Source of the DNA: Rubricoccus marinus
GTDB taxonomy: Bacteria; Bacteroidota; Rhodothermia; Rhodothermales; Rubricoccaceae
Length of the DNA: 64,000 nt
Direction: 5' to 3'
NCBI RefSeq assembly: GCF_002257665.1
Contig: NZ_MQWB01000001.1
Location: 3,793,119 to 3,857,118 of the forward strand
Below the pieces are notes generated by a model. It saw only the letters and a list, made by a program, of their open reading frames with translations, ran no database searches and had not been told where the DNA came from. Of this stretch, positions 1 to 64,000 are shown piece after piece. A program made the position numbers and the translations under genes. Numbering within the stretch: position 1 is the first letter of the stretch; each line of letters starts with the position of its first letter.

Positions 1-749
1 ATGAGGCCCACGAGCGCGAGCGCCATCGCGACCGGGAAGATGATGGACAGCGTCTCCATGTTGAGCGGCACGCTCGGGATGGAGAAAAACGGCAGCGTCG
101 TCGGCAGCTCGCCCATGTCGCCGACGGTGCTGAGGCCTCCGCCGCCAGAGGCCACCGCGAGGATCGTGAGCCCCACAATCGCGATCAGGGGTGAGGGGAC
201 CGCTTTGGTGAGGTACGGCAGGCCGTAGATGATGGCCAGGCCGCCGGCCACGACGGCGTACATCAGCGGCCCCGTGCCGACGAAGAGCGGCAGCTGCGCC
301 ATGAAGATGAGAATGGCGAGCGCGTTGACGAACCCGGTCATGACCGGGCGCGGCACGAACTTCATGTACCGCCCCAGCTTGAACACGCCGAACAACACCT
401 GGATCGCGCCGGTCAGGATCGTTGCGGCGAAGAGGTATTGGAGGCCGTGATCGCGCACGAGCGTGATCATGACGAGCGCCATCGCGCCCGTCGCCGCCGA
501 GATCATCGCGGGCCGCCCACCCACGAACGCCGTGATCACAGCGATGGAGAACGAGGCGTAGAGGCCCACCTTCGGGTCCACGCCCGCGATGATGGAGAAC
601 GCGATGGCCTCAGGAATAAGCGCGAGGGCCACGACGACGCCCGCAAGGAGGTCGGCGCGGACGTTGCCGAACCACTGCTCCTGGAGGGTGCGGCGGCTGG
701 GCAGGGAGAGGCCGTACCGGCTGTCTCCAAAGATGGTGCTGATGTTCAA
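1..749 (-). CDS. SulP-family inorganic anion transporter, C-terminal part outside the window
   Basis: Reading leftward from a TTG codon at 749, the frame encodes the N-terminal half of a SulP (SLC26-like) membrane transporter for sulfate, bicarbonate or related anions. Diagnostic stretches are [20 protein letters not shown] (about residues 40-60), the glycine-rich [18 protein letters not shown] segment and [20 protein letters not shown], together covering several transmembrane helices. The frame is open to base 1, so the rest of the membrane domain and any STAS domain lie outside. A TGA lies three codons upstream of the TTG, so no earlier start is possible, and I see no ATG before the conserved region. 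The substrate cannot be told from sequence. The family call is secure; the start codon is less so. Confidence 0.9.
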
Positions 750-1077
750 GCGGACGGTTCAGTCAACGAGGCGGCTCGGCGCGAGCAGGCCTCTGGCGAA
801 GCAGGGAGGGCGGGTAGTGCCGCTCGACCCGAAAAGAGAAAGGACCCGAGCGACGCTGGGGTCCAAAGGGGTATCGGCGGGAGCCGCGAGAGCAGGAGGC
901 GGCAGAGCCGAATGTGCTCAACCTACGTTTCGGGGCCTCCCGCTCGCGCCTCTCGCAAGGCGGAAGCGCTTCTCTTCACTGGGTTCGGGCACGCCGGCCA
1001 CAGGCTCTTCGCGCACCGCTCCTCAAACAAGCGATGCGCGGTAGGCCTCTGGCGCCAGAGGCGTGGACGAGGCCTGC
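750..1077. other. intergenic region with one perfect 18-bp palindrome
   Basis: This 328-bp gap lies between two leftward genes. It holds a perfect GCCTCTGGCGCCAGAGGC palindrome at 1045-1062, just downstream of the PKD-OmpA lipoprotein stop, and an isolated half-site near 786. I see no convincing ORF, RNA gene or T-tailed terminator. Confidence 0.6.
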
Positions 1078-1764
1078 CTACTGCGGGCAGACGCCGGGGA
1101 CCGAATCCGCGCGCCGGGCGCGGAAGTCTCCTTGCCCTGGCGTGCCCGCGGAGTTCGCATTCGGGTCCTGCCCGAGCCCTTGCGCAGCGGCGCGCGTTCT
1201 CGCGACGCCCTGGGAGAGGTAGTAGTCCTGCACAGCATCCGCGCGTGCTTGGGAGAGGGCGGCCTGGTCGGTCTCCAGGTCATCCGTGTACGCCTGGATG
1301 GTCAGGCAGACGTTGCTGCATTGCCGGACCGACAGGGCGTTCCGGTCCAGAGCAAGGAGATCCTTCTCGTCGAGCACAGCGCTCTGGAAGGGGAAAAGGA
1401 CCTGAGCAAATTGCAGGTCCTCACAGAGAGGGTCGGACACCTCGACGGTTTCCGCGCAAGAGGCCGACCCGAGCGCGTTGATGGCGGTCACCCTCGCGGA
1501 GAAGGTCCCGGCGGCATCGTAGGTGTGCGAGACGGGGAAGGTGGTCACGTCGTCCTCGTCGCCGTCCCCCCAGTCGATGGAGACGAGAACGGGCTCCTGG
1601 GCGTCTCCGTTAAGCACCGCGTTAAAGACCACCTCATCTCCAGGCTCGATCTCGCTCTCGGAGACCGTGCATCCCGACAGGACGGGGGCCACGGCTTCCC
1701 CCGTGGTGGAGTCGCAGGCCGCGAGGCTAAGGCAGAGAGCGGCGAGGGCGAAGCGTTGGAGCAT
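1078..1764 (-). CDS. lipoprotein with PKD domain and OmpA-like C-terminal domain
   Basis: This is a 228-residue outer-envelope lipoprotein. Residues 1-17 form a signal peptide ending in the lipobox LSLAAC, so Cys17 should be lipidated. A PKD-type beta-sandwich follows at about 30-115 (SIDWGDGDEDDVTTFPVSHTYDAAG is its WGDG...HTYxxxG core), then an OmpA-like peptidoglycan-binding region from about 118. In that region the usual GHTD motif is replaced by QAYTDD, but the ALSQARADAVQDYYLSQGV helix is typical. The likely role is anchoring the envelope to peptidoglycan. The weak TD/R motif means peptidoglycan binding is inferred rather than shown. The ATG start follows a TAGGTTCT -7-like element. Confidence 0.82.
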   Translation of the reverse strand: MLQRFALAALCLSLAACDSTTGEAVAPVLSGCTVSESEIEPGDEVVFNAVLNGDAQEPVLVSIDWGDGDEDDVTTFPVSHTYDAAGTFSARVTAINALGSASCAETVEVSDPLCEDLQFAQVLFPFQSAVLDEKDLLALDRNALSVRQCSNVCLTIQAYTDDLETDQAALSQARADAVQDYYLSQGVARTRAAAQGLGQDPNANSAGTPGQGDFRARRADSVPGVCPQ

Positions 1765-1912
1765 GGCTGGGTGTCGGGTCCGGAAGGGGAGAACCTACGC
1801 GGCGCGAGATGGAGACGTTCTCCGTACACCGCTGCGAAAAGCACGGGCCTTCAACGGCGCCCGCTTTGATTCCGTGCGCGCCAGAGGCTCGGCGGGCGCA
1901 CACCGCACGCGC

Positions 1913-1920
1913 TAGCTTCT
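1913..1920 (+). promoter_or_regulatory. candidate Bacteroidota-type -7 element
   Basis: TAGCTTCT lies 21 bp upstream of the GTG start at 1942 and fits the TAnnTTTG consensus loosely. No clear -33 TTG accompanies it. Confidence 0.3.
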
Positions 1921-1941
1921 CCGTGTCCCGCCCGAAGCCCC

Positions 1942-2601
1942 GTGCGTACTCTTTTCCTCGCTGCCCTCGCTGCCCTCGCTGCCCTCGCCGTTCTCGTGCC
2001 TCTGGCGGGTTGCGCCGTTCCCTACAACGTGGGGCAAACCGCGCGCACGACTCCAAAGGGCGTCGCGGTCCCGAGCGCGACCTTCCAGTACGCCTCTCAC
2101 GACCGCCTTCGGGAACCAGGCGACGACGACAACCCCGCGTTCATGCTCAGCAACGGGGTCCGTCTGGGGCTCGACGAGCGGTCCGATATCGGGCTCCGCA
2201 TCGTCGGCGTGGGCGCAGTGGTGACCTACGGGCGGCGGCTGACAGGGATGCCTGGGACCGACGCCGGGACGACGCTTCTGGCGGGCGGAGGCATCCTGTT
2301 TGGCGGCGGCGGGCACGCGCATCTGGAAGCCAGCGTCGTGACCTCGGCGGCATCCATCGGCGAGCTCACGCCCTACGGCGGGGTGCGCGCCCAGTACCTC
2401 GGCCCCTTCGGCAACGACAACGAGAACGTGTTCGCGACCGGCGTCTTTGGCGGGATCCGGTTCGGCGAGCCCAATCTCGCGATCGCGCCGGAACTCGGCC
2501 TCTTCTACAGCCCCACGTCGGGGTTCGGTGAGAGCGACCTCGTGGTGGTGCCCAGCGTGACCGTGCGCGGATCGGGCCTCTTGCGCGCTCTAGGGCTTTA
2601 G
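1942..2601 (+). CDS. lipoprotein, putative outer-membrane beta-barrel-like protein
   Basis: A 219-residue protein starting at GTG, chosen because it begins a clean signal sequence. The signal is built on a CTCGCTGCC-type 9-bp tandem repeat that encodes LAALAALAAL, and it ends in the lipobox PLAGC at about residue 24. The mature part is rich in Gly and in alternating hydrophobic residues (VGVGAVVTYG, GGGILFGGGGHAHLEASV, FGGIRFGEP, APELGLFYSP), as expected of amphipathic beta strands. I do not recognise a named family, and its function is unknown. It stands alone on the plus strand, divergent from the upstream OmpA lipoprotein. Confidence 0.75.
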   Translation: MRTLFLAALAALAALAVLVPLAGCAVPYNVGQTARTTPKGVAVPSATFQYASHDRLREPGDDDNPAFMLSNGVRLGLDERSDIGLRIVGVGAVVTYGRRLTGMPGTDAGTTLLAGGGILFGGGGHAHLEASVVTSAASIGELTPYGGVRAQYLGPFGNDNENVFATGVFGGIRFGEPNLAIAPELGLFYSPTSGFGESDLVVVPSVTVRGSGLLRALGL

Positions 2602-2803
2602 CGCGGGCTTCGCCACGCCAGAGGCGAGCTCTCGTGCCGAGACGCCACAGCGAGGGCGCCCTTTCCCCCCGCACACGAGGCCGCCCGCGTCGGCCGTTCG
2701 GGGCTTCTGGCGCCAGAGGCCATGGATTCGCATTGCCTCTGGCGAGAGCGGATCCGCGCCTGGGTCTGCCCCTAATTTCCCGTCTCCTCCTCCTCTCTGA
2801 CTG

Positions 2804-3322
2804 ATGCCCACCTGTCCCCGCTGCGTTCTCTTCGCCCTCCTCCTTGGGGTCCTCGCGTTCAGCGGGTGCGATACCAACAACCCCGGCTCCAGCCTGACCG
2901 AGGTGCAGGGCGTTTACGCCATCACGGAGCTTTCCTTCAACCCGGATCAGCCCGAGGTCCTCGCGGATATCGACGTGCTGGCAGGCCTCCGCGCGGGGGC
3001 GACCATCGAGGTGGTCGGGGATGGCCAGGCGGTCGTGCGATTTGAGCGCATCGGCAGCGCTAGCCAGCTCGTGATCGGCACGGCGCGCGCCACCTCGCGG
3101 TTGGTCAGCGTCACGGCCCGTACGGACGCCGATGCCGGCAAGCTGGAACGCATCCTGCTGCCCGCTGCCTTCTCGCTCAACCGTGATGAGGTAAACGCCA
3201 ACCGCCTCTCGGCGAACATCGACGTCGACGGTGTGGACCTTGAGGCCTACGACCCGCAGTATGGCAGCCTCAACGATGTCAGCGGCCGCCTCACGATCAC
3301 GCTGAACCGCACGAACCCGTAA
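2804..3322 (+). CDS. hypothetical lipoprotein
   Basis: A 172-residue protein with an N-terminal hydrophobic segment and lipobox AFSGC at about residue 22, followed by the polar DTNNPGSSL linker usual in exported lipoproteins. The mature domain, about 140 residues of mixed beta character ending in SGRLTITLNRTNP, looks like a small lipocalin-like or beta-sandwich fold, but I recognise no family motif. The gene ends just before an 18-bp palindrome and a strong hairpin terminator shared with the convergent sigma-factor gene. Confidence 0.75.
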   Translation: MPTCPRCVLFALLLGVLAFSGCDTNNPGSSLTEVQGVYAITELSFNPDQPEVLADIDVLAGLRAGATIEVVGDGQAVVRFERIGSASQLVIGTARATSRLVSVTARTDADAGKLERILLPAAFSLNRDEVNANRLSANIDVDGVDLEAYDPQYGSLNDVSGRLTITLNRTNP

Positions 3323-3333
3323 TGATCCGGGCG

Positions 3334-3351
3334 GCCTCTGGCGCCAGAGGC
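3334..3351. repeat. perfect 18-bp palindrome GCCTCTGGCGCCAGAGGC
   Basis: One of the intact inverted pairs of the dispersed half-site. It lies 12 bp after a stop codon, between convergent genes and beside a conventional terminator, so here it is probably not the only terminator. Confidence 0.95.
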
Positions 3352-3379
3352 CGACGGCACCGTTTGGAGCGCATACAGA

Positions 3380-3412
3380 AACGCCCCGGTCGTGAGAAAC
3401 GGCCGGGGCGTT
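3380..3412. terminator. bidirectional hairpin terminator
   Basis: AACGCCCCGGTCG and CGGCCGGGGCGTT form a 13-bp stem with one G-U wobble around the loop TGAGAAA. It lies between the convergent lipoprotein and ECF sigma genes. Read on the minus strand, the stem is followed by TTTCTGT. Confidence 0.8.
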
Positions 3413-3437
3413 GCATGTGGGATCTCTCGCCAGAGGC

Positions 3438-4100
3438 TTAGGACTCCTCGGGGGAGTACACGTCCTTGAGGATGCCTTGGAGCTTGGTGCGGCCGCGGTT
3501 GATGCGGCTCTTGACCGTGCCCATCGGGAGGCCCGTGATCTCAGCGATCTCCTCGTAGGCGAGCTGCTGCACGTCGCGGAGGACGACGACCTCGCGGAAC
3601 TCCTCGGGGATCTGGCTCAAGGCGTCCTGGATGTGGCGGTCCTGGATGGTGCTCTCAGCGTGGGTGTCGGGCGAGAACGTCTCGTCCGGGATCTCGACCT
3701 CGTACTCCTCGTCGTCCCGGTTGGTGGACTGGAGGCTGTACACGCGGCGGCGCTTGCGCTTGCGGTACTCGCTACGTGCGAGGTTGCCCGCGATAGTGTA
3801 GAGCCAGGTCGAGAACTTGGCAATTCGGCGGTAGCTGTGCCGGTTGCGGTACACGCGGAGGAACGTCTCCTGCAGGAGATCCTCGCCCTCCTTCACATCT
3901 CCGAGGAAGCGGTAGATGTAGTTCGTCAGCGGGTCGTGGTAGCGCTTGACAAGGATGTCGAACGCTTCGACGGTGCCCATCTGGAACTGAGACATCAGAT
4001 CCTCGTCTGTCATCTCGACGAGCACGTCATGGTTGCGGCGGCCCGGCGTTTCGGGGCGGGCGGCGGCCTTGGCGAAGGTTTGCTTCTTGAGAGTGGGCAT
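3438..4100 (-). CDS. RNA polymerase sigma factor, ECF (sigma-70) family
   Basis: An ECF sigma factor of about 220 residues. Region 2 is visible in DILVKRYHDPLTNYIYRFLGD and EDLLQETFLRVYRNR with the core-binding ...FSTWLYTIAGNLA motif. Region 4 is visible in EEFREVVVLRDVQQLAYEEIAEITGLPMGTVKSRINRGR, a helix-turn-helix that would read the -35 element. I chose the ATG at 4100, which yields MPTLKKQ; the frame also stays open to a TTG at 4172, adding 24 poorly ordered residues. There is no anti-sigma gene beside it, so its control is unknown. Its TAA stop is followed directly by GCCTCTGGCG. Confidence 0.9.
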   Translation of the reverse strand: MPTLKKQTFAKAAARPETPGRRNHDVLVEMTDEDLMSQFQMGTVEAFDILVKRYHDPLTNYIYRFLGDVKEGEDLLQETFLRVYRNRHSYRRIAKFSTWLYTIAGNLARSEYRKRKRRRVYSLQSTNRDDEEYEVEIPDETFSPDTHAESTIQDRHIQDALSQIPEEFREVVVLRDVQQLAYEEIAEITGLPMGTVKSRINRGRTKLQGILKDVYSPEES

Positions 4101-4289
4101 CGAGATGGGAGCTAAGGAGAGGTGGTCGGTCCGTGCCACCGGCAAGCGTGGCAGGACTGAGTGGATGTTCAAAGGCCGTGCCCATCTGCCTGTTGTAACA
4201 GCGAACGGGGGAATGCATTAGGGGCACTGTGGCGTTTCGGAGCACGCCAGAGGCCTGCTGCGGTATGGCCGGGAGGCCTCTGGCGCGCG

Positions 4290-5312
4290 TCAACCGGGCG
4301 TAAGGCGGCGGATGAGCAAGGCGAATACAGCCTGTGGATCGCGCTGAGACCCGCCTTTGAGCTCTGCATCGGCGGCAAGGAGCGCGCCAAAGGCGGCCGG
4401 CAGGCGGGGCCCCAGGCGCCGCTCGGCGGCGATGTACTCGCGGAGGACGAACGGCGGCACGCCGACCTGTCGGGCCATCTGGTTTTCGGGCACGCCTTGT
4501 TCCCGACAAGCTGTCACCTTCCAGACTTTCTGGATGTACGCCCCGAGCAGGGCGATCATCCGAATGGCTTCTCCGCGACGGTTCGTCGCGAGGCCCATCA
4601 GCGAGAGGCCGATGCCGAGCGCGCGGGCGCGGTCGCCCCCTGCGATGGCGCTCTGGAGCTCGAAGACGTTCTCCTCGCGGCTGTGGCCCGCCGCCTGCAC
4701 GATGTCATCGCGCGTGACGCGGTCCCGGCTACCGACGTAGGTGACCAGTTTGTCCACCTCTCCGGCGACCGTCCGAAGGTCCGGGCCGGAGAGATCTGCG
4801 AGCATCTGGGCGGCGCCGCTCTCGGTGGCTTTCCCCTGCTCGCGGAAGCGGCTCTCCACCCAGCCGTGGAGCTGGCGGTCCTTGAGCGTCGCGAACTCCG
4901 AGGCGACGGCATGCTGCTTGAGCGCGCGGTACGGATGGTGCGAGAGGTTGGGCTTGGAGTTGCAGCACAGGATGACAACGGCCGTCGGGTTGGGCTGCGC
5001 GGCGTAGGCGCTGAACAACTTGTTGTCGTCCAGTTGCTCGAACCCGCGCACGATGACGACGCGCCGCTCCGCCATCATGGGGAACTGAGCGCACTGAGCC
5101 AGGACGGACTGCGCTTGCGCCTCGGGGCCGAAGATGACGTCGAGGTTGAAGTCCCGCTCGTGCGGCGCGACGAGCCCAACGGCCAGCCGCTGCAACTCGT
5201 CGATGAGGTAGCCTTCCTCGCCATAGAGGAAGTAGAGCGGCTTGACGTTGCCGCTCTGGAACGCTGTCCGCAGGTCCTCAAAAGAGGGGCCGGTGTTCTT
5301 CCCTTTAGCCAT
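4290..5312 (-). CDS. holA: DNA polymerase III subunit delta
   Basis: A 340-residue protein matching the HolA family in length and order. It starts with PLYFLYGEEGYLIDELQ (the degenerate P-loop region of the delta clamp-loader subunit). RVVIVRGFEQL and the PNPTAVVILCCNSKPN strand follow, then the domain-III helical collar with SREENVFELQSAIAGGDRARAL. Delta opens the beta sliding clamp in the clamp-loader complex. The ATG at 5312 lies only three bases from a TAGCTTCC element, suggesting a leaderless or nearly leaderless message. Confidence 0.92.
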   Translation of the reverse strand: MAKGKNTGPSFEDLRTAFQSGNVKPLYFLYGEEGYLIDELQRLAVGLVAPHERDFNLDVIFGPEAQAQSVLAQCAQFPMMAERRVVIVRGFEQLDDNKLFSAYAAQPNPTAVVILCCNSKPNLSHHPYRALKQHAVASEFATLKDRQLHGWVESRFREQGKATESGAAQMLADLSGPDLRTVAGEVDKLVTYVGSRDRVTRDDIVQAAGHSREENVFELQSAIAGGDRARALGIGLSLMGLATNRRGEAIRMIALLGAYIQKVWKVTACREQGVPENQMARQVGVPPFVLREYIAAERRLGPRLPAAFGALLAADAELKGGSQRDPQAVFALLIRRLTPG

Positions 5313-5315
5313 ACG

Positions 5316-5323
5316 GGAAGCTA
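5316..5323 (-). promoter_or_regulatory. candidate -7 element of holA
   Basis: On the minus strand TAGCTTCC is followed by CGT and then the holA ATG. If it is a true -7 element, transcription would start at or next to the start codon. A CGCCAGAGGC half-site lies immediately upstream. Confidence 0.4.
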
Positions 5324-5370
5324 CGGCCCGGCCTCTGGCGCGGTCCGCCCGTCCGGCGCGAAGACGGGAG

Positions 5371-5388
5371 GCCTCTGGCGCCAGAGGC
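5371..5388. repeat. perfect 18-bp palindrome, representative of the dispersed family
   Basis: GCCTCTGGCGCCAGAGGC. Other perfect copies between genes begin at 1045, 3334, 14224, 19780, 22603, 23852, 30504, 32014, 32523, 34940, 44945, 47075, 47992, 49162, 51558, 51832, 52277, 55038, 55868 and 60989. Perfect copies inside genes begin at 9838, 28778, 32850 and 56402. One-mismatch copies begin at 2703, 6256, 22412 and 33441. The opposite junction CGCCAGAGGCCTCTGGCG occurs near 23050, 30020, 32101, 38225, 39311, 45485, 56692 and 63821. Single half-sites are far more numerous. Confidence 0.97.
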
Positions 5389-5429
5389 CTCCCTACGCCA
5401 GAGCGGTCTCGCCCGGTTGGGCGTGCGGC

Positions 5430-6179
5430 TCAGTCCGTCGCCACGCGGAGGCCGTGGAAGGCGACCGGCACGTCCGCGACGCCGTCCACGACGAACTGCA
5501 CGCGGATGTCCTGCCCGAAGTCGGCGTCCGAGACGGAGGCGACGAGCGCGTCGCCGAGGTAGAGGCGAGCCTCCGCGCCATCGACCGCGAGGCGGACCGG
5601 GATCTCGTCGGCGCCGGCGATCTCGGGCGAGACGTACTCGCCGCCGCTGGCGCTGCCGAGCGCTAGGCCGCTCTCGCCGTCCACGATGACGTAGCTCTCG
5701 CCTGCGGGATCGCCACTCTCGCTGGCGACGGAGATCTGGATAAACGGCGTCGCGCCAGAGGCCAGGAGATCGAACTCGACGGTGAACGCGTCAGGCATCG
5801 GGCCGTCCAGGACCACGTCGAAGGCGCCGGACTCCGACGCTTCGAGGGCGCCGTCGTCGGTGAGCGCGAAGGCGCCACCCCAGACGTGGATGCCGCCGGG
5901 CAGCGTACCGGGATCGCCGCCGAGCTCGAAGACGACGGTCGCGCCGGGAGCGAAGGCGCCGCCAGAGGCCTCGGCGGTGGCGGTGCTGTCACCCATGAAG
6001 CCGTTGATGGCGGCGCTGCTGCGGCGCTCCACGTCTTTCCGCACGGCGTCCACGCCGGACTGGATGGTGGACTTGGCGGCATCGCGGGCGCGTTGCCAGA
6101 ACGACTGCGCGCTCGTAGGGGCGGCGGTCGCTACGAGAAGGACGATCAGGAGGGGGAGGGAAAAGCGGGAACGCGTCAT
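5430..6179 (-). CDS. secreted protein of unknown function, related to the OmpA protein at 33531
   Basis: A 249-residue exported protein. Residues 1-23 are a signal peptide (LPLLIVLLVATAAPTSAQS). Next comes a short alpha-helical, charged segment (FWQRARDAAKSTIQSGVDAVRKDVERR), and then a beta-rich domain resembling a LamG/concanavalin-like sandwich (TVEFDLLASGATPFIQISVAS, EIPVRLAVDGAEARLYLGD). The helical segment and beta domain recur in the same order in the protein at 33531-34940, which also carries an OmpA domain absent here. I start at the ATG at 6179; the frame is open further upstream, but that extension is arginine-rich antisense-like sequence. The function is unknown. Confidence 0.8.
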   Translation of the reverse strand: MTRSRFSLPLLIVLLVATAAPTSAQSFWQRARDAAKSTIQSGVDAVRKDVERRSSAAINGFMGDSTATAEASGGAFAPGATVVFELGGDPGTLPGGIHVWGGAFALTDDGALEASESGAFDVVLDGPMPDAFTVEFDLLASGATPFIQISVASESGDPAGESYVIVDGESGLALGSASGGEYVSPEIAGADEIPVRLAVDGAEARLYLGDALVASVSDADFGQDIRVQFVVDGVADVPVAFHGLRVATD

Positions 6180-6282
6180 GGCTAGAAAGGGGGGCTCCCC
6201 CTTTCGTGCGTCGTTCGCCCCCGAGAAGGACCATCGCCCCCCCAGAAATGCGATGGCCTCTGGCGCCAGGGGCCGCAGGCAC

Positions 6283-7167
6283 CTACCGCTCCAGCGTGGT
6301 CTCCAGCCAGCCCAGAACGTGCTCGCGGTAGGCCTCTGGCGCGAACCGGTAGAGGTCCTGGTGCGCCGCGCCAGAGGCGATCCACAGCGCTTTGGGCTCG
6401 GGCGCGTTGGCGTAGAGGCGCCGGGCCTCCTCGGGCGTGGCGTGCTCGTCTTCGGTGCCGCTGGCGACGAGCACGGGCGCGTTCGCGTCGCGGATGGCGG
6501 CCTCTGGCGCGAGGGAGTCCAGCGGGACGCCGAGGCGGAGCCGCACCTGGGAGGTGAGGACGGGTGCCAGGGGCCTGCCGATACCGCCGAGGCGCATCGT
6601 GAGCCGGTTCTCGGTCGCCTGCGCAAGCGAGCCGTAAACGGACTCGATCACGAGGGCGTCGGCGCCGAGGTCGGCCCCGGCGTAGAGCGCCGCGGCGCCG
6701 CCCATGGACTGCCCGACGACCGCCACGGGCGCGCCGGGAAGCCTCTGGCGCATCCACGCAACGGCCGCGATGGCGTCGTCCTGCTCGCGCCAGCCGAAGG
6801 TGATCTGGTCGCCAGGGCTCTCGCCGTGGGCCTGGAAATCGAAGAGGAGCACGGCATAGCCGGCGTCTCGGAACAGCCGCGCGCGCTCGGTCAGGCTGCG
6901 GCGGTCGGCGCGGACGCCGTGCATCAGCACGACGGCGCCTCTGGCGCCAGCCTCTCCGCTAGAATCCGCGGGCACGAACCACGCCGCCAAGTCGGCGCCA
7001 GAGGCGCTGGGGATACCGACCGTCTCGGCGCCGAGGTCCGCGGGCGGCGGCCCGATCTCTCGTGGGACGGGGGCCGTCAGCAAAGAGCCGAGGGCGAGCA
7101 CGCCGCTGATGCCGACGAGAAGGGCGGCGCCTACGATGAGGCTCGTGACCTTCGCCCGCCGGGTCAT
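6283..7167 (-). CDS. alpha/beta hydrolase, membrane-anchored
   Basis: A 294-residue serine hydrolase. An N-terminal hydrophobic helix (about 8-31) should anchor it in the inner membrane. The hydrolase fold follows, with oxyanion-region VVLMHGVRADRRS, nucleophile elbow GQSMGG (Ser at about 152), acid in LVASGTEDEHATP and a C-terminal catalytic His in ASGAAHQDLYRF. The order fits S9/BAAT-like or DUF-type hydrolases; the substrate is not predictable. Its ATG overlaps the stop of the upstream DinB-like gene as ATGA, so the two are probably translated together. Confidence 0.88.
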   Translation of the reverse strand: MTRRAKVTSLIVGAALLVGISGVLALGSLLTAPVPREIGPPPADLGAETVGIPSASGADLAAWFVPADSSGEAGARGAVVLMHGVRADRRSLTERARLFRDAGYAVLLFDFQAHGESPGDQITFGWREQDDAIAAVAWMRQRLPGAPVAVVGQSMGGAAALYAGADLGADALVIESVYGSLAQATENRLTMRLGGIGRPLAPVLTSQVRLRLGVPLDSLAPEAAIRDANAPVLVASGTEDEHATPEEARRLYANAPEPKALWIASGAAHQDLYRFAPEAYREHVLGWLETTLER

Positions 7168-7718
7168 CCCCGCGTGCGTTGCGAGATGTCCGCGCTGTGC
7201 AGGCGGTAGGCCAGCGTTTTCAATTCGTCCGCGTCGCGCCGCACGATGTCAAGCGCGAGGCCGTAGAGGTCCATCGTTTCGTCGCCCAGCGTGAGGGGCC
7301 GGTCCCACACCTCTGGCGCGATCTCGGCCACGCGCGCCGCCAGAGGCTGGCGCTGGGCGCGGACGTCGGCCAGAAGCTCATGGAGGTCGCGCTCGTTGGC
7401 GCCCTCGCCGAGCGCGCTCAGGTCCGGGACGGCAAACGTGGGCGCCTCTGGCGACGCGCCGGAGGCCTCGATCTGGTCCAGCCAGCCGGGGTACACGTCG
7501 CGGTCGAGCGCGGCGAGGGCCTGGAGGGTCTCTTTGACCGTCCGCTCTTCGGGGACGGGCGCCTGGTCCACGGCCCAAGCGGGCAGGTCTGCCAAAAGTG
7601 GGCCCAGCGCGGCGGCCTCGTCGGCCAGCCAGCCGAGTTGGTCCACGAGGGCAAGCCGGCGCGCTTCGAGCACGGCGGGCTCGCGCGAGGGCTCGCGGTA
7701 TCTGTCGAGGTCAACCAT
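7164..7718 (-). CDS. DinB-like four-helix protein (putative)
   Basis: A 184-residue, mostly helical protein with no signal or membrane segment. The arrangement (LVDQLGWLADEAAALGPLLADLP, then ERTVKETLQALAALDRDVYPGWLDQI, then a C-terminal DLHELLADVRAQRQPLAARV helix) resembles DinB/YfiT-type metal-dependent four-helix bundles. The usual metal-binding His triad is not evident, so enzymatic activity is doubtful. It overlaps the following hydrolase gene by 4 bp. Family assignment is tentative. Confidence 0.65.
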   Translation of the reverse strand: MVDLDRYREPSREPAVLEARRLALVDQLGWLADEAAALGPLLADLPAWAVDQAPVPEERTVKETLQALAALDRDVYPGWLDQIEASGASPEAPTFAVPDLSALGEGANERDLHELLADVRAQRQPLAARVAEIAPEVWDRPLTLGDETMDLYGLALDIVRRDADELKTLAYRLHSADISQRTRG

Positions 7719-7782
7719 GGGCCAGTGGGAATGGGCCAGGAGCCAGCGGGGGCGCTACTGGCCACTCCCCACTCGCGACTGG

Positions 7783-8445
7783 CTACGCGTCAGCGATGAC
7801 TTCCGTGTTCGGCGGCTCGTGCTCGTCGGCGCGCGCGAGGGACTCCTCCAGACCGGCCATGTAGTCCAGGCGGTTGCGGAGCGTGTGGACGTTGTTGTCC
7901 TGGCGGTGCTTCCAATCGCCAGAGGGCGCGCCGTTGCGCCGAAGCTGGAGGAAGTTGAGCCGGTCCGTGAGCCGCTCCTTGGGCACGAGGAGTTTGTCGA
8001 TGCCGAAGTGCGCCTCCTCGCGGTCCTGGAACGTGAGGTCGTACTCCTTGGACATCACGATGGCCTCCTCGGGGCAGACCTCTTCGCAGAAGCCGCAGTA
8101 GATGCACCGCAGCATGTTGATCTCGAACCACTCGGGCTCGCGCTCCTTGATGTCGTCGGTGACCTCGTGAGCCTGCATCGAGATCGCCAGGGGCGGGCAC
8201 GAGCGGGCGCAGAGGCCGCAGGCCACGCAACGCGGGCGGCCCTGCTCCTCCACGAGGACGGGGCGGCCACGGTAGCTATCCGGCGGGTACCACTGCTCCT
8301 CCGGGTACTGGAAGGAGTAGCTCTCCAGCTTCATCTTGGAAGCGGAGTAGCCGAGGCCCTTAAAGATCTCCGGGAGGTAGAGGCGCTCCCAGAAGTTGAG
8401 CTTGCGCTCATCGGGCGTGGATTTGTCGACGAACTGGCCGGGCAT
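7783..8445 (-). CDS. nuoI: NADH-quinone oxidoreductase subunit I
   Basis: A 220-residue protein carrying two 4Fe-4S cluster motifs: C73-V-A-C76-G-L-C79-A-R-S-C83-P and C114-I-Y-C117-G-F-C120-E-E-V-C124-P. These are the N6a/N6b ligands of respiratory complex I, flanked by NuoI features ([21 protein letters not shown] and [17 protein letters not shown]). It passes electrons in the peripheral arm towards quinone. No other nuo gene is next to it, so the complex I genes are scattered, or this is a lone copy. A TAGCTTTC element lies 23 bp upstream of the ATG. Confidence 0.93.
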
Positions 8446-8468
8446 GGACGGTGGTTTCGGTCTCGGGT

Positions 8469-8476
8469 GAAAGCTA
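8469..8476 (-). promoter_or_regulatory. candidate -7 element of nuoI
   Basis: TAGCTTTC on the minus strand, immediately downstream of a CGCCAGAGGC half-site. Confidence 0.35.
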
Positions 8477-8573
8477 CGCCTCTGGCGGGGCGCGGTTCGC
8501 CCTCGGCGCGGCGCTTCGGGACGTGTTCACCGCCAGAGGCGTGGCGTCGTGGCCTCGGGCGCCCGAGGGCGGG

Positions 8574-11213
8574 TCAGCGAACGACGGTCACGAGCCGCGT
8601 TGTGCGGCGCTCTCCCGCCGTCGCCTCCACGGCGTAGACGCCTGGTGCGAGGTCCCCCGGAAGCTTCAATGCCACGTCGCCAGAGGCCTGTGGCCCGTCT
8701 GCCAGAACCGCGACCTCGCGGCCGAGCATGTCCAGCACGCGGACGCGGACGGCTTCTGGCGCGGTGAGCGCGAGGCGGACGGTGGCGCCGCCGCGCGCGG
8801 GGTTCGGCGCGACGGTGAGCGCGATCTCGCCAGAGGCGCCGGGTGTAGGCTCGCCGGCGACGGGTGGCGGGTCGGCGGTGTAGAGGCGGATGATGGTGCC
8901 GACCTCCGGGAGCGCGGGCGCGGCCTCTGGCGAGCCGAAGACGTATTCGTCCAGCGGGTCTCTGCGAGTGTCTATAAGCGAGAACAGACGCGCTCGGTCG
9001 GGTTCGGTAAAGCACGCCTCCGGTGCGCTCTCGACGCGTGGCCTGTACTCCGCTTCGAACTCCCCATAGGTCGTGGCTGGGTAGTACGCGCCGATCGTGC
9101 TCGACTGGACGTAGTTCGGGAAGTCTGCGGGGGTGGGAACACCTTGGAATCCTTCTCCCGGCCCAAACGTGCATGGCGCGCGCGAATTGAACGTCGGTAC
9201 GAGGCGCACGTCATCGGCGGGGTCGTTCTCGGCGCCGGGCGTGACCGCACCGATGTCCCAGACTTCAAACGGGACGCCTCGCACTGTGAGGTCGTACACG
9301 CTCGTTGCGAGGCTGCCCTCATCGGTGAACCGGATCTCGAAATCGTTGGGAGTGAACCGGCCAAGGGCCGTCGCCGCGTACGAGCCGCTGTATGTATTGA
9401 GGTAATAGGCGCCCGTTGAATTCAGGGAGCGGTAGACGAGGTTGCCTCCCACCTCCTCACATCCGTCTCGGCTCTCGGCGCTGCCGGCGCACGGATCAGA
9501 GCCGCCCGGTCCCGCGCTCTCGACAAACGCGAACGCACCAGAAGCCAACGTGAGAGGCCCCGCGCGGTACACGAACACGGACTGGGGCTCCGAGGCGGAA
9601 CCGCTGCCCCCATTCGCGAACGCGCGGACCTGCCAGAACACCTCTTGCGTTCCAAACCGGGCGGTCCGGGCATCGCGGGTCAGATCGAAAATCCGAAGCG
9701 TGAGCGACGGTTCTGTGACCGTTCGGGAGTTGAACAACGTGCTGGGCGAGAACCCCCAGCGGACGTAGTAACCGCTCGCGCCATCAACGGGCGTCCACGA
9801 GAAGGCCACCGAATCTGCCTGTGTAGCCGGAGCTCCGGCCTCTGGCGCCAGAGGCGTGGGCGTGGCGAGCGCGGTGAGATCGGCGCCGAGGCCCCAGAGC
9901 GTTCCCGCGTCGTAGGCGTCCTGCACGGCATCGCTGACGGCGCGGAGTTCGGTGACGCTGTCGAGGCGGTCCGCTCCTTGCGCAAAAAGGGCCGCGAGGT
10001 CTACCGTGTGGCGCTCGCCAGAGGCCAGGTCCAGCGGGGGCGCGGCGAGAACGAACGTGAGGTTGCCTCCGAATCCGTTCGTACCCATCCCGTCTGCATT
10101 CTCCGGGCTCCAGAACTGTCCGGTGACCGGGTCGCCGGGGTAGAAGAACGGCGTCAGGGGATACGTGCTGGGCTGCTGATACCCATGTTCGTATTCGCGC
10201 TGTGGAGAGCCATCGCCCCACAATCCCTGGAGACGGTAAGAGTACTGATTCGCGGTAGCGGGGTATCCGGTCGTCATCGCGGGGTGCCCGTTAGGGATGT
10301 AGGTCGACGTCGCCGCGCCACCGAGGAGGTCGAAGCCAAACGCGGGCGGAGTCCCGTACACTGCGTCGGTTTCCGCTCTGTTGTACACCACCGTCATCGA
10401 GCGCGTCGTGTCGGTGTGGAGGAAGTCGTCGCTGGCATCGCCGAGGTCTGTATCGGCGTAGAAGCCCGCGCGGAGCCCCTCAATGGTGCTCGGCCCTCGG
10501 TTGAGGACCTCGTAGCGGTAGAACGTGGCCTCTGGCGTCCCGGCCACCTCGCCTCCCGCACCGGAGATGGCGAAGGCGCTCACGCGCACCTCCACACCGA
10601 GCGGCGGCGTCTCGCGAGCGGTGTGCGGCGCGCCCACGTCGTTCATGACCCACCACGCCGTCTGGCTGCCGTAGATCACCGGCCGCTCGCCCGCGCCGAG
10701 GTCCAGCACCTGCTCCCGCGAGGTCGCCGCTAGAGGCTGGCCGCTGGCGTCCACGGCGGGCGCGCCCAGTCCCACCGGCCACGCCGCGAGGTCCGCGCTC
10801 GCCTCGCCAGAGGCCTCGTAGCGGTCCACGTCCGCGGTGCTCACGACGTAGATGCGGTCGAACGCGGAGCAGTCGTCGGCGTCGGGGAGCGTGCCGTCCT
10901 CGTTGAGCGGGCCGGGCCAGAACGCGGGGCCACCGAAGACGGCGCCGGCGGCCCGTACCTCCCCGCCGACCTCGCCGCTCAGCCAGAGCCCCGCTGCATA
11001 AACGGGCGAGTTCCCCGAGGTGCGCGGCACGACGTACCCGCTGGCGGTGCTGTTGCCGAGGAACAGGCTCCCGGTGTTGAACACGCGCGCGAAGACGTTG
11101 GACACGTCGAGGTCCCCCTCGGCGGTCCCCATCTCGCACAAGCCGGGCGTCTGGGCGTGGGCGCCAGAGGCTACAAAGAGGAGCAGGGCGGCGAGCGTAG
11201 CGAAACGGCGCAT
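8574..11213 (-). CDS. secreted protein with T9SS type A C-terminal sorting domain (paralogue 1)
   Basis: An 879-residue exported protein. The signal peptide MRRFATLAALLLFVASGAHA precedes a long beta-rich body. A fibronectin-III-like segment lies at about 470-560 (SVAFSWTPVDGASGYYVRWGFSP). The last 85 residues are a type A T9SS sorting domain (GEIALTVAPNPARGGATVRL ... GREVAVLADG ... GVYAVEATAGERRTTRLVTV), so it should cross the outer membrane by the Por secretion system and be surface-attached or released. I start at the ATG at 11213, not the upstream in-frame codon, because that gives a clean signal peptide. It is a tandem paralogue of the next protein. No catalytic motif is seen. Confidence 0.9.
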   Translation of the reverse strand: MRRFATLAALLLFVASGAHAQTPGLCEMGTAEGDLDVSNVFARVFNTGSLFLGNSTASGYVVPRTSGNSPVYAAGLWLSGEVGGEVRAAGAVFGGPAFWPGPLNEDGTLPDADDCSAFDRIYVVSTADVDRYEASGEASADLAAWPVGLGAPAVDASGQPLAATSREQVLDLGAGERPVIYGSQTAWWVMNDVGAPHTARETPPLGVEVRVSAFAISGAGGEVAGTPEATFYRYEVLNRGPSTIEGLRAGFYADTDLGDASDDFLHTDTTRSMTVVYNRAETDAVYGTPPAFGFDLLGGAATSTYIPNGHPAMTTGYPATANQYSYRLQGLWGDGSPQREYEHGYQQPSTYPLTPFFYPGDPVTGQFWSPENADGMGTNGFGGNLTFVLAAPPLDLASGERHTVDLAALFAQGADRLDSVTELRAVSDAVQDAYDAGTLWGLGADLTALATPTPLAPEAGAPATQADSVAFSWTPVDGASGYYVRWGFSPSTLFNSRTVTEPSLTLRIFDLTRDARTARFGTQEVFWQVRAFANGGSGSASEPQSVFVYRAGPLTLASGAFAFVESAGPGGSDPCAGSAESRDGCEEVGGNLVYRSLNSTGAYYLNTYSGSYAATALGRFTPNDFEIRFTDEGSLATSVYDLTVRGVPFEVWDIGAVTPGAENDPADDVRLVPTFNSRAPCTFGPGEGFQGVPTPADFPNYVQSSTIGAYYPATTYGEFEAEYRPRVESAPEACFTEPDRARLFSLIDTRRDPLDEYVFGSPEAAPALPEVGTIIRLYTADPPPVAGEPTPGASGEIALTVAPNPARGGATVRLALTAPEAVRVRVLDMLGREVAVLADGPQASGDVALKLPGDLAPGVYAVEATAGERRTTRLVTVVR

Positions 11214-11380
11214 GCGATTCGGGCAGGGGGCGGGTGGAAGCATACCCCGCTGGGGGGGACGGCCGAGGGCATTGCTGCTGCCCTGCAACCGACATGGCGG
11301 CCTCTGGCGCTACGTCGGTCAGTCGGATTCTATCACGCCAGAGGCAAAAGCCTTAGCGGCCTCTGGCGCCCGAGGCTTGC

Positions 11381-14032
11381 TCAGCGGACGACGGTCACGA
11401 GCCGCGTCATGCGGCGCTCGCCTGCCACCGCCTCCACGGCGTACACCCCAGAGGCGAGGTCCCCCGGAAGGCGCAGCGCCATGTCGCCAGAGGCCTGTGG
11501 CCCCTCGGCTAGCGTTGCCACCTCGCGACCGAGCATGTCGAGCACGCGGACGCGGACGGCCTCTGGCGCGGTGAGCGCGAGGCGGACGGTGGCGGCGCCG
11601 CGCGCGGGGTTCGGCGCGACGGTGAGCGCGATCTCGCCAGAGGCGCCGGGTGTAGGCTCGCCGGAGACGGGGGGCGGGTCGGCGGTGTAGAGGCGGATGA
11701 CCGTGCCGGCCTCGGGAAGCGCGGGCGCGGCCTCTGGCGACCCGAAGAGGTATCCGTACACTGGTAGGCGGTCAACGTCGAAGAGGGTTTGGAACCGCTC
11801 GCCGTCGGTCTCTTCGAAGCACCCATCTGGTGCCGCTTCCACAAGGGGGGCGTATTCCGCTTCGAAATCCGCGTACGTCGTAACGGGATATGCGGCCCCG
11901 ATACGGTCCGAGAAGACATAGCCCGGGAAATCTGGATCCCTCACGTTGAAGCCACCGATGGGGCCGAACTCGCATGCCATGTCGGACCGATAGGTCGGCA
12001 GCAGCTGGACGTCATCTGAGGGGTCGTTTTCCTCCCCTAGCGCAACAGCGCCCACATCCCAGACTTCGAAGGGGACCCTGCGTACTCGAAGGCCATTACA
12101 GAAAGGCGCGCAACTCGCGAGTCCGCCCGATCTGGTGAAGCGGATCTCGTAATCATTAGGCGCGAAGGGTCCGATTTGGTAGGCCGAAAAGTCTTCTTGG
12201 GTCGAGGCGAAATAGTACGCGCCCGTTGAGTTCAGCGAACGGTACACGAGGTTGCCGCCGGTTTCGTCGCACCCGTCTCGGCTCTGTGCGCTCTCGGCGC
12301 AGGGGTCTGCGCCACCCGGCCCCGCCACTTCGATAAACGCGAGCGCGCCAGAGGCCAGCATGAGTGGCCCTTCGCGGTACACGAATACGGACCGCGGCTC
12401 GGAATACTCTCCGATGCCCCCGTCGCCGAGCGGGCGAACACTCCAGAAAACCTCCTGTATGCCGAATCGCGATCGCCGCCGGTCGATGCGCGTGAGCTGC
12501 TCAACGCGTAGAGCGAGCGAGGACCCGGGGGACTGCTGCGTGTTAAACAGGCTGTCCGGCGAGAACCCCCAGCGGACCTGGTAGCCACTCGCACCACCCA
12601 CCGGCGTCCACGAGAAGACCACCGAGTCCGCCTGCGTAGCCGGAGCTCCAGCCTCTGGCGCCAGAGACTGGGGCGTAGCGAGCGCGGTGAGATCAGCGCC
12701 GAGGTCCCAGAGCGTTCCCGCGTCGTAAGCGTCCTGCACCTCGTCGCTGACGGCGCGGAGTTCGGTGACGCTATCGAAGCGGTCCGTCCCCTGCGCGAAG
12801 AGGACCGCGAGGTCCACCGTGCGGCTCGCGCCAGAGGCCAGCGTGCTGGGCGGCGCCGTGATGACCATGCGTCGGTCGCCAGCAGGGTTGTTCGTGCCCT
12901 CGCCGTCGATGTTCTCCTCGCTCCAGAAGGACCCCGTTACTGGGTCTCCTGCAAGGACGAATGGCGTAACGGGGTACGTCTCGGGCTGCCCGTAACCGTC
13001 CCCGAACTCGCGCACCCGTGAACCGCCGCTCCACAAGCCCTGGAGCACGTTGTACATCTGCTCGCCCGTGACCGGGTCCCCCGTCGTCGTCGCGCTGGCC
13101 CCGCCGATGAACCAGCTGGAGGCGCCCGCGCCGTTCAGCAGGTCTATCCCTAGTGCGGGCGGGATGCCGTACACCCCATCTGTTGGAATGTCGTTGTAGA
13201 CGATGGCGAGGCTCCGCGTCGTATCGGTCGCGATGTAGTCGTCGGCCGCATCGCCCAGGTCGGGATCCGTGAAGAAGCCCGCGCGGAGGCCTGTGATCTC
13301 GTTCGCGCTCCGGTTGACGATCTCGTAGCGGTAGAAGGTGGCCTCTGGCGTGCCGGCCACCGCATCGCCCTCGCCGGAGATGGCGAAGGCGCTCACGCGG
13401 ACTTCCACGCCCAGCGGCGGCGTGTCTTGAAGGAGGTGGGGCGCCCCCACGTCGTTCATGACCCACCACGCCGTCTGGCTGCCGTAGATCACCGGCCGCT
13501 CGCCCGCGCCGAGGTCCAGCACCTGCTCCCGCGAGGTCGCCGCTAGAGGCTGGCCGCTGGCGTCCACGGCGGGCGCGCCCAGTCCCACCGGCCACGCCGC
13601 GAGGTCCGCGCTCGCCTCGCCAGAGGCCTCGTAGCGGTCCACGTCCACGGTGCTCACGACGTAGATCCGGTCGAAGGCGGAGCAGTCGTCGGCGTCGGGC
13701 AGCGTGCCGTCCTCGTTGAGCGGGCCGGGGTAGAAATTGAAGTTGGTGTAGCGCGAGCCCGCGACGCGGAGCTCGCCCTCGGCGTACCCACCCAGCCAGA
13801 TGCCCGCCGCGAACAGCGGGGAGTGGTTGGAGAAGCGCGGCACGAGGTAGCCGTCGCCATTGGTGGTCGCGTTGCCGAAGAACAGGCTCCCGGTGTTGAA
13901 CACGCGGGCGAAGACGTTGGACACGTCGAGGTCCCCCTCGGCCGTTCCTAGCGCGCACGAGCCGGGCGTCTGGGCGTGAGCGCCAGAGGCTGCAAAGAGG
14001 AGCACTGCGAGGAGTGTAGCGAAACGACCCAT
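11381..14032 (-). CDS. secreted protein with T9SS type A C-terminal sorting domain (paralogue 2)
   Basis: An 883-residue paralogue of the protein at 8574-11213, with the same architecture: signal peptide MGRFATLLAVLLFAASGAHA, beta-rich body, Fn3-like segment and T9SS type A tail. Similarity is patchy. The body has diverged, while a DNA stretch of about 200 bp (13446-13646) is identical to 10633-10833, and the sorting-domain DNA is also nearly identical. That pattern points to gene conversion or a recent partial exchange. The start is the ATG at 14032. As adhesin-like cargo without an enzymatic motif, it may be a surface structural protein. Confidence 0.9.
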   Translation of the reverse strand: MGRFATLLAVLLFAASGAHAQTPGSCALGTAEGDLDVSNVFARVFNTGSLFFGNATTNGDGYLVPRFSNHSPLFAAGIWLGGYAEGELRVAGSRYTNFNFYPGPLNEDGTLPDADDCSAFDRIYVVSTVDVDRYEASGEASADLAAWPVGLGAPAVDASGQPLAATSREQVLDLGAGERPVIYGSQTAWWVMNDVGAPHLLQDTPPLGVEVRVSAFAISGEGDAVAGTPEATFYRYEIVNRSANEITGLRAGFFTDPDLGDAADDYIATDTTRSLAIVYNDIPTDGVYGIPPALGIDLLNGAGASSWFIGGASATTTGDPVTGEQMYNVLQGLWSGGSRVREFGDGYGQPETYPVTPFVLAGDPVTGSFWSEENIDGEGTNNPAGDRRMVITAPPSTLASGASRTVDLAVLFAQGTDRFDSVTELRAVSDEVQDAYDAGTLWDLGADLTALATPQSLAPEAGAPATQADSVVFSWTPVGGASGYQVRWGFSPDSLFNTQQSPGSSLALRVEQLTRIDRRRSRFGIQEVFWSVRPLGDGGIGEYSEPRSVFVYREGPLMLASGALAFIEVAGPGGADPCAESAQSRDGCDETGGNLVYRSLNSTGAYYFASTQEDFSAYQIGPFAPNDYEIRFTRSGGLASCAPFCNGLRVRRVPFEVWDVGAVALGEENDPSDDVQLLPTYRSDMACEFGPIGGFNVRDPDFPGYVFSDRIGAAYPVTTYADFEAEYAPLVEAAPDGCFEETDGERFQTLFDVDRLPVYGYLFGSPEAAPALPEAGTVIRLYTADPPPVSGEPTPGASGEIALTVAPNPARGAATVRLALTAPEAVRVRVLDMLGREVATLAEGPQASGDMALRLPGDLASGVYAVEAVAGERRMTRLVTVVR

Positions 14033-14254
14033 ATGGTTAGAAGCGATAGCGTACCCGCAACATATTTGCGCGTACATCGAACCGCTCGGAGAAACCCGTC
14101 AGTGGTCTCGCGGTGCTGCTGAGTGGCTACGCGTCCGCTCGGCTGCGCCCCCGCGTCGGCCTCTCGCGCCAGAAGCCTCTGGCGCCGGGAGCCTCACCCC
14201 GTGTTTGCATGGAAAGGCGATCCGCCTCTGGCGCCAGAGGCCAGGCCCGCGCCG

Positions 14255-16333
14255 CTACGCGAGCGCAGCCGCCACAAACACGCCCCGCTCGGTGAACGCT
14301 GCAGCTTCGCCCGCTGGCATAGGCTTCCCGAAGAGGTACCCCTGGCCATACGTCGCGCCCATCTGCCGGAGCAGTTCCGCCTGCTCAGCCGACTCGATGC
14401 CTTCCGCCACGACGTGCTTGCCGAGAACCTGGCTGAGGTGGACGACCGCTCGGACCAGCTCCCGGCTCTGGGTGTCCTTCGTCATCGTGTTCACAAACGA
14501 GCGGTCTACTTTGAGGACGTCGATGGGGAGCTCTTGGAGCGTGCGGAGCGAGGAGTAGCCCGTCCCGAAGTCGTCGATGCAGACGCGAGCGCCAGCGGCT
14601 TGGTGCTCTTGGAGCTCTGCGGATACGAGCCCGGTCTCCTCGACGAGTAGCGATTCGGTGATCTCAAGGGCAAGGGAATAGGGACTGTCGTGGAGGAGGT
14701 CCAGCACCCAGCGGATATCATCGGTGTAGCCCGCGTCCAAGACATCGTGCCCGGTGCAGTTCACGTTGATCGCCAGAGGCCGGCCGTCGCTGGCTGCGCC
14801 CCACTCGTACGCCTGACGCCCGGCCTCACGAAGGATCCACCGGTCGATGGCCGTGATCTGGCCACTGCGCTCTGCAGAACGCAGGAAGGCCTCCGGCCCG
14901 AGCAGGCCGAACTCGGGGTGCTCCCACCGCACGAGCGCTTCGAACCCCGCCAGGGAGAGATCAGAAAGGCGCACGACGGGTTGGTAAAAAGCGCGGAGCT
15001 CGCCCCGTGCAACGGCGTGACGGAGGTCCATCTCGAGCCGGTGGCCGCGGCTCGTTCCGTCCGTCTCTTTCTGGCTCCGCACGATGTGGATTCCCTTCCG
15101 GACTGTTTTGGCAACGTGCACCGTCCCCATGGCCTCGCTCAATATCCTGCTCGCGCTCACGTGGTCCGCCCTTCCCGTAACCGCCCCCACGGAGGCCGCG
15201 ACCGTTTCCTCCCGGTACCTCAACTGGATCGGGCGGTTGAGCTCGGACCGGATACGTAGGGCGACGTCCTCTGCGCCTTCCGCCAGAGGCCGAGTCGGGA
15301 GCAGAACTGCGAACTCGTCGCTGCCGATCCGCGCAACGGTGTCGGTCGGCCCGACAGTCCGTGTAAGGCGGCGGGCAACTTCCTGGAGCACCTCGTCGCC
15401 CGCCGAGTAGCCAAGGGTATCGTTGACCGCCTCGAACCGGTCCAGGTCAACGACGAGCACCATCCCTTCTGCGTGTTCCGGACCGAAGTGAGCAAGGGCT
15501 TCGGTAAGGCGCGTGAGAAAGAGGCGTCGGTTGGGAAGCCCCGTGAGGGGGTCGTAGTGCGCTTGGCGCTCTAGGCGGAGCTCCATTTTCCGGCGCTCTG
15601 TCACGTCGCGCGCGGACGTTTGGAGGTGAAGGATCTCCCCTGTGTCGTCGCAGATGATGTGCGTGTGGGACTCCAGCCAGACGTAGTGGCCGCCTTTGTG
15701 GAGGCACCGGTGAACAAGCGTAGAGACCGGGCGCTCGCCTCCTAGGAGAAGGGTGCGCCCCAGGTCTAGGAGGCCTCCGGCTTCTTCAGGGTGGAGGAGG
15801 TCTTCGGAGTGGAGCGTCAGGAATTCCTCTGGCGAGTAGCCGAGGATGAACTCCACCGACGGGCTGACCCACTTGTACTCCCCTTCTGGAGCGTGCAGGC
15901 AGATCATGTCCGTCATGTGCTGAGTCAGAAGCTGGTACCGCTCCGCCTCCTCTTGAGCCCTGCGTTCTGCCTCCCTCCGGTCCGTCGCGTCGAGAACGGT
16001 TGCGACGATGGCGCAGCGGCCGTCATGCTGGCTTGGAACGCTTGTCCATTCGAGGGGGACCGTTTTCCCGTCTTTCCGAACTCCTTGCACCGAGTGCGTC
16101 ATGGGCTCCTGCGCTCTTAGGGCGGAGCCGACTTCCATGAAGGGCACGTCCTCGCCTGCGATGAGGTCCAATAGCGAGAGCGAGCACAGCTCGGCCTCAG
16201 AATATGCGAAGAGCCGTGCTGCCTCCGGGTTGCAATACACGACGGCGGCGTCTTGGATCACCATCAGGCCAACTGCCGAACGCTGGACGATTTCCTGGAA
16301 GGCAGACGCCCCCGGAGATGAGGTGTGCGACAT
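14255..16333 (-). CDS. PAS-PAS-GGDEF-EAL cyclic-di-GMP signalling protein
   Basis: A 692-residue soluble protein. PAS1 lies at about 10-125, PAS2 with its PAC segment at about 130-255, GGDEF at about 262-425 and EAL at about 435-685. The diguanylate cyclase signature reads ARIGSDEFAVLL, that is GSDEF rather than GGDEF. The phosphodiesterase domain keeps FEALVRWEHP, NVNCTG, DDFGTGYSSL and VVAEGIES, so c-di-GMP hydrolysis is the safer prediction, with cyclase activity reduced or regulatory. There is no membrane segment, so the PAS domains should sense a cytoplasmic signal such as redox state or a small ligand. Confidence 0.92.
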   Translation of the reverse strand: MSHTSSPGASAFQEIVQRSAVGLMVIQDAAVVYCNPEAARLFAYSEAELCSLSLLDLIAGEDVPFMEVGSALRAQEPMTHSVQGVRKDGKTVPLEWTSVPSQHDGRCAIVATVLDATDRREAERRAQEEAERYQLLTQHMTDMICLHAPEGEYKWVSPSVEFILGYSPEEFLTLHSEDLLHPEEAGGLLDLGRTLLLGGERPVSTLVHRCLHKGGHYVWLESHTHIICDDTGEILHLQTSARDVTERRKMELRLERQAHYDPLTGLPNRRLFLTRLTEALAHFGPEHAEGMVLVVDLDRFEAVNDTLGYSAGDEVLQEVARRLTRTVGPTDTVARIGSDEFAVLLPTRPLAEGAEDVALRIRSELNRPIQLRYREETVAASVGAVTGRADHVSASRILSEAMGTVHVAKTVRKGIHIVRSQKETDGTSRGHRLEMDLRHAVARGELRAFYQPVVRLSDLSLAGFEALVRWEHPEFGLLGPEAFLRSAERSGQITAIDRWILREAGRQAYEWGAASDGRPLAINVNCTGHDVLDAGYTDDIRWVLDLLHDSPYSLALEITESLLVEETGLVSAELQEHQAAGARVCIDDFGTGYSSLRTLQELPIDVLKVDRSFVNTMTKDTQSRELVRAVVHLSQVLGKHVVAEGIESAEQAELLRQMGATYGQGYLFGKPMPAGEAAAFTERGVFVAAALA

Positions 16334-16906
16334 CGTGAGCTATACATGCTTGCCGGTCATACGAGGCACAGTTTGAGCAGCACAGACATGCCACTGGTAG
16401 GCTGGGTTTTGGAGCTCGGCACGGCCTCTTCGTGCAAGCTCTCCCAAGGCAAACGCATAAACCCTAGTCAATAGAGGGGATCGGTCTGCCAAACGGGGCG
16501 TTTAGGGCGGGAGGTATACTGACCGATGTTGACGCTATAAAGCGGGGCGGATTTGATCCTGTTTGATGGGTCCGGGCCTATGTGGGGGAGGACACGGAAC
16601 GATTTCGTGGCGCCTCGCCCGGATATTGATGTGGCACGTCCAAGTCCTCGTCACCCCGCAGATTTATCCGCAGACAGTGCATGAGTAGAAGCTTGATCCT
16701 CTTTCCGCAAACGATTGCATTGGTGGGCTAGGGCGATAGCGGCGTGTTGGTCGGCCGTGGCGGCGGCGTGCAAAAGGGTCGGCGGTGCCGGCCACGACCT
16801 GTTGCTCGATTCCGGGCGCGGGCGCGCCAGAGGCCTGCCGTCTTCGGTCGGCTTCACACTGCGCGCTCGCGCGGGGCCTCTGGCGAACCCCTTGCGCGCC
16901 CGGCGG
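16334..16906. other. long intergenic region upstream of lipA
   Basis: This 573-bp region lies between divergent genes. It is noticeably less GC-rich between about 16440 and 16700 than its surroundings. No frame has coding character or homology that I recognise. The half-site motif is absent from about 16334 to 16825 and appears only near 16829 and 16876. The region presumably holds the control sequences of both flanking genes. Confidence 0.5.
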
Positions 16907-16914
16907 TACCTTCG
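16907..16914 (+). promoter_or_regulatory. candidate -7 element of lipA
   Basis: TACCTTCG lies 21 bp before the lipA ATG. TTG occurs upstream, but at shorter spacing than the usual Bacteroidota -33/-7 pair. Confidence 0.4.
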
Positions 16915-16935
16915 CGTAAACCAACCGCATACACC

Positions 16936-17931
16936 ATGGCTACGCCCACAAAGGCCCCCCGCCGCCCCGGCGAGGTCGCGCTCAAGACCACCACGCCAGA
17001 GGCCGCCACGTTCGCCTCTGGCGACGGCGCCGACTTCGATGGCGGGATGCTGGAGCTTCCCGTCGTGCAGAAGGCGCCAGAGGCCCCGCGCCGCGGCGAG
17101 CGGCCGCCGTGGTTGCGCGTCAAGCTGCCCTACGGCGAGACGTTTCGGAGCATCCAGCAAACGCTGGAGGACTACAACCTGAACACGGTCTGCTCGTCCG
17201 CGCGCTGCCCCAACATGGGCGAGTGCTGGACGGCGGGCACGGCCACGTTCATGATCCTCGGCAACGTCTGCACGCGCTCGTGCAGCTTCTGCGCCGTCCA
17301 CACCGGCCGGCCCGAGAACAAGGACCTGGACTACGACGAGCCGCGCCGCGTGGCCGAGGCCGCTCGCCTCATGGGGCTCCAGCACGTCGTGGTGACCTCC
17401 ATCAACCGTGACGACCGCGAGGACGGCGGCGCGCCCATCTTCGCCGAGACGATCCGGCTCATCCACGAGCAGGGGCAGACCATCGAGGTGCTGATCCCGG
17501 ACATGCGCGGCGTGGAGAGCGCGCTGAAGACCGTGTTCGACGCGCGGCCCGAGGTGCTCAACCACAACGTGGAGACCGTCCCGCGGCTCTACCGCCGCGT
17601 GCGGCCACAGGCCAACTACCAGCGCTCGCTGGACGTGCTCAAGATGGCCAAGGAGGAGTACGGGCTCCGCACCAAGAGCGGCATCATGGTCGGCCTCGGC
17701 GAGACCGAAGAAGAGGTGCACAGCACGATGAAGGACTTTGCCGCCCACGGCATCGACGTGATGACGATTGGGCAGTACCTCCAGCCCACGCGGATGCACC
17801 TGCCGGTGGAGCGCTACGTGCACCCGGACGAGTTCGCGAAGTACAAGGAGATCGGCGAGGGCTACGGCATCGACCACGTGGAGGCCGGGCCGCTGGTCCG
17901 CTCCTCCTATCACGCTGAGCGGCACGTCTAG
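16936..17931 (+). CDS. lipA: lipoyl synthase
   Basis: A 331-residue radical-SAM enzyme that inserts two sulfurs into protein-bound octanoyl groups to make lipoate. The auxiliary cluster ligands are C86, C91 and C97 (VCSSARCPNMGEC). The SAM cluster ligands are C112, C116 and C119 (CTRSCSFC). MILGNVCTR, TSINRDD and GIMVGLGET are family hallmarks, and the terminal RSSYHAE Ser (a cluster ligand in LipA) is present. The ATG at 16936 gives an N-terminal tail of about 55 residues that is not conserved in the family. Three copies of the dispersed half-site, read as TPEA, FASG and APEA, fall in this tail. Confidence 0.95.
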   Translation: MATPTKAPRRPGEVALKTTTPEAATFASGDGADFDGGMLELPVVQKAPEAPRRGERPPWLRVKLPYGETFRSIQQTLEDYNLNTVCSSARCPNMGECWTAGTATFMILGNVCTRSCSFCAVHTGRPENKDLDYDEPRRVAEAARLMGLQHVVVTSINRDDREDGGAPIFAETIRLIHEQGQTIEVLIPDMRGVESALKTVFDARPEVLNHNVETVPRLYRRVRPQANYQRSLDVLKMAKEEYGLRTKSGIMVGLGETEEEVHSTMKDFAAHGIDVMTIGQYLQPTRMHLPVERYVHPDEFAKYKEIGEGYGIDHVEAGPLVRSSYHAERHV

Positions 17932-17941
17932 CCCCGCCACC

Positions 17942-18361
17942 ATGCGTCTTCTCCCGCTGCTCGGCCTCGCACTGCTCTTGCCTCTGGCGGGGTGTGGCCT
18001 CCTCGGCCGCCCCGCGGGGACGACCATCGCGCCGCACGTCGTCTTCCTGGCGCCCACGGGTTGCGCGGCGGCGGTCGCGAAGGTGCACCGCGGCGGCTAC
18101 GCGCTGATGGAGGTCGTCGAGGACGGCTACGCGTTCGAGCAGGGCGACGTGCTGGAGGGGCCGGACCGCGAGGGGCAGTCCATCTTCCGCCGCTTCCCCC
18201 CGGCGTTCCGCAACGCGGAGTGGTCGGAGGGCATCGAGGTCCCCATCGACGTTGTCGCGACCGGGCTTGAGCTCGGCGTGGCACGCCGGCAACTAGACGC
18301 ACGGTGTGTCGTGGAGGCGGAAGAGCTCCCGCGCCTGCCAGGCGCCGGAACGGTCCAGTAA
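17942..18361 (+). CDS. hypothetical lipoprotein
   Basis: A 139-residue protein starting 10 bp after lipA. The signal peptide ends in the lipobox PLAGC (Cys18), itself encoded by a CCTCTGGCG half-site. The mature region has two further cysteines and reads as a small compact domain (VVEDGYAFEQGDVLEGPDREG), with no family that I recognise. It may be co-transcribed with lipA, given the spacing. Confidence 0.75.
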   Translation: MRLLPLLGLALLLPLAGCGLLGRPAGTTIAPHVVFLAPTGCAAAVAKVHRGGYALMEVVEDGYAFEQGDVLEGPDREGQSIFRRFPPAFRNAEWSEGIEVPIDVVATGLELGVARRQLDARCVVEAEELPRLPGAGTVQ

Positions 18362-18502
18362 AGATCCTGGCAGGCTCCGCTCCCTCCAGGAGCCTCTGAC
18401 GCCAGAGGCGGACGCGCCGCGCCGCATTCCCGGCCTTTTCGCGGCCCCACGCGGCCTCTGGCGGTTGATTTGGGTTCCCCATTTGAATAACCCCCTACCG
18501 AC

Positions 18503-18943
18503 ATGGAGCGCACGCTCGCCATCATCAAGCCCGACGCCGTCGCGGCCGGCCACGCAGGCAAGATCCTCGACCGCATCCTCCAGGAGGGCTTCGCCGTCCG
18601 CGCGATGAAGCTCGTCCAGCTCACGCCCGCTCAGGCCGAGGGCTTCTACGCCGTCCACGCCGAGCGCCCGTTCTTCGGCGAGCTCACGGAGTTCATGTCC
18701 AGCGCGCCCTGCATCCCGCTCGTCCTGGAGCGCGACGACGCCGTCGCCAAGTGGCGCGAGGTCATCGGCGCGACGAACCCCGCCGACGCTGAGGAGGGCA
18801 CCATCCGCAAGCAGTTCGCGACGAGCATGGGCGAGAACGCCGTGCACGGCTCGGACTCCGCCGAGAACGGCGTGAAGGAGGGCCGCTACTTCTTCCCCGA
18901 GAGCGTCATCGTCGCCAACGGCGCCGATGTGATCGACGCGTAG
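18503..18943 (+). CDS. ndk: nucleoside diphosphate kinase
   Basis: A 146-residue protein of the usual Ndk length. It begins [12 protein letters not shown], contains the RPFF and MSSAP segments and the active-site histidine H115 in [11 protein letters not shown], and ends with the NDK C-terminal EGRYFFPE motif. It transfers gamma-phosphate from ATP to nucleoside diphosphates through a phospho-histidine. It is followed by a clear hairpin terminator, so it probably forms its own unit or the end of one. Confidence 0.96.
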
Positions 18944-19013
18944 CGCCGCTGGCGTTCCGCACCGCTCTGCCTCTGGCGCCGGTCCCGATCCGGGGGCGCC
19001 AGAGTCCAAAGCA

Positions 19014-19050
19014 AGCGCCGGGGTCTCTCGCGAGGCTCCGGCGTTTCTGT
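19014..19050 (+). terminator. rho-independent terminator after ndk
   Basis: CGCCGGGGTC and GGCTCCGGCG (19016-19043) form a 10-bp stem with wobble pairs and an 8-nt loop, followed by TTTCTGTGT. Confidence 0.75.
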
Positions 19051-19109
19051 GTCCGGCTGGCCCGCCAGAGGCCCGGACGACGCATGAACAGGAGTCCCTC
19101 CGCTCCACT

Positions 19110-19745
19110 ATGCGCCTGCTCCTCCTCGCTCTTGTTCTCGCCGCCTCGCCCGTCCTCGCGCAGGACCCGGTGGGCTTCGGCTTCATGTTCCACGAGGACG
19201 CCGAGGGCTGGGTGATGGTGACCGGCATCGCGCCCGGTGGCGCCGCCGAGACCGCAGGGCTTCGGGCCGGCGACCTTCTCGTGACCGTCGCCGGGGACTC
19301 CGTGTTCGCCTCTGGCGCGCTGGACCAACTCCGCGCCGCGCGCGAGTCGCTGCCCGCGGCCGTCCGCGTCGCCAGAGGCGCCGACACGCTCGACCTCGCG
19401 CTCGGCGTCGCGCCCTACCGCCCGGCCGACCTGCTCCAGGCGTCCAACGCGACCCTCTGCCTCAGGGGCGACTGCTGGAACGGGACGGGCCTCTGGCGCC
19501 ATCCCAACGGCGACTGGTACGAAGGCACGTTCGTGGAGGGCGTCCGCGAGGGCGGGGGCGTCTTCACCCTCGCCGACGGCCGCATCTACTCCGGTGGCTA
19601 CGCCAGAGACCTCTTCCACGGCCGCGGCACCTACTTCTGGCCCGACGGCTCGCGCTGGACCGGCACCTTCCTGGACGACACGCCGCAGGCTCCGGGCGTC
19701 TACACCGACGAGCACGGCGTGAGCCGCCCCGGCCTCCCAGACTGA
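19110..19745 (+). CDS. exported PDZ and MORN-repeat protein
   Basis: A 211-residue protein. The signal peptide (residues 1-17, MRLLLLALVLAASPVLAQ) is followed by a PDZ domain at about 20-95, with the carboxylate-binding region in GIAPGGAAETAGLRAGDLLVTV. Three MORN-type repeats follow from about 125 (GTGLWRHPNGDWYEGTF, GGGVFTLADGRIYSGGY, GRGTYFWPDGSRWTGTF). PDZ with MORN suggests a periplasmic scaffold that binds a protein C-terminus. One MORN repeat carries GLWR encoded by the dispersed half-site. No enzymatic domain is present. Confidence 0.85.
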   Translation: MRLLLLALVLAASPVLAQDPVGFGFMFHEDAEGWVMVTGIAPGGAAETAGLRAGDLLVTVAGDSVFASGALDQLRAARESLPAAVRVARGADTLDLALGVAPYRPADLLQASNATLCLRGDCWNGTGLWRHPNGDWYEGTFVEGVREGGGVFTLADGRIYSGGYARDLFHGRGTYFWPDGSRWTGTFLDDTPQAPGVYTDEHGVSRPGLPD

Positions 19746-19880
19746 GCCCCTGGCGTGGTCTCGCGCGAGGCGCCGGAGCGCCTCTGGCGCCAGAGGCGGA
19801 GAACGATGACAGAGCACGGAGGCGGCGGCGCGTACGTTCTGGCGGCTCACCCACCCCGGCTCTCACCCCGCCGGACGCCT

Positions 19881-20795
19881 ATGTATTCCCACCCTTTCGC
19901 GCGAGCGCTGTCGCTCCTCGTGCTCCTCGCCGCGCTCGGCGCGTGCCAGGGCGAATCGTATTCCGAGTCCGACGTCGTCTCCTCTACGGAGATGACGGAA
20001 ATGGACGCCGCCGCGCCGCTCTCCAGCCCGGCCTCTGGCGCCAGCGGCGCCGTCCCGGTCATAGCGGTGCAGGACACGAGCGCGAGGCGCCGCGCGCCCG
20101 TCCTCATCCGCCGCGCCGACCTCCGCCTGCGCGTGGACGATTACGTGGAGGCCTCTGGCGCCGTGCCCGGCATCGTCGGCCGGTTCGACGCGTACCTCGC
20201 CGGCGAGCAGGAATCGCGCGAGTCCTACCGCGTGAGCAACACCTACACCATCCGCGTGGCCGCGGCGCAGTTCGACTCGCTGATGACGGCGCTGATGGAC
20301 CTCGCGGACGAGGTGGACTCCCGCAGCATAAACGTGGACGACGTGACCGAGGAGTACGTGGACGTGGAGGGCCGCCTGCGCGCCCGCCGCGCCGTGGAGG
20401 CGCAGTACGTCACGCTCCTCTCGCGCGCGAGCGACGTGGAAGAGGTCCTCGCCGTGCAGACCGCGCTTGCCGAGGTGCGCGAGGAGATCGAGAGCGCCGA
20501 GGGCCGCCTGCGCTTTCTCCGCGACCGCGCCGCGCTCAGCACCGTCACGCTCACGCTCTACGAGTCCTCGCCGACGGGCATCAGCGCCGGCCCCGGCTTT
20601 TTCAGCCGCCTCGCCGACGGCTTCGGCGACGGCTGGGAGGTCTTCCTTGGCTTCCTCGTCGGGATCGTGACGCTGTGGCCGTTCTGGATCGTGCTCGGCC
20701 TCGGCGTCTGGGCCTTCCGCCGCTGGCGCCAGAGGCACCCACGCACGCCGCGACGCCAGAGGCCTCTGGCGCGTCACGATGCGCCCGACGCATGA
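19881..20795 (+). CDS. DUF4349 domain lipoprotein
   Basis: A 304-residue lipoprotein with lipobox AALGAC at about residue 21. The body matches the DUF4349 pattern: RRADLRLRVDDY, a paired-helix region with RVAAAQFDSLMTAL, then DVTEEYVDVEGRLRARRAVEAQY and a coiled coil about LLSRASDVEEVLAVQTALAEVREEIESAEGRLRFLRDRAALSTVTLTL. A single transmembrane helix near 255-285 and a short basic tail follow. The function of the family is unknown. The start is the ATG at 19881, giving the signal peptide directly. Confidence 0.85.
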   Translation: MYSHPFARALSLLVLLAALGACQGESYSESDVVSSTEMTEMDAAAPLSSPASGASGAVPVIAVQDTSARRRAPVLIRRADLRLRVDDYVEASGAVPGIVGRFDAYLAGEQESRESYRVSNTYTIRVAAAQFDSLMTALMDLADEVDSRSINVDDVTEEYVDVEGRLRARRAVEAQYVTLLSRASDVEEVLAVQTALAEVREEIESAEGRLRFLRDRAALSTVTLTLYESSPTGISAGPGFFSRLADGFGDGWEVFLGFLVGIVTLWPFWIVLGLGVWAFRRWRQRHPRTPRRQRPLARHDAPDA

Positions 20796-20881
20796 CGCCA
20801 GAGGCCTGAGCCTCCCGTGATCTCGGGAGCCGAGCGCGGGGGCGCTGGGGGTAGACTCCCCGGCGAATCCCCCGCGCTCCC

Positions 20882-22249
20882 ATGCGTCCCTTTGCCCTCG
20901 CCGCCTTCGCCCTCGCCGGGTGCGCCACGGCGCAGCCCTCGCCAGAGGCCCCGCCCTCGGCCGATCTCGCCTCGCTCGTCGCCGACGCCCCGCACGAGTT
21001 CGCGGCCGTCCGCGGCGTGGCCGACACGACGCAGACCTACGGCTACGGCGATCTGCTCTCGCGCGAGACGCTCTACCGCGCGCCTCTGGCGGCCGACTCC
21101 GCCCGCGAGGCGCTCGTCACCGTCACGACGGACCCGGAAGGCCACGTGACCTCCAGCTACCGCGCGCGCTTCGGGCTCTCCACCTCGGAGCTCACCTACG
21201 ATCAGCGCGAGGAGCGCCAGGAGCGCATCAGCCGCAACGAGGCCACGCGCGACGCCATCGCGAGCGAGGTGACCACCGCGCTGCCCGGCTGGGAGTTGGA
21301 CAGCGGCCTCCTCTCGCGCCTCCGGGTGCTCGAATGCCCGGGTTTCTACGGCCGCCGTGTCGAGATCTCGACCGGCTCCGACGGCGTGACGGTGGACGTG
21401 CAGAGCGGCGAGCGCCCGTGCCTTCCCGAGACCTCGCGCGCCCTTCTCGCCGCCGCCGCCTCTGGCGATGTCGCCACCATCGAGGCGGCGCTCGACGCCG
21501 GGGCGCCGCTCGACGCCTCGGGCGACGAGACCGGCCTCTACAGCGGGAGCGCCCTCCTCACCGCCGCACGCGCGGGGCATGAGGACGCCGTCCGCCTGCT
21601 CCTCGCCAGAGGCGCCGACCCCAACGCGACCGACGCCGAAGGCTTCGCGCCACTCAACGTCGCCACGGCGGCGATCTCCCAGCTCCTGATCGACGCAGGC
21701 GCCGAGGTCAACGTCACGCAGGACTTCGCCAACCGCGCCCCGCTCCCCGGCGCCGCCATCGACGACGACCTGGAACGGATGCAGCTTCTCCTGGACGCTG
21801 GCGCCGACCCCGACGCGCAACTGCCGGTTCTGGAAAACCAGGGCGCGCTCCACTTCGCCGTCACCAACGGCTCCCCAGAGGCCGTCCGGATCTTGCTCGA
21901 CGCGGGCGCCAACCCCGACCTCCCGGACGCGCTGGGCTACACGCCGCTGCTCAACGCCGTCTCCGGCCGCAGCATGGACTCCGGCGTCGCCATCGAGATC
22001 GCCCAACTGCTGCTCGCCTCTGGCGCCGACGTCAACCGCGCCTCCAATGATTTCAACTCGTACGCGTGGACGCCGCTCATGGAGGCGGCACGCAACGGCG
22101 AGGCCGAGATCGTGCGGTTCCTGCTCGCCGTGGATGGCGTCGATCTGGGCGCGCGGAGCACGGAGGACGTGACCGCGCTCGGCGTCGCGCGCGGGGAAGG
22201 CCACGCCGAAGTCATCGCGCTGCTCGAAGCCGCGGGCGCGCCTGAGTAG
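20882..22249 (+). CDS. ankyrin-repeat lipoprotein
   Basis: A 455-residue exported protein with a short signal and lipobox ALAGC at about residue 14. An N-terminal domain (about 40-180) of TonB-like or energy-transducer-like appearance (LVTVTTDPEGHVTSSYRARFG) precedes ankyrin repeats from about 185 to the end. Recognisable units are LLAAAASGDVATIEAALDAG, LLTAARAGHEDAVRLLLARG, LHFAVTNGSPEAVRILLDAG and PLMEAARNGEAEIVRFLLA. It probably binds a periplasmic or outer-membrane partner. Several repeats contain ARGA/SPEA/ASGA codons derived from the half-site. Confidence 0.88.
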   Translation: MRPFALAAFALAGCATAQPSPEAPPSADLASLVADAPHEFAAVRGVADTTQTYGYGDLLSRETLYRAPLAADSAREALVTVTTDPEGHVTSSYRARFGLSTSELTYDQREERQERISRNEATRDAIASEVTTALPGWELDSGLLSRLRVLECPGFYGRRVEISTGSDGVTVDVQSGERPCLPETSRALLAAAASGDVATIEAALDAGAPLDASGDETGLYSGSALLTAARAGHEDAVRLLLARGADPNATDAEGFAPLNVATAAISQLLIDAGAEVNVTQDFANRAPLPGAAIDDDLERMQLLLDAGADPDAQLPVLENQGALHFAVTNGSPEAVRILLDAGANPDLPDALGYTPLLNAVSGRSMDSGVAIEIAQLLLASGADVNRASNDFNSYAWTPLMEAARNGEAEIVRFLLAVDGVDLGARSTEDVTALGVARGEGHAEVIALLEAAGAPE

Positions 22250-22260
22250 TCCGCCCGCGT

Positions 22261-22429
22261 GGCCTCTGGCGCTTTGGCTTCTGGCGCTTTGGCTTCTGGC
22301 GCTTTGGCTTCTGGCGCTTTGGCTTCTGGCGCTTTGGCTTCTGGCGCTTTGGCTTCTGGCGCTTTGGCTTCTGGCGCTTTGGCTTCTGGCGCTTTGGCTT
22401 CTGGCGCTTTGGCTTCTGGCGCCAGAGGC
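22261..22429 (+). repeat. 15-bp tandem array built from the dispersed half-site
   Basis: Ten exact or nearly exact units of GGCTTCTGGCGCTTT run from 22261 to 22410 (the first has GGCCTCT). They are capped by GGCTTCTGGCGCCAGAGGC, which restores the palindrome. Each unit contains a one-mismatch copy of the half-site (TTCTGGCG for CTCTGGCG). The array is intergenic; the 15-bp period keeps one frame open, but I see no gene in it. Confidence 0.95.
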
Positions 22430-22478
22430 GTCGGGCATCCCTGTGCTACCTCCCCCAAACAGCGCACCCTCCCCCAAC

Positions 22479-22570
22479 CGGTGTCATCGCGAGGAGCGCA
22501 GCGACGCGGCGATCTGGTTGGCTCGCGCTCGGCGTCACGAGATCGCCACGCTCCGCTCGCGATGACACCG
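22479..22570. repeat. long hairpin repeat, copy 1 (MITE/REP-like)
   Basis: The ends CGGTGTCATCGCGAG and CTCGCGATGACACCG are perfect inverted repeats. The interior arms (GCGGCGATCT and AGATCGCCACG) also pair, making a 92-bp imperfect hairpin. Copies 2 and 3 are at 23954 and 63924. No coding sequence is inside. Confidence 0.9.
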
Positions 22571-22602
22571 ATTGGAAGAGTGTTGTGCGTCCGGCCCGCG
22601 CA

Positions 22603-22620
22603 GCCTCTGGCGCCAGAGGC
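22603..22620. repeat. perfect 18-bp palindrome immediately after a stop codon
   Basis: Read on the minus strand, the aminotransferase TGA stop is followed with no gap by GCCTCTGGCGCCAGAGGC. Confidence 0.95.
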
Positions 22621-23817
22621 TCAGGCGAAGAAGGCCCGGAGGCGCCGGCAGGCGTCCTCCAGCACGTCCATCTCCTTGGCGTAGCAGAAGCGCAGGAAGT
22701 AGCGGCCGTCCTCGGGGGCGGCGAAAAACGAGTTGCCGGGCACGCAGCCCACGCCCGCCCCCTCGATAAGCGTCTGCGCCGCCTCGCTGTCGTCGGCGAA
22801 GCCGGGGCGGTCCGCCAGAGGCCGGAAGCCCGCGAGCACGTAGTAGGCGCCCTCGGGCGGAGTGACCTCGAAGCCGCAGGCCGCGAGCGTGTCGCACATC
22901 AGCGTCCGCTTGGCGGTGTAGTCCGCGAGCATCTCCGCGTAGTAGCTGTCCGGCATCGGCAGCGCGGCTTCCAGGCCGTACTGCAGCGGCGCGGGCGCGC
23001 AGATGTAGAGCAGGTCGTTGACGAGACCCATCTTCTGCGCCACGTCCACGCCAGAGGCCTCTGGCGGCGCGATGGCGTAGCCCAGCCGCCAGCCGGTCAT
23101 GTTGAACGTCTTGGAAAAGCCCGAGAGCGTGACCGTCCGCTCGGCCGCGCCAGGCATGGACGCCAGCGAGACGTGCTCGCGCCCGTCGTAGGTCATGTGC
23201 TCGTAGATCTCGTCGGTGATGCACCAGAGGTCGTGCCGCGTAGCGATCTCCAGCACGCCGGCCAGTTCCTCGCGCGTCCAGACCTTGCCCGTCGGGTTGG
23301 CCGGCGTGCAGATCAGGACGGCTTTCGTCTTCTCAGTCACCGCGGCCTCGACCGCCGCGAGGTCCACCGCCCAGGCCTCTTGCGCGCCGCCGGGCGGCGC
23401 CAGAGGGACGGCGACGGGCGTCACGCCGTGCAGCCGCAGGATGCCGCTGTGGTAGCCGTAGAACGGCTGGAACAGGATCACCTCGTCGCCGGCTTCGCAC
23501 AGCGCGAGGACCGTGCTCACGAACGCCCCCGTGCTGCCGACCGAGACGACGACCTGGCTCTCGTCGCAGTCGATCCCGTTGAACGTGCGGGCCTTTTCCG
23601 CGATGCTCTCGCGCAGCGGCTGGATGCCGTTGTAGGCCGTGTACAGCGAGCGCCCGGCGTCGATGGCGCGTTTGGCGCCCTCGCGGATCGCCTCTGGCGT
23701 GGGCTGGTCGCAGATGCCCTGGCCGAGGTTCACGCCGCCATGCTCGTTGACGGCGAACGTGATGGCGCGGATGTCGGACTGTCGGAGGGCGTCGGTGCGC
23801 GAGGCGAGCGGCTTCAT
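22621..23817 (-). CDS. pyridoxal-phosphate-dependent aminotransferase, class I/II
   Basis: A 398-residue fold-type I aminotransferase. Visible motifs are VNLGQGICDQPTPEAI (N-terminal arm), LYTAYNGIQPLRESIAE, the cofactor-contact region VSVGSTGAF, CTPANPTGKVW (Asn binding PLP), DEIYEHMTYDG (Asp/Tyr) and the Schiff-base lysine in SGFSKTFNMTGWRLGY. The C-terminal GNSFF...YFLRFCYAK contains the substrate-carboxylate Arg. It most resembles aspartate/methionine/kynurenine-type enzymes; the exact substrate is not decidable. A TACCTTCG element lies 22 bp upstream of the ATG. Confidence 0.93.
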   Translation of the reverse strand: MKPLASRTDALRQSDIRAITFAVNEHGGVNLGQGICDQPTPEAIREGAKRAIDAGRSLYTAYNGIQPLRESIAEKARTFNGIDCDESQVVVSVGSTGAFVSTVLALCEAGDEVILFQPFYGYHSGILRLHGVTPVAVPLAPPGGAQEAWAVDLAAVEAAVTEKTKAVLICTPANPTGKVWTREELAGVLEIATRHDLWCITDEIYEHMTYDGREHVSLASMPGAAERTVTLSGFSKTFNMTGWRLGYAIAPPEASGVDVAQKMGLVNDLLYICAPAPLQYGLEAALPMPDSYYAEMLADYTAKRTLMCDTLAACGFEVTPPEGAYYVLAGFRPLADRPGFADDSEAAQTLIEGAGVGCVPGNSFFAAPEDGRYFLRFCYAKEMDVLEDACRRLRAFFA

Positions 23818-23839
23818 GCGGGGGGGCGTTGTGTTTCCA

Positions 23840-23847
23840 CGAAGGTA
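23840..23847 (-). promoter_or_regulatory. candidate -7 element of the aminotransferase gene
   Basis: TACCTTCG on the minus strand, lying 4 bp downstream of the perfect palindrome at 23852-23869. The palindrome would thus occupy the core promoter spacer. Confidence 0.4.
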
Positions 23848-23953
23848 CCGGGCCTCTGGCGCCAGAGGCCGGAGCCGCCAAGGGAGGCGACGCCAGAGGC
23901 TTAGACATCCAGAGGGCTAGACATGGAGTTGCATACGCCTCCACTACTCCAGT

Positions 23954-24040
23954 GTGTCATCGCGAGCGGAGCGTGGCGATCCCGCGCACCCGAGCGCGGA
24001 CCAGCAGATCGCCGCGTCGCTGCGCTCCTCGCGATGACAC
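23954..24040. repeat. long hairpin repeat, copy 2
   Basis: The ends GTGTCATCGCGAG and CTCGCGATGACAC enclose an interior diverged from copy 1 (CCCGCGCACCCGAGCGCGG loop) but with the same arms. It is 87 bp long and intergenic. Confidence 0.88.
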
Positions 24041-24179
24041 CAGTTGGGAAGGCCTCTGGCGCCGGGGGCGGGGCCGCCGGGGGCCGTGTCACGCGAAGGC
24101 GACGGATGCGGCCTCTGGCGGTCCTCGGATACCAAACCGATCGGTTCCAGCGTCTTCCCCGCTCACCTCCCCCGACCCC

Positions 24180-25616
24180 ATGCGCCTTCTCCTCCCGGCT
24201 CTCGCCCTTCTGCTCGCCATGCCCGCGCGTGCCCAATCGCCCGTCGTCTCCACGCCCGAGCAGCGCGAGGCGGTCTCCCTCACAGTTTACAACGGCGGCT
24301 TCGGCATCGTGCGCGAGGTGCGGCCGCTGGCGCTCGCCAGAGGCGTCAACGCCGTACGCTTCGAGGGCGTCCCGGCGCAGATCAACCCGGCGAGCCTCTC
24401 GCTGGCCTCGCTCTCCAACCCCGGGAGCCTGAGCGTGCTGGAGCAGAACTACCAGTACAACCTCATCGGCACGAACAGCGTGCTGGACGCGGCGGTCGGG
24501 CAGCGCGTGCGGATTGTGCGCGACATCGGCGACCGGACCATCGCGGAAGAGGGCGTGCTGATCTCGCAGCCCAACCAGGGCCGCATCATCCGCCTGGACG
24601 ACGGCCGCGTGCTCGTCAACCCCGAGGGCACCATCGAGCTGCTGACGCTGCCCGAAGGCCTCCTCTCGCGCCCCTCGCTCCTCTGGCGCCTGGACTCCGA
24701 GCGCGCGGGCACGCAGCGCGTGGAGGCGCGGTACATGACCGAAGGCATCGGCTGGAAAGCCGACTACGTGGCCGTCGTCAACGAAGCCGAGACGGGCCTG
24801 GACCTCACCGGCTGGGTGACCATCAACAACCAGAGCGGCGCGACCTACACCGACGCCAGCCTCCAACTCATCGCGGGCGACGTGCGCCGCGTGCAACCGC
24901 AGATGAACTTCCGCGGGGGGCGGGCTGCCGATGTGATGTACGAAGCGCAAGCTGTGAGCGCCGCGCCGCAAGAGGAGGCCTTTTTCGAGTACCACCTCTA
25001 CACGTTCCCCCTCCCGACGACCATCGCAGAGCGCGAGACCAAGCAGCTCGAACTTCTCGCGGCGCAAGAGGCCGGCACGCAGCGCCGCCTCATCTTCGAC
25101 GGCGCGGGCAGCTACTTCCCGTTCTACCGCGCGCCGCGTCCCGGTGCGGGCGGCGCGACGAATGAGATGGCTGCGGCGGTCGTGCTGGAGGTCGAGAACT
25201 CGGAGGCCAACAACATGGGGATGCCGCTTCCCGAGGGCATCGTGCGGGTTTACAAGGAGGACAGCCGGGGCAACCTCCAGTTCTTGGGCGAGGACCAGAT
25301 CCAGCACACGGCCCGCAACGAGACCGTCCGCCTCTACGTCGGCGACGCGTTCGATGTGGTCGGCACGCGGCGCGAGGTCGAGAACAAGCGGATCTCCAAC
25401 CGCGTGCGCGAGATCACGGTCGAAGTCGAGGTCCGCAACCGCAAAGAGGTGCCTGCCACGGTCGACATCGTGGAGCGCGTGTTCTACGGCGACTGGGAGA
25501 TCACGCAGTCCACGGTCCCGAGCGAGAAGATCGACGCGCGCACAGCGCAGTTCACCGTCACGCTCGGCCCCGACGAGACGCAGACGGTCCGCTACACCGC
25601 CCGCTTCCGCGGGTAG
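24180..25616 (+). CDS. exported DUF4139 domain protein
   Basis: A 478-residue exported protein with signal peptide MRLLLPALALLLAMPARAQ. The DUF4139 (mucoidy-inhibitor-like) architecture is clear: VSLTVYNGGFGIVREVRPL at the N-terminus, EARYMTEGIGWKADYVAVVNEAETGLDLTGWVTINNQSGATYTDA in the centre, and a C-terminal beta domain (VENKRISNRVREITVEVEVRNRKEVPATVDIVERVFYGDWEI). Its role is unknown but outer-envelope-associated in relatives. The TAG stop overlaps the first base of a GCCTCTGGCG half-site. Confidence 0.9.
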   Translation: MRLLLPALALLLAMPARAQSPVVSTPEQREAVSLTVYNGGFGIVREVRPLALARGVNAVRFEGVPAQINPASLSLASLSNPGSLSVLEQNYQYNLIGTNSVLDAAVGQRVRIVRDIGDRTIAEEGVLISQPNQGRIIRLDDGRVLVNPEGTIELLTLPEGLLSRPSLLWRLDSERAGTQRVEARYMTEGIGWKADYVAVVNEAETGLDLTGWVTINNQSGATYTDASLQLIAGDVRRVQPQMNFRGGRAADVMYEAQAVSAAPQEEAFFEYHLYTFPLPTTIAERETKQLELLAAQEAGTQRRLIFDGAGSYFPFYRAPRPGAGGATNEMAAAVVLEVENSEANNMGMPLPEGIVRVYKEDSRGNLQFLGEDQIQHTARNETVRLYVGDAFDVVGTRREVENKRISNRVREITVEVEVRNRKEVPATVDIVERVFYGDWEITQSTVPSEKIDARTAQFTVTLGPDETQTVRYTARFRG

Positions 25617-25813
25617 CCTCTGGCGAAAGCCACGCCTCCGATGAGGCCCCGCGCCCTGGCGCACCCCGTCATCCGGCCTCTGGCGACTGCGCCAGAGGCC
25701 GGATTCGTGCAGGGCTCGGCGCACGAGACGGTCCGCGCCGCGGATGGTGACGCCAGAGGCTTCGCGTCGTATCGTGCGCGCCTCTTGCGGACGGCCGCTT
25801 CTCCTCTTCTCGC

Positions 25814-28399
25814 GTGCTGCTCGCCCTCGACCTTTCGCTCCCGCTTACCGAACCCGTGGCCGTGTTTACGGCCGTGCTGTTGGTGCTCCTCGCGGCGCCG
25901 CTGGTGGGCCGGCGGGGGATCCCCTCGTCGGTCGTGCTGCTCTTGGCGGGCGTGGCGCTGGGGCCGAACGCTCTCGGCGTGCTGGCGCGCGACCCGACGA
26001 TGGTCCTGCTCGGGACGGTCGGGCTGCTGTACATCATGTTTTTGGCCGGGCTGGAGATCGACCTCCACGAGTTTATCCGGCACCGCAAGCAGAGCCTCGT
26101 CTTCGGCAGCCTCACGTTTGCCCTCCCGCAGGTGGTCGGCACGGCCGTCGGCATTCTAGGGTTCGGGATGGGCTGGCCCGCCGCGATCCTGCTCGGCAGC
26201 GTCTTCGCCAGCCATACGCTTCTGGCCTACCCCGCCGCGGCGCGGCTCGGGCTCCAGAAGGAGAACGCCGTGACGACCGCCGTCGGCGCGACGATCCTGA
26301 CCGACACGCTCGCCCTGCTCGTGCTCGCGGTCATCGCCAGCGGCGCGCGGTCCGGGGCCTCTGGCGCCGCGTTCGACCCCCTCGTGCTCGTCCGTGTGGC
26401 CGGGCCTCTGGCGCTGTTCTCGGTCGCGGTCCTGTGGGGCGTGCCGCGGGCGGGCGCGTGGTTCTTGCGCCGCGCGGCGCAGGACGCGACGGTCGAGTTC
26501 GTGTTCGTGCTCGCGGTCGTCTTCGCGTGCGCGCTGAGCGTGGAAGCGCTGGGCGTGGAGCCCATCATCGGCGCGTTCCTGGCGGGCTTGGCGCTCAACC
26601 GGCTCGTGCCCGAAGGCAGCGCGCTCATGAACCGCGTCGGCTTCGTGGGCAACGCGCTCTTCGTGCCGTTCTTCCTCCTCGCGACGGGGATGCTGGTCGA
26701 CCTCGGCGCGTTCGTCTCCGGTCCCGATGTCGCGCGCTCGTGGGCCGTCGCGGGGGCCATGGTGGGCTCGCTTTTGTTCACCAAGGGCGCCGCGGCGTGG
26801 GCCACACGCCCGGCCTTCGGCTACACCGCTGACGAGGCGCGGCTGGTCTTTGGCCTGACGGTTCCGCAAGCGGCCGCGACGCTCGCCGCCGTGCTCGTGG
26901 GCGTCGAAGTGGGCCTATTCGACGCTGCGATCCTCAACGGGACCATCGCGATGGTGATGGTGACGTGCCTGGTTGGCCCATGGCTGGTGGAGAGCGCCGG
27001 GCGGCGGCTCGCCCTCACCGCCGAATCCCGCGCCGCCCACGCGCCTCTGGCGCGGCGCCCGCGCCTTCTCGTCTCGCTCTCCAACCCTGCGAGCGTGGAG
27101 GCCATCCTCGACCTCGCGCTGCTCGCGCACGAGCCCGATCCGGCCACGCCGATCGTGGCCGTGACGGTCGTCGACCGCGGCGCCGATCCCGAGGCCGAGG
27201 TCGCCAGAGGCGAGCGGCTCCTCTCGGCGGCCGTCGTCCACGCCGCTGGCGCCGACGTGCCGGTGCTGCCGCTGGTCCGCAGCGAGGCCAACGTGGCCCG
27301 AGCCCTCGCGCGCGCCGCGACCGAGACCCGCGCGACGACGCTCGTGATGGGCTGGGACGGCAGCGCGACAGCCGAGCGCCTGCTCTTCGGGACTATCCCG
27401 GATCGCGTGCTCCGCGAAACCTCAGCGGCTGTTCTCGTCGCCCGCGGTGGCGCGCCTCTGGCGACCGTCGGGCGGCTCGTGGTGGTCGTCCCGCCTCTGG
27501 CGGAGGGCGAGCCCGGCTTTGCCGAAGCCGCGCATCTCCTGGCCGGCCTGGCCTCGCGCGCAGGCGCAGGTCTCGCGGTTCTCACGCCAGAGGCGCATCG
27601 CGAGGGCGTCCTCGCCGCGTTCGGGTCGCGCCGCGGCGGGCCGAAGCCGGAGCCTCTGGCGCTGGACGACTGGAAGGGGGCGCCAGAGGCGCTCGCGCAG
27701 ATCGTGCGGCCGTCGGACGCGCTCGCGCTCGTCTCCGCGCGGCCCGGCGCCATCGCGTGGAGCGCCGCGGCGGACCGCCTTCCGCGCACGCTCGCGCAGC
27801 AATTCCCAGGACACCCGCTGCTGGTGCTGTACCCCGGCCAGGCGCCCGGCTCCGGCGTGCTCCCGCGCCCCGACAGAGGCGAGCGCACGTTCTTGGACCG
27901 CCTGGGCCCCGACGGGGTGCGCATCTCGCTCCGGCCCGGATCGGTGGACGACCTGGTGCGGCAAACGCTCGCAAGCGCCTTTTCCGAGACCAACCGGAGC
28001 GCGGCCCGCGAGGCGCTCCTCGCCGCCCCGCCAGAGGCGCGGACCGAAATCCGCCCCGGCGTGCTCCTCCTCCACGCCCGCACCGCCGCCGTGCGCAAGC
28101 CGCTCCTTGCCCTCGGCACGAGCGCCGAGGGCCTGAGCGTGCCCGGGGCCTCTGGCGCGGTCCACGTGGTGGTGATGTTTGTGGCGCCGCTGGAGGCCGC
28201 GTCGCCGGCGTACCTCGGGTGGCTGGCTCTTCTCGCCCGCACGCTCCACGCCGACGCCACGGTCGAGGCGCTGCGCTCTGCGCCGACGCCAGAGGCCGCC
28301 ATCGACGCACTGCTCCTAGCCGCGCATTCCGACGCGAACTCGCCAGAGGCCTCGGCGGAGATCTCGCGAGGGCGCACCCCCGCTGCCGCTGGCGTGTAG
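25814..28399 (+). CDS. CPA2 cation:proton antiporter fused to universal-stress and PTS EIIA-like domains
   Basis: An 861-residue protein starting at GTG. Residues about 10-395 form the Kef/NhaA-like CPA2 transporter, with about twelve hydrophobic helices and the motifs VLLLAGVALGPNALG, FLAGLEIDL and IIGAFLAGLALNRLVPEGS. Two universal-stress-protein-like domains follow at about 415-690 (RPRLLVSLSNPASVEAILDLALLAHE; the ATP-loop-like GWDGSATAERLLFGTIPDRVL). The last 150 residues or so resemble a PTS EIIA-2/PtsN domain, with LLLHAR at the phospho-histidine position (usually PHA). This suggests Na+/H+ or K+/H+ exchange controlled by ligand and possibly phosphorylation. It is followed 7 bp later by a hydrolase gene. 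Confidence 0.87.
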   Translation: MLLALDLSLPLTEPVAVFTAVLLVLLAAPLVGRRGIPSSVVLLLAGVALGPNALGVLARDPTMVLLGTVGLLYIMFLAGLEIDLHEFIRHRKQSLVFGSLTFALPQVVGTAVGILGFGMGWPAAILLGSVFASHTLLAYPAAARLGLQKENAVTTAVGATILTDTLALLVLAVIASGARSGASGAAFDPLVLVRVAGPLALFSVAVLWGVPRAGAWFLRRAAQDATVEFVFVLAVVFACALSVEALGVEPIIGAFLAGLALNRLVPEGSALMNRVGFVGNALFVPFFLLATGMLVDLGAFVSGPDVARSWAVAGAMVGSLLFTKGAAAWATRPAFGYTADEARLVFGLTVPQAAATLAAVLVGVEVGLFDAAILNGTIAMVMVTCLVGPWLVESAGRRLALTAESRAAHAPLARRPRLLVSLSNPASVEAILDLALLAHEPDPATPIVAVTVVDRGADPEAEVARGERLLSAAVVHAAGADVPVLPLVRSEANVARALARAATETRATTLVMGWDGSATAERLLFGTIPDRVLRETSAAVLVARGGAPLATVGRLVVVVPPLAEGEPGFAEAAHLLAGLASRAGAGLAVLTPEAHREGVLAAFGSRRGGPKPEPLALDDWKGAPEALAQIVRPSDALALVSARPGAIAWSAAADRLPRTLAQQFPGHPLLVLYPGQAPGSGVLPRPDRGERTFLDRLGPDGVRISLRPGSVDDLVRQTLASAFSETNRSAAREALLAAPPEARTEIRPGVLLLHARTAAVRKPLLALGTSAEGLSVPGASGAVHVVVMFVAPLEAASPAYLGWLALLARTLHADATVEALRSAPTPEAAIDALLLAAHSDANSPEASAEISRGRTPAAAGV

Positions 28400-28406
28400 G
28401 CGGGCC

Positions 28407-29642
28407 ATGTCCGCTCCCCTCCGCGCTTCCGACCTCCGCGCCCTCGCCGCGCTCGTCACCGAGGCGACCTCTGGCGCGGCCAATGTCGCCGAGGGCGTCC
28501 ACGCGGCGATCTGGCGCACGCTCGGGGTACGCGCGGGAGCGCCCGGCCGCACGCGCGGCATCACCGGCGGGGTGTATCGCGCCGTCCGCGCCGTCACGCG
28601 GTTCGTAGGCCGCACGGTGGACTCGCTTCTGGGCCGCGTCACGTCCGACCCCGACCCGGCCGCTGGCGAGGGGTCGCGCGGCCGGCAGGCGTTCGTGGCC
28701 GCGCTCAACGGCGTGCTGGGCGACCGCATGGCCGCGACCGGCAACGCGCTCGCCATCCCGATGACGCTGCGCACCGGGCCTCTGGCGCCAGAGGCCGATG
28801 CGGTTTCGCCAGAGGCCGCGTCGCCAGAGGTCACGGGCAGGATCGTGCTCATGATCCACGGCCTGTGCATGAACGACCTCCAGTGGCAGGCGCGCCACGA
28901 AGGCGAGCCCGTCAACCACGCCGAGACCGCTATCTCGCTGGGGTGGACGCCCATCTATGCGCGCTACAACACCGGCCTCCACATCTCGGAAAACGGGCGT
29001 GAGCTGGCGGCGCAGATGGAAGCGCTCGTCGCGAGCTGGCCCGTTCCGGTGCAGGACATCGCCGTAATCGCGCACAGTATGGGCGGCCTCGTCACGCGGA
29101 GCGCGGTCCACGTCGCCAGAGGCGAGGGGTTGAGGTGGCCCGGCTTGCTCTCACGCATCGTGTTTCTGGGCACGCCGCACCACGGATCGCCGCTGGAGCG
29201 CGCCGGCAACGGCATTGACACGCTGCTCGCATTGCGACGAACCACGCGGCCTCTAGCGGCGCTGGGCCAGATCCGCAGCGCGGGCGTGACGGACCTCCGC
29301 CACGGCAACCTCCTCGACGCCGACTGGCAAGGCGCCGACCGCTTCGAGCGCCGTGGCGACACGCGCGCAGCCGTGCCGCTTCCCGAAGGCGTCGCGTGCT
29401 ATGCCGTCGCCGCGTCCACGGCCTCCCGCGAACGCGCCGTCGTGCAGCCCCTGGCGGCACGGACTGTGGGCGACGGGTTGGTGCCGGTCCCGAGCGCGCT
29501 CGGCGAGCACGAGGACCCCTCGCGCGTGCTCGCGTTCGCGGAGTCCCTCCTTGTCCCGGGCGCGCACCACTTCCAACTGCTCAGCCGCCCCGAGGTGACG
29601 GCTGCGCTCGCCCGATGGCTCGCGCCAGAGGCCACGTCGTAG
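28407..29642 (+). CDS. alpha/beta hydrolase, lipase/PGAP1-like
   Basis: A 411-residue protein. A helical N-terminal region of about 125 residues precedes the hydrolase core: the oxyanion-region loop LMIHGLCMNDLQW, nucleophile AHSMGGLVTRSA (Ser at about 221), FLGTPHHGSPLERAGN and a C-terminal His in PGAHHFQLLSRPE. HSMGG plus GTPHHGSP is typical of lipases and PGAP1-like deacylases. No signal peptide is seen, so it is probably cytoplasmic or membrane-peripheral. A perfect palindrome is embedded at 28778-28795, encoding GPLAPEA. The stop overlaps a variant half-site (GCCTCTGGTGCC). Confidence 0.88.
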   Translation: MSAPLRASDLRALAALVTEATSGAANVAEGVHAAIWRTLGVRAGAPGRTRGITGGVYRAVRAVTRFVGRTVDSLLGRVTSDPDPAAGEGSRGRQAFVAALNGVLGDRMAATGNALAIPMTLRTGPLAPEADAVSPEAASPEVTGRIVLMIHGLCMNDLQWQARHEGEPVNHAETAISLGWTPIYARYNTGLHISENGRELAAQMEALVASWPVPVQDIAVIAHSMGGLVTRSAVHVARGEGLRWPGLLSRIVFLGTPHHGSPLERAGNGIDTLLALRRTTRPLAALGQIRSAGVTDLRHGNLLDADWQGADRFERRGDTRAAVPLPEGVACYAVAASTASRERAVVQPLAARTVGDGLVPVPSALGEHEDPSRVLAFAESLLVPGAHHFQLLSRPEVTAALARWLAPEATS

Positions 29643-29660
29643 CCTCTGGTGCCAAGAGCG

Positions 29661-29927
29661 CTAGTCGTCTTCGTCGGCCGTGCCAGCGCCGGGCTCGTCC
29701 ACGCGCGGGCTGGATTTCAGGCTGTCATCCATCGTGCGGCCCACGTAGGCGTTGCCCGCCTCGGCCTGGCGGCCGCCCTCTACCTCTGGCGCGGAGCCGG
29801 GCTCGTCGGAGTCCGTCTCCACGGCCTCGTCGATGGCGTCGGAGTTCTGGTCCTGCTCGGGCTTGGCCGGGTTGCTATCGGCGGCGCGGTAGCGGTGGGA
29901 GTCGGGGGTGTACTGGTCGGGGTGCAT
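29661..29927 (-). CDS. small acidic hypothetical protein
   Basis: An 88-residue, strongly acidic, low-complexity protein (DQNSDAIDEAVETDSDEPGSAPE...VDEPGAGTADEDD) with an ATG start and codon use like real genes here. No membrane segment or known motif is visible, and it is probably disordered. It fills the gap between the lipase-like gene and apaG. It is included because no better reading of this stretch exists, but it could be spurious. Confidence 0.5.
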   Translation of the reverse strand: MHPDQYTPDSHRYRAADSNPAKPEQDQNSDAIDEAVETDSDEPGSAPEVEGGRQAEAGNAYVGRTMDDSLKSSPRVDEPGAGTADEDD

Positions 29928-30062
29928 GGGATCGGCGGGGCGTGTTCGGAGGGGTGAACCCGCCGAGCCCGCCAGAGGTTGCCGCGCGGGGCGCGTGAAA
30001 ATGACGGCGGCGCGAACCGCCAGAGGCCTCTGGCGTGAACCCCGGCCCCATCACGCGATCCC

Positions 30063-30446
30063 ATGGTGTCCTACGAAGCGACCACCGAAGCCGTCACCGT
30101 GACGGTCCGCCCGGCTTACCTCGACGGAAAATCGCAGCCGCTCGCGCGGCGCTTCGTGTTCGGCTACGAGGTCCAGATCGCGAACGCCGGCGCGCAAGAG
30201 GTCCAACTGCTGCGCCGCCGTTGGCAGATCCGCGACGCCGACGGCGGCGTGCAGGAGGTGCAGGGCGAGGGCGTCGTCGGCCAGCAGCCAGTCCTCGCGC
30301 CGGGGGAGGCGCACACGTATCGCTCGTTCTGCGTGCTCCCCACCTTCGGCGGCAGCATGGAAGGTGACTACCTCATGCAGCGCGCCGACGGGGCCCGCTT
30401 CCGCGCCGAGATCCCGCGCTTCTTTCTCCGCGCGATGGCGAACTAG
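30063..30446 (+). CDS. apaG: ApaG domain protein
   Basis: A 127-residue protein of the ApaG family. It has the expected order of strands: VTVTVRPAYLDGKSQPL, RRFVFGYEVQIANAG, EVQLLRRRWQIRDADG, VQEVQGEGVVGQQPVLAPGE and YRSFCVLPTFGGSMEGDYLM. This is a single fibronectin-like domain at the usual length. ApaG is linked to divalent-cation efflux/Ap4A phenotypes in enterobacteria, and its biochemical role is uncertain. It stands alone. Confidence 0.92.
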   Translation: MVSYEATTEAVTVTVRPAYLDGKSQPLARRFVFGYEVQIANAGAQEVQLLRRRWQIRDADGGVQEVQGEGVVGQQPVLAPGEAHTYRSFCVLPTFGGSMEGDYLMQRADGARFRAEIPRFFLRAMAN

Positions 30447-30503
30447 GCGCCAGAGGCGCCTGCAGGGATAGGGGACGCGGGGCGGAGGGATGCGCAGAGG
30501 GAA

Positions 30504-30521
30504 GCCTCTGGCGCCAGAGGC
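30504..30521. repeat. perfect 18-bp palindrome
   Basis: It lies in the 273-bp gap between convergent apaG and the anti-sigma-like gene. The rest of that gap shows no gene; TCCCT-rich runs occur near 30690-30720. Confidence 0.95.
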
Positions 30522-30719
30522 TCTGGCATGTTGAGGCGGGAATCCGTGCGGAGCCCTTGAAGACGCAGGCCGAGGGCACAGAAACGCGGGTAGGCAGCAC
30601 CGAGGAGGTCCCGTCTCAAGTCCGGGATGATCCTCAGGAGAGGTGCTTGCGCGAAGTTCGATGGCTCTGCCCATCCCTCTATCCCTGCGCGCGGAGCGTG
30701 CACATCCCTTATCCCTCCC

Positions 30720-31364
30720 TCACGCTCCCGCGATGGGCTCGGCCAGTCCCATGACCAGGCCGCTCTCGCGCCAGACGCGCACGCGCACGCCGCCGCGCTC
30801 GTACGTGCCCTCCTGCACGTCGCGGAACGTATCGGAGTCCTTGGCTTGGTAGAGCGTGCAGATGCGCGCGTTGGCGTCGCGGAAGCGGATCTGCGCCGCC
30901 ATCTCGCCGCCGAGCGAGCAGTAGCGCGCCCCGACGAGCTCGCCCATCTCCATCGAGGCAGGCCGGACAACGGCGAAGTCCAGGCCTTCCAGGTCGCCCG
31001 CGAGGTCGGCGAAGGACGGCGCGCGCACGTCGGGGTCGAGGGCGCGGACGTGGTTGAGCGCGATCTCCTGCGCGACGGCCTCGGCGGAGACGCCGCCCGC
31101 AGGCCAGGCAAGCAGAAGAGCCGCGGCGAGAGCCACCACGAGCGCGCCTGCCACGATGGGGCGCCAGAGGCGGGCGGCGCCAGAGGCGAGCGCGCGGCCC
31201 CCCGCGCGGCGCGAGGCCAGGCGGCTGGCCTCTGGCGGAACCGGGGCTGAGGCCTCTGGCGCGGCGTCGAGCACGGCCTCGCGGAGCGAGCGGAGCGCGT
31301 CGGGGTCGAGGGAAGCGGTCCGGTAGTGCTCGCGGACGGCCTCGTCGAGAGAGGGCTGAGTCAT
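30720..31364 (-). CDS. putative membrane anti-sigma factor
   Basis: A 214-residue protein whose gene begins 7 bp after the stop of an ECF sigma gene, the usual place for a cognate anti-sigma factor. The N-terminal 70 residues (DEAVREHYRTASLDPDALRSLREAVLDAA) are cytoplasmic. One transmembrane helix lies at about 70-92 (IVAGALVVALAAALLLAWPAGG). The remaining 120 residues are periplasmic, with SLGGEMAAQIRFRDANARICTLYQAKD. No ZAS zinc-finger HxxxCxxC motif is evident, so assignment rests on context and topology. Confidence 0.7.
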   Translation of the reverse strand: MTQPSLDEAVREHYRTASLDPDALRSLREAVLDAAPEASAPVPPEASRLASRRAGGRALASGAARLWRPIVAGALVVALAAALLLAWPAGGVSAEAVAQEIALNHVRALDPDVRAPSFADLAGDLEGLDFAVVRPASMEMGELVGARYCSLGGEMAAQIRFRDANARICTLYQAKDSDTFRDVQEGTYERGGVRVRVWRESGLVMGLAEPIAGA

Positions 31365-31371
31365 GGTGGCG

Positions 31372-31905
31372 CTAGGGACGGTAGGCGTCGCCGAGGCGAG
31401 CGCGGAGTTTCTTTTTCGTGCGGTGCAGCAGGCTCAGAACGGTCCCGCGCGGCCGGTTCGTGATCGCGCCGATCTCGGACGCGGTCAGGCCTTCGACGGC
31501 GTGGAGGAACAGCACCTCGCGCTCGTCCTCGCGCAAGAGGCCCAGCGCGTCGCCGAGCGCGACGGCGGCAAAGGGCGCGGTGTCGTCTGGCGAGGGCGTG
31601 TCGGCCGGGTCGTCCAGCGCGGCGGTGTCTACCTCGTGGTCGAACAGGGCCGGGCGGCGGCGGAGGTCCAGAAAGCGGTTGCGGACAGCGGTCAGCAGGT
31701 AGCCCGCGTGCCACGGCCCGCCGCGCCGGGCGACGGACAGGCTCGCGTCCTGCACGATGTCGCGCGCCTCGTTCTCGTCGTGCGTCAGCGAGAGCGCGAA
31801 GCGGTAGGCGCGCTGGAGCAGCGCGTCCAATTCTTCAGCCTCTGGCGGGGGCGCGACGACGCGCCGGAGTGAGGGCGCGGAGGCGAGGGCGAGAGCAGGG
31901 GCCAC
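31372..31905 (-). CDS. ECF RNA polymerase sigma factor
   Basis: A 177-residue ECF sigma factor starting at GTG. Region 2 is LLQRAYRFALSLTHDENEARDIVQDASLSVARRG with LLTAVRNRFLDLRRR. Region 4 is LREDEREVLFLHAVEGLTASEIGAITNRPRGTVLSLLHRTKKKLRARLG, whose helix-turn-helix is intact. Its operon partner downstream is the likely anti-sigma factor. Regulon and signal are unknown. Confidence 0.88.
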   Translation of the reverse strand: MAPALALASAPSLRRVVAPPPEAEELDALLQRAYRFALSLTHDENEARDIVQDASLSVARRGGPWHAGYLLTAVRNRFLDLRRRPALFDHEVDTAALDDPADTPSPDDTAPFAAVALGDALGLLREDEREVLFLHAVEGLTASEIGAITNRPRGTVLSLLHRTKKKLRARLGDAYRP

Positions 31906-32068
31906 GAGCGATGGGGCAGGGGGAGATGGGGCGGCACCGCCCGCTCCGCCAGAGGCGGCGTGCGGAGAGACCGTCTGCGGAGAGACGCCCCATGCTCTCC
32001 TGTGATTGCATCGGCCTCTGGCGCCAGAGGCGATCTCCAGCTGCGGTGTCGGCCCGGCCTGTGTGATG

Positions 32069-32093
32069 TGGGGATGCCGGGACTCGAACCCGA
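32069..32093 (-). pseudogene. tRNA 3' fragment (T arm plus acceptor strand)
   Basis: On the minus strand the sequence reads TCGGG-TTCGAGT-CCCGG-CATCCCC-A followed by CA. It has a perfect 5-bp T stem (one G-U), a canonical 7-nt T loop, the 7-nt acceptor strand and a discriminator base. A matching 5' acceptor GGGGATG, D arm and anticodon arm are absent. Immediately 5' lies a CGCCAGAGGCCTCTGGCG junction, then the yhbY coding end. This is a remnant rather than a functional tRNA. Confidence 0.75.
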
Positions 32094-32118
32094 GTCCAGA
32101 CGCCAGAGGCCTCTGGCG

Positions 32119-32430
32119 CTACGCCTGCTTGGACTGCGGGAGCTTGATCTGCGGCGCGTCCGGGTCCGGCCGGTACAGGACCGCGCTGCGGCCCGCGACG
32201 GAGACCACGACGGTGTTCTCGACCTGCGCGGCGAGCGCCTCGGCGGCCTCGCGTGGGCCCAACTCGCCGCCGTCGTGCACGCGGACTTTGGCGAGCTCGC
32301 GGGTGTTGAACGCCTGCCGGAGCGCGCGCACGGTCGGGACGGTCGCGCCCTCTTTACCGAGGTGCAGGACGGGCTTGAGCGGGTGCGCGAGCTTGCGGAG
32401 GTGAGCGCGCTGCTTGGAGGTGAGGGCCAT
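32119..32430 (-). CDS. yhbY: YhbY-family CRM-domain RNA-binding protein
   Basis: A 103-residue single CRM-domain protein: LTSKQRAHLRKLAHPLKPVLHLGKEG, LRQAFNTRELAKVRVHDGG and a C-terminal GRSAVLYRPD. The GxxG RNA-binding loop (LGKEG) matches YhbY, which associates with pre-50S ribosomal particles. It has the usual length and an ATG start. It lies directly beside a tRNA 3' fragment. Confidence 0.92.
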   Translation of the reverse strand: MALTSKQRAHLRKLAHPLKPVLHLGKEGATVPTVRALRQAFNTRELAKVRVHDGGELGPREAAEALAAQVENTVVVSVAGRSAVLYRPDPDAPQIKLPQSKQA

Positions 32431-32553
32431 CGGAGTGGAGATCGGATCGGCCTCAAGATCGCGCCTCTGGCGCCGGGGAAGAAGGAAAGAGGGACGAGGA
32501 AAGAACGCGGAGCCGGAGAGGAGCCTCTGGCGCCAGAGGCGCCGCGATCTTCC

Positions 32554-32581
32554 AGTCCCCAGTCCCCAGTCCCCAGTCCTC
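32554..32581 (+). repeat. 7-bp tandem repeat abutting a start codon
   Basis: AGTCCCC occurs three times, followed by AGTCCTC, ending one base before the ATG at 32583. A change in copy number would alter the leader of the nitrilase-family gene without changing its frame. Confidence 0.85.
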
Positions 32582-32582
32582 C

Positions 32583-33416
32583 ATGAAGCTCGCCCTCGTC
32601 CAGCAGACCGCTACGCCCGACCTCGCGGACAACCTCGCCAGAGGCCTCGCCGCCTTCGAGCGCGCCGCCGACGCGGGCGCCGACCTCGTGGCCTTCGCGG
32701 AACTGGCCTTCCACCCGTTCTGGCCGCAGCGACACGCCACGCCCGAACTCCTGGCCCACGCCGAGCCCATCGACGGGCCGACCGTCACGGCGTTTCGCGA
32801 GCGCGCGGCAGCGAGAGGCGTCGTGTGCGTGCTCAACCTGTTCGAGCGGGCCTCTGGCGCCAGAGGCGAGCAGACGTTCGACGCGTCGCCGGTGATCGAC
32901 GCGGACGGGGCGCTGCTGGGCGTGACGCGGATGATCCACATCACGGACTACGAGGCGTTCCACGAGCAGGGGTTCTACGCGCCGGGCGACAACGGCCTGC
33001 CCGTCTACCAAACCGCCGCCGGCCGCATCGGCGTGGCGATCTGCTACGACCGGCACTTTCCCGAGGCCATGCGCGCGCTCGCGCTGGCGGGCGCTGAGGT
33101 GGTCATCGTGCCACAGGCCGGGGCGGTGGGGGAGTGGCCGGACGGGCTCTACGAGGCCGAGATGCAGGTGGCGTCGTTCCAGAACGGCTACTTCACGGCG
33201 CTCGTCAACCGCGTCGGTGAGGAGGCGCGGCTGACGTTCGCGGGGGAGAGCTTTGTGACCGCCCCCGACGGCCGCGTCGTCGCGCGGGCCGCCTCTGGCG
33301 CCGACGAGATCCTCTACGCCGACGTGGACCTCGGCGCAGTGGCGGAGTCCCACGCGCGCCGCCTGTTCCTCCAGCACCGCCGCCCGGAGCTGTACGCGGA
33401 CTGGCTCGCGCGATAG
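32583..33416 (+). CDS. carbon-nitrogen hydrolase (nitrilase) family protein, catalytic Lys not found at its usual place
   Basis: A 277-residue nitrilase-superfamily protein related to N-carbamoylputrescine amidase. The general base Glu (E40 in AFAELAFHPFW) and the nucleophile Cys (C154 in AICYDRHFPEA) are present. The segment that normally reads YRKMH and supplies the catalytic Lys instead reads TRMIH, putting Met at position 117. The rest of the fold is intact (HEQGFYAPGDNGLPVY, FTALVNRVG). It may be an unusual subfamily or non-hydrolytic. A perfect palindrome encoding ASGARG is embedded at 32850-32867, in a surface-loop position. The TAG stop overlaps a GCCTCTGGCG site. Confidence 0.88.
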   Translation: MKLALVQQTATPDLADNLARGLAAFERAADAGADLVAFAELAFHPFWPQRHATPELLAHAEPIDGPTVTAFRERAAARGVVCVLNLFERASGARGEQTFDASPVIDADGALLGVTRMIHITDYEAFHEQGFYAPGDNGLPVYQTAAGRIGVAICYDRHFPEAMRALALAGAEVVIVPQAGAVGEWPDGLYEAEMQVASFQNGYFTALVNRVGEEARLTFAGESFVTAPDGRVVARAASGADEILYADVDLGAVAESHARRLFLQHRRPELYADWLAR

Positions 33417-33530
33417 CCTCTGGCGCTGCAGCGGTGCGCGGCCTTTGGCGCCAGAGGCGGCCTGGCCAGCGTGACGGGGCGAGGCGGCGGATCCGGTACA
33501 TGGAGACGACTTCACTCTCCATCCCTGACC

Positions 33531-34940
33531 ATGACTCCGCTCCGCTGGCGCCTCACGCGCGCCCTGTTGTTCACGCTCCTCGTCAGCCTGTTCGCCGCCG
33601 ACGCGGCCGATGCCCAGAGTATCTTCAAACGTGCCCGCGACGCCGCTCGCCGCGCTGCCGAGCGCGAGGTCGAATCCCGGACAGAACGCGCGGTGGAGAA
33701 CGCCGTCCGCGCCGCCTTCGACGCGGGCGAGGACGCCATCGAATGCCTCTTTACCGACCCCGAGTGCATCGAGAGTGCCCAGGCCGAGGGCAGCGACGTG
33801 GTCCTCGTGGACGACGACGGTCAGTACGTGGACCGCAACGGCGCGCCCGTCGGCACGGACAACGCGACCGACGCCATCGTGCGGGCGCCAGCGGCGCAAT
33901 CCGGCGCGGCCTCTGGCGCCAGCCCGTCCGCCGCGCCCGGCACGGGGGCGTGGGCCAACTACGACTTCGTGCCCGGCGCCCGGCCGCTCTTCTCCGAGGA
34001 CTTCGAGAGCGACTATGTAGGCAACGTGCCGAGCCGGATCGAGTTCGAGAGCGGCGTGATGGAGGTCGTGAGCGAGAACGGCAACCAGATGCTCCGCTTC
34101 GGCGACGCGAGCGCCTTCGCGATCCCGCTCCCTGAGACGCTCCCCGAGCGGTTCACCATCGAGTTCGACCTGTATCACGGCGACGATTGGAACTACACCA
34201 CGCTCGCCACCGGCCCGCTCGTGGACGCGGAGGACGGCTTCCACACCTTCCACGGCGACATGAAGAACCACGCCGCCTCCGAATTCCGCGTCGCGGACTT
34301 TTTCCAGACCGGCGTTTCCGAGGGCGCCTCTGGCGGCTCCTCGCTCCAGCGTAAGGACGCCTTTTTGAGCGCGATGGTGCCCGTCCGGATCGCCGTGGAC
34401 GGCTCCTACGTCAAGATGTACATCGGCGAGGAGCGCGTCGCGAACATCCCCAATGCGGACATCCAGCGCACGGACCGCCTCTTGTGGGCCGTCGGTGGCG
34501 AGGTCGCCGCAACGGACGACGGCAGCAACGGGCCCATCCTCGTGGACAACGTCCGCATCGCCGCCGGCGGGCGCGAGATCTTGTACGACCAGCTTCTGGC
34601 GGACGGCCGCGTCGCCACGCAGGGCATCCTCTTCGCCAGCGGCAGCGCGACGATCAAGCCCGAGTCCACGCCCACCCTCGGCGACATCGTGCGCACGATG
34701 CAGCAAAACGGCGACCTCCGCCTGCGGATCGAGGGCCACACGGACAACACCGGCACGCCAGAGGCCAACCTCACCCTTAGCCAGCAGCGCGCCGACGCCG
34801 TGGTGGCGTACCTCACCGCTCAGGGTATTAGCGGCTCGCGCTTGGAAGCCGCCGGGCTGGGGCAGACCCAACCCGCTGCCGACAACGGCACGCTCGAAGG
34901 CCGTCAGCAAAACCGCCGCGTAGAGCTCGTGCGGCTCTAG
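33531..34940 (+). CDS. OmpA-family protein with N-terminal beta-sandwich domain
   Basis: A 469-residue exported protein. The signal peptide (about 1-28, ending AADAADAQ) is followed by a charged helical stretch (SIFKRARDAARRAAEREVESRTERAVENAV). A LamG-like beta domain lies at about 150-345 (FTIEFDLYHGDDWNYTTL, MVPVRIAVDGSYVKMYIGEERV). The C-terminal 105 residues are a canonical OmpA peptidoglycan-binding domain (GILFASGSATIKPES, LRIEGHTDNTG, LSQQRADAVVAYL, NRRVELV). It is the fuller relative of the protein at 5430-6179. It likely links the outer membrane to the cell wall. The ATG at 33531 gives the signal peptide. Confidence 0.92.
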   Translation: MTPLRWRLTRALLFTLLVSLFAADAADAQSIFKRARDAARRAAEREVESRTERAVENAVRAAFDAGEDAIECLFTDPECIESAQAEGSDVVLVDDDGQYVDRNGAPVGTDNATDAIVRAPAAQSGAASGASPSAAPGTGAWANYDFVPGARPLFSEDFESDYVGNVPSRIEFESGVMEVVSENGNQMLRFGDASAFAIPLPETLPERFTIEFDLYHGDDWNYTTLATGPLVDAEDGFHTFHGDMKNHAASEFRVADFFQTGVSEGASGGSSLQRKDAFLSAMVPVRIAVDGSYVKMYIGEERVANIPNADIQRTDRLLWAVGGEVAATDDGSNGPILVDNVRIAAGGREILYDQLLADGRVATQGILFASGSATIKPESTPTLGDIVRTMQQNGDLRLRIEGHTDNTGTPEANLTLSQQRADAVVAYLTAQGISGSRLEAAGLGQTQPAADNGTLEGRQQNRRVELVRL

Positions 34941-34957
34941 CCTCTGGCGCCAGAGGC
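34940..34957. repeat. perfect 18-bp palindrome overlapping a stop codon
   Basis: The last base of the OmpA gene's TAG is the first base of GCCTCTGGCGCCAGAGGC. Confidence 0.95.
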
Positions 34958-34983
34958 GCGAGCCCAGCCTCTGGCGCGAACGA

Positions 34984-35020
34984 AAACGGCCCGTCCCGCC
35001 AGAGGCGAGACGGGCCGAAC
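34984..35020 (-). terminator. hairpin terminator with the half-site in its loop
   Basis: GGCCCGTC (34988-34995) pairs with GACGGGCC (35009-35016). On the minus strand the stem is followed by GTTTTCG, suiting the M13 peptidase gene that ends at 35116. The loop is CCGCCAGAGGCGA, a copy of the dispersed half-site. Confidence 0.7.
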
Positions 35021-35115
35021 GAAACCAAACGAGCCTCTGGCGAAGGAGTCGACGGGGAGCGAGAGGCTGAACAGGCGCTTTGCCCATCCCTCATCCCGCA
35101 TCCCTTATCCCTCCT

Positions 35116-37128
35116 CTACCACAGCTTGATCCGGTCCTCGGGCGCGAGGTACAGCCCGTCTCCCGGCTCCACGCCGAACGCGGTGTAGAACGCCGGGATG
35201 TGCGAGAGCGGGCCGACGGCGCGGTACGGGCCGGGCGAGTGGCTGTCCGTCTTGAGCAACTGCGTGAGGTACGCGTCGCGGTAGGCGTTGCGCCAGACCT
35301 GCGCCCAGCCCAGGAAAACGCGCTGGTCGCCGGTGTAGCCGTCGATAATCGGCGCCTCCTCGCCGTCCAGCGAGAGCCGGTAGGCGCGGTAGGCCATCGT
35401 GAGGCCTGCCAGGTCGGCGATGTTCTCGCCGAGCGTGAGGCGGCCGTTGACGGTCTCGCCCGCCAGAGGCTCGTAGCCATCGTACTGCGCGACGAGGCGG
35501 TCGGTCAGCGCCTCGAACTCCGTCCGGTCGGCCTCGCTCCACCAGTTGCGGAGGTTGCCCTGGCCGTCGTACTGGCTGCCCTGGTCGTCGAAGCCGTGCG
35601 AGAACTCGTGGCCGATGACCGCGCCGATGCCGCCGTAGTTGACGGCGTCGTCCGCCTCCACGTTGAAAAACGGCGGCTGGAGGATAGCGGCCGGGAAAAC
35701 GATCTCGTTAAAGGACGGGTTGTAGTACGCGTTGACGGTTTGAGGCGTCATGCCCCACTCGGCGCGGTCGGGCGCCTGCCCGAGGTCGGAGAGCATGTCC
35801 TCCCAGTTCCAGGCCGCGATCTTACGCGTGTTGCCGATCAAGTCGTCGGGCCGGAGGTCGAGCGCGGAGTAGTCCTCCCACTCATCCGGGTAGCCGATCT
35901 TGAACGTGTAGTCGTCGAGCTTGGCGAGCGCGGCCTGCTTCGTCTCGTCGGTCATCCACTCCAACTCGGAGATGGACTGCCGCATGGCGACCTGGAGGTT
36001 GCGGATCATCTCGTCCATGCGCGCCTTGGCCTCTGGCGGGAAGTGCCGCGCCACGTAGACCCGGCCGATGCCCTCGCCGAGCGCGCCAGAGGCCGCGCCG
36101 ACGGCCTTTTTCCAGCGCACGCGGTCGGCGGTCTGGCCGGAAAGCGTGCGGCCGAAAAAGTCGAAGTTGGCCTCGGCAAAGGGCTTGGAGAGCAGGCCGG
36201 CGGCCTCGCTCACGGTCTGGAGGCGTGCCCACGTTTTCCAGTCCTCCAGCGGGGTGCGCCGCATCATCGTATTCAGCGCGGCCACGTAGCTGGGCTGGTT
36301 GACGATCACCGAATCGACGGCCGGGAAGCCGGACCCGGAGAGCAGGATAGGAAGCCGCACCTGCGGGTACGTCGCCACGAGCTCGGTCCACGCCATCTTG
36401 TTGTAGCGGGCCTCGGGATCGCGGTTCTCGACGCGCGTCCACTGGTGCCGCGCGATCTCGGTTTCGAGCGCGAGCACGGTCCGTGCGGCCTCTTGCGCGT
36501 CGCCGGGGAGGTCCGCGAGGTCGTGGATCGTCGCGAGGTAGTCCACGTAGGCGGCGCGCTCGTCTGCGAAGCCGTCTTCGAGGTAGTAGCTCCGGTCCGG
36601 GAGGCCCGTCCCGGTCTGCCAGAGCGCCGTGATGTGCTGGCCGGAGTTCCGCGCGTCCACGGTCACAAAGGCCGCCAGCGGCGACGGCCCGAAGGTGCCT
36701 CTGGCGTTGGCGGCGAAGTACCGCGCCAGGTCGTCACGGGAGGCGATGGCATCGATGCGGGCGAAGTCCGGCGCCAGAGGCGTCACGCCGAGCGCGTCCA
36801 CGCGGGCGGAGTCCATGTAGGCGGTGTAGACGGCCGCGATGCGCTGCGCATCGGGATCGTCCACGCGGCCGGCGGCGGCGTCCTCCACGATGGCGCGCAC
36901 ATCGGCCTCGGCCTTCTCACGGAGGATGTCGAAGGAGCCGTAGCGGCTCTTGTCGTCCGGGATCTGGACAGTCTCCAGCCAGCGGCCGTTGGTGTAGCGG
37001 AAGAGGTCGTCCTGCGGGCGGACGGTCCGGTCCATGGCCGTCGTGTCCACGCCGAGGCCGAGCGGCGCGCTCGTCTGGGCGCTCGCGCCGGAGGCGAGCA
37101 GGAGCGTTGCGAAGAGGAGTCGTTTCAT
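35116..37128 (-). CDS. M13 family zinc metallopeptidase (neprilysin-like)
   Basis: A 670-residue exported peptidase with signal peptide MKRLLFATLLLASGASAQ. The N-terminal M13 domain (about 25-430) and the catalytic domain carry IGHEFSHGFDDQGSQYDGQGN (HExxH zinc and catalytic residues), NWWSEADR and GENIADLAG, whose Glu is the third zinc ligand. The protein ends DRIKLW, where many relatives have CxVW. It should degrade small peptides in the periplasm or outside the cell. The start is the ATG at 37128, giving a clean signal. Confidence 0.95.
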   Translation of the reverse strand: MKRLLFATLLLASGASAQTSAPLGLGVDTTAMDRTVRPQDDLFRYTNGRWLETVQIPDDKSRYGSFDILREKAEADVRAIVEDAAAGRVDDPDAQRIAAVYTAYMDSARVDALGVTPLAPDFARIDAIASRDDLARYFAANARGTFGPSPLAAFVTVDARNSGQHITALWQTGTGLPDRSYYLEDGFADERAAYVDYLATIHDLADLPGDAQEAARTVLALETEIARHQWTRVENRDPEARYNKMAWTELVATYPQVRLPILLSGSGFPAVDSVIVNQPSYVAALNTMMRRTPLEDWKTWARLQTVSEAAGLLSKPFAEANFDFFGRTLSGQTADRVRWKKAVGAASGALGEGIGRVYVARHFPPEAKARMDEMIRNLQVAMRQSISELEWMTDETKQAALAKLDDYTFKIGYPDEWEDYSALDLRPDDLIGNTRKIAAWNWEDMLSDLGQAPDRAEWGMTPQTVNAYYNPSFNEIVFPAAILQPPFFNVEADDAVNYGGIGAVIGHEFSHGFDDQGSQYDGQGNLRNWWSEADRTEFEALTDRLVAQYDGYEPLAGETVNGRLTLGENIADLAGLTMAYRAYRLSLDGEEAPIIDGYTGDQRVFLGWAQVWRNAYRDAYLTQLLKTDSHSPGPYRAVGPLSHIPAFYTAFGVEPGDGLYLAPEDRIKLW

Positions 37129-37212
37129 CAAATGCGGTGGTGAGAGCGCGCGCAATCTCGCGACGCCAGAGGCCCCTGGCGAGGGGGAAGGCAGAGCCTC
37201 TGGCGCGGGGCT

Positions 37213-37704
37213 CTACATCTCTCGGTAGAGAAACGAGAACGTCTGCTCGTCTTCTGCGAGCCCCCACCAGAACGAGCGACCGTCCTTGGAGTCGTAGCCG
37301 TCCGCGAGGTAGGGCTCCCCGAACCCGATGAAGAGGTCGCCACACGAGCGGCGCGGGCTGTCCCCAACCTCCGCGTCGTGGCTTTCGAGATAGCGCCGAA
37401 GCCGCGCGGCGTCCTCTGGCGAGATGGCGACAATCGCGGCGGAGCAGTCCACGTCTCCATGCGAGGTCGCGTGCTGCACGAACTCGCCAGAGGCCGGGAA
37501 GGGGACCGCGCTCTCTCGGGTAAACCGCGTGCGATACGCGTCTAGGTCTGGAAAGAGGAGGAGGTACGCAACGGCTCCGAACACGAGCACGAGCACGGCC
37601 AACACAGCGACTCCCCACCGACCCGCCCGCCAGAGCATCACCCCGAAGAGCGCGCAGACGCCGAGACCAATCGCGAGCAGGACAAAGACGAACAGGCCAA
37701 ACAT
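37213..37704 (-). CDS. hypothetical membrane protein
   Basis: A 163-residue protein with two N-terminal transmembrane helices (about 1-24 and 29-52), then a soluble domain of about 110 residues with three cysteines (HGDVDCSAAIVAIS, PRRSCGDLFIGFGEPY). No family is recognised. It begins 508 bp before the start of the M13 peptidase on the same strand. Confidence 0.7.
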   Translation of the reverse strand: MFGLFVFVLLAIGLGVCALFGVMLWRAGRWGVAVLAVLVLVFGAVAYLLLFPDLDAYRTRFTRESAVPFPASGEFVQHATSHGDVDCSAAIVAISPEDAARLRRYLESHDAEVGDSPRRSCGDLFIGFGEPYLADGYDSKDGRSFWWGLAEDEQTFSFLYREM

Positions 37705-37746
37705 CGCGTGGCTACGACGCGCGGCCTCTGGCGTTGCGCCAGAGGC

Positions 37747-38943
37747 TCAGACCGCCTCGGCGTGCACGAACGTCGGCGCCCCCGTGGGGACCGTCCGCGC
37801 CTCTGGCGGCATCGGGATCTCCGGCACCGACGTTAGAGGCTGGTAGTCGCCGAGGGGATTCGGCTCGGCCCAGAGCGTGCCGCGCGTGGTGCGCATGACC
37901 ACGTGGTCGCCCGAGCGTCCCAGGACGTAGTCGCGCGTGAGCGGCACTTTGCCGTCGGGCGTGTCCAGCACGTAGGCCGGGACCGCGAAGCCCGACGTGT
38001 GGCCCCGGATCTCGCGCATCAGGTCCATGCCCTTCTCGATCGGCGTGCGCAGGTGCGCCGTCCCGCCGATGAGCTGCGCGTGGTAGAGGTAGTACGGCCG
38101 CACGCGGAGCCCGACGAGCCCTTCGCAGAGCGCCTTGAGCGTCGCCGCGTCGTCGTTGATGCCCGCCAGAAGCACGCTCTGGTTGCCCACCGGCACGCCC
38201 GCGTCGGCCAGCCGCGCCGCAGCGCCAGAGGCCTCTGGCGTGAGCTCTTTGGGGTGGTTGAAGTGCGTGTTCAGCCAGACCGGGTGGTGCTTCTGGAGGA
38301 CCGCGCACAGCTCCGGCGTGATCCGCATCGGGTTGACAACCGGCAGGCGCGAGCCGATGCGGACGACCTCGACGTGAGGGATCGCGCGGAGTTCGCCCAG
38401 CAGCCAGTCGATGTTGGCGTCCGAGAAGACCAGCGGGTCGCCGCCGGTGAGGAGCACGTCGCGGATGGCCGGGGTCTCGCGGATGTACCCCAGCGCGTCG
38501 CGCAGTTCGTCCTTCCGCATCATGTAGTCGGCGTCGCCGACCATCCTCTTGCGGAGGCAGTAGCGGCAGTAGACCGCGCACTCGCTCGTCACGCAGAAGG
38601 CCACCTTGTCCGGGTAGTTGTGGACGAGGTTTTTGACCGGGCTATGGCCCACTTCGTCCAACGGATCCACCACGCCCACGATGTCGGGCTCCACCTCTGG
38701 CGCCTGCGGGACCACGTGCTGGCGGACGGGGCACTGGGGGTCGTAGGCGTCCATCAGGCTCGCGTAGTACGGCGTGATGGTCCAGCGGAAGATGCCGCGC
38801 GTGGCCTTGATCGCGTGGCGCTCGCCGTCCGTGATGCGGATGTAGCGTGCGAGGGTCGCCTCGTCGTTGACGCGGTGGCGCATCTGCCAGCGCCAGTCGG
38901 TCCACTCCTCGTCCGAGGCGTTGTGCTGGGGAAACGTGGTCAT
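37747..38943 (-). CDS. KamA-family radical SAM aminomutase (lysine 2,3-aminomutase-like)
   Basis: A 398-residue radical-SAM/PLP enzyme. The cluster motif is C122-A-V-Y-C126-R-Y-C129 (ECAVYCRYCLRKR), with the N-terminal WRWQMRHRV segment and GGDPLVFSD. The PLP lysine region reads DTPDGKVPL where classical enzymes have a longer glycine-rich PGGGGK loop, so substrate preference may differ; glutamate or lysine 2,3-aminomutase activity are candidates. Its TGA stop is followed directly by GCCTCTGGCG, and another half-site immediately precedes its ATG. Confidence 0.9.
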   Translation of the reverse strand: MTTFPQHNASDEEWTDWRWQMRHRVNDEATLARYIRITDGERHAIKATRGIFRWTITPYYASLMDAYDPQCPVRQHVVPQAPEVEPDIVGVVDPLDEVGHSPVKNLVHNYPDKVAFCVTSECAVYCRYCLRKRMVGDADYMMRKDELRDALGYIRETPAIRDVLLTGGDPLVFSDANIDWLLGELRAIPHVEVVRIGSRLPVVNPMRITPELCAVLQKHHPVWLNTHFNHPKELTPEASGAAARLADAGVPVGNQSVLLAGINDDAATLKALCEGLVGLRVRPYYLYHAQLIGGTAHLRTPIEKGMDLMREIRGHTSGFAVPAYVLDTPDGKVPLTRDYVLGRSGDHVVMRTTRGTLWAEPNPLGDYQPLTSVPEIPMPPEARTVPTGAPTFVHAEAV

Positions 38944-39043
38944 GCCTCTGGCGCGGTCGGGCAGTGCGGCGGGGTGGTGTGGAAGGCGGCGCGTCTAGGC
39001 GCCGGGGGCTCCGGCGCCAGAGGCGCACGGGGAAGCCGATAGG

Positions 39044-39283
39044 TCACTCGCTGTCCGAGCGCTGGACGTACGGGTACCGGCGGAACTCCTTGAGAACGGC
39101 CGAATCGCGCGTGGTCTCGAACGTCTCGCCGCACTTCCCGCAGCGGAACACGATCTGCCGCGGCGTGCCGCTGGCCCCGTTGAGAAGCGCCAGCCAGCCG
39201 CCGCCACCGTACGAGAGCGACGCGCGCGCCCAGTGGTGGTAGCGGTCGTGTCCGCAGGAGCAAGTCGGTCGGTCGGCCATCAT
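39044..39283 (-). CDS. small zinc-ribbon-like protein
   Basis: A 79-residue protein beginning MMADRPTCSCGHDRYHHW. It has a CSCGHDRYHH cluster and a second CGKCGE pair (about 53-56), consistent with a zinc-binding ribbon. The rest is unfamiliar. I start at the tandem ATGs at 39283/39280, because upstream sequence in the frame is palindrome-rich spacer. The function is unknown. Confidence 0.65.
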   Translation of the reverse strand: MMADRPTCSCGHDRYHHWARASLSYGGGGWLALLNGASGTPRQIVFRCGKCGETFETTRDSAVLKEFRRYPYVQRSDSE

Positions 39284-39468
39284 CGAGAGGGGGAGCGCTC
39301 GGATTCTACCGCCAGAGGCCTCTGGCGTTCGCGCACGGGCGGTGGATTCCGACCGGCCGGCGCAGAGCCGCTGATAGCCCGCGACGTGGATGGCGCACTC
39401 CGCCCCTGGCGCCAGAGGCGAGCGGCGTGTCCCGCCAGAGGCCCGCATCCCTCCTCATCGCATGCCCC

Positions 39469-40491
39469 CTATCCTTCCTTCCCCGAGTACGGCGCCGGGT
39501 CGCGCGGGGCAGCAACGGGGTGCGCCACGTCGGGCAGGGGTGCCTCCGGAGCATGGGCACCGTCGCCGGATGTGCGCGGGACCTCTGGCGTGGGCTCGGA
39601 GCCGCCGTCGTCGCCGCCCGGCGGGTCGGGCTCGATGCCGTCGCCCATGCGCTCGGCCCAGGCCTGCGTGAACTCGGCACCGACGAGCACGATAAGCGAC
39701 GAGTAGTAAATCCAGACGAGGAGTAGCGCGAGCGATCCCGCGGCTCCGAACGCCGATCCGGGGCTGGAAACGCCGAGGTAGATCCCGATGAGCGTTTTGC
39801 CGAGCGTGAACAGAATGGCGGTGACGAACGCGCCGACCCACACGTCGCGCCACGAGACCTCGGCATCTGGCAAGTAGCGGAACATGAACGCGAACAGCAG
39901 CCCGATCACGCCGATGGAGACGATGACGTTCGCGACGTCGATCAGCGTGCCCGCGATGCCGCCCGGCACCAGGCCGCTGGTGGCGTCGCCGAGAGCCGCG
40001 AGGACGGCGCTCAGCGCCAGCGAGACGAGGAGCAAAAACGCGATCGTCAGCACCATCCCGAACGAGAGCAGCCGCTTGACCAAGACCGCCATGAGTCCGC
40101 CGCCCTCGGCCGCTTTCTCTACCTCCCACGCGCGGTTGAGCGACTTCTGCAACTGCCCGAACGCGCCAGAGGCCCCGAACAGCAGCGCCGCCAGCCCCGC
40201 CAGCTTGGCGCCGATGCCGTCCCCGAGCGTGCTCGCGTTCTCGATCATCGTGCGGATCGCCGCCTGTCCGTCGGAGCCGATGATGCTGCCGACCTGGCCC
40301 ACAAGGGCCTCTTGCACGCGGTCCACGCCGAAGATGGCGCCGGAAACCCCCAGGATCACCACCAGCAGCGGCGGCAGGGAGAACACCGTGTAGTACGCGA
40401 TGGCCGCGCTCAGGCTCGGGACGTCGTCGTCCATCACCTCAGCGGCGGTTTTCTTGAGGACGGCGGTGACGTCGGCGGCGGTGAGCTTCAC
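39469..40491 (-). CDS. YihY/BrkB-family inner-membrane protein
   Basis: A 340-residue protein starting at GTG, with about six transmembrane helices and the family hallmarks: DVPSLSAAIAYYTVFSLPPLLVV, LFGASGAFGQLQKSLNRAWEV and SWRDVWVGAFVTAILFTLGKTLIGIYLG. The cytoplasmic tail (about 285-340) is Pro/Gly/Glu-rich and low-complexity. The family was once annotated as ribonuclease BN in error; its actual function (transport or stress) is unsettled. Confidence 0.92.
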   Translation of the reverse strand: MKLTAADVTAVLKKTAAEVMDDDVPSLSAAIAYYTVFSLPPLLVVILGVSGAIFGVDRVQEALVGQVGSIIGSDGQAAIRTMIENASTLGDGIGAKLAGLAALLFGASGAFGQLQKSLNRAWEVEKAAEGGGLMAVLVKRLLSFGMVLTIAFLLLVSLALSAVLAALGDATSGLVPGGIAGTLIDVANVIVSIGVIGLLFAFMFRYLPDAEVSWRDVWVGAFVTAILFTLGKTLIGIYLGVSSPGSAFGAAGSLALLLVWIYYSSLIVLVGAEFTQAWAERMGDGIEPDPPGGDDGGSEPTPEVPRTSGDGAHAPEAPLPDVAHPVAAPRDPAPYSGKEG

Positions 40492-40559
40492 GAAAGGCGG
40501 GGGAGAAGGGGGCGGTAGAATGCGCGCCCCGCCTCTCAGGTTGCCCCAACTGCTTTGCC

Positions 40560-40892
40560 ATGCTCCGCCGCCCCACGCTGACCGACGACGGCCGCGCCGT
40601 TACCCTGGACCTCCACGGCGCCCGCATCGCCGAGGCCGAGCACCTCGCGCGCCGCGCCGCGCAAGAGGCCTCTGGCGCGGGCCGCAGCACGCTCCGCATC
40701 GTTCACGGCGCGAGCACGACCGACTGGGACGGCGGCAACCGGACCGTCAAGACTGCGCTCCTGGACCTGCTCGATAGCGGCGCGCTGGACGCCTGGGTCG
40801 CCAGCGAGCACCTCACCGAGGGCGCGATGCTGCTCGGCCTGAGCGCCTCTGGCGCGCCGGACCGCCGCCGCCTCACGATCGGGGACCTCTAA
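40560..40892 (+). CDS. small Smr-domain protein
   Basis: A 110-residue stand-alone Smr domain (MutS2 C-terminal-like endonuclease). It has the N-terminal LDLHG motif, an LRIVHG second motif (usually HGxG) and a terminal helix. The Gly after HGA is replaced by Ser (IVHGASTTDW), so nuclease activity is uncertain. An ASGA insert from the half-site falls between the helices. Confidence 0.8.
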   Translation: MLRRPTLTDDGRAVTLDLHGARIAEAEHLARRAAQEASGAGRSTLRIVHGASTTDWDGGNRTVKTALLDLLDSGALDAWVASEHLTEGAMLLGLSASGAPDRRRLTIGDL

Positions 40893-40973
40893 CCTGTGGC
40901 GCGTGCTGAGCAGCCTTCTCCCGGTGCTCCGCCAGAGGCCCGATCTTCCCCTATCCCACCCCCTCTGCTCCAC

Positions 40974-41684
40974 ATGGCCCCCCGCATCGGCATCACCACC
41001 TCGCTGAACCGCACGGACCGCGGCGACCTCGAACAACGCCTCGACCTCCGCTACGTCCATGCCGTCGAGCGCGCGGGCGGGCTCCCGCTCGTCGTGCCCA
41101 TGCTCGACACGCCAGAGGCCGCGGAGGCGTTCGCGGCCCTCCTGGACGGGCTGGTGGTGACGGGCGGCCCGGCCGTCACGGACGGCCTCGTGGGGGAGCT
41201 TCCGGAGGACATCGACGAGACGGAGCCGCTCCGTGTGGCGAGCGACAAGCGGCTTCTGGCGCTGTTCCTGGAGGCGCGGCGCCCCGCGCTCGGCATCTGC
41301 TACGGGATGCAGCTCGCGAGCGCGTTGCGCGGCGGTACGATCTACGCCGACGTGGAGCGCGACGTGGAGGGCACCGCCGTCCACAGCCGAGGACGCGGCG
41401 GAAGCACGCACCCCGCGCGCGTCCACGAGGGCACACGCCTCTGGCGCCTGACGGAGACGGACACGCTCCACATCAACACGCGCCACGTGCAGGCGCTCGC
41501 CGAACCCGGGGCGGGGCTCGTCGTGAGCGCGACGGCGCCGGACGGCGTCATAGAGGCCATCGAGACGGCAGACGGGTCGTTCGTGGGCGTCCAGTTCCAC
41601 CCGGAGGCGATGGACCCCCCGCTCGACGTGCTCTTCCGTGACCTCGTGGAGCGGGCCCGTGGTGCACAAAAGACCGCACCGTAG
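40974..41684 (+). CDS. gamma-glutamyl-gamma-aminobutyrate hydrolase (peptidase C26) family
   Basis: A 236-residue class-I glutamine-amidotransferase-like protein. It begins PRIGITTSLNR, has GLVVTGGPAVTDG, the nucleophile in PALGICYGMQLASAL and the catalytic His in VGVQFHPEAMD. HTRH-like INTRHVQAL also matches PuuD-like enzymes that cleave gamma-glutamyl-GABA or related amides. The classical motif is GICRG; here it is GICYG. It is encoded alone, with an ATG start. Confidence 0.9.
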   Translation: MAPRIGITTSLNRTDRGDLEQRLDLRYVHAVERAGGLPLVVPMLDTPEAAEAFAALLDGLVVTGGPAVTDGLVGELPEDIDETEPLRVASDKRLLALFLEARRPALGICYGMQLASALRGGTIYADVERDVEGTAVHSRGRGGSTHPARVHEGTRLWRLTETDTLHINTRHVQALAEPGAGLVVSATAPDGVIEAIETADGSFVGVQFHPEAMDPPLDVLFRDLVERARGAQKTAP

Positions 41685-41789
41685 CGTTCTCGGACCGATT
41701 CTTGCCGTATCGTCAACGCCCGCTGTCCACGCCTCCTCGGACCCGCAGCGGCCCCCGAGCGTAGAACACGAGAATACCTCCCCTACACC

Positions 41790-43709
41790 ATGAGCGACCC
41801 CGACAGCACGCCCCGCCCTGAAGGTGCGCCCCCCCGTTTCCTCCCGGCCCTGGATTACATCCCGGACCCAATGCAGGAGGAGACGGCGGTCGGCGACCCC
41901 GAGGACGACACCTCTCCGCAGGGGAGGCGCGGTCGCGACCTCTTCCGCTCGGGCCTCCGTATCCCGCTCGCGGCGCTCGCCTTCTTGGGCGCCGTCGCGC
42001 TTGTCGGCACGCTCGTCGCCAGAGGCGACGTGGCCGCGCAGAAGGCGCCGGACAGCCCGGCGTCGGCTGCGGCTCCTGCTGCTCCGCCGATTGCCGCTGG
42101 CGAGGCGTACGCCTTCCGCCAGTTGGACATCCACCCGGATCGGATGCACGGCAAGTACTTCGCCGGCGCGTTCCTCACCGACGCCTCGCCAGAGGCCGCG
42201 GCCGAAGGCGACATGATGTCGGACTTCCGCTGGCGCTTGGAGATGTTCCGCAAGGCCTATGGCGTGGACGACAACTTTACCATCCGCGCCTATGACGGCC
42301 GCAACGGCCGCGAGCTGGACGCCGTGACGCTGACCGGCATGCGCAACGCGTACCGCGCCTCAGGCAGCGTGAACTGGGATGAGGTCAACCGCGCCCGCCG
42401 TACCGCGACCACCGAGCTTCGCCAGAAGCTTCAGGCCGCAGGCATCCCGCGCAAGGACATCGTGATCCGCTGGGGCTACAAGGACAACTCCCTGGAAGCG
42501 CGCTCGCGTGACAACCACTTCGTGGAGTACGAGGCGCAACTCGCACGTCGGCTGGGCCTGAGCCTACTCACGACCGAGATCGGCACCGTGGAGACGTTCA
42601 ACCAGGACCACCTCATCTCCAGCGCGGGCGCCCGCTCCCGTTACCAGATGATGCCGGACATCCTGAGCATGTTCAACGTGGAGCGCTACAACGTGCCTCT
42701 GGCGGGCGGTGGCTCGGTGGGCGTGGCTGAAGAGTTGCACCCGCTGCTCTCGATGGAGCCGGCGCTGATGCTCGTCCGCGCGTATTCCAACGCCGTCGGG
42801 CACGAGTTGCCGGGCATCTCGGCCTACCACGCCGGTGTCGCGAACATCCACAAGCTGTACCGCGAGTACCTCCGCGCCAATCCTCTGGCGGTGCGCTCCA
42901 ACCTTCACGTCTCGGACGCCTACATGTGGGGCATCACCGACGGCTTCGAGAAGGTGGACGCCGTGTCCAGCTTTGGTCCGCACTCTCGCATCTACGTTCT
43001 TAAGGCTTACGGCGCCCTCCGCGCAACGGAGGATCAGGTCATCGATCCCTCGGAGACCGCTCGCGTTGAGCGCGTGCAGGTCCGCGCCGGTGAGCGCGTA
43101 ACGCTGGAGCGCATCCTTGCGGCCCTGGAGTCCGTGGATCAGCGCCTGGACTGGAGCTACGCCGATGGCGACACCGCCTACGAGCGCTTCCGCCAGCTCA
43201 ACCCGCACATCAAGCTCCCGATGGCGCCCGGGACCTCTGGCGTTCCCGACCGCGGCAACCTCGTCTTGACGTCCGCTGCGGGCGGCGAGCCCATCCGCTT
43301 TTTCCTCCCGGCAGGAGCCGTGGAGGCGATGAAGCGCACCGGTCTCGACGTGATCGGCGAGATGACGTCGTTCGACGAGGACACCTTTGTTCTCGACCCG
43401 AGCGAGGTCACCCCGACCGACCGCGAGTACCAGGCGCTCGTAGACGACATCGGCCAGTTCGGCTTCACGCGCGCCAACAAGGCCCGTCTGGAGACGCTGT
43501 ACAGCAGCATGAACGCGCTCGCGCGGCAGAACCCGGACAGCCGCTACCGCCAGACGCAGTCCAAGATCATCGGCATCCACCGGATGTTCTGGCGCACCAG
43601 CGCTTTCGAAAGCCTGGTCAGCACGCGCGAGAACCTGCTCTCCATCAACCCGCTGGATCTGCGCAACGACAGCCTCGCCAGCGGCCCGCTGCCCGCGCCG
43701 ATCTTCTAG
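41790..43709 (+). CDS. large membrane-anchored protein with lytic-transglycosylase-like core (uncharacterised)
   Basis: A 639-residue protein. An N-terminal cytoplasmic tail of about 50 residues precedes one transmembrane helix (RIPLAALAFLGAVALVGTLVA, about 57-78) and a large extracytoplasmic part. TVETFNQDHLISSAGARSRYQMMPDI (about 265-290) resembles the SLT S-AGA-x-G-x-x-Q-MP signature, and SAYHAGVANIHKLYREY resembles its later AYNAG motif, so a peptidoglycan-lyase-like fold is plausible. The remainder (about 430-639) is unfamiliar. It is followed by a strong terminator. Codon use is slightly less GC-extreme and the half-site rarer than in neighbours. Confidence 0.75.
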   Translation: MSDPDSTPRPEGAPPRFLPALDYIPDPMQEETAVGDPEDDTSPQGRRGRDLFRSGLRIPLAALAFLGAVALVGTLVARGDVAAQKAPDSPASAAAPAAPPIAAGEAYAFRQLDIHPDRMHGKYFAGAFLTDASPEAAAEGDMMSDFRWRLEMFRKAYGVDDNFTIRAYDGRNGRELDAVTLTGMRNAYRASGSVNWDEVNRARRTATTELRQKLQAAGIPRKDIVIRWGYKDNSLEARSRDNHFVEYEAQLARRLGLSLLTTEIGTVETFNQDHLISSAGARSRYQMMPDILSMFNVERYNVPLAGGGSVGVAEELHPLLSMEPALMLVRAYSNAVGHELPGISAYHAGVANIHKLYREYLRANPLAVRSNLHVSDAYMWGITDGFEKVDAVSSFGPHSRIYVLKAYGALRATEDQVIDPSETARVERVQVRAGERVTLERILAALESVDQRLDWSYADGDTAYERFRQLNPHIKLPMAPGTSGVPDRGNLVLTSAAGGEPIRFFLPAGAVEAMKRTGLDVIGEMTSFDEDTFVLDPSEVTPTDREYQALVDDIGQFGFTRANKARLETLYSSMNALARQNPDSRYRQTQSKIIGIHRMFWRTSAFESLVSTRENLLSINPLDLRNDSLASGPLPAPIF

Positions 43710-43730
43710 CTCTGGCGCCCTCCCAATCCC

Positions 43731-43767
43731 GCCGCCCCCGTCAGCCTCTGGCGGGGGCGGTTTTTTG
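43731..43767 (+). terminator. rho-independent terminator with the half-site in the loop
   Basis: CCGCCCCCG (43732-43740) pairs with CGGGGGCGG (43752-43760), followed by TTTTTTG. The loop TCAGCCTCTGG is the first part of a GCCTCTGGCG half-site that runs into the stem. Confidence 0.93.
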
Positions 43768-44111
43768 TGCGCCAGAGGCCGAGTACAGGGTGCCGGCGCG
43801 TTCTCGGCCCCGCCACCGGCCTCTGGCGCGTGAGTCATCGCGTACGGCTGGGGTGGCCAAAGCGGGAGCAGGCTCAGGCGTTCGAAAACCGGTACTACCG
43901 GGGGCGCGGTGTGGACTGTGAAGGTCGCCAGAGGCCGGCGTGACCCTTGCGAGAAGGCGTCTTTTCAGGCGAAACCGGGACTATCTAGGGCGGTTCGTCA
44001 AGCACTTGTTCCAACACGCTTCGTAGGAGGTCGGCGCTTTCGAAGCCCGCGAACCGGCCGATACCTCGGGACCGCTTCGCGCGGCTCGGTTGACCTCCTC
44101 CCTCCACAGTC
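43768..44111. other. intergenic region without recognisable gene
   Basis: This 344-bp stretch contains half-sites near 43770, 43819 and 43926 and an inverted CCGGTACTACCGG near 43891. No RNA gene or coding frame is convincing. Confidence 0.5.
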
Positions 44112-44246
44112 ATGTCTCGCGACTTCGCACCCGACCCCGACGCGGTCTCGGTGTTCTCTACGATCTACTGGCCCGGCGTCCTGACGCTTCTCGGCGTGGC
44201 CGCCGTCGTCCTCGTGCCCCTACTCGGAGCCCTGCTTCTGGCGTAG
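44112..44246 (+). CDS. small single-pass membrane protein, 44 residues
   Basis: A 44-residue protein, ATG to TAG, with a polar start (MSRDFAPDPDAVSVFSTIYW) and then one hydrophobic helix (GVLTLLGVAAVVLVPLLGALLLA) running to the C-terminus. Its TAG overlaps by one base the GTG start of the following methyltransferase gene (TAGTG), a pattern of translational coupling that supports it being real. The function is unknown. Confidence 0.65.
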   Translation: MSRDFAPDPDAVSVFSTIYWPGVLTLLGVAAVVLVPLLGALLLA

Positions 44247-44884
44247 TGCCGGACGCGCTCGGCACGCCCGCCACCCCGTTCTGGGACGCGCGCTACGCCG
44301 AGGAGGCGTACGCCTACGGGACCGCTCCCAACGCGTGGCTCGCCTCTCAGGCGAGCCATTTACCCGCCAGCGGCCGCGCTCTCGTGCCTGCCTCTGGCGA
44401 AGGCCGCGACGCGGTCTGGCTCGCCGAGCAAGGTCTAACGGTTACGGCCGTGGATCTCTCGGCTGCCGGGTTGGCCAAGACGCACCGCCTGGCTGACGCC
44501 AGAGGCGTCGACGTGGCGACGGTCCACGCAGACCTCAGGACGTGGGACTGGCCTCTGGCGGAGGTCGATGTCGTCGCGCTCAGCTTTGTGCACGTGGAGC
44601 CGCACGTCCGGAGCGACTTGCACCGACGGGCGCTGGCAGCGCTGAAACCAGGCGGTCTCGTGGTTGTGGAAGGCTTCCACATCGGGCAACTCGTCTACCG
44701 CGCCGTGCATGGCTCGGGCGGTCCCGGCCGCGCCGACATGCTGTTCACCGCCGATCTCCTGCGCGCCGACTTCGAGGGCGCCGACGTGCTCGCGCTGGAA
44801 GAGACCGAGACCACGTTGCGCGAAGGCGCGTACCACGACGGCCTCGCGAAAGTCGTCCGCGGCGTGTTCAGGAAACGCGCCTGA
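44246..44884 (+). CDS. SAM-dependent methyltransferase, class I
   Basis: A 212-residue methyltransferase resembling TehB/thiopurine-type enzymes. TPFWDARYAEEAYAYGTAPN is the typical N-terminus of this group. Motif I is RALVPASGEGRDAVWLAEQG, motif II VTAVDLSAAGLAKT, and AEVDVVALSFVHVEP is motif IV. The GTG start overlaps the previous stop, so the two are coupled. Its substrate is unknown; relatives methylate tellurite or thiol compounds. A GCCTTTGGCGCC variant follows its stop. Confidence 0.88.
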   Translation: MPDALGTPATPFWDARYAEEAYAYGTAPNAWLASQASHLPASGRALVPASGEGRDAVWLAEQGLTVTAVDLSAAGLAKTHRLADARGVDVATVHADLRTWDWPLAEVDVVALSFVHVEPHVRSDLHRRALAALKPGGLVVVEGFHIGQLVYRAVHGSGGPGRADMLFTADLLRADFEGADVLALEETETTLREGAYHDGLAKVVRGVFRKRA

Positions 44885-44944
44885 GCCTTTGGCGCCCGTG
44901 GAACCCGCCGCCGAGCCCGCCCGTCGGCGTGGGGAATCACTGCG

Positions 44945-44962
44945 GCCTCTGGCGCCAGAGGC
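44945..44962. repeat. perfect 18-bp palindrome
   Basis: It lies in the spacer between the methyltransferase and VOC genes, 13 bp before the VOC start codon, where a ribosome-binding site would normally fall. Confidence 0.95.
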
Positions 44963-44975
44963 CTGCCCACCGCAT

Positions 44976-45464
44976 ATGCCCGCCCGCCTCGGACACCTCC
45001 GTCTCAATGTCGCCGACCTCGACCGCATGGCGCAGTTCTACTGCGACGCGCTCGGCCTGAGCGTCCGCGAACGCGCAACGGACGAGGAGAGCCACTACGC
45101 GTTTCTGACAGACACCCAGCCGATCCCCGGGGGCGCGCAGGACGGGATGCACCACCGGCTCGTGCTGCGTCAATCGCGAGAGGCCTCTGGCGAGCCGTTG
45201 GCGGAGTCCACGCGCCTGGACCATTTCGCGTGGGAGGTGGACAGCGAGGCCGAGCTTCTCGCGTTTGTAGAACGCCTGCGCGAGATGGGCTGCGAGACGG
45301 ACCTGCAAGAAGCGCAGATCGCGTGGCAGTGCTACTTCCACGACCCCGAGGGCAACAAGCTGGAGGTCTACACCGACCGCCGCAAGAGGCCAGGCGGAAA
45401 CCCGCTCTGGCAAGGACAGCAGGAAAACCTGACGCTCAAGCGGCTCCGCGAAGCCGGAGGCTGA
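44976..45464 (+). CDS. VOC-family (glyoxalase/dioxygenase) protein
   Basis: A 162-residue vicinal-oxygen-chelate protein with two beta-alpha-beta-beta-beta modules. Metal ligands are suggested by His in LGHLRLNVADLDRMAQFY, LDHFAWEV and the Glu of EGNKLEVYTDR. GLSVRERATDEESHYAFL is the first module's strand. It resembles catechol-dioxygenase-like or glyoxalase proteins; the substrate is unknown. It starts 91 bp after the methyltransferase gene on the same strand. Confidence 0.88.
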   Translation: MPARLGHLRLNVADLDRMAQFYCDALGLSVRERATDEESHYAFLTDTQPIPGGAQDGMHHRLVLRQSREASGEPLAESTRLDHFAWEVDSEAELLAFVERLREMGCETDLQEAQIAWQCYFHDPEGNKLEVYTDRRKRPGGNPLWQGQQENLTLKRLREAGG

Positions 45465-45519
45465 TCGGTCTGGGGAGACGAGCGCGCCAGAGGCCTCTGG
45501 CGTGAGGCGCGCAGGGCTG

Positions 45520-45527
45520 TACGTTGT
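45520..45527 (+). promoter_or_regulatory. candidate -7 element
   Basis: TACGTTGT lies 23 bp before the ATG at 45551. Confidence 0.35.
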
Positions 45528-45550
45528 GGCACCACTCCACATCGGCCCTC

Positions 45551-46090
45551 ATGCGCTCCGTGTTCTTTGTCCTCCTCTTCGCGCTTGCCGCTGCGCCAGA
45601 GGCTCAGGACGTTCGCGGTATTCCTTCCCAGCTTCCCGTCGTGCAGGAGGCCAGCGTGACGAGCGAGAACGGCGTGGTAGCGGATGCCGCCACGGGCGAG
45701 CCCATTACGGCGCAGGTTGTAGGCACGCACGAGAACGGAGCGCCGCGCATCCGCTACACCGTTGTCGAGGGGTTGGTGGAGGGCGTGTGGGTGGAGTGGT
45801 ACGCCTCTGGCGTGCCGCGGTACATCGGGGAATGGGCAGGCGGCAAGGGCGTGTGGACGTACTTCCACGAAACCGGTGCGATCCGCGAGCGCTCGCGCGT
45901 CACCGCGGACGTGTGGCACGGCATCAGCGAGGGGTGGCACCCGAACGGTGCCCGTGCGTGGTCCGGGCGCTTTGAGCAGGGCGAGAAAGAGGGCGCATGG
46001 CACACGTGGCGCAAGGACGGCGCCGTCGAGGCGATCGAGACGTACGAGGGCGGCACGGTGGTCGAGATCGAAGTCCAGATCGGGATGTAA
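45551..46090 (+). CDS. exported MORN/YwqK-like repeat protein
   Basis: A 179-residue exported protein with signal peptide MRSVFFVLLFALAAAPEAQ. The mature part consists of aromatic-glycine repeats of the MORN-variant type (VWVEWYASGVPRYIGEWAGG, GVWTYFHETGAIRERS, EGWHPNGARAWSGRFEQGE, GAWHTWRKDGAVEAIETYEGG). Proteins of this type are often named YwqK-family antitoxins by homology; there is no toxin gene nearby, so that name should not be taken as function. The start is the ATG at 45551. Confidence 0.82.
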   Translation: MRSVFFVLLFALAAAPEAQDVRGIPSQLPVVQEASVTSENGVVADAATGEPITAQVVGTHENGAPRIRYTVVEGLVEGVWVEWYASGVPRYIGEWAGGKGVWTYFHETGAIRERSRVTADVWHGISEGWHPNGARAWSGRFEQGEKEGAWHTWRKDGAVEAIETYEGGTVVEIEVQIGM

Positions 46091-46161
46091 GCACCGGGCG
46101 CCAGAGGCCCGCCCCTCCGCGCGCCGAGCGCCGGAGGGGGAACCGAGTGCGCTGTCCGGTC

Positions 46162-46169
46162 TACCTTGC
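46162..46169 (+). promoter_or_regulatory. candidate -7 element of the SDR gene
   Basis: TACCTTGC lies 22 bp before the ATG at 46192. Confidence 0.4.
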
Positions 46170-46191
46170 CGCACCTTCTCTCGCACCTCCT

Positions 46192-47031
46192 ATGTCCGAC
46201 GCCCCGCTCGCAGGCAAAACCATTTTCATCACTGGCGGCAGCCGCGGCATCGGCGAGGCCATCGCGGTCCGCGCGGCGCAGGACGGCGCGAACGTGGCCG
46301 TGGCTGCCAAGACATCGGAGCCGCATCCCAAGCTGCCAGGCACGATCCACACCGCCGTCGAGAAGATCGAGGAGGCGGGCGGCAAGGGCCTCGCGATCCA
46401 GATGGACGCCCGCGACGATGAGCGCGTCGCCGAGGCCATCGCGCAGACCGCCGAGCACTTCGGCGGCATCGACATCGTGATCAACAACGCGAGCGCCATC
46501 TTCCTCGCGTCCACGGAGGCGACGCCGATGAAGCGCTACGACCTCATGATGAGCGTCAACGTGCGCGCCACGTTTGCCGTCACCCAGGCGGCGCTCCCGC
46601 ACCTGAAGGAAAGCGCGAAGGCGGGCCGGGGGCCGCACATCCTCACGCTCTCGCCGCCGCTGGACATGGACCCGAAGTGGTTCGCGAGCCACCTCCCGTA
46701 CACCATGTCCAAGTTCGGCATGTCCATGTGCGTGCTGGGCTGGGCGCGCGAGTTCAAAGAGATCGGCATCGGCGCCAACGCGCTCTGGCCCAAGACCACC
46801 ATCGCGACGGCTGCGGTCAAAAACCTCCTCGGCGGTCAGGACATGATCGAGGCCAGCCGCACGCCGGATATTGTCGCCAACGCCGCGCATTGGATCCTCA
46901 GCCAAGACCCTCGCGGCACGACGGGCCACTTCTTCCTGGACGAGGAGGTTCTCCGCATGGCGGGCGAAACCCAGTTCGACCAGTACGCGGTCACCCCCGG
47001 CGCGGAGCTGATGCCGGACCTGTTCCTGTAG
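46192..47031 (+). CDS. short-chain dehydrogenase/reductase, HSDL2-like
   Basis: A 279-residue SDR. The cofactor motif is TGGSRGIGEAI, followed by INNAS and the catalytic YTMSK (Tyr-x-x-x-Lys) in HLPYTMSKFGMSM. HILTLSPPLDMDPKWF and the SRTPDIVANAAHWIL C-terminal part are typical of the HSDL2-like branch. AAKTSEPHPKLPGTIHTA suggests NADP preference. The substrate is unknown, possibly lipid-related. No sterol-carrier domain is attached. Confidence 0.92.
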   Translation: MSDAPLAGKTIFITGGSRGIGEAIAVRAAQDGANVAVAAKTSEPHPKLPGTIHTAVEKIEEAGGKGLAIQMDARDDERVAEAIAQTAEHFGGIDIVINNASAIFLASTEATPMKRYDLMMSVNVRATFAVTQAALPHLKESAKAGRGPHILTLSPPLDMDPKWFASHLPYTMSKFGMSMCVLGWAREFKEIGIGANALWPKTTIATAAVKNLLGGQDMIEASRTPDIVANAAHWILSQDPRGTTGHFFLDEEVLRMAGETQFDQYAVTPGAELMPDLFL

Positions 47032-47397
47032 AGGCACGGGCTGATCAGATGTGCCCGGCGTCGGCAACCCCCGGGCCTCTGGCGCCAGAGGCCCGTTCCG
47101 CGTGCTGCGGAGATGGCGTACACGGCACGCCGAGGCCCACTTTGTAAAGGAGCTTTAGAGGCTAGGAAGGGCAGGAACACGGCGGTGTCACCCCTCCGTA
47201 GGAGCTTCCGTGCCCGGCTGGCCTCTGGCGCCACGCCAGCGGCGGTCTTGGCTGGCGCTGGCGTGGCGTGAAGGGCTTCGCGTCAGCAGCCTGCCGCGCG
47301 CCTTCTGAGGCTCCCGTTTTCCGGCGAGCGAGAGCGCTTCGAGGCTACCGGGTCCGTCGTCCTGTTTACCACCCGCGGTGCCCACCGCCGCCTCCAC
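47032..47397. other. intergenic region with palindrome and a hairpin
   Basis: This 366-bp gap contains the perfect palindrome at 47075-47092, a half-site near 47220, and an 11-bp perfect stem (CCACGCCAGCG at 47231-47241 with CGCTGGCGTGG at 47256-47266) with a 14-nt loop. No T tract follows the stem. I see no gene. Confidence 0.55.
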
Positions 47398-47973
47398 GTG
47401 CTCCCGACTCCAGACATCTCGCCCAACAAGACGTACCTCCGAAGCGCGCTCCTCGGTGGCGGCATCGCAGCCGCGGTCTCGCTCGGCGCCGGCACCATCG
47501 TGGGCGTCACGAGCGGGGTCGATGTCCGTCTGCTCCTCGAAGCCTCCATGCCGACGGTGCGCTTCCTGGCCTCGGCGGTGGTGACCGCCTCCGCGACGAC
47601 GCTCGCGCTCATCCTCACGCTTCTCGGCTTGAGCGCGAACACGGACCTAGACGTGGACCCCGGATTCTACCGCCGCCTCTGGCGGATCGCGCAGGTCGAT
47701 GTCGCTACGTTTGTCGGCTCCATCGTGCTGCTGGTAATGCTCGTGATCCCGTTCGGGGAAGAGGCCGGGCTTTCCTCCACGTTCTACACCGTCGCGTACT
47801 ACACCCTCGCAACGGCGTCCGCGCTCACGTCCGGGCTCCTCGTCGCGGTCGTCCTCGGCCTGTACAACGCGGCGACGGACCTCATCGAGACGTGCTGGCT
47901 GGACGGCGACGCCATCCTGGCGAAAGACGCCGAGGAGGAGGCCGAAGAAGCGGCGGATCGGGTGGAGGCCTAG
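47398..47973 (+). CDS. hypothetical four-helix membrane protein
   Basis: A 191-residue protein starting at GTG. It has four likely transmembrane helices: LGGGIAAAVSLGAGTIVGV, FLASAVVTASATTLALILTLLGL, FVGSIVLLVMLVIPF and YYTLATASALTSGLLVAVVLGLY. An acidic cytoplasmic tail follows (DAEEEAEEAADRVEA). Family not recognised. It is convergent with ruvB, with a perfect palindrome in between. Confidence 0.72.
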   Translation: MLPTPDISPNKTYLRSALLGGGIAAAVSLGAGTIVGVTSGVDVRLLLEASMPTVRFLASAVVTASATTLALILTLLGLSANTDLDVDPGFYRRLWRIAQVDVATFVGSIVLLVMLVIPFGEEAGLSSTFYTVAYYTLATASALTSGLLVAVVLGLYNAATDLIETCWLDGDAILAKDAEEEAEEAADRVEA

Positions 47974-48031
47974 CGTTCGGGCGGAGCGGCGGCCTCTGGC
48001 GCCAGAGGCCGCGCGCAGCGTTCGCCAGAGG

Positions 48032-49066
48032 CTAGTCCAGCATCCCGTCGAAGAGGTCGGTGTCTTTGAGCGGCGGCACCAGGTCGAAGTGGTCGTACGC
48101 GCGGCGCATGGCGACGCGTCCGCGCGGTGTGCGCGCCATAAAGCCCTCCTGGATGAGGTACGGCTCGTAGACCTCCTCGATGGTCCCCGGGTCCTCGCCC
48201 ACAGCGACGGCGATGGTGCTCACGCCGACCGGGCCGCCCTCGAACTTCTCCATGAGCGCGAGCAGTACGCGGGCGTCCATGTCGTCCAGGCCGGCCTCGT
48301 CCACGTCGAGCGCGTCCAGTGCGTGGCTCGCGAGGGCGGGCGTTACACGGCCGTCGCCGTCTACCTCGGCGAAGTCCCGCGTACGGCGGAGCAGCTTGTT
48401 CGCGATACGCGGCGTCCCGCGGGAGCGCCGCGCGATCTCGTACGCGCCGTCCTCGGTGATCTCCACGCCCAGAAGCTCGGCGCTGCGGAGCACGATCTTC
48501 TGCAGGAGGTCCGCCGTGTAGTAGTCGTACCGGAAGTCGATGCCAAAGCGGGCGCGGAGCGGAGCCGTCAGGAGCCCCTTGCGCGTCGTTGCGCCGACAA
48601 GCGTGAAGGGCGGCAACGAGATCCGTACGCTTCTGGCGCTCGGCCCGGAGTCGATCAGGATGTCGATCGCGTAGTCCTCCATCGCGGAATACAGGTACTC
48701 CTCCACGACGGGCGAGAGCCGGTGGATCTCGTCGATGAACAGCACGTCGCCCTCTTCCAGGTTGGTGAGCAATCCCGCGATGCTCGCCGGCTTGTCCAGC
48801 GCCGGCCCGCTCGTCGTCTTGATGGCCGCCCCCATCTCCTCGGCCACGATGTGCGCGAGCGTCGTCTTGCCGAGTCCGGGCGGGCCGGAAAGGATGACGT
48901 GGTCCAGCGCCTCGCCGCGCTGGAGCGCGGCCGTCACGAACACGCGGAGGTTGTCCTTGATCTTTTTCTGCCCGATGAACTCGTCGAGCGCGCGGGGGCG
49001 GAGAGCGGTTTCGAAGTCGGCGTCGCGCGCGGTGGCGTCGATGGGGCCTCTGGCGGGGGTGTCCAT
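48032..49066 (-). CDS. ruvB: Holliday junction branch-migration helicase RuvB
   Basis: A 344-residue AAA+ motor of the RuvABC resolvasome. Visible are [20 protein letters not shown], Walker [13 protein letters not shown], Walker [12 protein letters not shown], sensor 1 [10 protein letters not shown], an arginine-finger region [15 protein letters not shown] and the winged-helix C-terminus with [12 protein letters not shown]. It has the usual family length. Unlike its neighbours it has almost no half-site in the conserved core; one falls in the N-terminal TPARG and one directly after its TAG stop. Confidence 0.97.
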
Positions 49067-49087
49067 GTGTGCGGGAGTGGTTTACGC

Positions 49088-49095
49088 CCAAGGTA
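49088..49095 (-). promoter_or_regulatory. candidate -7 element of ruvB
   Basis: On the minus strand TACCTTGG lies 21 bp before the ruvB ATG. Confidence 0.4.
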
Positions 49096-49287
49096 CGCGG
49101 CGGGTGTGACAGGGCGTGTCATGCCACCGGCTGGAGGGCCGCCTGGGAGCGAAGGCCACAGGCCTCTGGCGCCAGAGGCTCCGCGTTTCCGGCGGCGCCC
49201 GAGCCGCCGGGCTCGTGATCCCCTGGAACTGCCCCGCGCGACGGGCTTTCCGAGGCGCCCCCCGTTGACTCCGCCGGGGGGTGTCTC

Positions 49288-49295
49288 TACGTTGG
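49288..49295 (+). promoter_or_regulatory. candidate -7 element of the DUF3109 gene
   Basis: TACGTTGG is followed after four bases by the ATG at 49300, implying a leaderless or very short-leader transcript. Confidence 0.4.
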
Positions 49296-49299
49296 CGCC

Positions 49300-49989
49300 A
49301 TGTTTGCTGTAGACCACGTCCTCGTCTCCGACGCGCTGCTCGACGCGCCCTTTTGCTGCTCGCTGACCGCGTGCAAAGGCAGCTGCTGCGTGGAGGGCGA
49401 CCGCGGCGCGCCGCTTCTTCCGGAGGAGCGCGCCGAGCTGGAACGCGCGCTGCCCATCGTCGGCCCGCGGCTGCGCAAGGAAGCGCACGACGTGATCGGC
49501 AAGGAGGGCGTGTGGGAGGGCAACGAGCGCGAGGGCTACGCGACGACGACCGTCGCGGGGAAGGAGTGCGTGTTCGTCGTCTTCCGCAAGGGCACAGCCG
49601 TGTGCGGTATCCAGGAGGCGTACGCCGAGGGCAAGCTGGACTGGGAGAAGCCGATCTCGTGCCACCTCTACCCGGTCCGCGTGGAGGCCTACGGCGAAGG
49701 CGAGAGCCGCGTGGAGGTGCTCAACTACGAGCAGATCGAGATGTGCACCCCCGGGATTCCCCACGGCCGCCGCCTGGGGCTCCAACTCGCCGACTTCCTC
49801 TCGCGGCCTCTGGCGCGCCGCTACGGCGACGACTGGCTGGCGCGCTTTAAAGCCACGCTCCAAGAGCGGCGGGAGCTTCTCGGCATCGGTCCTACAGACA
49901 GCCCGCCCGCGGCGGGCGATCCTGCCTCTGGCGGCGACCGCAGCGCCGGCGCTCCAGGCGGCCGTCACTCCGCGTCCACGGAACCTTAA
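49300..49989 (+). CDS. DUF3109 family cysteine-rich protein
   Basis: A 229-residue protein. It opens with ACKGSCCVEGDRGAPLLPEE and has further cysteines in KECVFVVF, TAVCGIQEAY, ISCHLYPVRV and EMCTPGIPHGRR. This Cys array is characteristic of DUF3109/YkgJ-like proteins thought to bind a metal or iron-sulfur cluster. The C-terminal 35 residues are a Pro/Gly/Ala-rich tail containing an ASGG half-site product. It lies 59 bp before rpoN on the same strand, a neighbourhood suggestive of co-transcription. Its function is unknown. Confidence 0.9.
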   Translation: MFAVDHVLVSDALLDAPFCCSLTACKGSCCVEGDRGAPLLPEERAELERALPIVGPRLRKEAHDVIGKEGVWEGNEREGYATTTVAGKECVFVVFRKGTAVCGIQEAYAEGKLDWEKPISCHLYPVRVEAYGEGESRVEVLNYEQIEMCTPGIPHGRRLGLQLADFLSRPLARRYGDDWLARFKATLQERRELLGIGPTDSPPAAGDPASGGDRSAGAPGGRHSASTEP

Positions 49990-50048
49990 GCCGACGGCTG
50001 CGACGACGATACCCCCGACCCCTCTTTCTCCTCCCGCCCCGCGCGGAC

Positions 50049-51506
50049 ATGCTCAACCTCCACCAAAAGCAGTCGCTCCAGCAAAAGCTGTCGCCGCAGC
50101 AGATCCAGTACATCAAGCTGCTGCAACTGCCCACGCTCGCGCTGGAGCAGCGCATCAAGGCGGAGCTGGAGAGCAACCCGCTCTTGGAGGAGGGCATGGA
50201 AGAGGAGGACGACCTCAACCTGGACACGCCAGAGGCCGAGCGCGACGACGCGCCCGACGAGAAGCAGCAGGACGATGAGTTCGACTGGGACGAGTTCCTC
50301 AACGCGCCCGACGACCTCTACGGCTACAAGGCCGCGCCGGACAACGAGGAGGACGACCGCGAGGCGCCCATGCCGGACCTCTCGTCCATGGCCGAAAGCC
50401 TGCGCGAGCAGGTGGGCCTGCTGGACTTCGACGAGACCGAAGAGCTGATCGCGGATCAGATCATCGGCTCCATTGACGAGGACGGCTACCTGCGGCGCCC
50501 GGTCGAGTCGATCCTGGACGACGTGATGTTCAACTTCGGCGTGATGCTGACCGAGGCCGACGTGGAGCGCGTGCTCTCGCGGATCCAACGTTTGGAGCCC
50601 GTCGGCATCGCCGCGCGGGACCTGCGCGAGTGCCTGCTGGTGCAGCTGGACATGATGCCGAACGACGTGGACGGCCGCGAGAACGCCTACGACTTGGTGC
50701 ACGACTGCTACAAGGCGTTCACCATGAAGCACTTCGACCAGATCCAGCGCAAGCTGGGCATCGACGAGTACGACTTGAAGGAGGCGTACGACCTGGTGCG
50801 GAGCCTGGACCCGAAGCCCGGCGAGGGCGACTTCGCGGCCCAGACCAACTACATCACGCCGGACTACACCGTGGTCCGCGACGATGAGGGCTTCCGCATC
50901 TCGCTCAATGGCCGGAACGCCCCGGAGCTGCGCGTCAACGCGCACTACCGGAACATGTGGAACGACCTCTCGGCCAAGAAGAAGCGCGGCGACAAGGCCG
51001 CGACCGAGACCAAGAACTTCCTCAAGACGCGCATGGAGAGTGCGCGGTGGTTTATCAACTCCATCCAGCAGCGCCGCAACACGATGCTGAAAGTGATGGA
51101 GGCCATCGTGCAGATCCAGGAGCCGTTTTTCGAGCACGGCGCAGGCCACTTGCGCCCGATGATTCTCAAGGACATCGCGGAGATTATCCACATGGACATC
51201 TCGACGGTCTCCCGCGTGGTCAACGGCAAGTACGTGCAGACAGAGTGGGGCGTGTTCGAGCTCAAGCACTTCTTCTCCGAAGGCATCGAGACCGACACCG
51301 GCGAGGAGGTCAGCAACAAGGAGGTCAAGGCCGCCCTGGAGCGCATCATCTCGGACGAGGACAAGACGAAGCCCTGGAGCGACCAGAAGCTGGCGGACCT
51401 GCTGGCGGAGAAGGGGTACCCCATCGCGCGCCGGACCGTAACGAAGTACCGCGAGCAGGCCAACATCCCGGTCGCGAGGCTGCGCCGCCAGATCGTGCTC
51501 GCGTAG
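50049..51506 (+). CDS. rpoN: RNA polymerase sigma-54 factor
   Basis: A 485-residue sigma-54. The Q/L-rich activator-interacting region is at 1-50 (LHQKQSLQQKLSPQQIQYIKLLQLP...EQRIKAELESNPLLEE). An acidic linker (about 55-115), the core-binding domain and DNA-binding region (LKDIAEIIHMDISTVSRVVNGKYVQTEWGVFELKHFFSEG) follow, with the RpoN box ARRTVTKYRE near 463. It requires AAA+ activators for open-complex formation; none is encoded in the window. Half-sites are nearly absent from the gene, with one in the acidic linker (TPEAER). Confidence 0.97.
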   Translation: MLNLHQKQSLQQKLSPQQIQYIKLLQLPTLALEQRIKAELESNPLLEEGMEEEDDLNLDTPEAERDDAPDEKQQDDEFDWDEFLNAPDDLYGYKAAPDNEEDDREAPMPDLSSMAESLREQVGLLDFDETEELIADQIIGSIDEDGYLRRPVESILDDVMFNFGVMLTEADVERVLSRIQRLEPVGIAARDLRECLLVQLDMMPNDVDGRENAYDLVHDCYKAFTMKHFDQIQRKLGIDEYDLKEAYDLVRSLDPKPGEGDFAAQTNYITPDYTVVRDDEGFRISLNGRNAPELRVNAHYRNMWNDLSAKKKRGDKAATETKNFLKTRMESARWFINSIQQRRNTMLKVMEAIVQIQEPFFEHGAGHLRPMILKDIAEIIHMDISTVSRVVNGKYVQTEWGVFELKHFFSEGIETDTGEEVSNKEVKAALERIISDEDKTKPWSDQKLADLLAEKGYPIARRTVTKYREQANIPVARLRRQIVLA

Positions 51507-51557
51507 GCGCGGGCGAGGTGGGAAGGGGGCAGCAGCGAGTGAGCAGCGGCAGGGGAG

Positions 51558-51575
51558 GCCTCTGGCGCCAGAGGC
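51558..51575. repeat. perfect 18-bp palindrome downstream of rpoN
   Basis: It lies 52 bp after the rpoN stop, before a series of ordinary hairpins. Confidence 0.95.
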
Positions 51576-51627
51576 CCGGCGTTCGGGGCCGGCGCTGGGT
51601 CGGGGCGCTGCGCTTCGGGTGGACCCC

Positions 51628-51738
51628 GCTTTGCTCCCCTTCGGTCGCAAAGCTGTCCCCCTGATTCAGGGGGACAATCCAAGTCCAGTCTCTGGCGAGA
51701 CACCGAGCCAACGCGGTCCGGGATGCGTGCTTGGTGTC
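51628..51738. repeat. cluster of three consecutive hairpins
   Basis: GCTTTGC/GCAAAGC (51628-51653), then TGTCCCCCTGA-T-TCAGGGGGACA (51654-51676, perfect 11-bp arms), then GACACCGAGC/GCTTGGTGTC (51699-51738), which extends through inner ACGC/GCGT pairs. They abut one another. This may be a remnant of a mobile element or a structured RNA; no coding frame spans it convincingly. Confidence 0.75.
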
Positions 51739-51765
51739 CACTGTCCCTCTCTCCGAGGGGAACAG

Positions 51766-51792
51766 AAAAACCGCCGTCGCAGGCGTGTTTTT
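51766..51792 (+). terminator. possible bidirectional terminator after rpoN
   Basis: AAAAAC-CGCC and GGCG-T-GTTTTT form an A-tract/T-tract stem with a short GC core. It lies 260 bp after the rpoN stop. Confidence 0.5.
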
Positions 51793-51831
51793 CAGGGGGT
51801 GCGTTCAGGATGCCGCAGCTTTCCGCCCAGA

Positions 51832-51849
51832 GCCTCTGGCGCCAGAGGC
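51832..51849. repeat. perfect 18-bp palindrome upstream of a lipoprotein gene
   Basis: It ends 31 bp before the GTG start at 51881, within the expected promoter region. Confidence 0.95.
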
Positions 51850-51880
51850 TGTATTCTGGGGCAGATCCCCCCGCACATCC

Positions 51881-52276
51881 GTGAAGCTGTTCGCCGCCGT
51901 CCTCTTCCTCGCCGCCGCGCTCGTCGCCTGCGACATCGGCCCGCCCGCGACGGCGCCGCCGAGCACCGGCGGCGGCCCGCAGACCCGCGTGGTCCGCCTC
52001 ACGCTCGACCCCGATACCGTGGCGGTGGGGGACACGACGCTGATCCACGTCGTCATCACGGACAGCCTCGACACGAGCTTCCGTTACCTCTGGGGGATGC
52101 CGTACACGCTCCCCGTCGAGGGGCGTTCGGACGGGCCGAAGGTCCGCTTCATCGCTCCGCGCACCTCCGACGTGCCCGGCCGCGTGAGCAGCGCAGGAGC
52201 CAGCGTCCGCATCACGAACGACGCGCCGGGCACGCGGAGCGTGGTGTACTCCTTCAGCATCCCGATCCGGAACTGA
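51881..52276 (+). CDS. hypothetical lipoprotein
   Basis: A 131-residue protein starting at GTG (VKLFAAVLFLAAALVACD), with the lipobox LVAC at about residue 16. It is followed by a Pro/Gly-rich linker and a small beta-sandwich-like domain (VVRLTLDPDTVAVGDTTLIHVVI...SFRYLWGMPYTLPVEG), resembling an Ig-like fold. The frame is open further upstream, but that region holds hairpins and a palindrome, so the GTG is the likelier start. The TGA stop is followed with no gap by a perfect palindrome (52277-52294). Confidence 0.7.
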   Translation: MKLFAAVLFLAAALVACDIGPPATAPPSTGGGPQTRVVRLTLDPDTVAVGDTTLIHVVITDSLDTSFRYLWGMPYTLPVEGRSDGPKVRFIAPRTSDVPGRVSSAGASVRITNDAPGTRSVVYSFSIPIRN

Positions 52277-52294
52277 GCCTCTGGCGCCAGAGGC
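52277..52294. repeat. perfect 18-bp palindrome directly after a stop codon
   Basis: TGA of the lipoprotein gene is contiguous with GCCTCTGGCGCCAGAGGC. The next gene begins 37 bp beyond it. Confidence 0.95.
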
Positions 52295-52320
52295 CTGAGC
52301 CGCCGCATCCGCGCACCGGC

Positions 52321-52328
52321 TACCTTCG
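52321..52328 (+). promoter_or_regulatory. candidate -7 element of the propeller-sensor gene
   Basis: TACCTTCG is separated by only three bases from the GTG start at 52332, suggesting a leaderless transcript. Confidence 0.4.
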
Positions 52329-52331
52329 GGC

Positions 52332-54980
52332 GTGACCGTCCGCGCGCTCCTGCTCCTCGCCCTCCTCGCCGCCTCTGGCGCGAGCGCCCAGCCCGGCGCG
52401 CGCTTCGACCGGCTCGGGACGGAGGACGGCCTCTCGCAGAGCATCGTCAACGCCGTCGTGCAGGACCGGCAGGGCTACCTGTGGTTCGGGACCGAGGACG
52501 GGCTGAACCGCTACGACGGCGCCCGCTTCGCCGCCTACCGCTACGTGCCGGACGACAGCACCGCGCTGCCCGGCAACCGCGTCACGGCCCTCGCCGAGGA
52601 CGCGGGCGGCACGCTTTGGGTCGGGACGACGGACGGCCTCGCGCGGCTGAACCGCCGGACCGAGACGTTCTCCATCGCGCCCGGCGCGCCGGGCGACCTG
52701 GACGGCGCCTGTGGCCGCGAGGTCACCGCGCTCGCAGGGGGCGCCGACGGCACGCTCTGGACCGCGACGCGCAACGGCGGGCTGTGCACCCGCGATGCCG
52801 CCTCTGGCGCCTTCGAGCCCGTCCGCGTCCGGCCCATCCCGGAAAACCAGCCGGGCGCGCTCGCCCTTTTCCGCGACGCCAGAGGCTCGCTCTGGGCGCA
52901 CCTCACCGGCATCGGCACGGACGGCGCGGCGGGCGTCTGCCGCATCGACGAGGCCACGCGGACGTGCGAGGCCATGGCCGTCTCGTGGACGCGCGCGGTC
53001 CCGGGCGCCAGAGGCGTCGCGTTCGGAGACACGCCCGAGGGGCTCGCGCTCTACACCGAAGACGGCGGCACGTGGACGCGCGCCGAGGTCTGGCCCGGCG
53101 TGCGCATGAGCGGCGGCTCGCGCAACGCGATCGCCACGAGCGGGAGCGTGTGGATCGCGACCGAGGCCGACGGCATCCTGGAGGTGGACCCGGAAACCGG
53201 CGAGTCCCGCTTCTACCGCCCCGACCCCGCCGACCCGCGCAGCCTGCCCTCCGCGACCGTCCGCACGTTCTACCGCGACGCGCAGGGCTCGGTCTGGATC
53301 GGGACCGCGCTGGGCCTCGGCCGCTGGCGCCCGCCGGAGACCGGCGCGTTCCAGGTCGTCGAGCGAGGCCCCGGCGGGCTGGCCTCTGGCGCTAACGGCA
53401 TCCACCAGTCCCGCGATGGGTTGGTGTGGATCGCGACGAACGACGGACTGCACAAGCTGAACCGCGAGACCGGCGAGGTCACCGTCTACCGCCGCGACGG
53501 CGCCCCGGGCGAGGCCTTCCCGAGCGCCTTCTGGTGGGTCTACGAGGACGCCGCGGGCACGCTCTGGGTGGGCGGCAAGCGCCAGGGGCTGTTCCGCTTC
53601 GATCCCGCAAGCGGCCAGTTCGCGCGCGAGGCCGGCTTCAACGGCGCGCTCTTCGGCGGCTCCGACGCGCCGAGCGTACCCATCCGCTACGTGATGCAGG
53701 ACCGCCAGAGGCGTCTCTGGGTCGGCGCGAGCGATGGCCTGGCCGTGCGCCCCGAGGTGACCGGCGAGTGGCGGGGCTTCACGGCCTCTGGCGACGGGCT
53801 GCCGTCCACGCACACCAACGTCGCGTTCGAGGACAGCACGGGCCAGATGTGGGTCGGGACCGACGGCGGCTTGTGCCGCTTCGCGCCCGGCGTGCTGGGC
53901 GAGATCCGCGCGCTGGACTGCTTCCGCCACGTCCCGGGCGACTCCACCAGCCTCGGTGCCGACATCGTGTGGACGGTCGCCGAGGACGCCAGGGGCTCGC
54001 TCTGGGCCGGGACCGTCGGCGGCGGCCTCGCGAAGTTCGACGCCGAGGCCGAGACGTGGCGCCGCGTGACCACCGCCGACGGCCTGCCCAACAACACCAT
54101 CTACGGCCTCCTCGCCGACGGCAACGGCCGCCTCTGGATGACGACCAACGCGGGCCTCGCGAGCCTGGACGTGGCCTCTGGCGCCGTCTCGGTCTACACC
54201 GTCGCGGACGGCCTCGCGAGCAACGAGTTCGACTTCATGGCCTACCACCGCGGCCGCGACGGCACGATGTACGTCGGCGGCCCGCACGGGCTGACGTACT
54301 TCCACCCGGACCGCCTCGCGCCGACCGGCGAGATCGCGCCCGTCGTCATCTCCGGCGTCCGCGCCGGCGACGTGGCGCAGCCTGGCCTCGTCGAGTCCGG
54401 CGACCGCCTCCGCGTAGGGCACGACGAGAACTTCCTCCGCTTCGAGTTCGCGAGCCTGGATTTCCGCAACCCGGAGCAGAACCGCTACGAGTACCGCCTG
54501 CGCGGCTACGAGGCGGACTGGCGCGAGACGAACGGCCGCCAGCCTTTCGCGGTCTACACCCGCGTTCCGCCGGGCGAGTACGTGTTCGAGGTGCGCGGCG
54601 CCAACCGCGACGGCGTGTTCAACCCGGAGCCTGTGGAAGTGGCCGTGACGGTTGTGCCCGCGTGGTGGCAGGTGCGGTGGCTGCAGATGCTGGCCGCGCT
54701 TCTCGCGGTCTCGGGCCTCGCGGCTGCCGCCGTGCGGATCCACCGCGGCCGCCTGCGCCGCGAGCGCTTGGAGCATCTCCGCCAGAGGCGCCGCGTGGCC
54801 CACCACTTGCACACCGGCCCCGTCCCCGCGCTCCGCCGCGTCGGCGACGACCTGGACGCGCTGGCCTCTGGCGACGACAACCACCCCGCGCGCGCCGTCC
54901 GCGTCACGGTCACCGAGGTGGCCGACGGACTGGTGACGGTCGTGGAGGAACTCGGCCCGCCCGAGTGGGACGGGCCATAA
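52332..54980 (+). CDS. propeller/Y_Y_Y sensor with a DHp-like helix but no ATPase domain
   Basis: An 882-residue protein starting at GTG. A signal peptide (ASGASAQ) is followed by about thirteen two-component-regulator-propeller repeats (GYLWFGTEDGLNRYDG, GTLWVGTTDGLARLN and so on to TMYVGGPHGLTYF), which would form two seven-bladed propellers. A Y_Y_Y domain follows at about 690-770 (NRYEYRLRGYEADWRET...PPGEYVFEVRGAN), then one transmembrane helix (about 775-797). The 85-residue cytoplasmic end contains RRVAHHLHTGPVPALRRVGDDLDAL, like a HisKA_3 phospho-acceptor helix, but no HATPase_c domain follows before the stop. In related proteins the propeller binds a carbohydrate-type ligand; the signalling partner here is unclear. 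Confidence 0.88.
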   Translation: MTVRALLLLALLAASGASAQPGARFDRLGTEDGLSQSIVNAVVQDRQGYLWFGTEDGLNRYDGARFAAYRYVPDDSTALPGNRVTALAEDAGGTLWVGTTDGLARLNRRTETFSIAPGAPGDLDGACGREVTALAGGADGTLWTATRNGGLCTRDAASGAFEPVRVRPIPENQPGALALFRDARGSLWAHLTGIGTDGAAGVCRIDEATRTCEAMAVSWTRAVPGARGVAFGDTPEGLALYTEDGGTWTRAEVWPGVRMSGGSRNAIATSGSVWIATEADGILEVDPETGESRFYRPDPADPRSLPSATVRTFYRDAQGSVWIGTALGLGRWRPPETGAFQVVERGPGGLASGANGIHQSRDGLVWIATNDGLHKLNRETGEVTVYRRDGAPGEAFPSAFWWVYEDAAGTLWVGGKRQGLFRFDPASGQFAREAGFNGALFGGSDAPSVPIRYVMQDRQRRLWVGASDGLAVRPEVTGEWRGFTASGDGLPSTHTNVAFEDSTGQMWVGTDGGLCRFAPGVLGEIRALDCFRHVPGDSTSLGADIVWTVAEDARGSLWAGTVGGGLAKFDAEAETWRRVTTADGLPNNTIYGLLADGNGRLWMTTNAGLASLDVASGAVSVYTVADGLASNEFDFMAYHRGRDGTMYVGGPHGLTYFHPDRLAPTGEIAPVVISGVRAGDVAQPGLVESGDRLRVGHDENFLRFEFASLDFRNPEQNRYEYRLRGYEADWRETNGRQPFAVYTRVPPGEYVFEVRGANRDGVFNPEPVEVAVTVVPAWWQVRWLQMLAALLAVSGLAAAAVRIHRGRLRRERLEHLRQRRRVAHHLHTGPVPALRRVGDDLDALASGDDNHPARAVRVTVTEVADGLVTVVEELGPPEWDGP

Positions 54981-54984
54981 CTCC

Positions 54985-55008
54985 GTAGGGGCGAGGCTCG
55001 CCTCGCCC
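54985..55008 (+). repeat. REP sequence, copy 1
   Basis: GTAG head followed by a hairpin (GGGCGAGGC / GCCTCGCCC with a 2-nt loop). It lies 5 bp after the sensor gene, in the orientation opposite to copy 2. Confidence 0.9.
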
Positions 55009-55104
55009 ACCGACCGACCGCGATGGCTTGCTCCTGCGCCTCTGGCGCCAGAGGCGGGGCCGGACGGCGGCGGGGGCCGGACGGCGGCGGGAACGGACGG
55101 TGTA

Positions 55105-55208
55105 CCGGGAACGGGCGGTGGACCCGGAACGGGCGGTGGACCCGGAACGGGCGGTGGACCCGGAACGGGCGGTGGACCCGGAACGGGCGGTGGACCCGGA
55201 ACGGGCGA
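55105..55208 (+). repeat. 18-bp tandem repeat between two REPs
   Basis: About five copies of the unit CCCGGAACGGGCGGTGGA plus a partial sixth that runs into REP copy 2. The period of 18 bp keeps frames open, but no gene is apparent. Confidence 0.92.
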
Positions 55209-55226
55209 GGCAAGCCTCGCCCCTAC
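55203..55226 (-). repeat. REP sequence, copy 2 (inverted)
   Basis: On the minus strand: GTAG head, then GGGCGAGGC / GCCTCGCCC with a TT loop centre instead of TC. It forms an inverted pair (BIME-like) with copy 1. Confidence 0.9.
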
Positions 55227-55304
55227 GGTGGGATGGGTGGTGGGTGGAGCGTTAGGCGGGGATCGGTGTCGTGTCTATGACGGCAGATTTGCCCAGCCAG
55301 ACGC

Positions 55305-55814
55305 ATGCGCCAGCGCCGGTCCGTCCGCCTCCGAGAGCATACGTACGCCGACGGGACTTACTTCGTGACCGTCTGCTGCCACGGCCGCCAGAGGCTATTC
55401 GGAGAGGTGGCCTCTGGCGAGATGGTCCGATCCGAACTGGGCGATCTCGCGCACGACGAGTGGGAGCGGACGTGCCAGAGGTACGAGCACCTGCACGCAG
55501 ATCTGTTCGTCGTGATGCCGGATCACGTCCACATGCTGCTCGCTCTTTTGCCCTCCCGTCTTCCGCCTCTGGCGCCAGAGACGCGTCGGACCCCGCTGCC
55601 TGGGACGCTGGGGGCCGTGATCGGCCAGTACAAATCCGCAGTGTCCCGGCACGCTCAGAGGCTCTACCTGACGACTCGCGTCTGGCAACGCGGGTACTAC
55701 GACCGCGTGGTCCGTTCTGACCGGGAGGCCGAGAACATCCGCCGGTACATCGCTGAGAACCCGATGCGGTGGGACGCTCTAGACCCAGGGCGCCGCGACG
55801 GGCACCGCCTGTAG
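55305..55814 (+). CDS. REP-associated tyrosine transposase (RAYT, Y1_Tnp family)
   Basis: A 169-residue single-strand transposase of the IS200/IS605-related RAYT group. YADGTYFVTVCCHGRQRLFG opens the Y1 fold. The HUH metal motif is H74-V-H76 in MPDHVHMLLALLP. The catalytic Tyr is likely Y109 in IGQYKSAVSR. The C-terminal WQRGYYDRVVR and IRRYIAENPMRW are RAYT signatures. Flanking REPs carry the GTAG head such enzymes recognise, and the TAG stop lies inside the GTAG head of REP copy 3. The gene itself contains several dispersed half-sites (RQR, ASGE and PLAPE products), so it is long resident and adapted to this genome. Like other RAYTs it probably no longer moves autonomously. Confidence 0.92.
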   Translation: MRQRRSVRLREHTYADGTYFVTVCCHGRQRLFGEVASGEMVRSELGDLAHDEWERTCQRYEHLHADLFVVMPDHVHMLLALLPSRLPPLAPETRRTPLPGTLGAVIGQYKSAVSRHAQRLYLTTRVWQRGYYDRVVRSDREAENIRRYIAENPMRWDALDPGRRDGHRL

Positions 55815-55834
55815 GGGCGAGGCTCGCCTCGCCC
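55811..55834 (+). repeat. REP sequence, copy 3
   Basis: GTAG head and hairpin identical to copy 1. Bases 55812-55814 are also the transposase stop codon. Confidence 0.9.
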
Positions 55835-55867
55835 GCAGCCTTGTCCCACCTAACCGCCGCGCCCCCC

Positions 55868-55885
55868 GCCTCTGGCGCCAGAGGC
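55868..55885. repeat. perfect 18-bp palindrome overlapping a stop codon
   Basis: Read leftward, the TAG stop of the sulfotransferase-like gene shares its G with the first base of GCCTCTGGCGCCAGAGGC. Confidence 0.95.
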
Positions 55886-56640
55886 TACCCGATCTGGAAC
55901 GCCGCCAGGCGTTCGTACAACGGCCGCGCGGCCTCCAGAACCGGCGCCAGAGGCTCAGGCACGACGGCCTCGCGCTCGGCCTCTGGCGGCTCGAAGCCCG
56001 TCGTTTCGTAGAGGCGCTCGTACCAGATCGGCCCCCAGACGCCGTCGGTCGCGCGCGGGCCGGGCGCCCAGCGGAGCATGGCCGAGTCCCACGGCACGCC
56101 GATCGCGGCGCAAAGCGCGCGGAGTGAGGGCTCAGGCGCGGCGCGGACGGCGCGGCCATCGAGGACCGGCGGCGCGTGGCCCAGACGGTCGGTGGTGCGC
56201 TCGAACAACTCGACCTGCTGTGGCAGGCCGGTGTCCTCCAGCCGTGCGTCCGGGAGCACCTTCGCGAGCGAGGCCAGCATCGCGGCGGGCTCGCGGATGA
56301 GGAACGCGTGGCGGAAGCCGTCCAGCCACGCGCGGCCCATGTGCGGGAGGAGGTGGTGCGCCATGTGCTTCTGCACCCAGAGCGCGGGGGCGTCGTCCGA
56401 GGCCTCTGGCGCCAGAGGCGCGGGGCCCGTCAGGTGCTCGGCGACGGTTTCCCAGTCCGTCGGTTGAGAAGCCAGGATCGCGGCGCGGCCGGGGTGCTCC
56501 TTGCCCGTCGCCGCGAGGTACGCCGCGTAGAGCGGCTCGTCGGTCACGGCGGTATCGGCGCGGCTGCCCCAGGCGCGGAGCAGCGCCGTCGAGATGTTTC
56601 GCGGGCCGCTCCAGATGGCGATGCGGACGGGGTCGGACAA
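55885..56640 (-). CDS. sulfotransferase-like P-loop protein
   Basis: A 251-residue protein from a TTG start (no better start precedes the P-loop). SGPRNISTALLRAWGSR at about 11-27 is the 5'-phosphosulfate-binding loop of sulfotransferase-family proteins. TDEPLYAAYL, HMAHHLLPHM and RHAFLIREPAAMLASL (3'-phosphate-binding Arg/Ser region) follow. The group also occurs fused to branched-chain aminotransferases. The acceptor is unknown. A perfect palindrome lies within the coding region at 56402-56419 (APLAPEA) at a poorly conserved loop. Confidence 0.82.
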   Translation of the reverse strand: MSDPVRIAIWSGPRNISTALLRAWGSRADTAVTDEPLYAAYLAATGKEHPGRAAILASQPTDWETVAEHLTGPAPLAPEASDDAPALWVQKHMAHHLLPHMGRAWLDGFRHAFLIREPAAMLASLAKVLPDARLEDTGLPQQVELFERTTDRLGHAPPVLDGRAVRAAPEPSLRALCAAIGVPWDSAMLRWAPGPRATDGVWGPIWYERLYETTGFEPPEAEREAVVPEPLAPVLEAARPLYERLAAFQIG

Positions 56641-56714
56641 CGCGGGCGGGGTGGGTGCGCCCGGAGGCTACCCACGGCGCGCTGCCCGGCGCCAGAGGCC
56701 TCTGGCGTCGCCCG

Positions 56715-60893
<4,179 letters not shown>

Positions 60894-60988
60894 TCCTGAA
60901 GCGTGTAGGCTCAGATCCTGCCGTTTGTGTCACCTGAGAAGCGCCCACACAAACCGAGCAGCGGCCTCCGGCGCGCGAAGGAGACCAC

Positions 60989-61006
60989 GCCTCTGGCGCC
61001 AGAGGC
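60989..61006. repeat. perfect 18-bp palindrome between divergent kinase and clpB genes
   Basis: It lies in the 298-bp divergent spacer; another near-palindrome (GCCTCTGGCGCCAGCGGC) sits at 61156-61173 just before clpB. No CIRCE-type or other recognised heat-shock operator is visible. Confidence 0.95.
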
Positions 61007-61191
61007 CGCGAAACCGCCCGCCGCGCCGACCGTCTGCCACCGTGGCGGTCCGCCGCCGCCGGCACGGGCTTGGCACTCCCGTCCTGGAACAATAACGGCT
61101 GTCATGCGGGCAGGAGTCCCGCCAGCGGCCTGGATTTCGATACATGGTGGCCCGCGCCTCTGGCGCCAGCGGCCACCCATTGAACCCCGAT

Positions 61192-63888
61192 ATGAACCTC
61201 CAGAACTACACCGTCAAGGCGCAAGAGGCCGTCCAGTCGGCCATCGAGATCGCGCAGGCGAACACCAACCAGGGGCTCGAACCGCCCCACCTTCTCAAGG
61301 CGCTCCTCCAGGACGAGGGCGGGCTGGCGACGACCCTGCTCCAGACGCTCGGCGCCAACCTCGACTACATCACCACCAAGACCGACGACGCGCTAGGGAA
61401 GCTCCCCAAGGTGAGCGGCGCGAGCGTGCAGGGCACGTACCTCGGCGCCGACATCGGCCCGGTCTTCGACGCGGCCAAGAAAGAGGCCGACGGACTGGGC
61501 GACGAGTACGTCGCCGTCGAGCACCTCCTCGTGGCGCTCTCCGAGAGCCAGGGGGCCTCTGGCGACGCGCTGCGCGCGCAGAACGTGACGAAGGCGCGGC
61601 TGCTCGAGGCGCTGCAGGGCGTGCGCGGCGGCCAGCGCGTGACCGATCCGTACGCCGAGAGCAAGTACGACGCCCTGAACCGCTACGCCCGCGACCTGAA
61701 TGAGGCCGCGCGCAAGGGCAAGATCGACCCCGTGATCGGGCGCGACGACGAGATCCGCCGCGTGCTCCAGATCCTCTCGCGCCGGACGAAGAACAACCCG
61801 GTTCTGGTCGGTGAGCCCGGCGTGGGCAAGACCGCCATCGCCGAGGGCCTCGCGATCCGCATCATGGAAGGCGACGTGCCCGAGGGGCTCAAAAGCAAGA
61901 CCATCATGGCGCTCGACATGGGCGCGCTCATCGCGGGCGCGAAGTACCGCGGCGAGTTCGAGGACCGCCTCAAGGCCGTCGTCAAGGAAGTCACCCAGGC
62001 GGAGGGCGAGATCATCCTCTTTATCGACGAGATCCACACGCTCGTCGGCGCGGGTGGCGGCGACGGCGCGATGGACGCCGCCAACATCCTCAAGCCCGCG
62101 CTCGCCAGAGGCGAACTCCGCGCGATCGGCGCGACGACGCTGGACGAGTACCAGAAGTACTTCGAGAAGGACAAGGCGCTGGAGCGCCGCTTCCAGATGG
62201 TGCTTGTGGGCGAGCCCTCGGTCCCCGATACCATCGCGATCCTGCGCGGCATTCAGGACCGCTACGAGGTGCACCACGGCGTCCGCATCACCGACGGCGC
62301 GATCGTCGCCGCGGCCGAACTGAGCGACCGCTACATCTCCAACCGCTTTCTTCCGGACAAGGCCATCGACCTCATCGACGAGGCCGCGAGCCGCCTGCGC
62401 ATTGAGATCGACTCGACGCCAGAGGAACTCGATCAGGTGGAGCGCGAGATCCGCACGCAGGAGATCGCGCGAGAAGCCGTCAAGCGCGAGGGCGATGTGG
62501 CGCAAGAGGCCGACATCACGCGCCGCCTGGCCGATCTGGAGGAGGAGCGCGACCGGCTCCGCGCCAAGTACGAGCAGGAGCGCGACCTGGTCACCATCAT
62601 CAAGGAGGCCAAGGCGGGGATCGACGCGCTCAAGACCGAGGCCGCCGACCTGGAGCGCCACGGCGACTTCGGCCGCGTGGCCGAGATCCGCTACGGACAG
62701 ATCCCGGAGCTGGAGACCCAGATCACCGAGGCCACAGGCAAGCTGGCCGAGGTGCAGGCCTCTGGCGCGATGCTCAAGGAGGAGGTCGACGCCGAGGACA
62801 TCGCGGATGTGATCGCGCGGTCCACGGGCATTCCGGTGAGCCGGATGCTGGAGACCGAGAAGGAAAAGCTTCTCGGCATGGAAGAGGCGTTGGAGGCCCG
62901 AGTGGTCGGTCAGCGCGAAGCGGTCGAGGCCGTGAGCAACGCCGTGCGCCGTGCGCGTGCGGGCTTGCAAGAGGCCAGCCGTCCGCTGGGCTCGTTCATC
63001 TTCCTGGGCACGACGGGCGTCGGCAAAACCGAACTCGCCAAGGCCCTCGCCGAGCAGCTGTTCGACGACGAAGGCGCGATCGTGCGGATCGACATGAGCG
63101 AGTACCAGGAGCGCCACACCGTCAGCCGCCTCATCGGCGCGCCTCCCGGCTACGTCGGCTACGACGAGGGCGGGCAGCTCACCGAGGCCGTCCGGCGCAA
63201 GCCGTACTCGGTCGTGCTTCTGGACGAGTTCGAGAAGGCGCACCCCGAGGTGTTCAACGTCCTCCTGCAAGTGCTCGATGACGGCCGCCTGACCGACTCC
63301 AAGGGCCGCACGGTCGACTTCACGAACACGCTCATCATCATGACGAGCAACCTGGGCTCCGACCTCATCAAGCGCAAGATGGAGACCGCCGAGGCCTCTG
63401 GCGAGGGCACGATGACGGAGAACGAGATGGAGACACTCCGGACCGAGCTGTTCGACCGGCTCAAAGGGCAGCTCCGCCCCGAGTTTCTCAACCGCGTGGA
63501 CGAGATCGTCGTCTTCCGCCCGCTCGGCCGCGAGCAGATCCGGCACATCGTCGAGATCCAGTTTGGCCGCACGAAGCAGATGGCGCAGCGCCAGGGCATC
63601 CACCTCGTCCTGACCGACGCGGCGAAGGACGAACTCGCGCGCGAGGGCTTCGACCCGGTCTTCGGCGCGCGCCCGCTCAAGCGCGTGCTGCAGCGTCAGG
63701 TGGCCAACAAGCTGGCCGAGCAGATCCTCGGCGGGCTCGTCCGCGAGGGCGACACGGTCGTCATCGACGCCGCCTCTGGCGGCGGCGTGTCGCTCTCGAC
63801 CGTCCCGGCGGGCGCGGCTGCGCCAGAGGCCTCTGGCGCAGCGGTGGACGCCAGAGGCGTGCCGCTGGCGCCTGCGGGCGAAGCGTAG
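61192..63888 (+). CDS. clpB: ATP-dependent disaggregase chaperone ClpB
   Basis: An 898-residue Hsp100 chaperone that solubilises aggregates with DnaK. The order is N-domain Clp repeats (1-145), NBD1 with [10 protein letters not shown] and [10 protein letters not shown], the coiled-coil M domain (about 405-530), NBD2 with [11 protein letters not shown] and [10 protein letters not shown], and a C-terminal oligomerisation domain ending in a non-conserved Ala/Gly-rich tail. The ATG at 61192 ([10 protein letters not shown]) fits the family; an upstream in-frame ATG would add a palindrome-encoded tail. All five TCT codons I find (near 61558, 62761, 63397, 63775 and 63832) and both AGA codons (near 62106 and 63852) fall inside copies of the dispersed half-site. 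Confidence 0.97.
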
Positions 63889-63923
63889 CGCCAGAGGCCT
63901 CCCTAAACCGGGGCTTCCCAGAT

Positions 63924-64000
63924 CGGTGTCATCGCGAGGAGCACAGCGACGCGGCGATCTGGTGGCCCGCGCTCGGCGTCACGAGATCGCCGCGCTGCGC
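63924..64000. repeat. long hairpin repeat, copy 3 (cut by the window edge)
   Basis: It begins CGGTGTCATCGCGAG and matches copy 1 through the central loop (GCGCTCGGCGTCACGAGATCGCC) to the window end. Copies 1 and 3 are closer to each other than either is to copy 2. Confidence 0.88.

Follow-up and report, generated by a model that had tools for sequence, protein, structure and literature searches.

Features of the Window

The window, a stretch of 64,000 nt, is contained in the genome of Rubricoccus marinus SG-29T (4,430,441 bp in 15 scaffolds), and it was rightly placed in the phylum Rhodothermota by the first-pass annotation. Within and between its genes, 272 copies of the 9-mer CCTCTGGCG, 256 copies of the 10-mer GCCTCTGGCG and 25 copies of an 18-bp palindrome were found. 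The positions of the features are given in Table 1. The earlier hand count of 15 9-mers between positions 5300 and 7500 was reproduced exactly by the recount.

Table 1. Copies of the word and its inverted pairs at individual positions of the window.
Feature	Position	Strand	Context	Observation
10-mer GCCTCTGGCG	1..64000	128 per strand	whole window	256 in total, 11-22 per 4 kb
9-mers CCTCTGGCG/CGCCAGAGG	5300..7500		in and between the genes for DNA polymerase III delta, an alpha/beta hydrolase and a DinB-like protein	n = 15 (10-mer, n = 14)
18-bp palindrome GCCTCTGGCGCCAGAGGC	5371..5388		intergenic	one of the 25 in the window
Changed dialect, GCCTCTGGCGG	18454..18463	+		homologous place in G007 is GCCGCTGGCGG, containing that species' own word GCTGGCGG
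Inverted pair CGCCAGAGGCCTCTGGCG	23049..23066		aminotransferase gene (22621-23817, -)	clean 15-bp in-frame insert; homologues of three relatives lack it
Palindrome in coding sequence	32850..32867		carbon-nitrogen hydrolase gene (32583-33416, +)	clean 12-bp in-frame insert; homologues of four relatives lack it
Single half-site by substitution, GCCTCTGGCG	35461..35470	-	M13 peptidase gene	G001 has GCCGCTGGAG, gapless

Abundance of the Word in the Window and the Genome

The number of 10-mers expected in the window was 0.6 from base composition and ∼1.1 from first- to third-order Markov models, which were trained on the window with the motif masked. Compared with the number observed, the excess is therefore more than 200-fold, which confirms and exceeds the roughly hundred-fold excess that had been claimed. 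Since every 4 kb held 11 to 22 copies, the word was not limited to a few segments, in agreement with the similar density described for most of the 64 kb. Genome-wide, 14,176 copies of GCCTCTGGCG (7049 and 7127 on the two strands) were counted, compared with 61 (24 and 37) for the reversed control, together with 873 copies of the palindrome, and the abundance proposed from the window thus holds for the whole genome. As with DUS and USS, the word is short and its copies are far above expectation.

The word was spread evenly along the chromosome and was carried by 97% of the sampled genes longer than 1.5 kb. Its chromosomal density was ∼3.5 copies/kb, compared with 0-0.15/kb on the sampled plasmid or mobile scaffolds (C11, C14, and C15), the GC content of which is similar. 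The copies were spaced no more regularly than expected by chance (CV 1.14, with spacings of 30 bp or less left out), and the flanks showed a weak base preference only. The 18-bp palindrome was found in none of the other 393 genomes of the phylum that were searched and in none of the viral contigs, and no comparably strong word appeared in short samples of other Rhodothermales families, none of them longer than 20 kb. In the literature, the motif string occurred only in four unrelated animal-treatment papers, presumably as primers.

Placement and Orientation of the Copies

Two thirds of the copies in a 1.06-Mb sample were located inside genes; single copies outnumbered palindromes, and most copies lay outside palindromes. 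The density of single half-sites was 7-13/kb between genes and 2.45/kb inside genes, and that of inverted pairs was 0.8-2.4/kb between genes versus ∼0.06/kb in coding sequences (26 pairs outside and 8 inside predicted genes of the window). As single half-sites, too, are more concentrated in intergenic DNA, pairs account for only about half of the intergenic copies in the window. The initial description of single half-sites in genes and inverted pairs between genes was mostly right.

The strands were balanced in all 47 sampled blocks. Adjacent copies were in opposite orientation 1,396 times and in the same orientation 778 times, and close inverted pairs were in excess (222 at offset 8 in 664 kb). 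A second type of inverted pair, CGCCAGAGGCCTCTGGCG, which the first reading did not mention, was also present. The complementarity of the pairs ended exactly at the edge of the 10-mer, with no larger element around it, and a fold-back origin of the palindromes was ruled out by this boundary. The lack of orientation bias, the presence of copies in genes and the close inverted pairs are features of DUS and USS.

Origin of the Copies

The homologues of G001, a species of the same genus, were compared with 184 well-flanked single copies, and 145 of them showed no net indel. A comparison of this kind was the test by which USS were shown to arise by substitution (PMC1626085). As judged from these alignments, single copies of the R. 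marinus word also arise through substitution in place and not through insertion; mobile elements were refuted as the source of the single copies, most of which align without net indel. Two palindromes, by comparison, were inserts of 12 and 15 bp, in frame, relative to the relatives. Moreover, perfect copies (3,456) exceeded copies with one mismatch (1,618) by ∼2:1, and such an excess is a hallmark of USS and DUS (PMC1626085).

Different Words in Related Species

G001 lacks GCCTCTGGCG and has a word of its own, GCTGGCGG, with 8,020 copies versus 1,599 for the control. The same word was found in G007, a species of another genus (7,454 copies versus 2,023), and it was at background in R. marinus (1,111 versus 1,125). 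Two further species, G004 and G006, have the word CCGAGGCGG. Each of the words of the relatives was above synonymous-codon shuffles on both strands and was denser between genes; the shuffles, together with the intergenic excess, ruled out a codon-usage artefact. An assembly or adapter artefact was rejected because the copies are located in conserved genes, where the differences are of the substitution type, and because independent assemblies have their own words. New words fell on old-word sites of G001 25 times, the expected number being 10.8 ± 3.0. The three words have only GGCG in common, which chance yields in 18% of shuffles, and the shared motif is therefore not significant as a sign of common descent. 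Clade-specific dialects are present in the relatives, as in DUS and USS. The occurrence of different words in close relatives, which was beyond the view of the first-pass annotation, is the most informative fact of the analysis.

Competence and Methylase Genes

R. marinus encodes a full-length ComEC, a ComEA-like protein (C1:2892579) and an adjacent PilC/GspF-PilB/GspE pair (PilB-type ATPase gene, C1:209672), and it therefore has core competence machinery, as do the bacteria with DUS and USS. A ComP-like pilin was not found in R. marinus with the N_methyl signature (PF07963), a short profile that may miss divergent pilins; the signature was present only on plasmid C11 and in none of four relatives, and no PilO was found. 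ComEC was widespread and occurred also in relatives that have no word. Among Bacteroidota, Riemerella is known to be naturally transformable. Neither C5 methylases (PF00145) nor N6/N4 methylases (PF01555) were found in R. marinus, and PF02384-type enzymes were present on one of its plasmids.

Interpretation of the Word

It is considered probable, at roughly 60%, that GCCTCTGGCG serves as a DNA uptake sequence specific to the species, by which DNA of the same species is tagged. The best reading appears to be that Rhodothermota evolved an uptake-sequence system independently and that this system has dialects; apart from regular spacing, all of the genomic hallmarks tested lend good support to the reading as an uptake signal. 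The analysis showed the word itself, its genome-wide excess, the dialects, the origin by substitution, the strict consensus, the even spread on both strands, the lack of the word in the plasmid DNA sampled and the core competence genes; preferential uptake, a receptor and accumulation through drive are inferred. A DNA-binding component of the competence machinery would prefer DNA bearing the word, and DNA of the same species would then be taken up and recombined more often. Because same-species DNA would be preferred, mutations that make or improve a copy would be passed on preferentially, and the word would accumulate across the chromosome by molecular drive. Related species may have different words because the specificity of the reader changed and the genome was rewritten in place. 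Against uptake stand the failure to find a ComP-like pilin or PilO, the presence of ComEC even in relatives lacking a word, the chance-level similarity of the three words and the spacing, which in USS and DUS is somewhat more regular than random (PMC1626085).

The likeness to the DUS dialects of Neisseriaceae includes a non-palindromic 10-12-mer, thousands of copies on both strands, inverted pairs close together in intergenic DNA and dialects differing between related species (PMC3630211). The phylum and the sequence are different, however; R. marinus has ∼3.2 copies/kb, whereas 943-4,265 DUS copies per genome are reported (PMC3630211), no ComP-like pilin was found in it, and it shares no word at all with G001 of its own genus. 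The USS of Pasteurellaceae are similar in their substitution origin, excess of perfect copies, lack of orientation bias and two clade-specific types (PMC1626085), but they occur about once per kb and have AT-rich flanking motifs.

Sequence-specific uptake words were documented only in Neisseria and its relatives and in Pasteurellaceae (PMC3630211, 2013). If Rhodothermota provide a third case, unrelated to these and in an organism in which no ComP-like pilin was found, repeated evolution of the trait would be demonstrated, and independent material would be available on the reason for uptake words and on the way in which they switch. A species-specific label would, if the reading is true, let cells recognise and take up DNA of their own kind, and it could give a practical route to transforming R. 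marinus and related marine bacteria. The clade is also a strong natural experiment, in which two species of one genus have entirely different words in thousands of copies each, one word is common to different genera, and alignable homologous genes allow the rewriting of thousands of sites to be traced.

Among the alternatives, the words may be a genome-wide self-mark that spreads by means other than biased uptake, methylation or Chi; marked DNA might, for example, be spared or preferred by a nuclease, argonaute or recombination factor inside the cell, and the mark could replace its word throughout the genome even between species of one genus. This is unlikely. The word may also act as a repair-driven self-spreading motif. 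It is quite unlikely that the word is bound by a nucleoid-associated or transcription-termination factor and has no role in uptake: the inverted pairs are skewed towards the stop-codon side of intergenic regions (46, 33, 28, 16, and 7 by quintile) and are densest between convergent genes, but most copies lie inside genes, regulatory sites are usually relaxed in consensus (PMC1626085), and a nucleoid protein would hardly account for the turnover of an entire word among species of one genus. No T-tract followed the pairs, which leaves intrinsic terminators a weak candidate. A small mobile or self-copying palindromic element (REP/MITE-like) that inserts copies would account for the two in-frame inserts and is very improbable in view of the single copies, most of which lack a net indel, the pair complementarity confined to the 10-mer, and the thousands of copies inside genes.

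Of the roles first suggested, the uptake signal fits the tested hallmarks apart from regular spacing, and the comparison with HIP1 fits poorly. HIP1 of cyanobacteria and its alternates have been proposed to be made and kept by DNA methylation together with a mismatch repair bias that depends on it. HIP words are of similar scale (500-2500 per Mb) and are swapped for one another, GGCGCC included, in related genomes (PMC4390886), and GGCGCC is the centre of the R. marinus palindrome. HIP words, however, are palindromic and match a genomic methylase, whereas the R. marinus unit is a non-palindromic 10-mer and no methylase of PF00145 or PF01555 was found. A HIP1-like origin is distinctly unlikely. 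A Chi-like recombination signal, read by RecBCD or AddAB in break repair, is rather unlikely. Like Chi, the word is short and overrepresented on the chromosome, and GCTGGCGG differs from E. coli Chi by one base and is one of five proposed proteobacterial candidate Chi motifs (PMC8022716). Chi sites, however, show a leading-strand polarity, whereas the R. marinus word is strand-balanced in every sampled block, with neighbours more often opposite than alike and inverted pairs enriched, and neither the word of R. marinus nor that of G004 resembles Chi. E. coli has about 1,000 Chi sites in 4.6 Mb, and the density of the R. marinus word is more than ten times higher; it is also above every DUS, USS or HIP value found in the literature.

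Abundance and distribution of the word

Rubricoccus marinus, the source of the window, is a cultured isolate, and the SG-29T draft genome comprises 15 scaffolds of 4,430,441 bp in total with 69.0% G+C (PMC5609423). The first-pass annotation had counted 15 copies of a 9-mer at 5300–7500, and the same number was obtained here. The non-palindromic 10-mer containing it, GCCTCTGGCG (the word), was found 256 times in the window against an expectation near 1 and 14,176 times genome-wide against 61 for the reversed word; the large excess claimed earlier is thus real, and the word occupies ∼3.2% of the genome (14,176 copies of ten letters). The 18-bp palindrome, an inverted pair of the word, had 873 copies in the whole genome. 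All of the 46 20-kb blocks sampled on the main scaffold carried 47–97 copies, and the word is therefore present throughout rather than in a few segments. In total, ∼1.06 Mb of R. marinus sequence was read with home-made gene calls, and densities were compared with the values in PMC3630211, PMC4390886, and PMC1626085. Of 155 sampled genes above 1.5 kb in length outside the plasmid scaffolds, 151 contained the word, and 44% of all TCT and 60% of all AGA codons in genes lay inside it.

Codon usage was ruled out as the origin of the word by synonymous-codon shuffling within each gene, which left 43 sense and 26 antisense copies in place of the 803 and 649 observed in the genes of 664 kb, as well as by the 666 intergenic copies in this sample (9.3 per kb; reversed word, 1). 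Perfect copies (3,456) outnumbered one-mismatch copies (1,618) despite thirty possible one-mismatch words. Changes were common at positions 1, 3, 4, and 7 and rare at positions 2, 5, 8, 9, and 10. An anomalously strong consensus of this kind has been described for USS and DUS (PMC1626085).

The expectation that acquired DNA might be poor in the word was borne out: 20-kb samples, on which all plasmid figures rest, contained 0–0.15 copies per kb in the scaffolds C11, C14, and C15 with G+C near that of the chromosome, and C10 was intermediate (1.75 copies per kb). A binning artefact was ruled out for the word-poor scaffolds because the genome comes from an isolate. The palindrome was not found in viral contigs. 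The word was almost absent from plasmid C11, which encodes a type II secretion or pilus-like cluster (secretin, PilN, T2SSF, prepilin peptidase, and N_methyl pilins). A Tle1-like phospholipase domain is encoded on plasmid C15, as is a restriction-modification protein of type ISP.

Locations and contents of the scaffolds and repeats
Feature	Location	Content
Window	G000:C1:3793119-3857118	Genome of 4,430,441 bases, 15 contigs
Scaffold C15	65 kb (L083)	Rep3 initiator and relaxase
Scaffold C11	168 kb (L079)	RepA protein
Scaffold C14		Integrase
Fixed-offset pair of the same-genus relative G001 (examples)	L054:1933, L054:4350, L058:13493, L242:2948	
GTGTCATCGCGAG...CTCGCGATGACAC inverted repeats	Window 22483-22567, 23955-24039, 63927	
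Tandem short repeats, intergenic	Window 32552-32579	CCAGTCC/CCCAGTC

Origin of single copies and inverted pairs

When 111 kb of R. marinus was aligned to G001, 184 single copies had good flanks. These copies arose by substitution, since most aligned without net indel (145 of 184; 115 gap-free), which excludes insertion elements as their source; G001 mismatches fell most often on the two T positions. Inverted pairs occurred at less alignable sites, and two of them, located in conserved genes, were clean insertions that kept the reading frame (12 and 15 bp). Clear enrichment was confined to the tightest overlaps, with an 8-bp offset in either orientation (147 and 75 in 664 kb). As only these offsets were enriched and complementarity stopped at the edge of the 10-mer, the overlaps look like two words packed together; a fold-back origin is disfavoured by the same edge.

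Different words in related genomes

The word was at background in G001 (99; control, 101) and in 58 further relatives. Instead, GCTGGCGG was abundant in G001 (8,020 copies; control, 1,599) and in G007 of another genus (7,454; control, 2,023), and was at background in R. marinus (1,111; control, 1,125), while CCGAGGCGG is the word of the relatives G004 and G006. In 0.5 Mb of G001 and 0.08–0.11 Mb each of G004, G006, and G007, every dialect word was in excess on either strand, with higher density in intergenic DNA. In G001, G006, and G007, the genome's own dialect word, or one overlapping it, topped the codon-corrected gene and intergenic lists of 8- and 9-mers; in G004 its dialect word topped the gene list and shared the intergenic top place with an unrelated repeat, CATCCTGAG. 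This distribution suggests that GCTGGCGG may be the older word and that R. marinus switched. In aligned genes, new words lay on old-word sites 25 times (shifted controls, 10.8 ± 3.0), the most frequent offset setting TCTGGCG on GCTGGCG.

No word was found in small samples of G002 and G003, which belong to more distant genera of the family. Other Rhodothermales families, sampled over short stretches, yielded no comparably strong word, although weaker ones would be missed at this sample size. CCTCGCCGA was mildly in excess at a locus of another family (L211; 11 copies in 20 kb, expectation 1.1), as was the overlapping CTCGCCGA at L125 (22 against 6.9). Codon usage may explain these excesses, or they may represent a weak word of this type.

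Candidate function

From these genomic comparisons, the word is probably a DNA uptake sequence (probability roughly 0.62). The likeness to DUS/USS proposed by the first-pass annotation extended to every hallmark tested in the genome but regular spacing. The absence of strand polarity in the words speaks against a Chi-like recombination signal, although GCTGGCGG is identical to a proposed proteobacterial Chi. The suggested likeness to the HIP1 palindrome is disfavoured, as the unit is non-palindromic and no PF00145 or PF01555 methylase was detected in R. marinus at Pfam sensitivity, to which all absences of protein families refer.

The com/pil genes expected for an uptake sequence were recovered in part. 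R. marinus encodes a full-length ComEC (N-terminal, core, and beta-lactamase-like domains), a ComEA-like helix-hairpin-helix protein of 203 aa, and neighbouring PilC/GspF and PilB/GspE on the chromosome; ComEC is also encoded by relatives that have no such word of their own. A ComP-like receptor was not in evidence, because the profile search found pilin signatures on plasmid C11 only and no PilO match in R. marinus, both weak negatives given short or divergent profiles.

Other repeats

An inverted pair of the G001 word, in which the offset is always 27 bp and the central part is conserved (approximately GCTGGCGG-N2-GCYCTCGSCGAG-N3-G-N-CCGCCAGC), occurred 25 times in the G001 sample, 22 of them outside predicted genes; none of this kind was seen in R. 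marinus. The GTGTCATCGCGAG...CTCGCGATGACAC repeats form a separate, REP-like intergenic family that also occurs in G001 (TCATCGCGAG, 31 and 13 copies in the samples). The tandem short repeats were likewise common to G001 (17 and 10 matches in samples).
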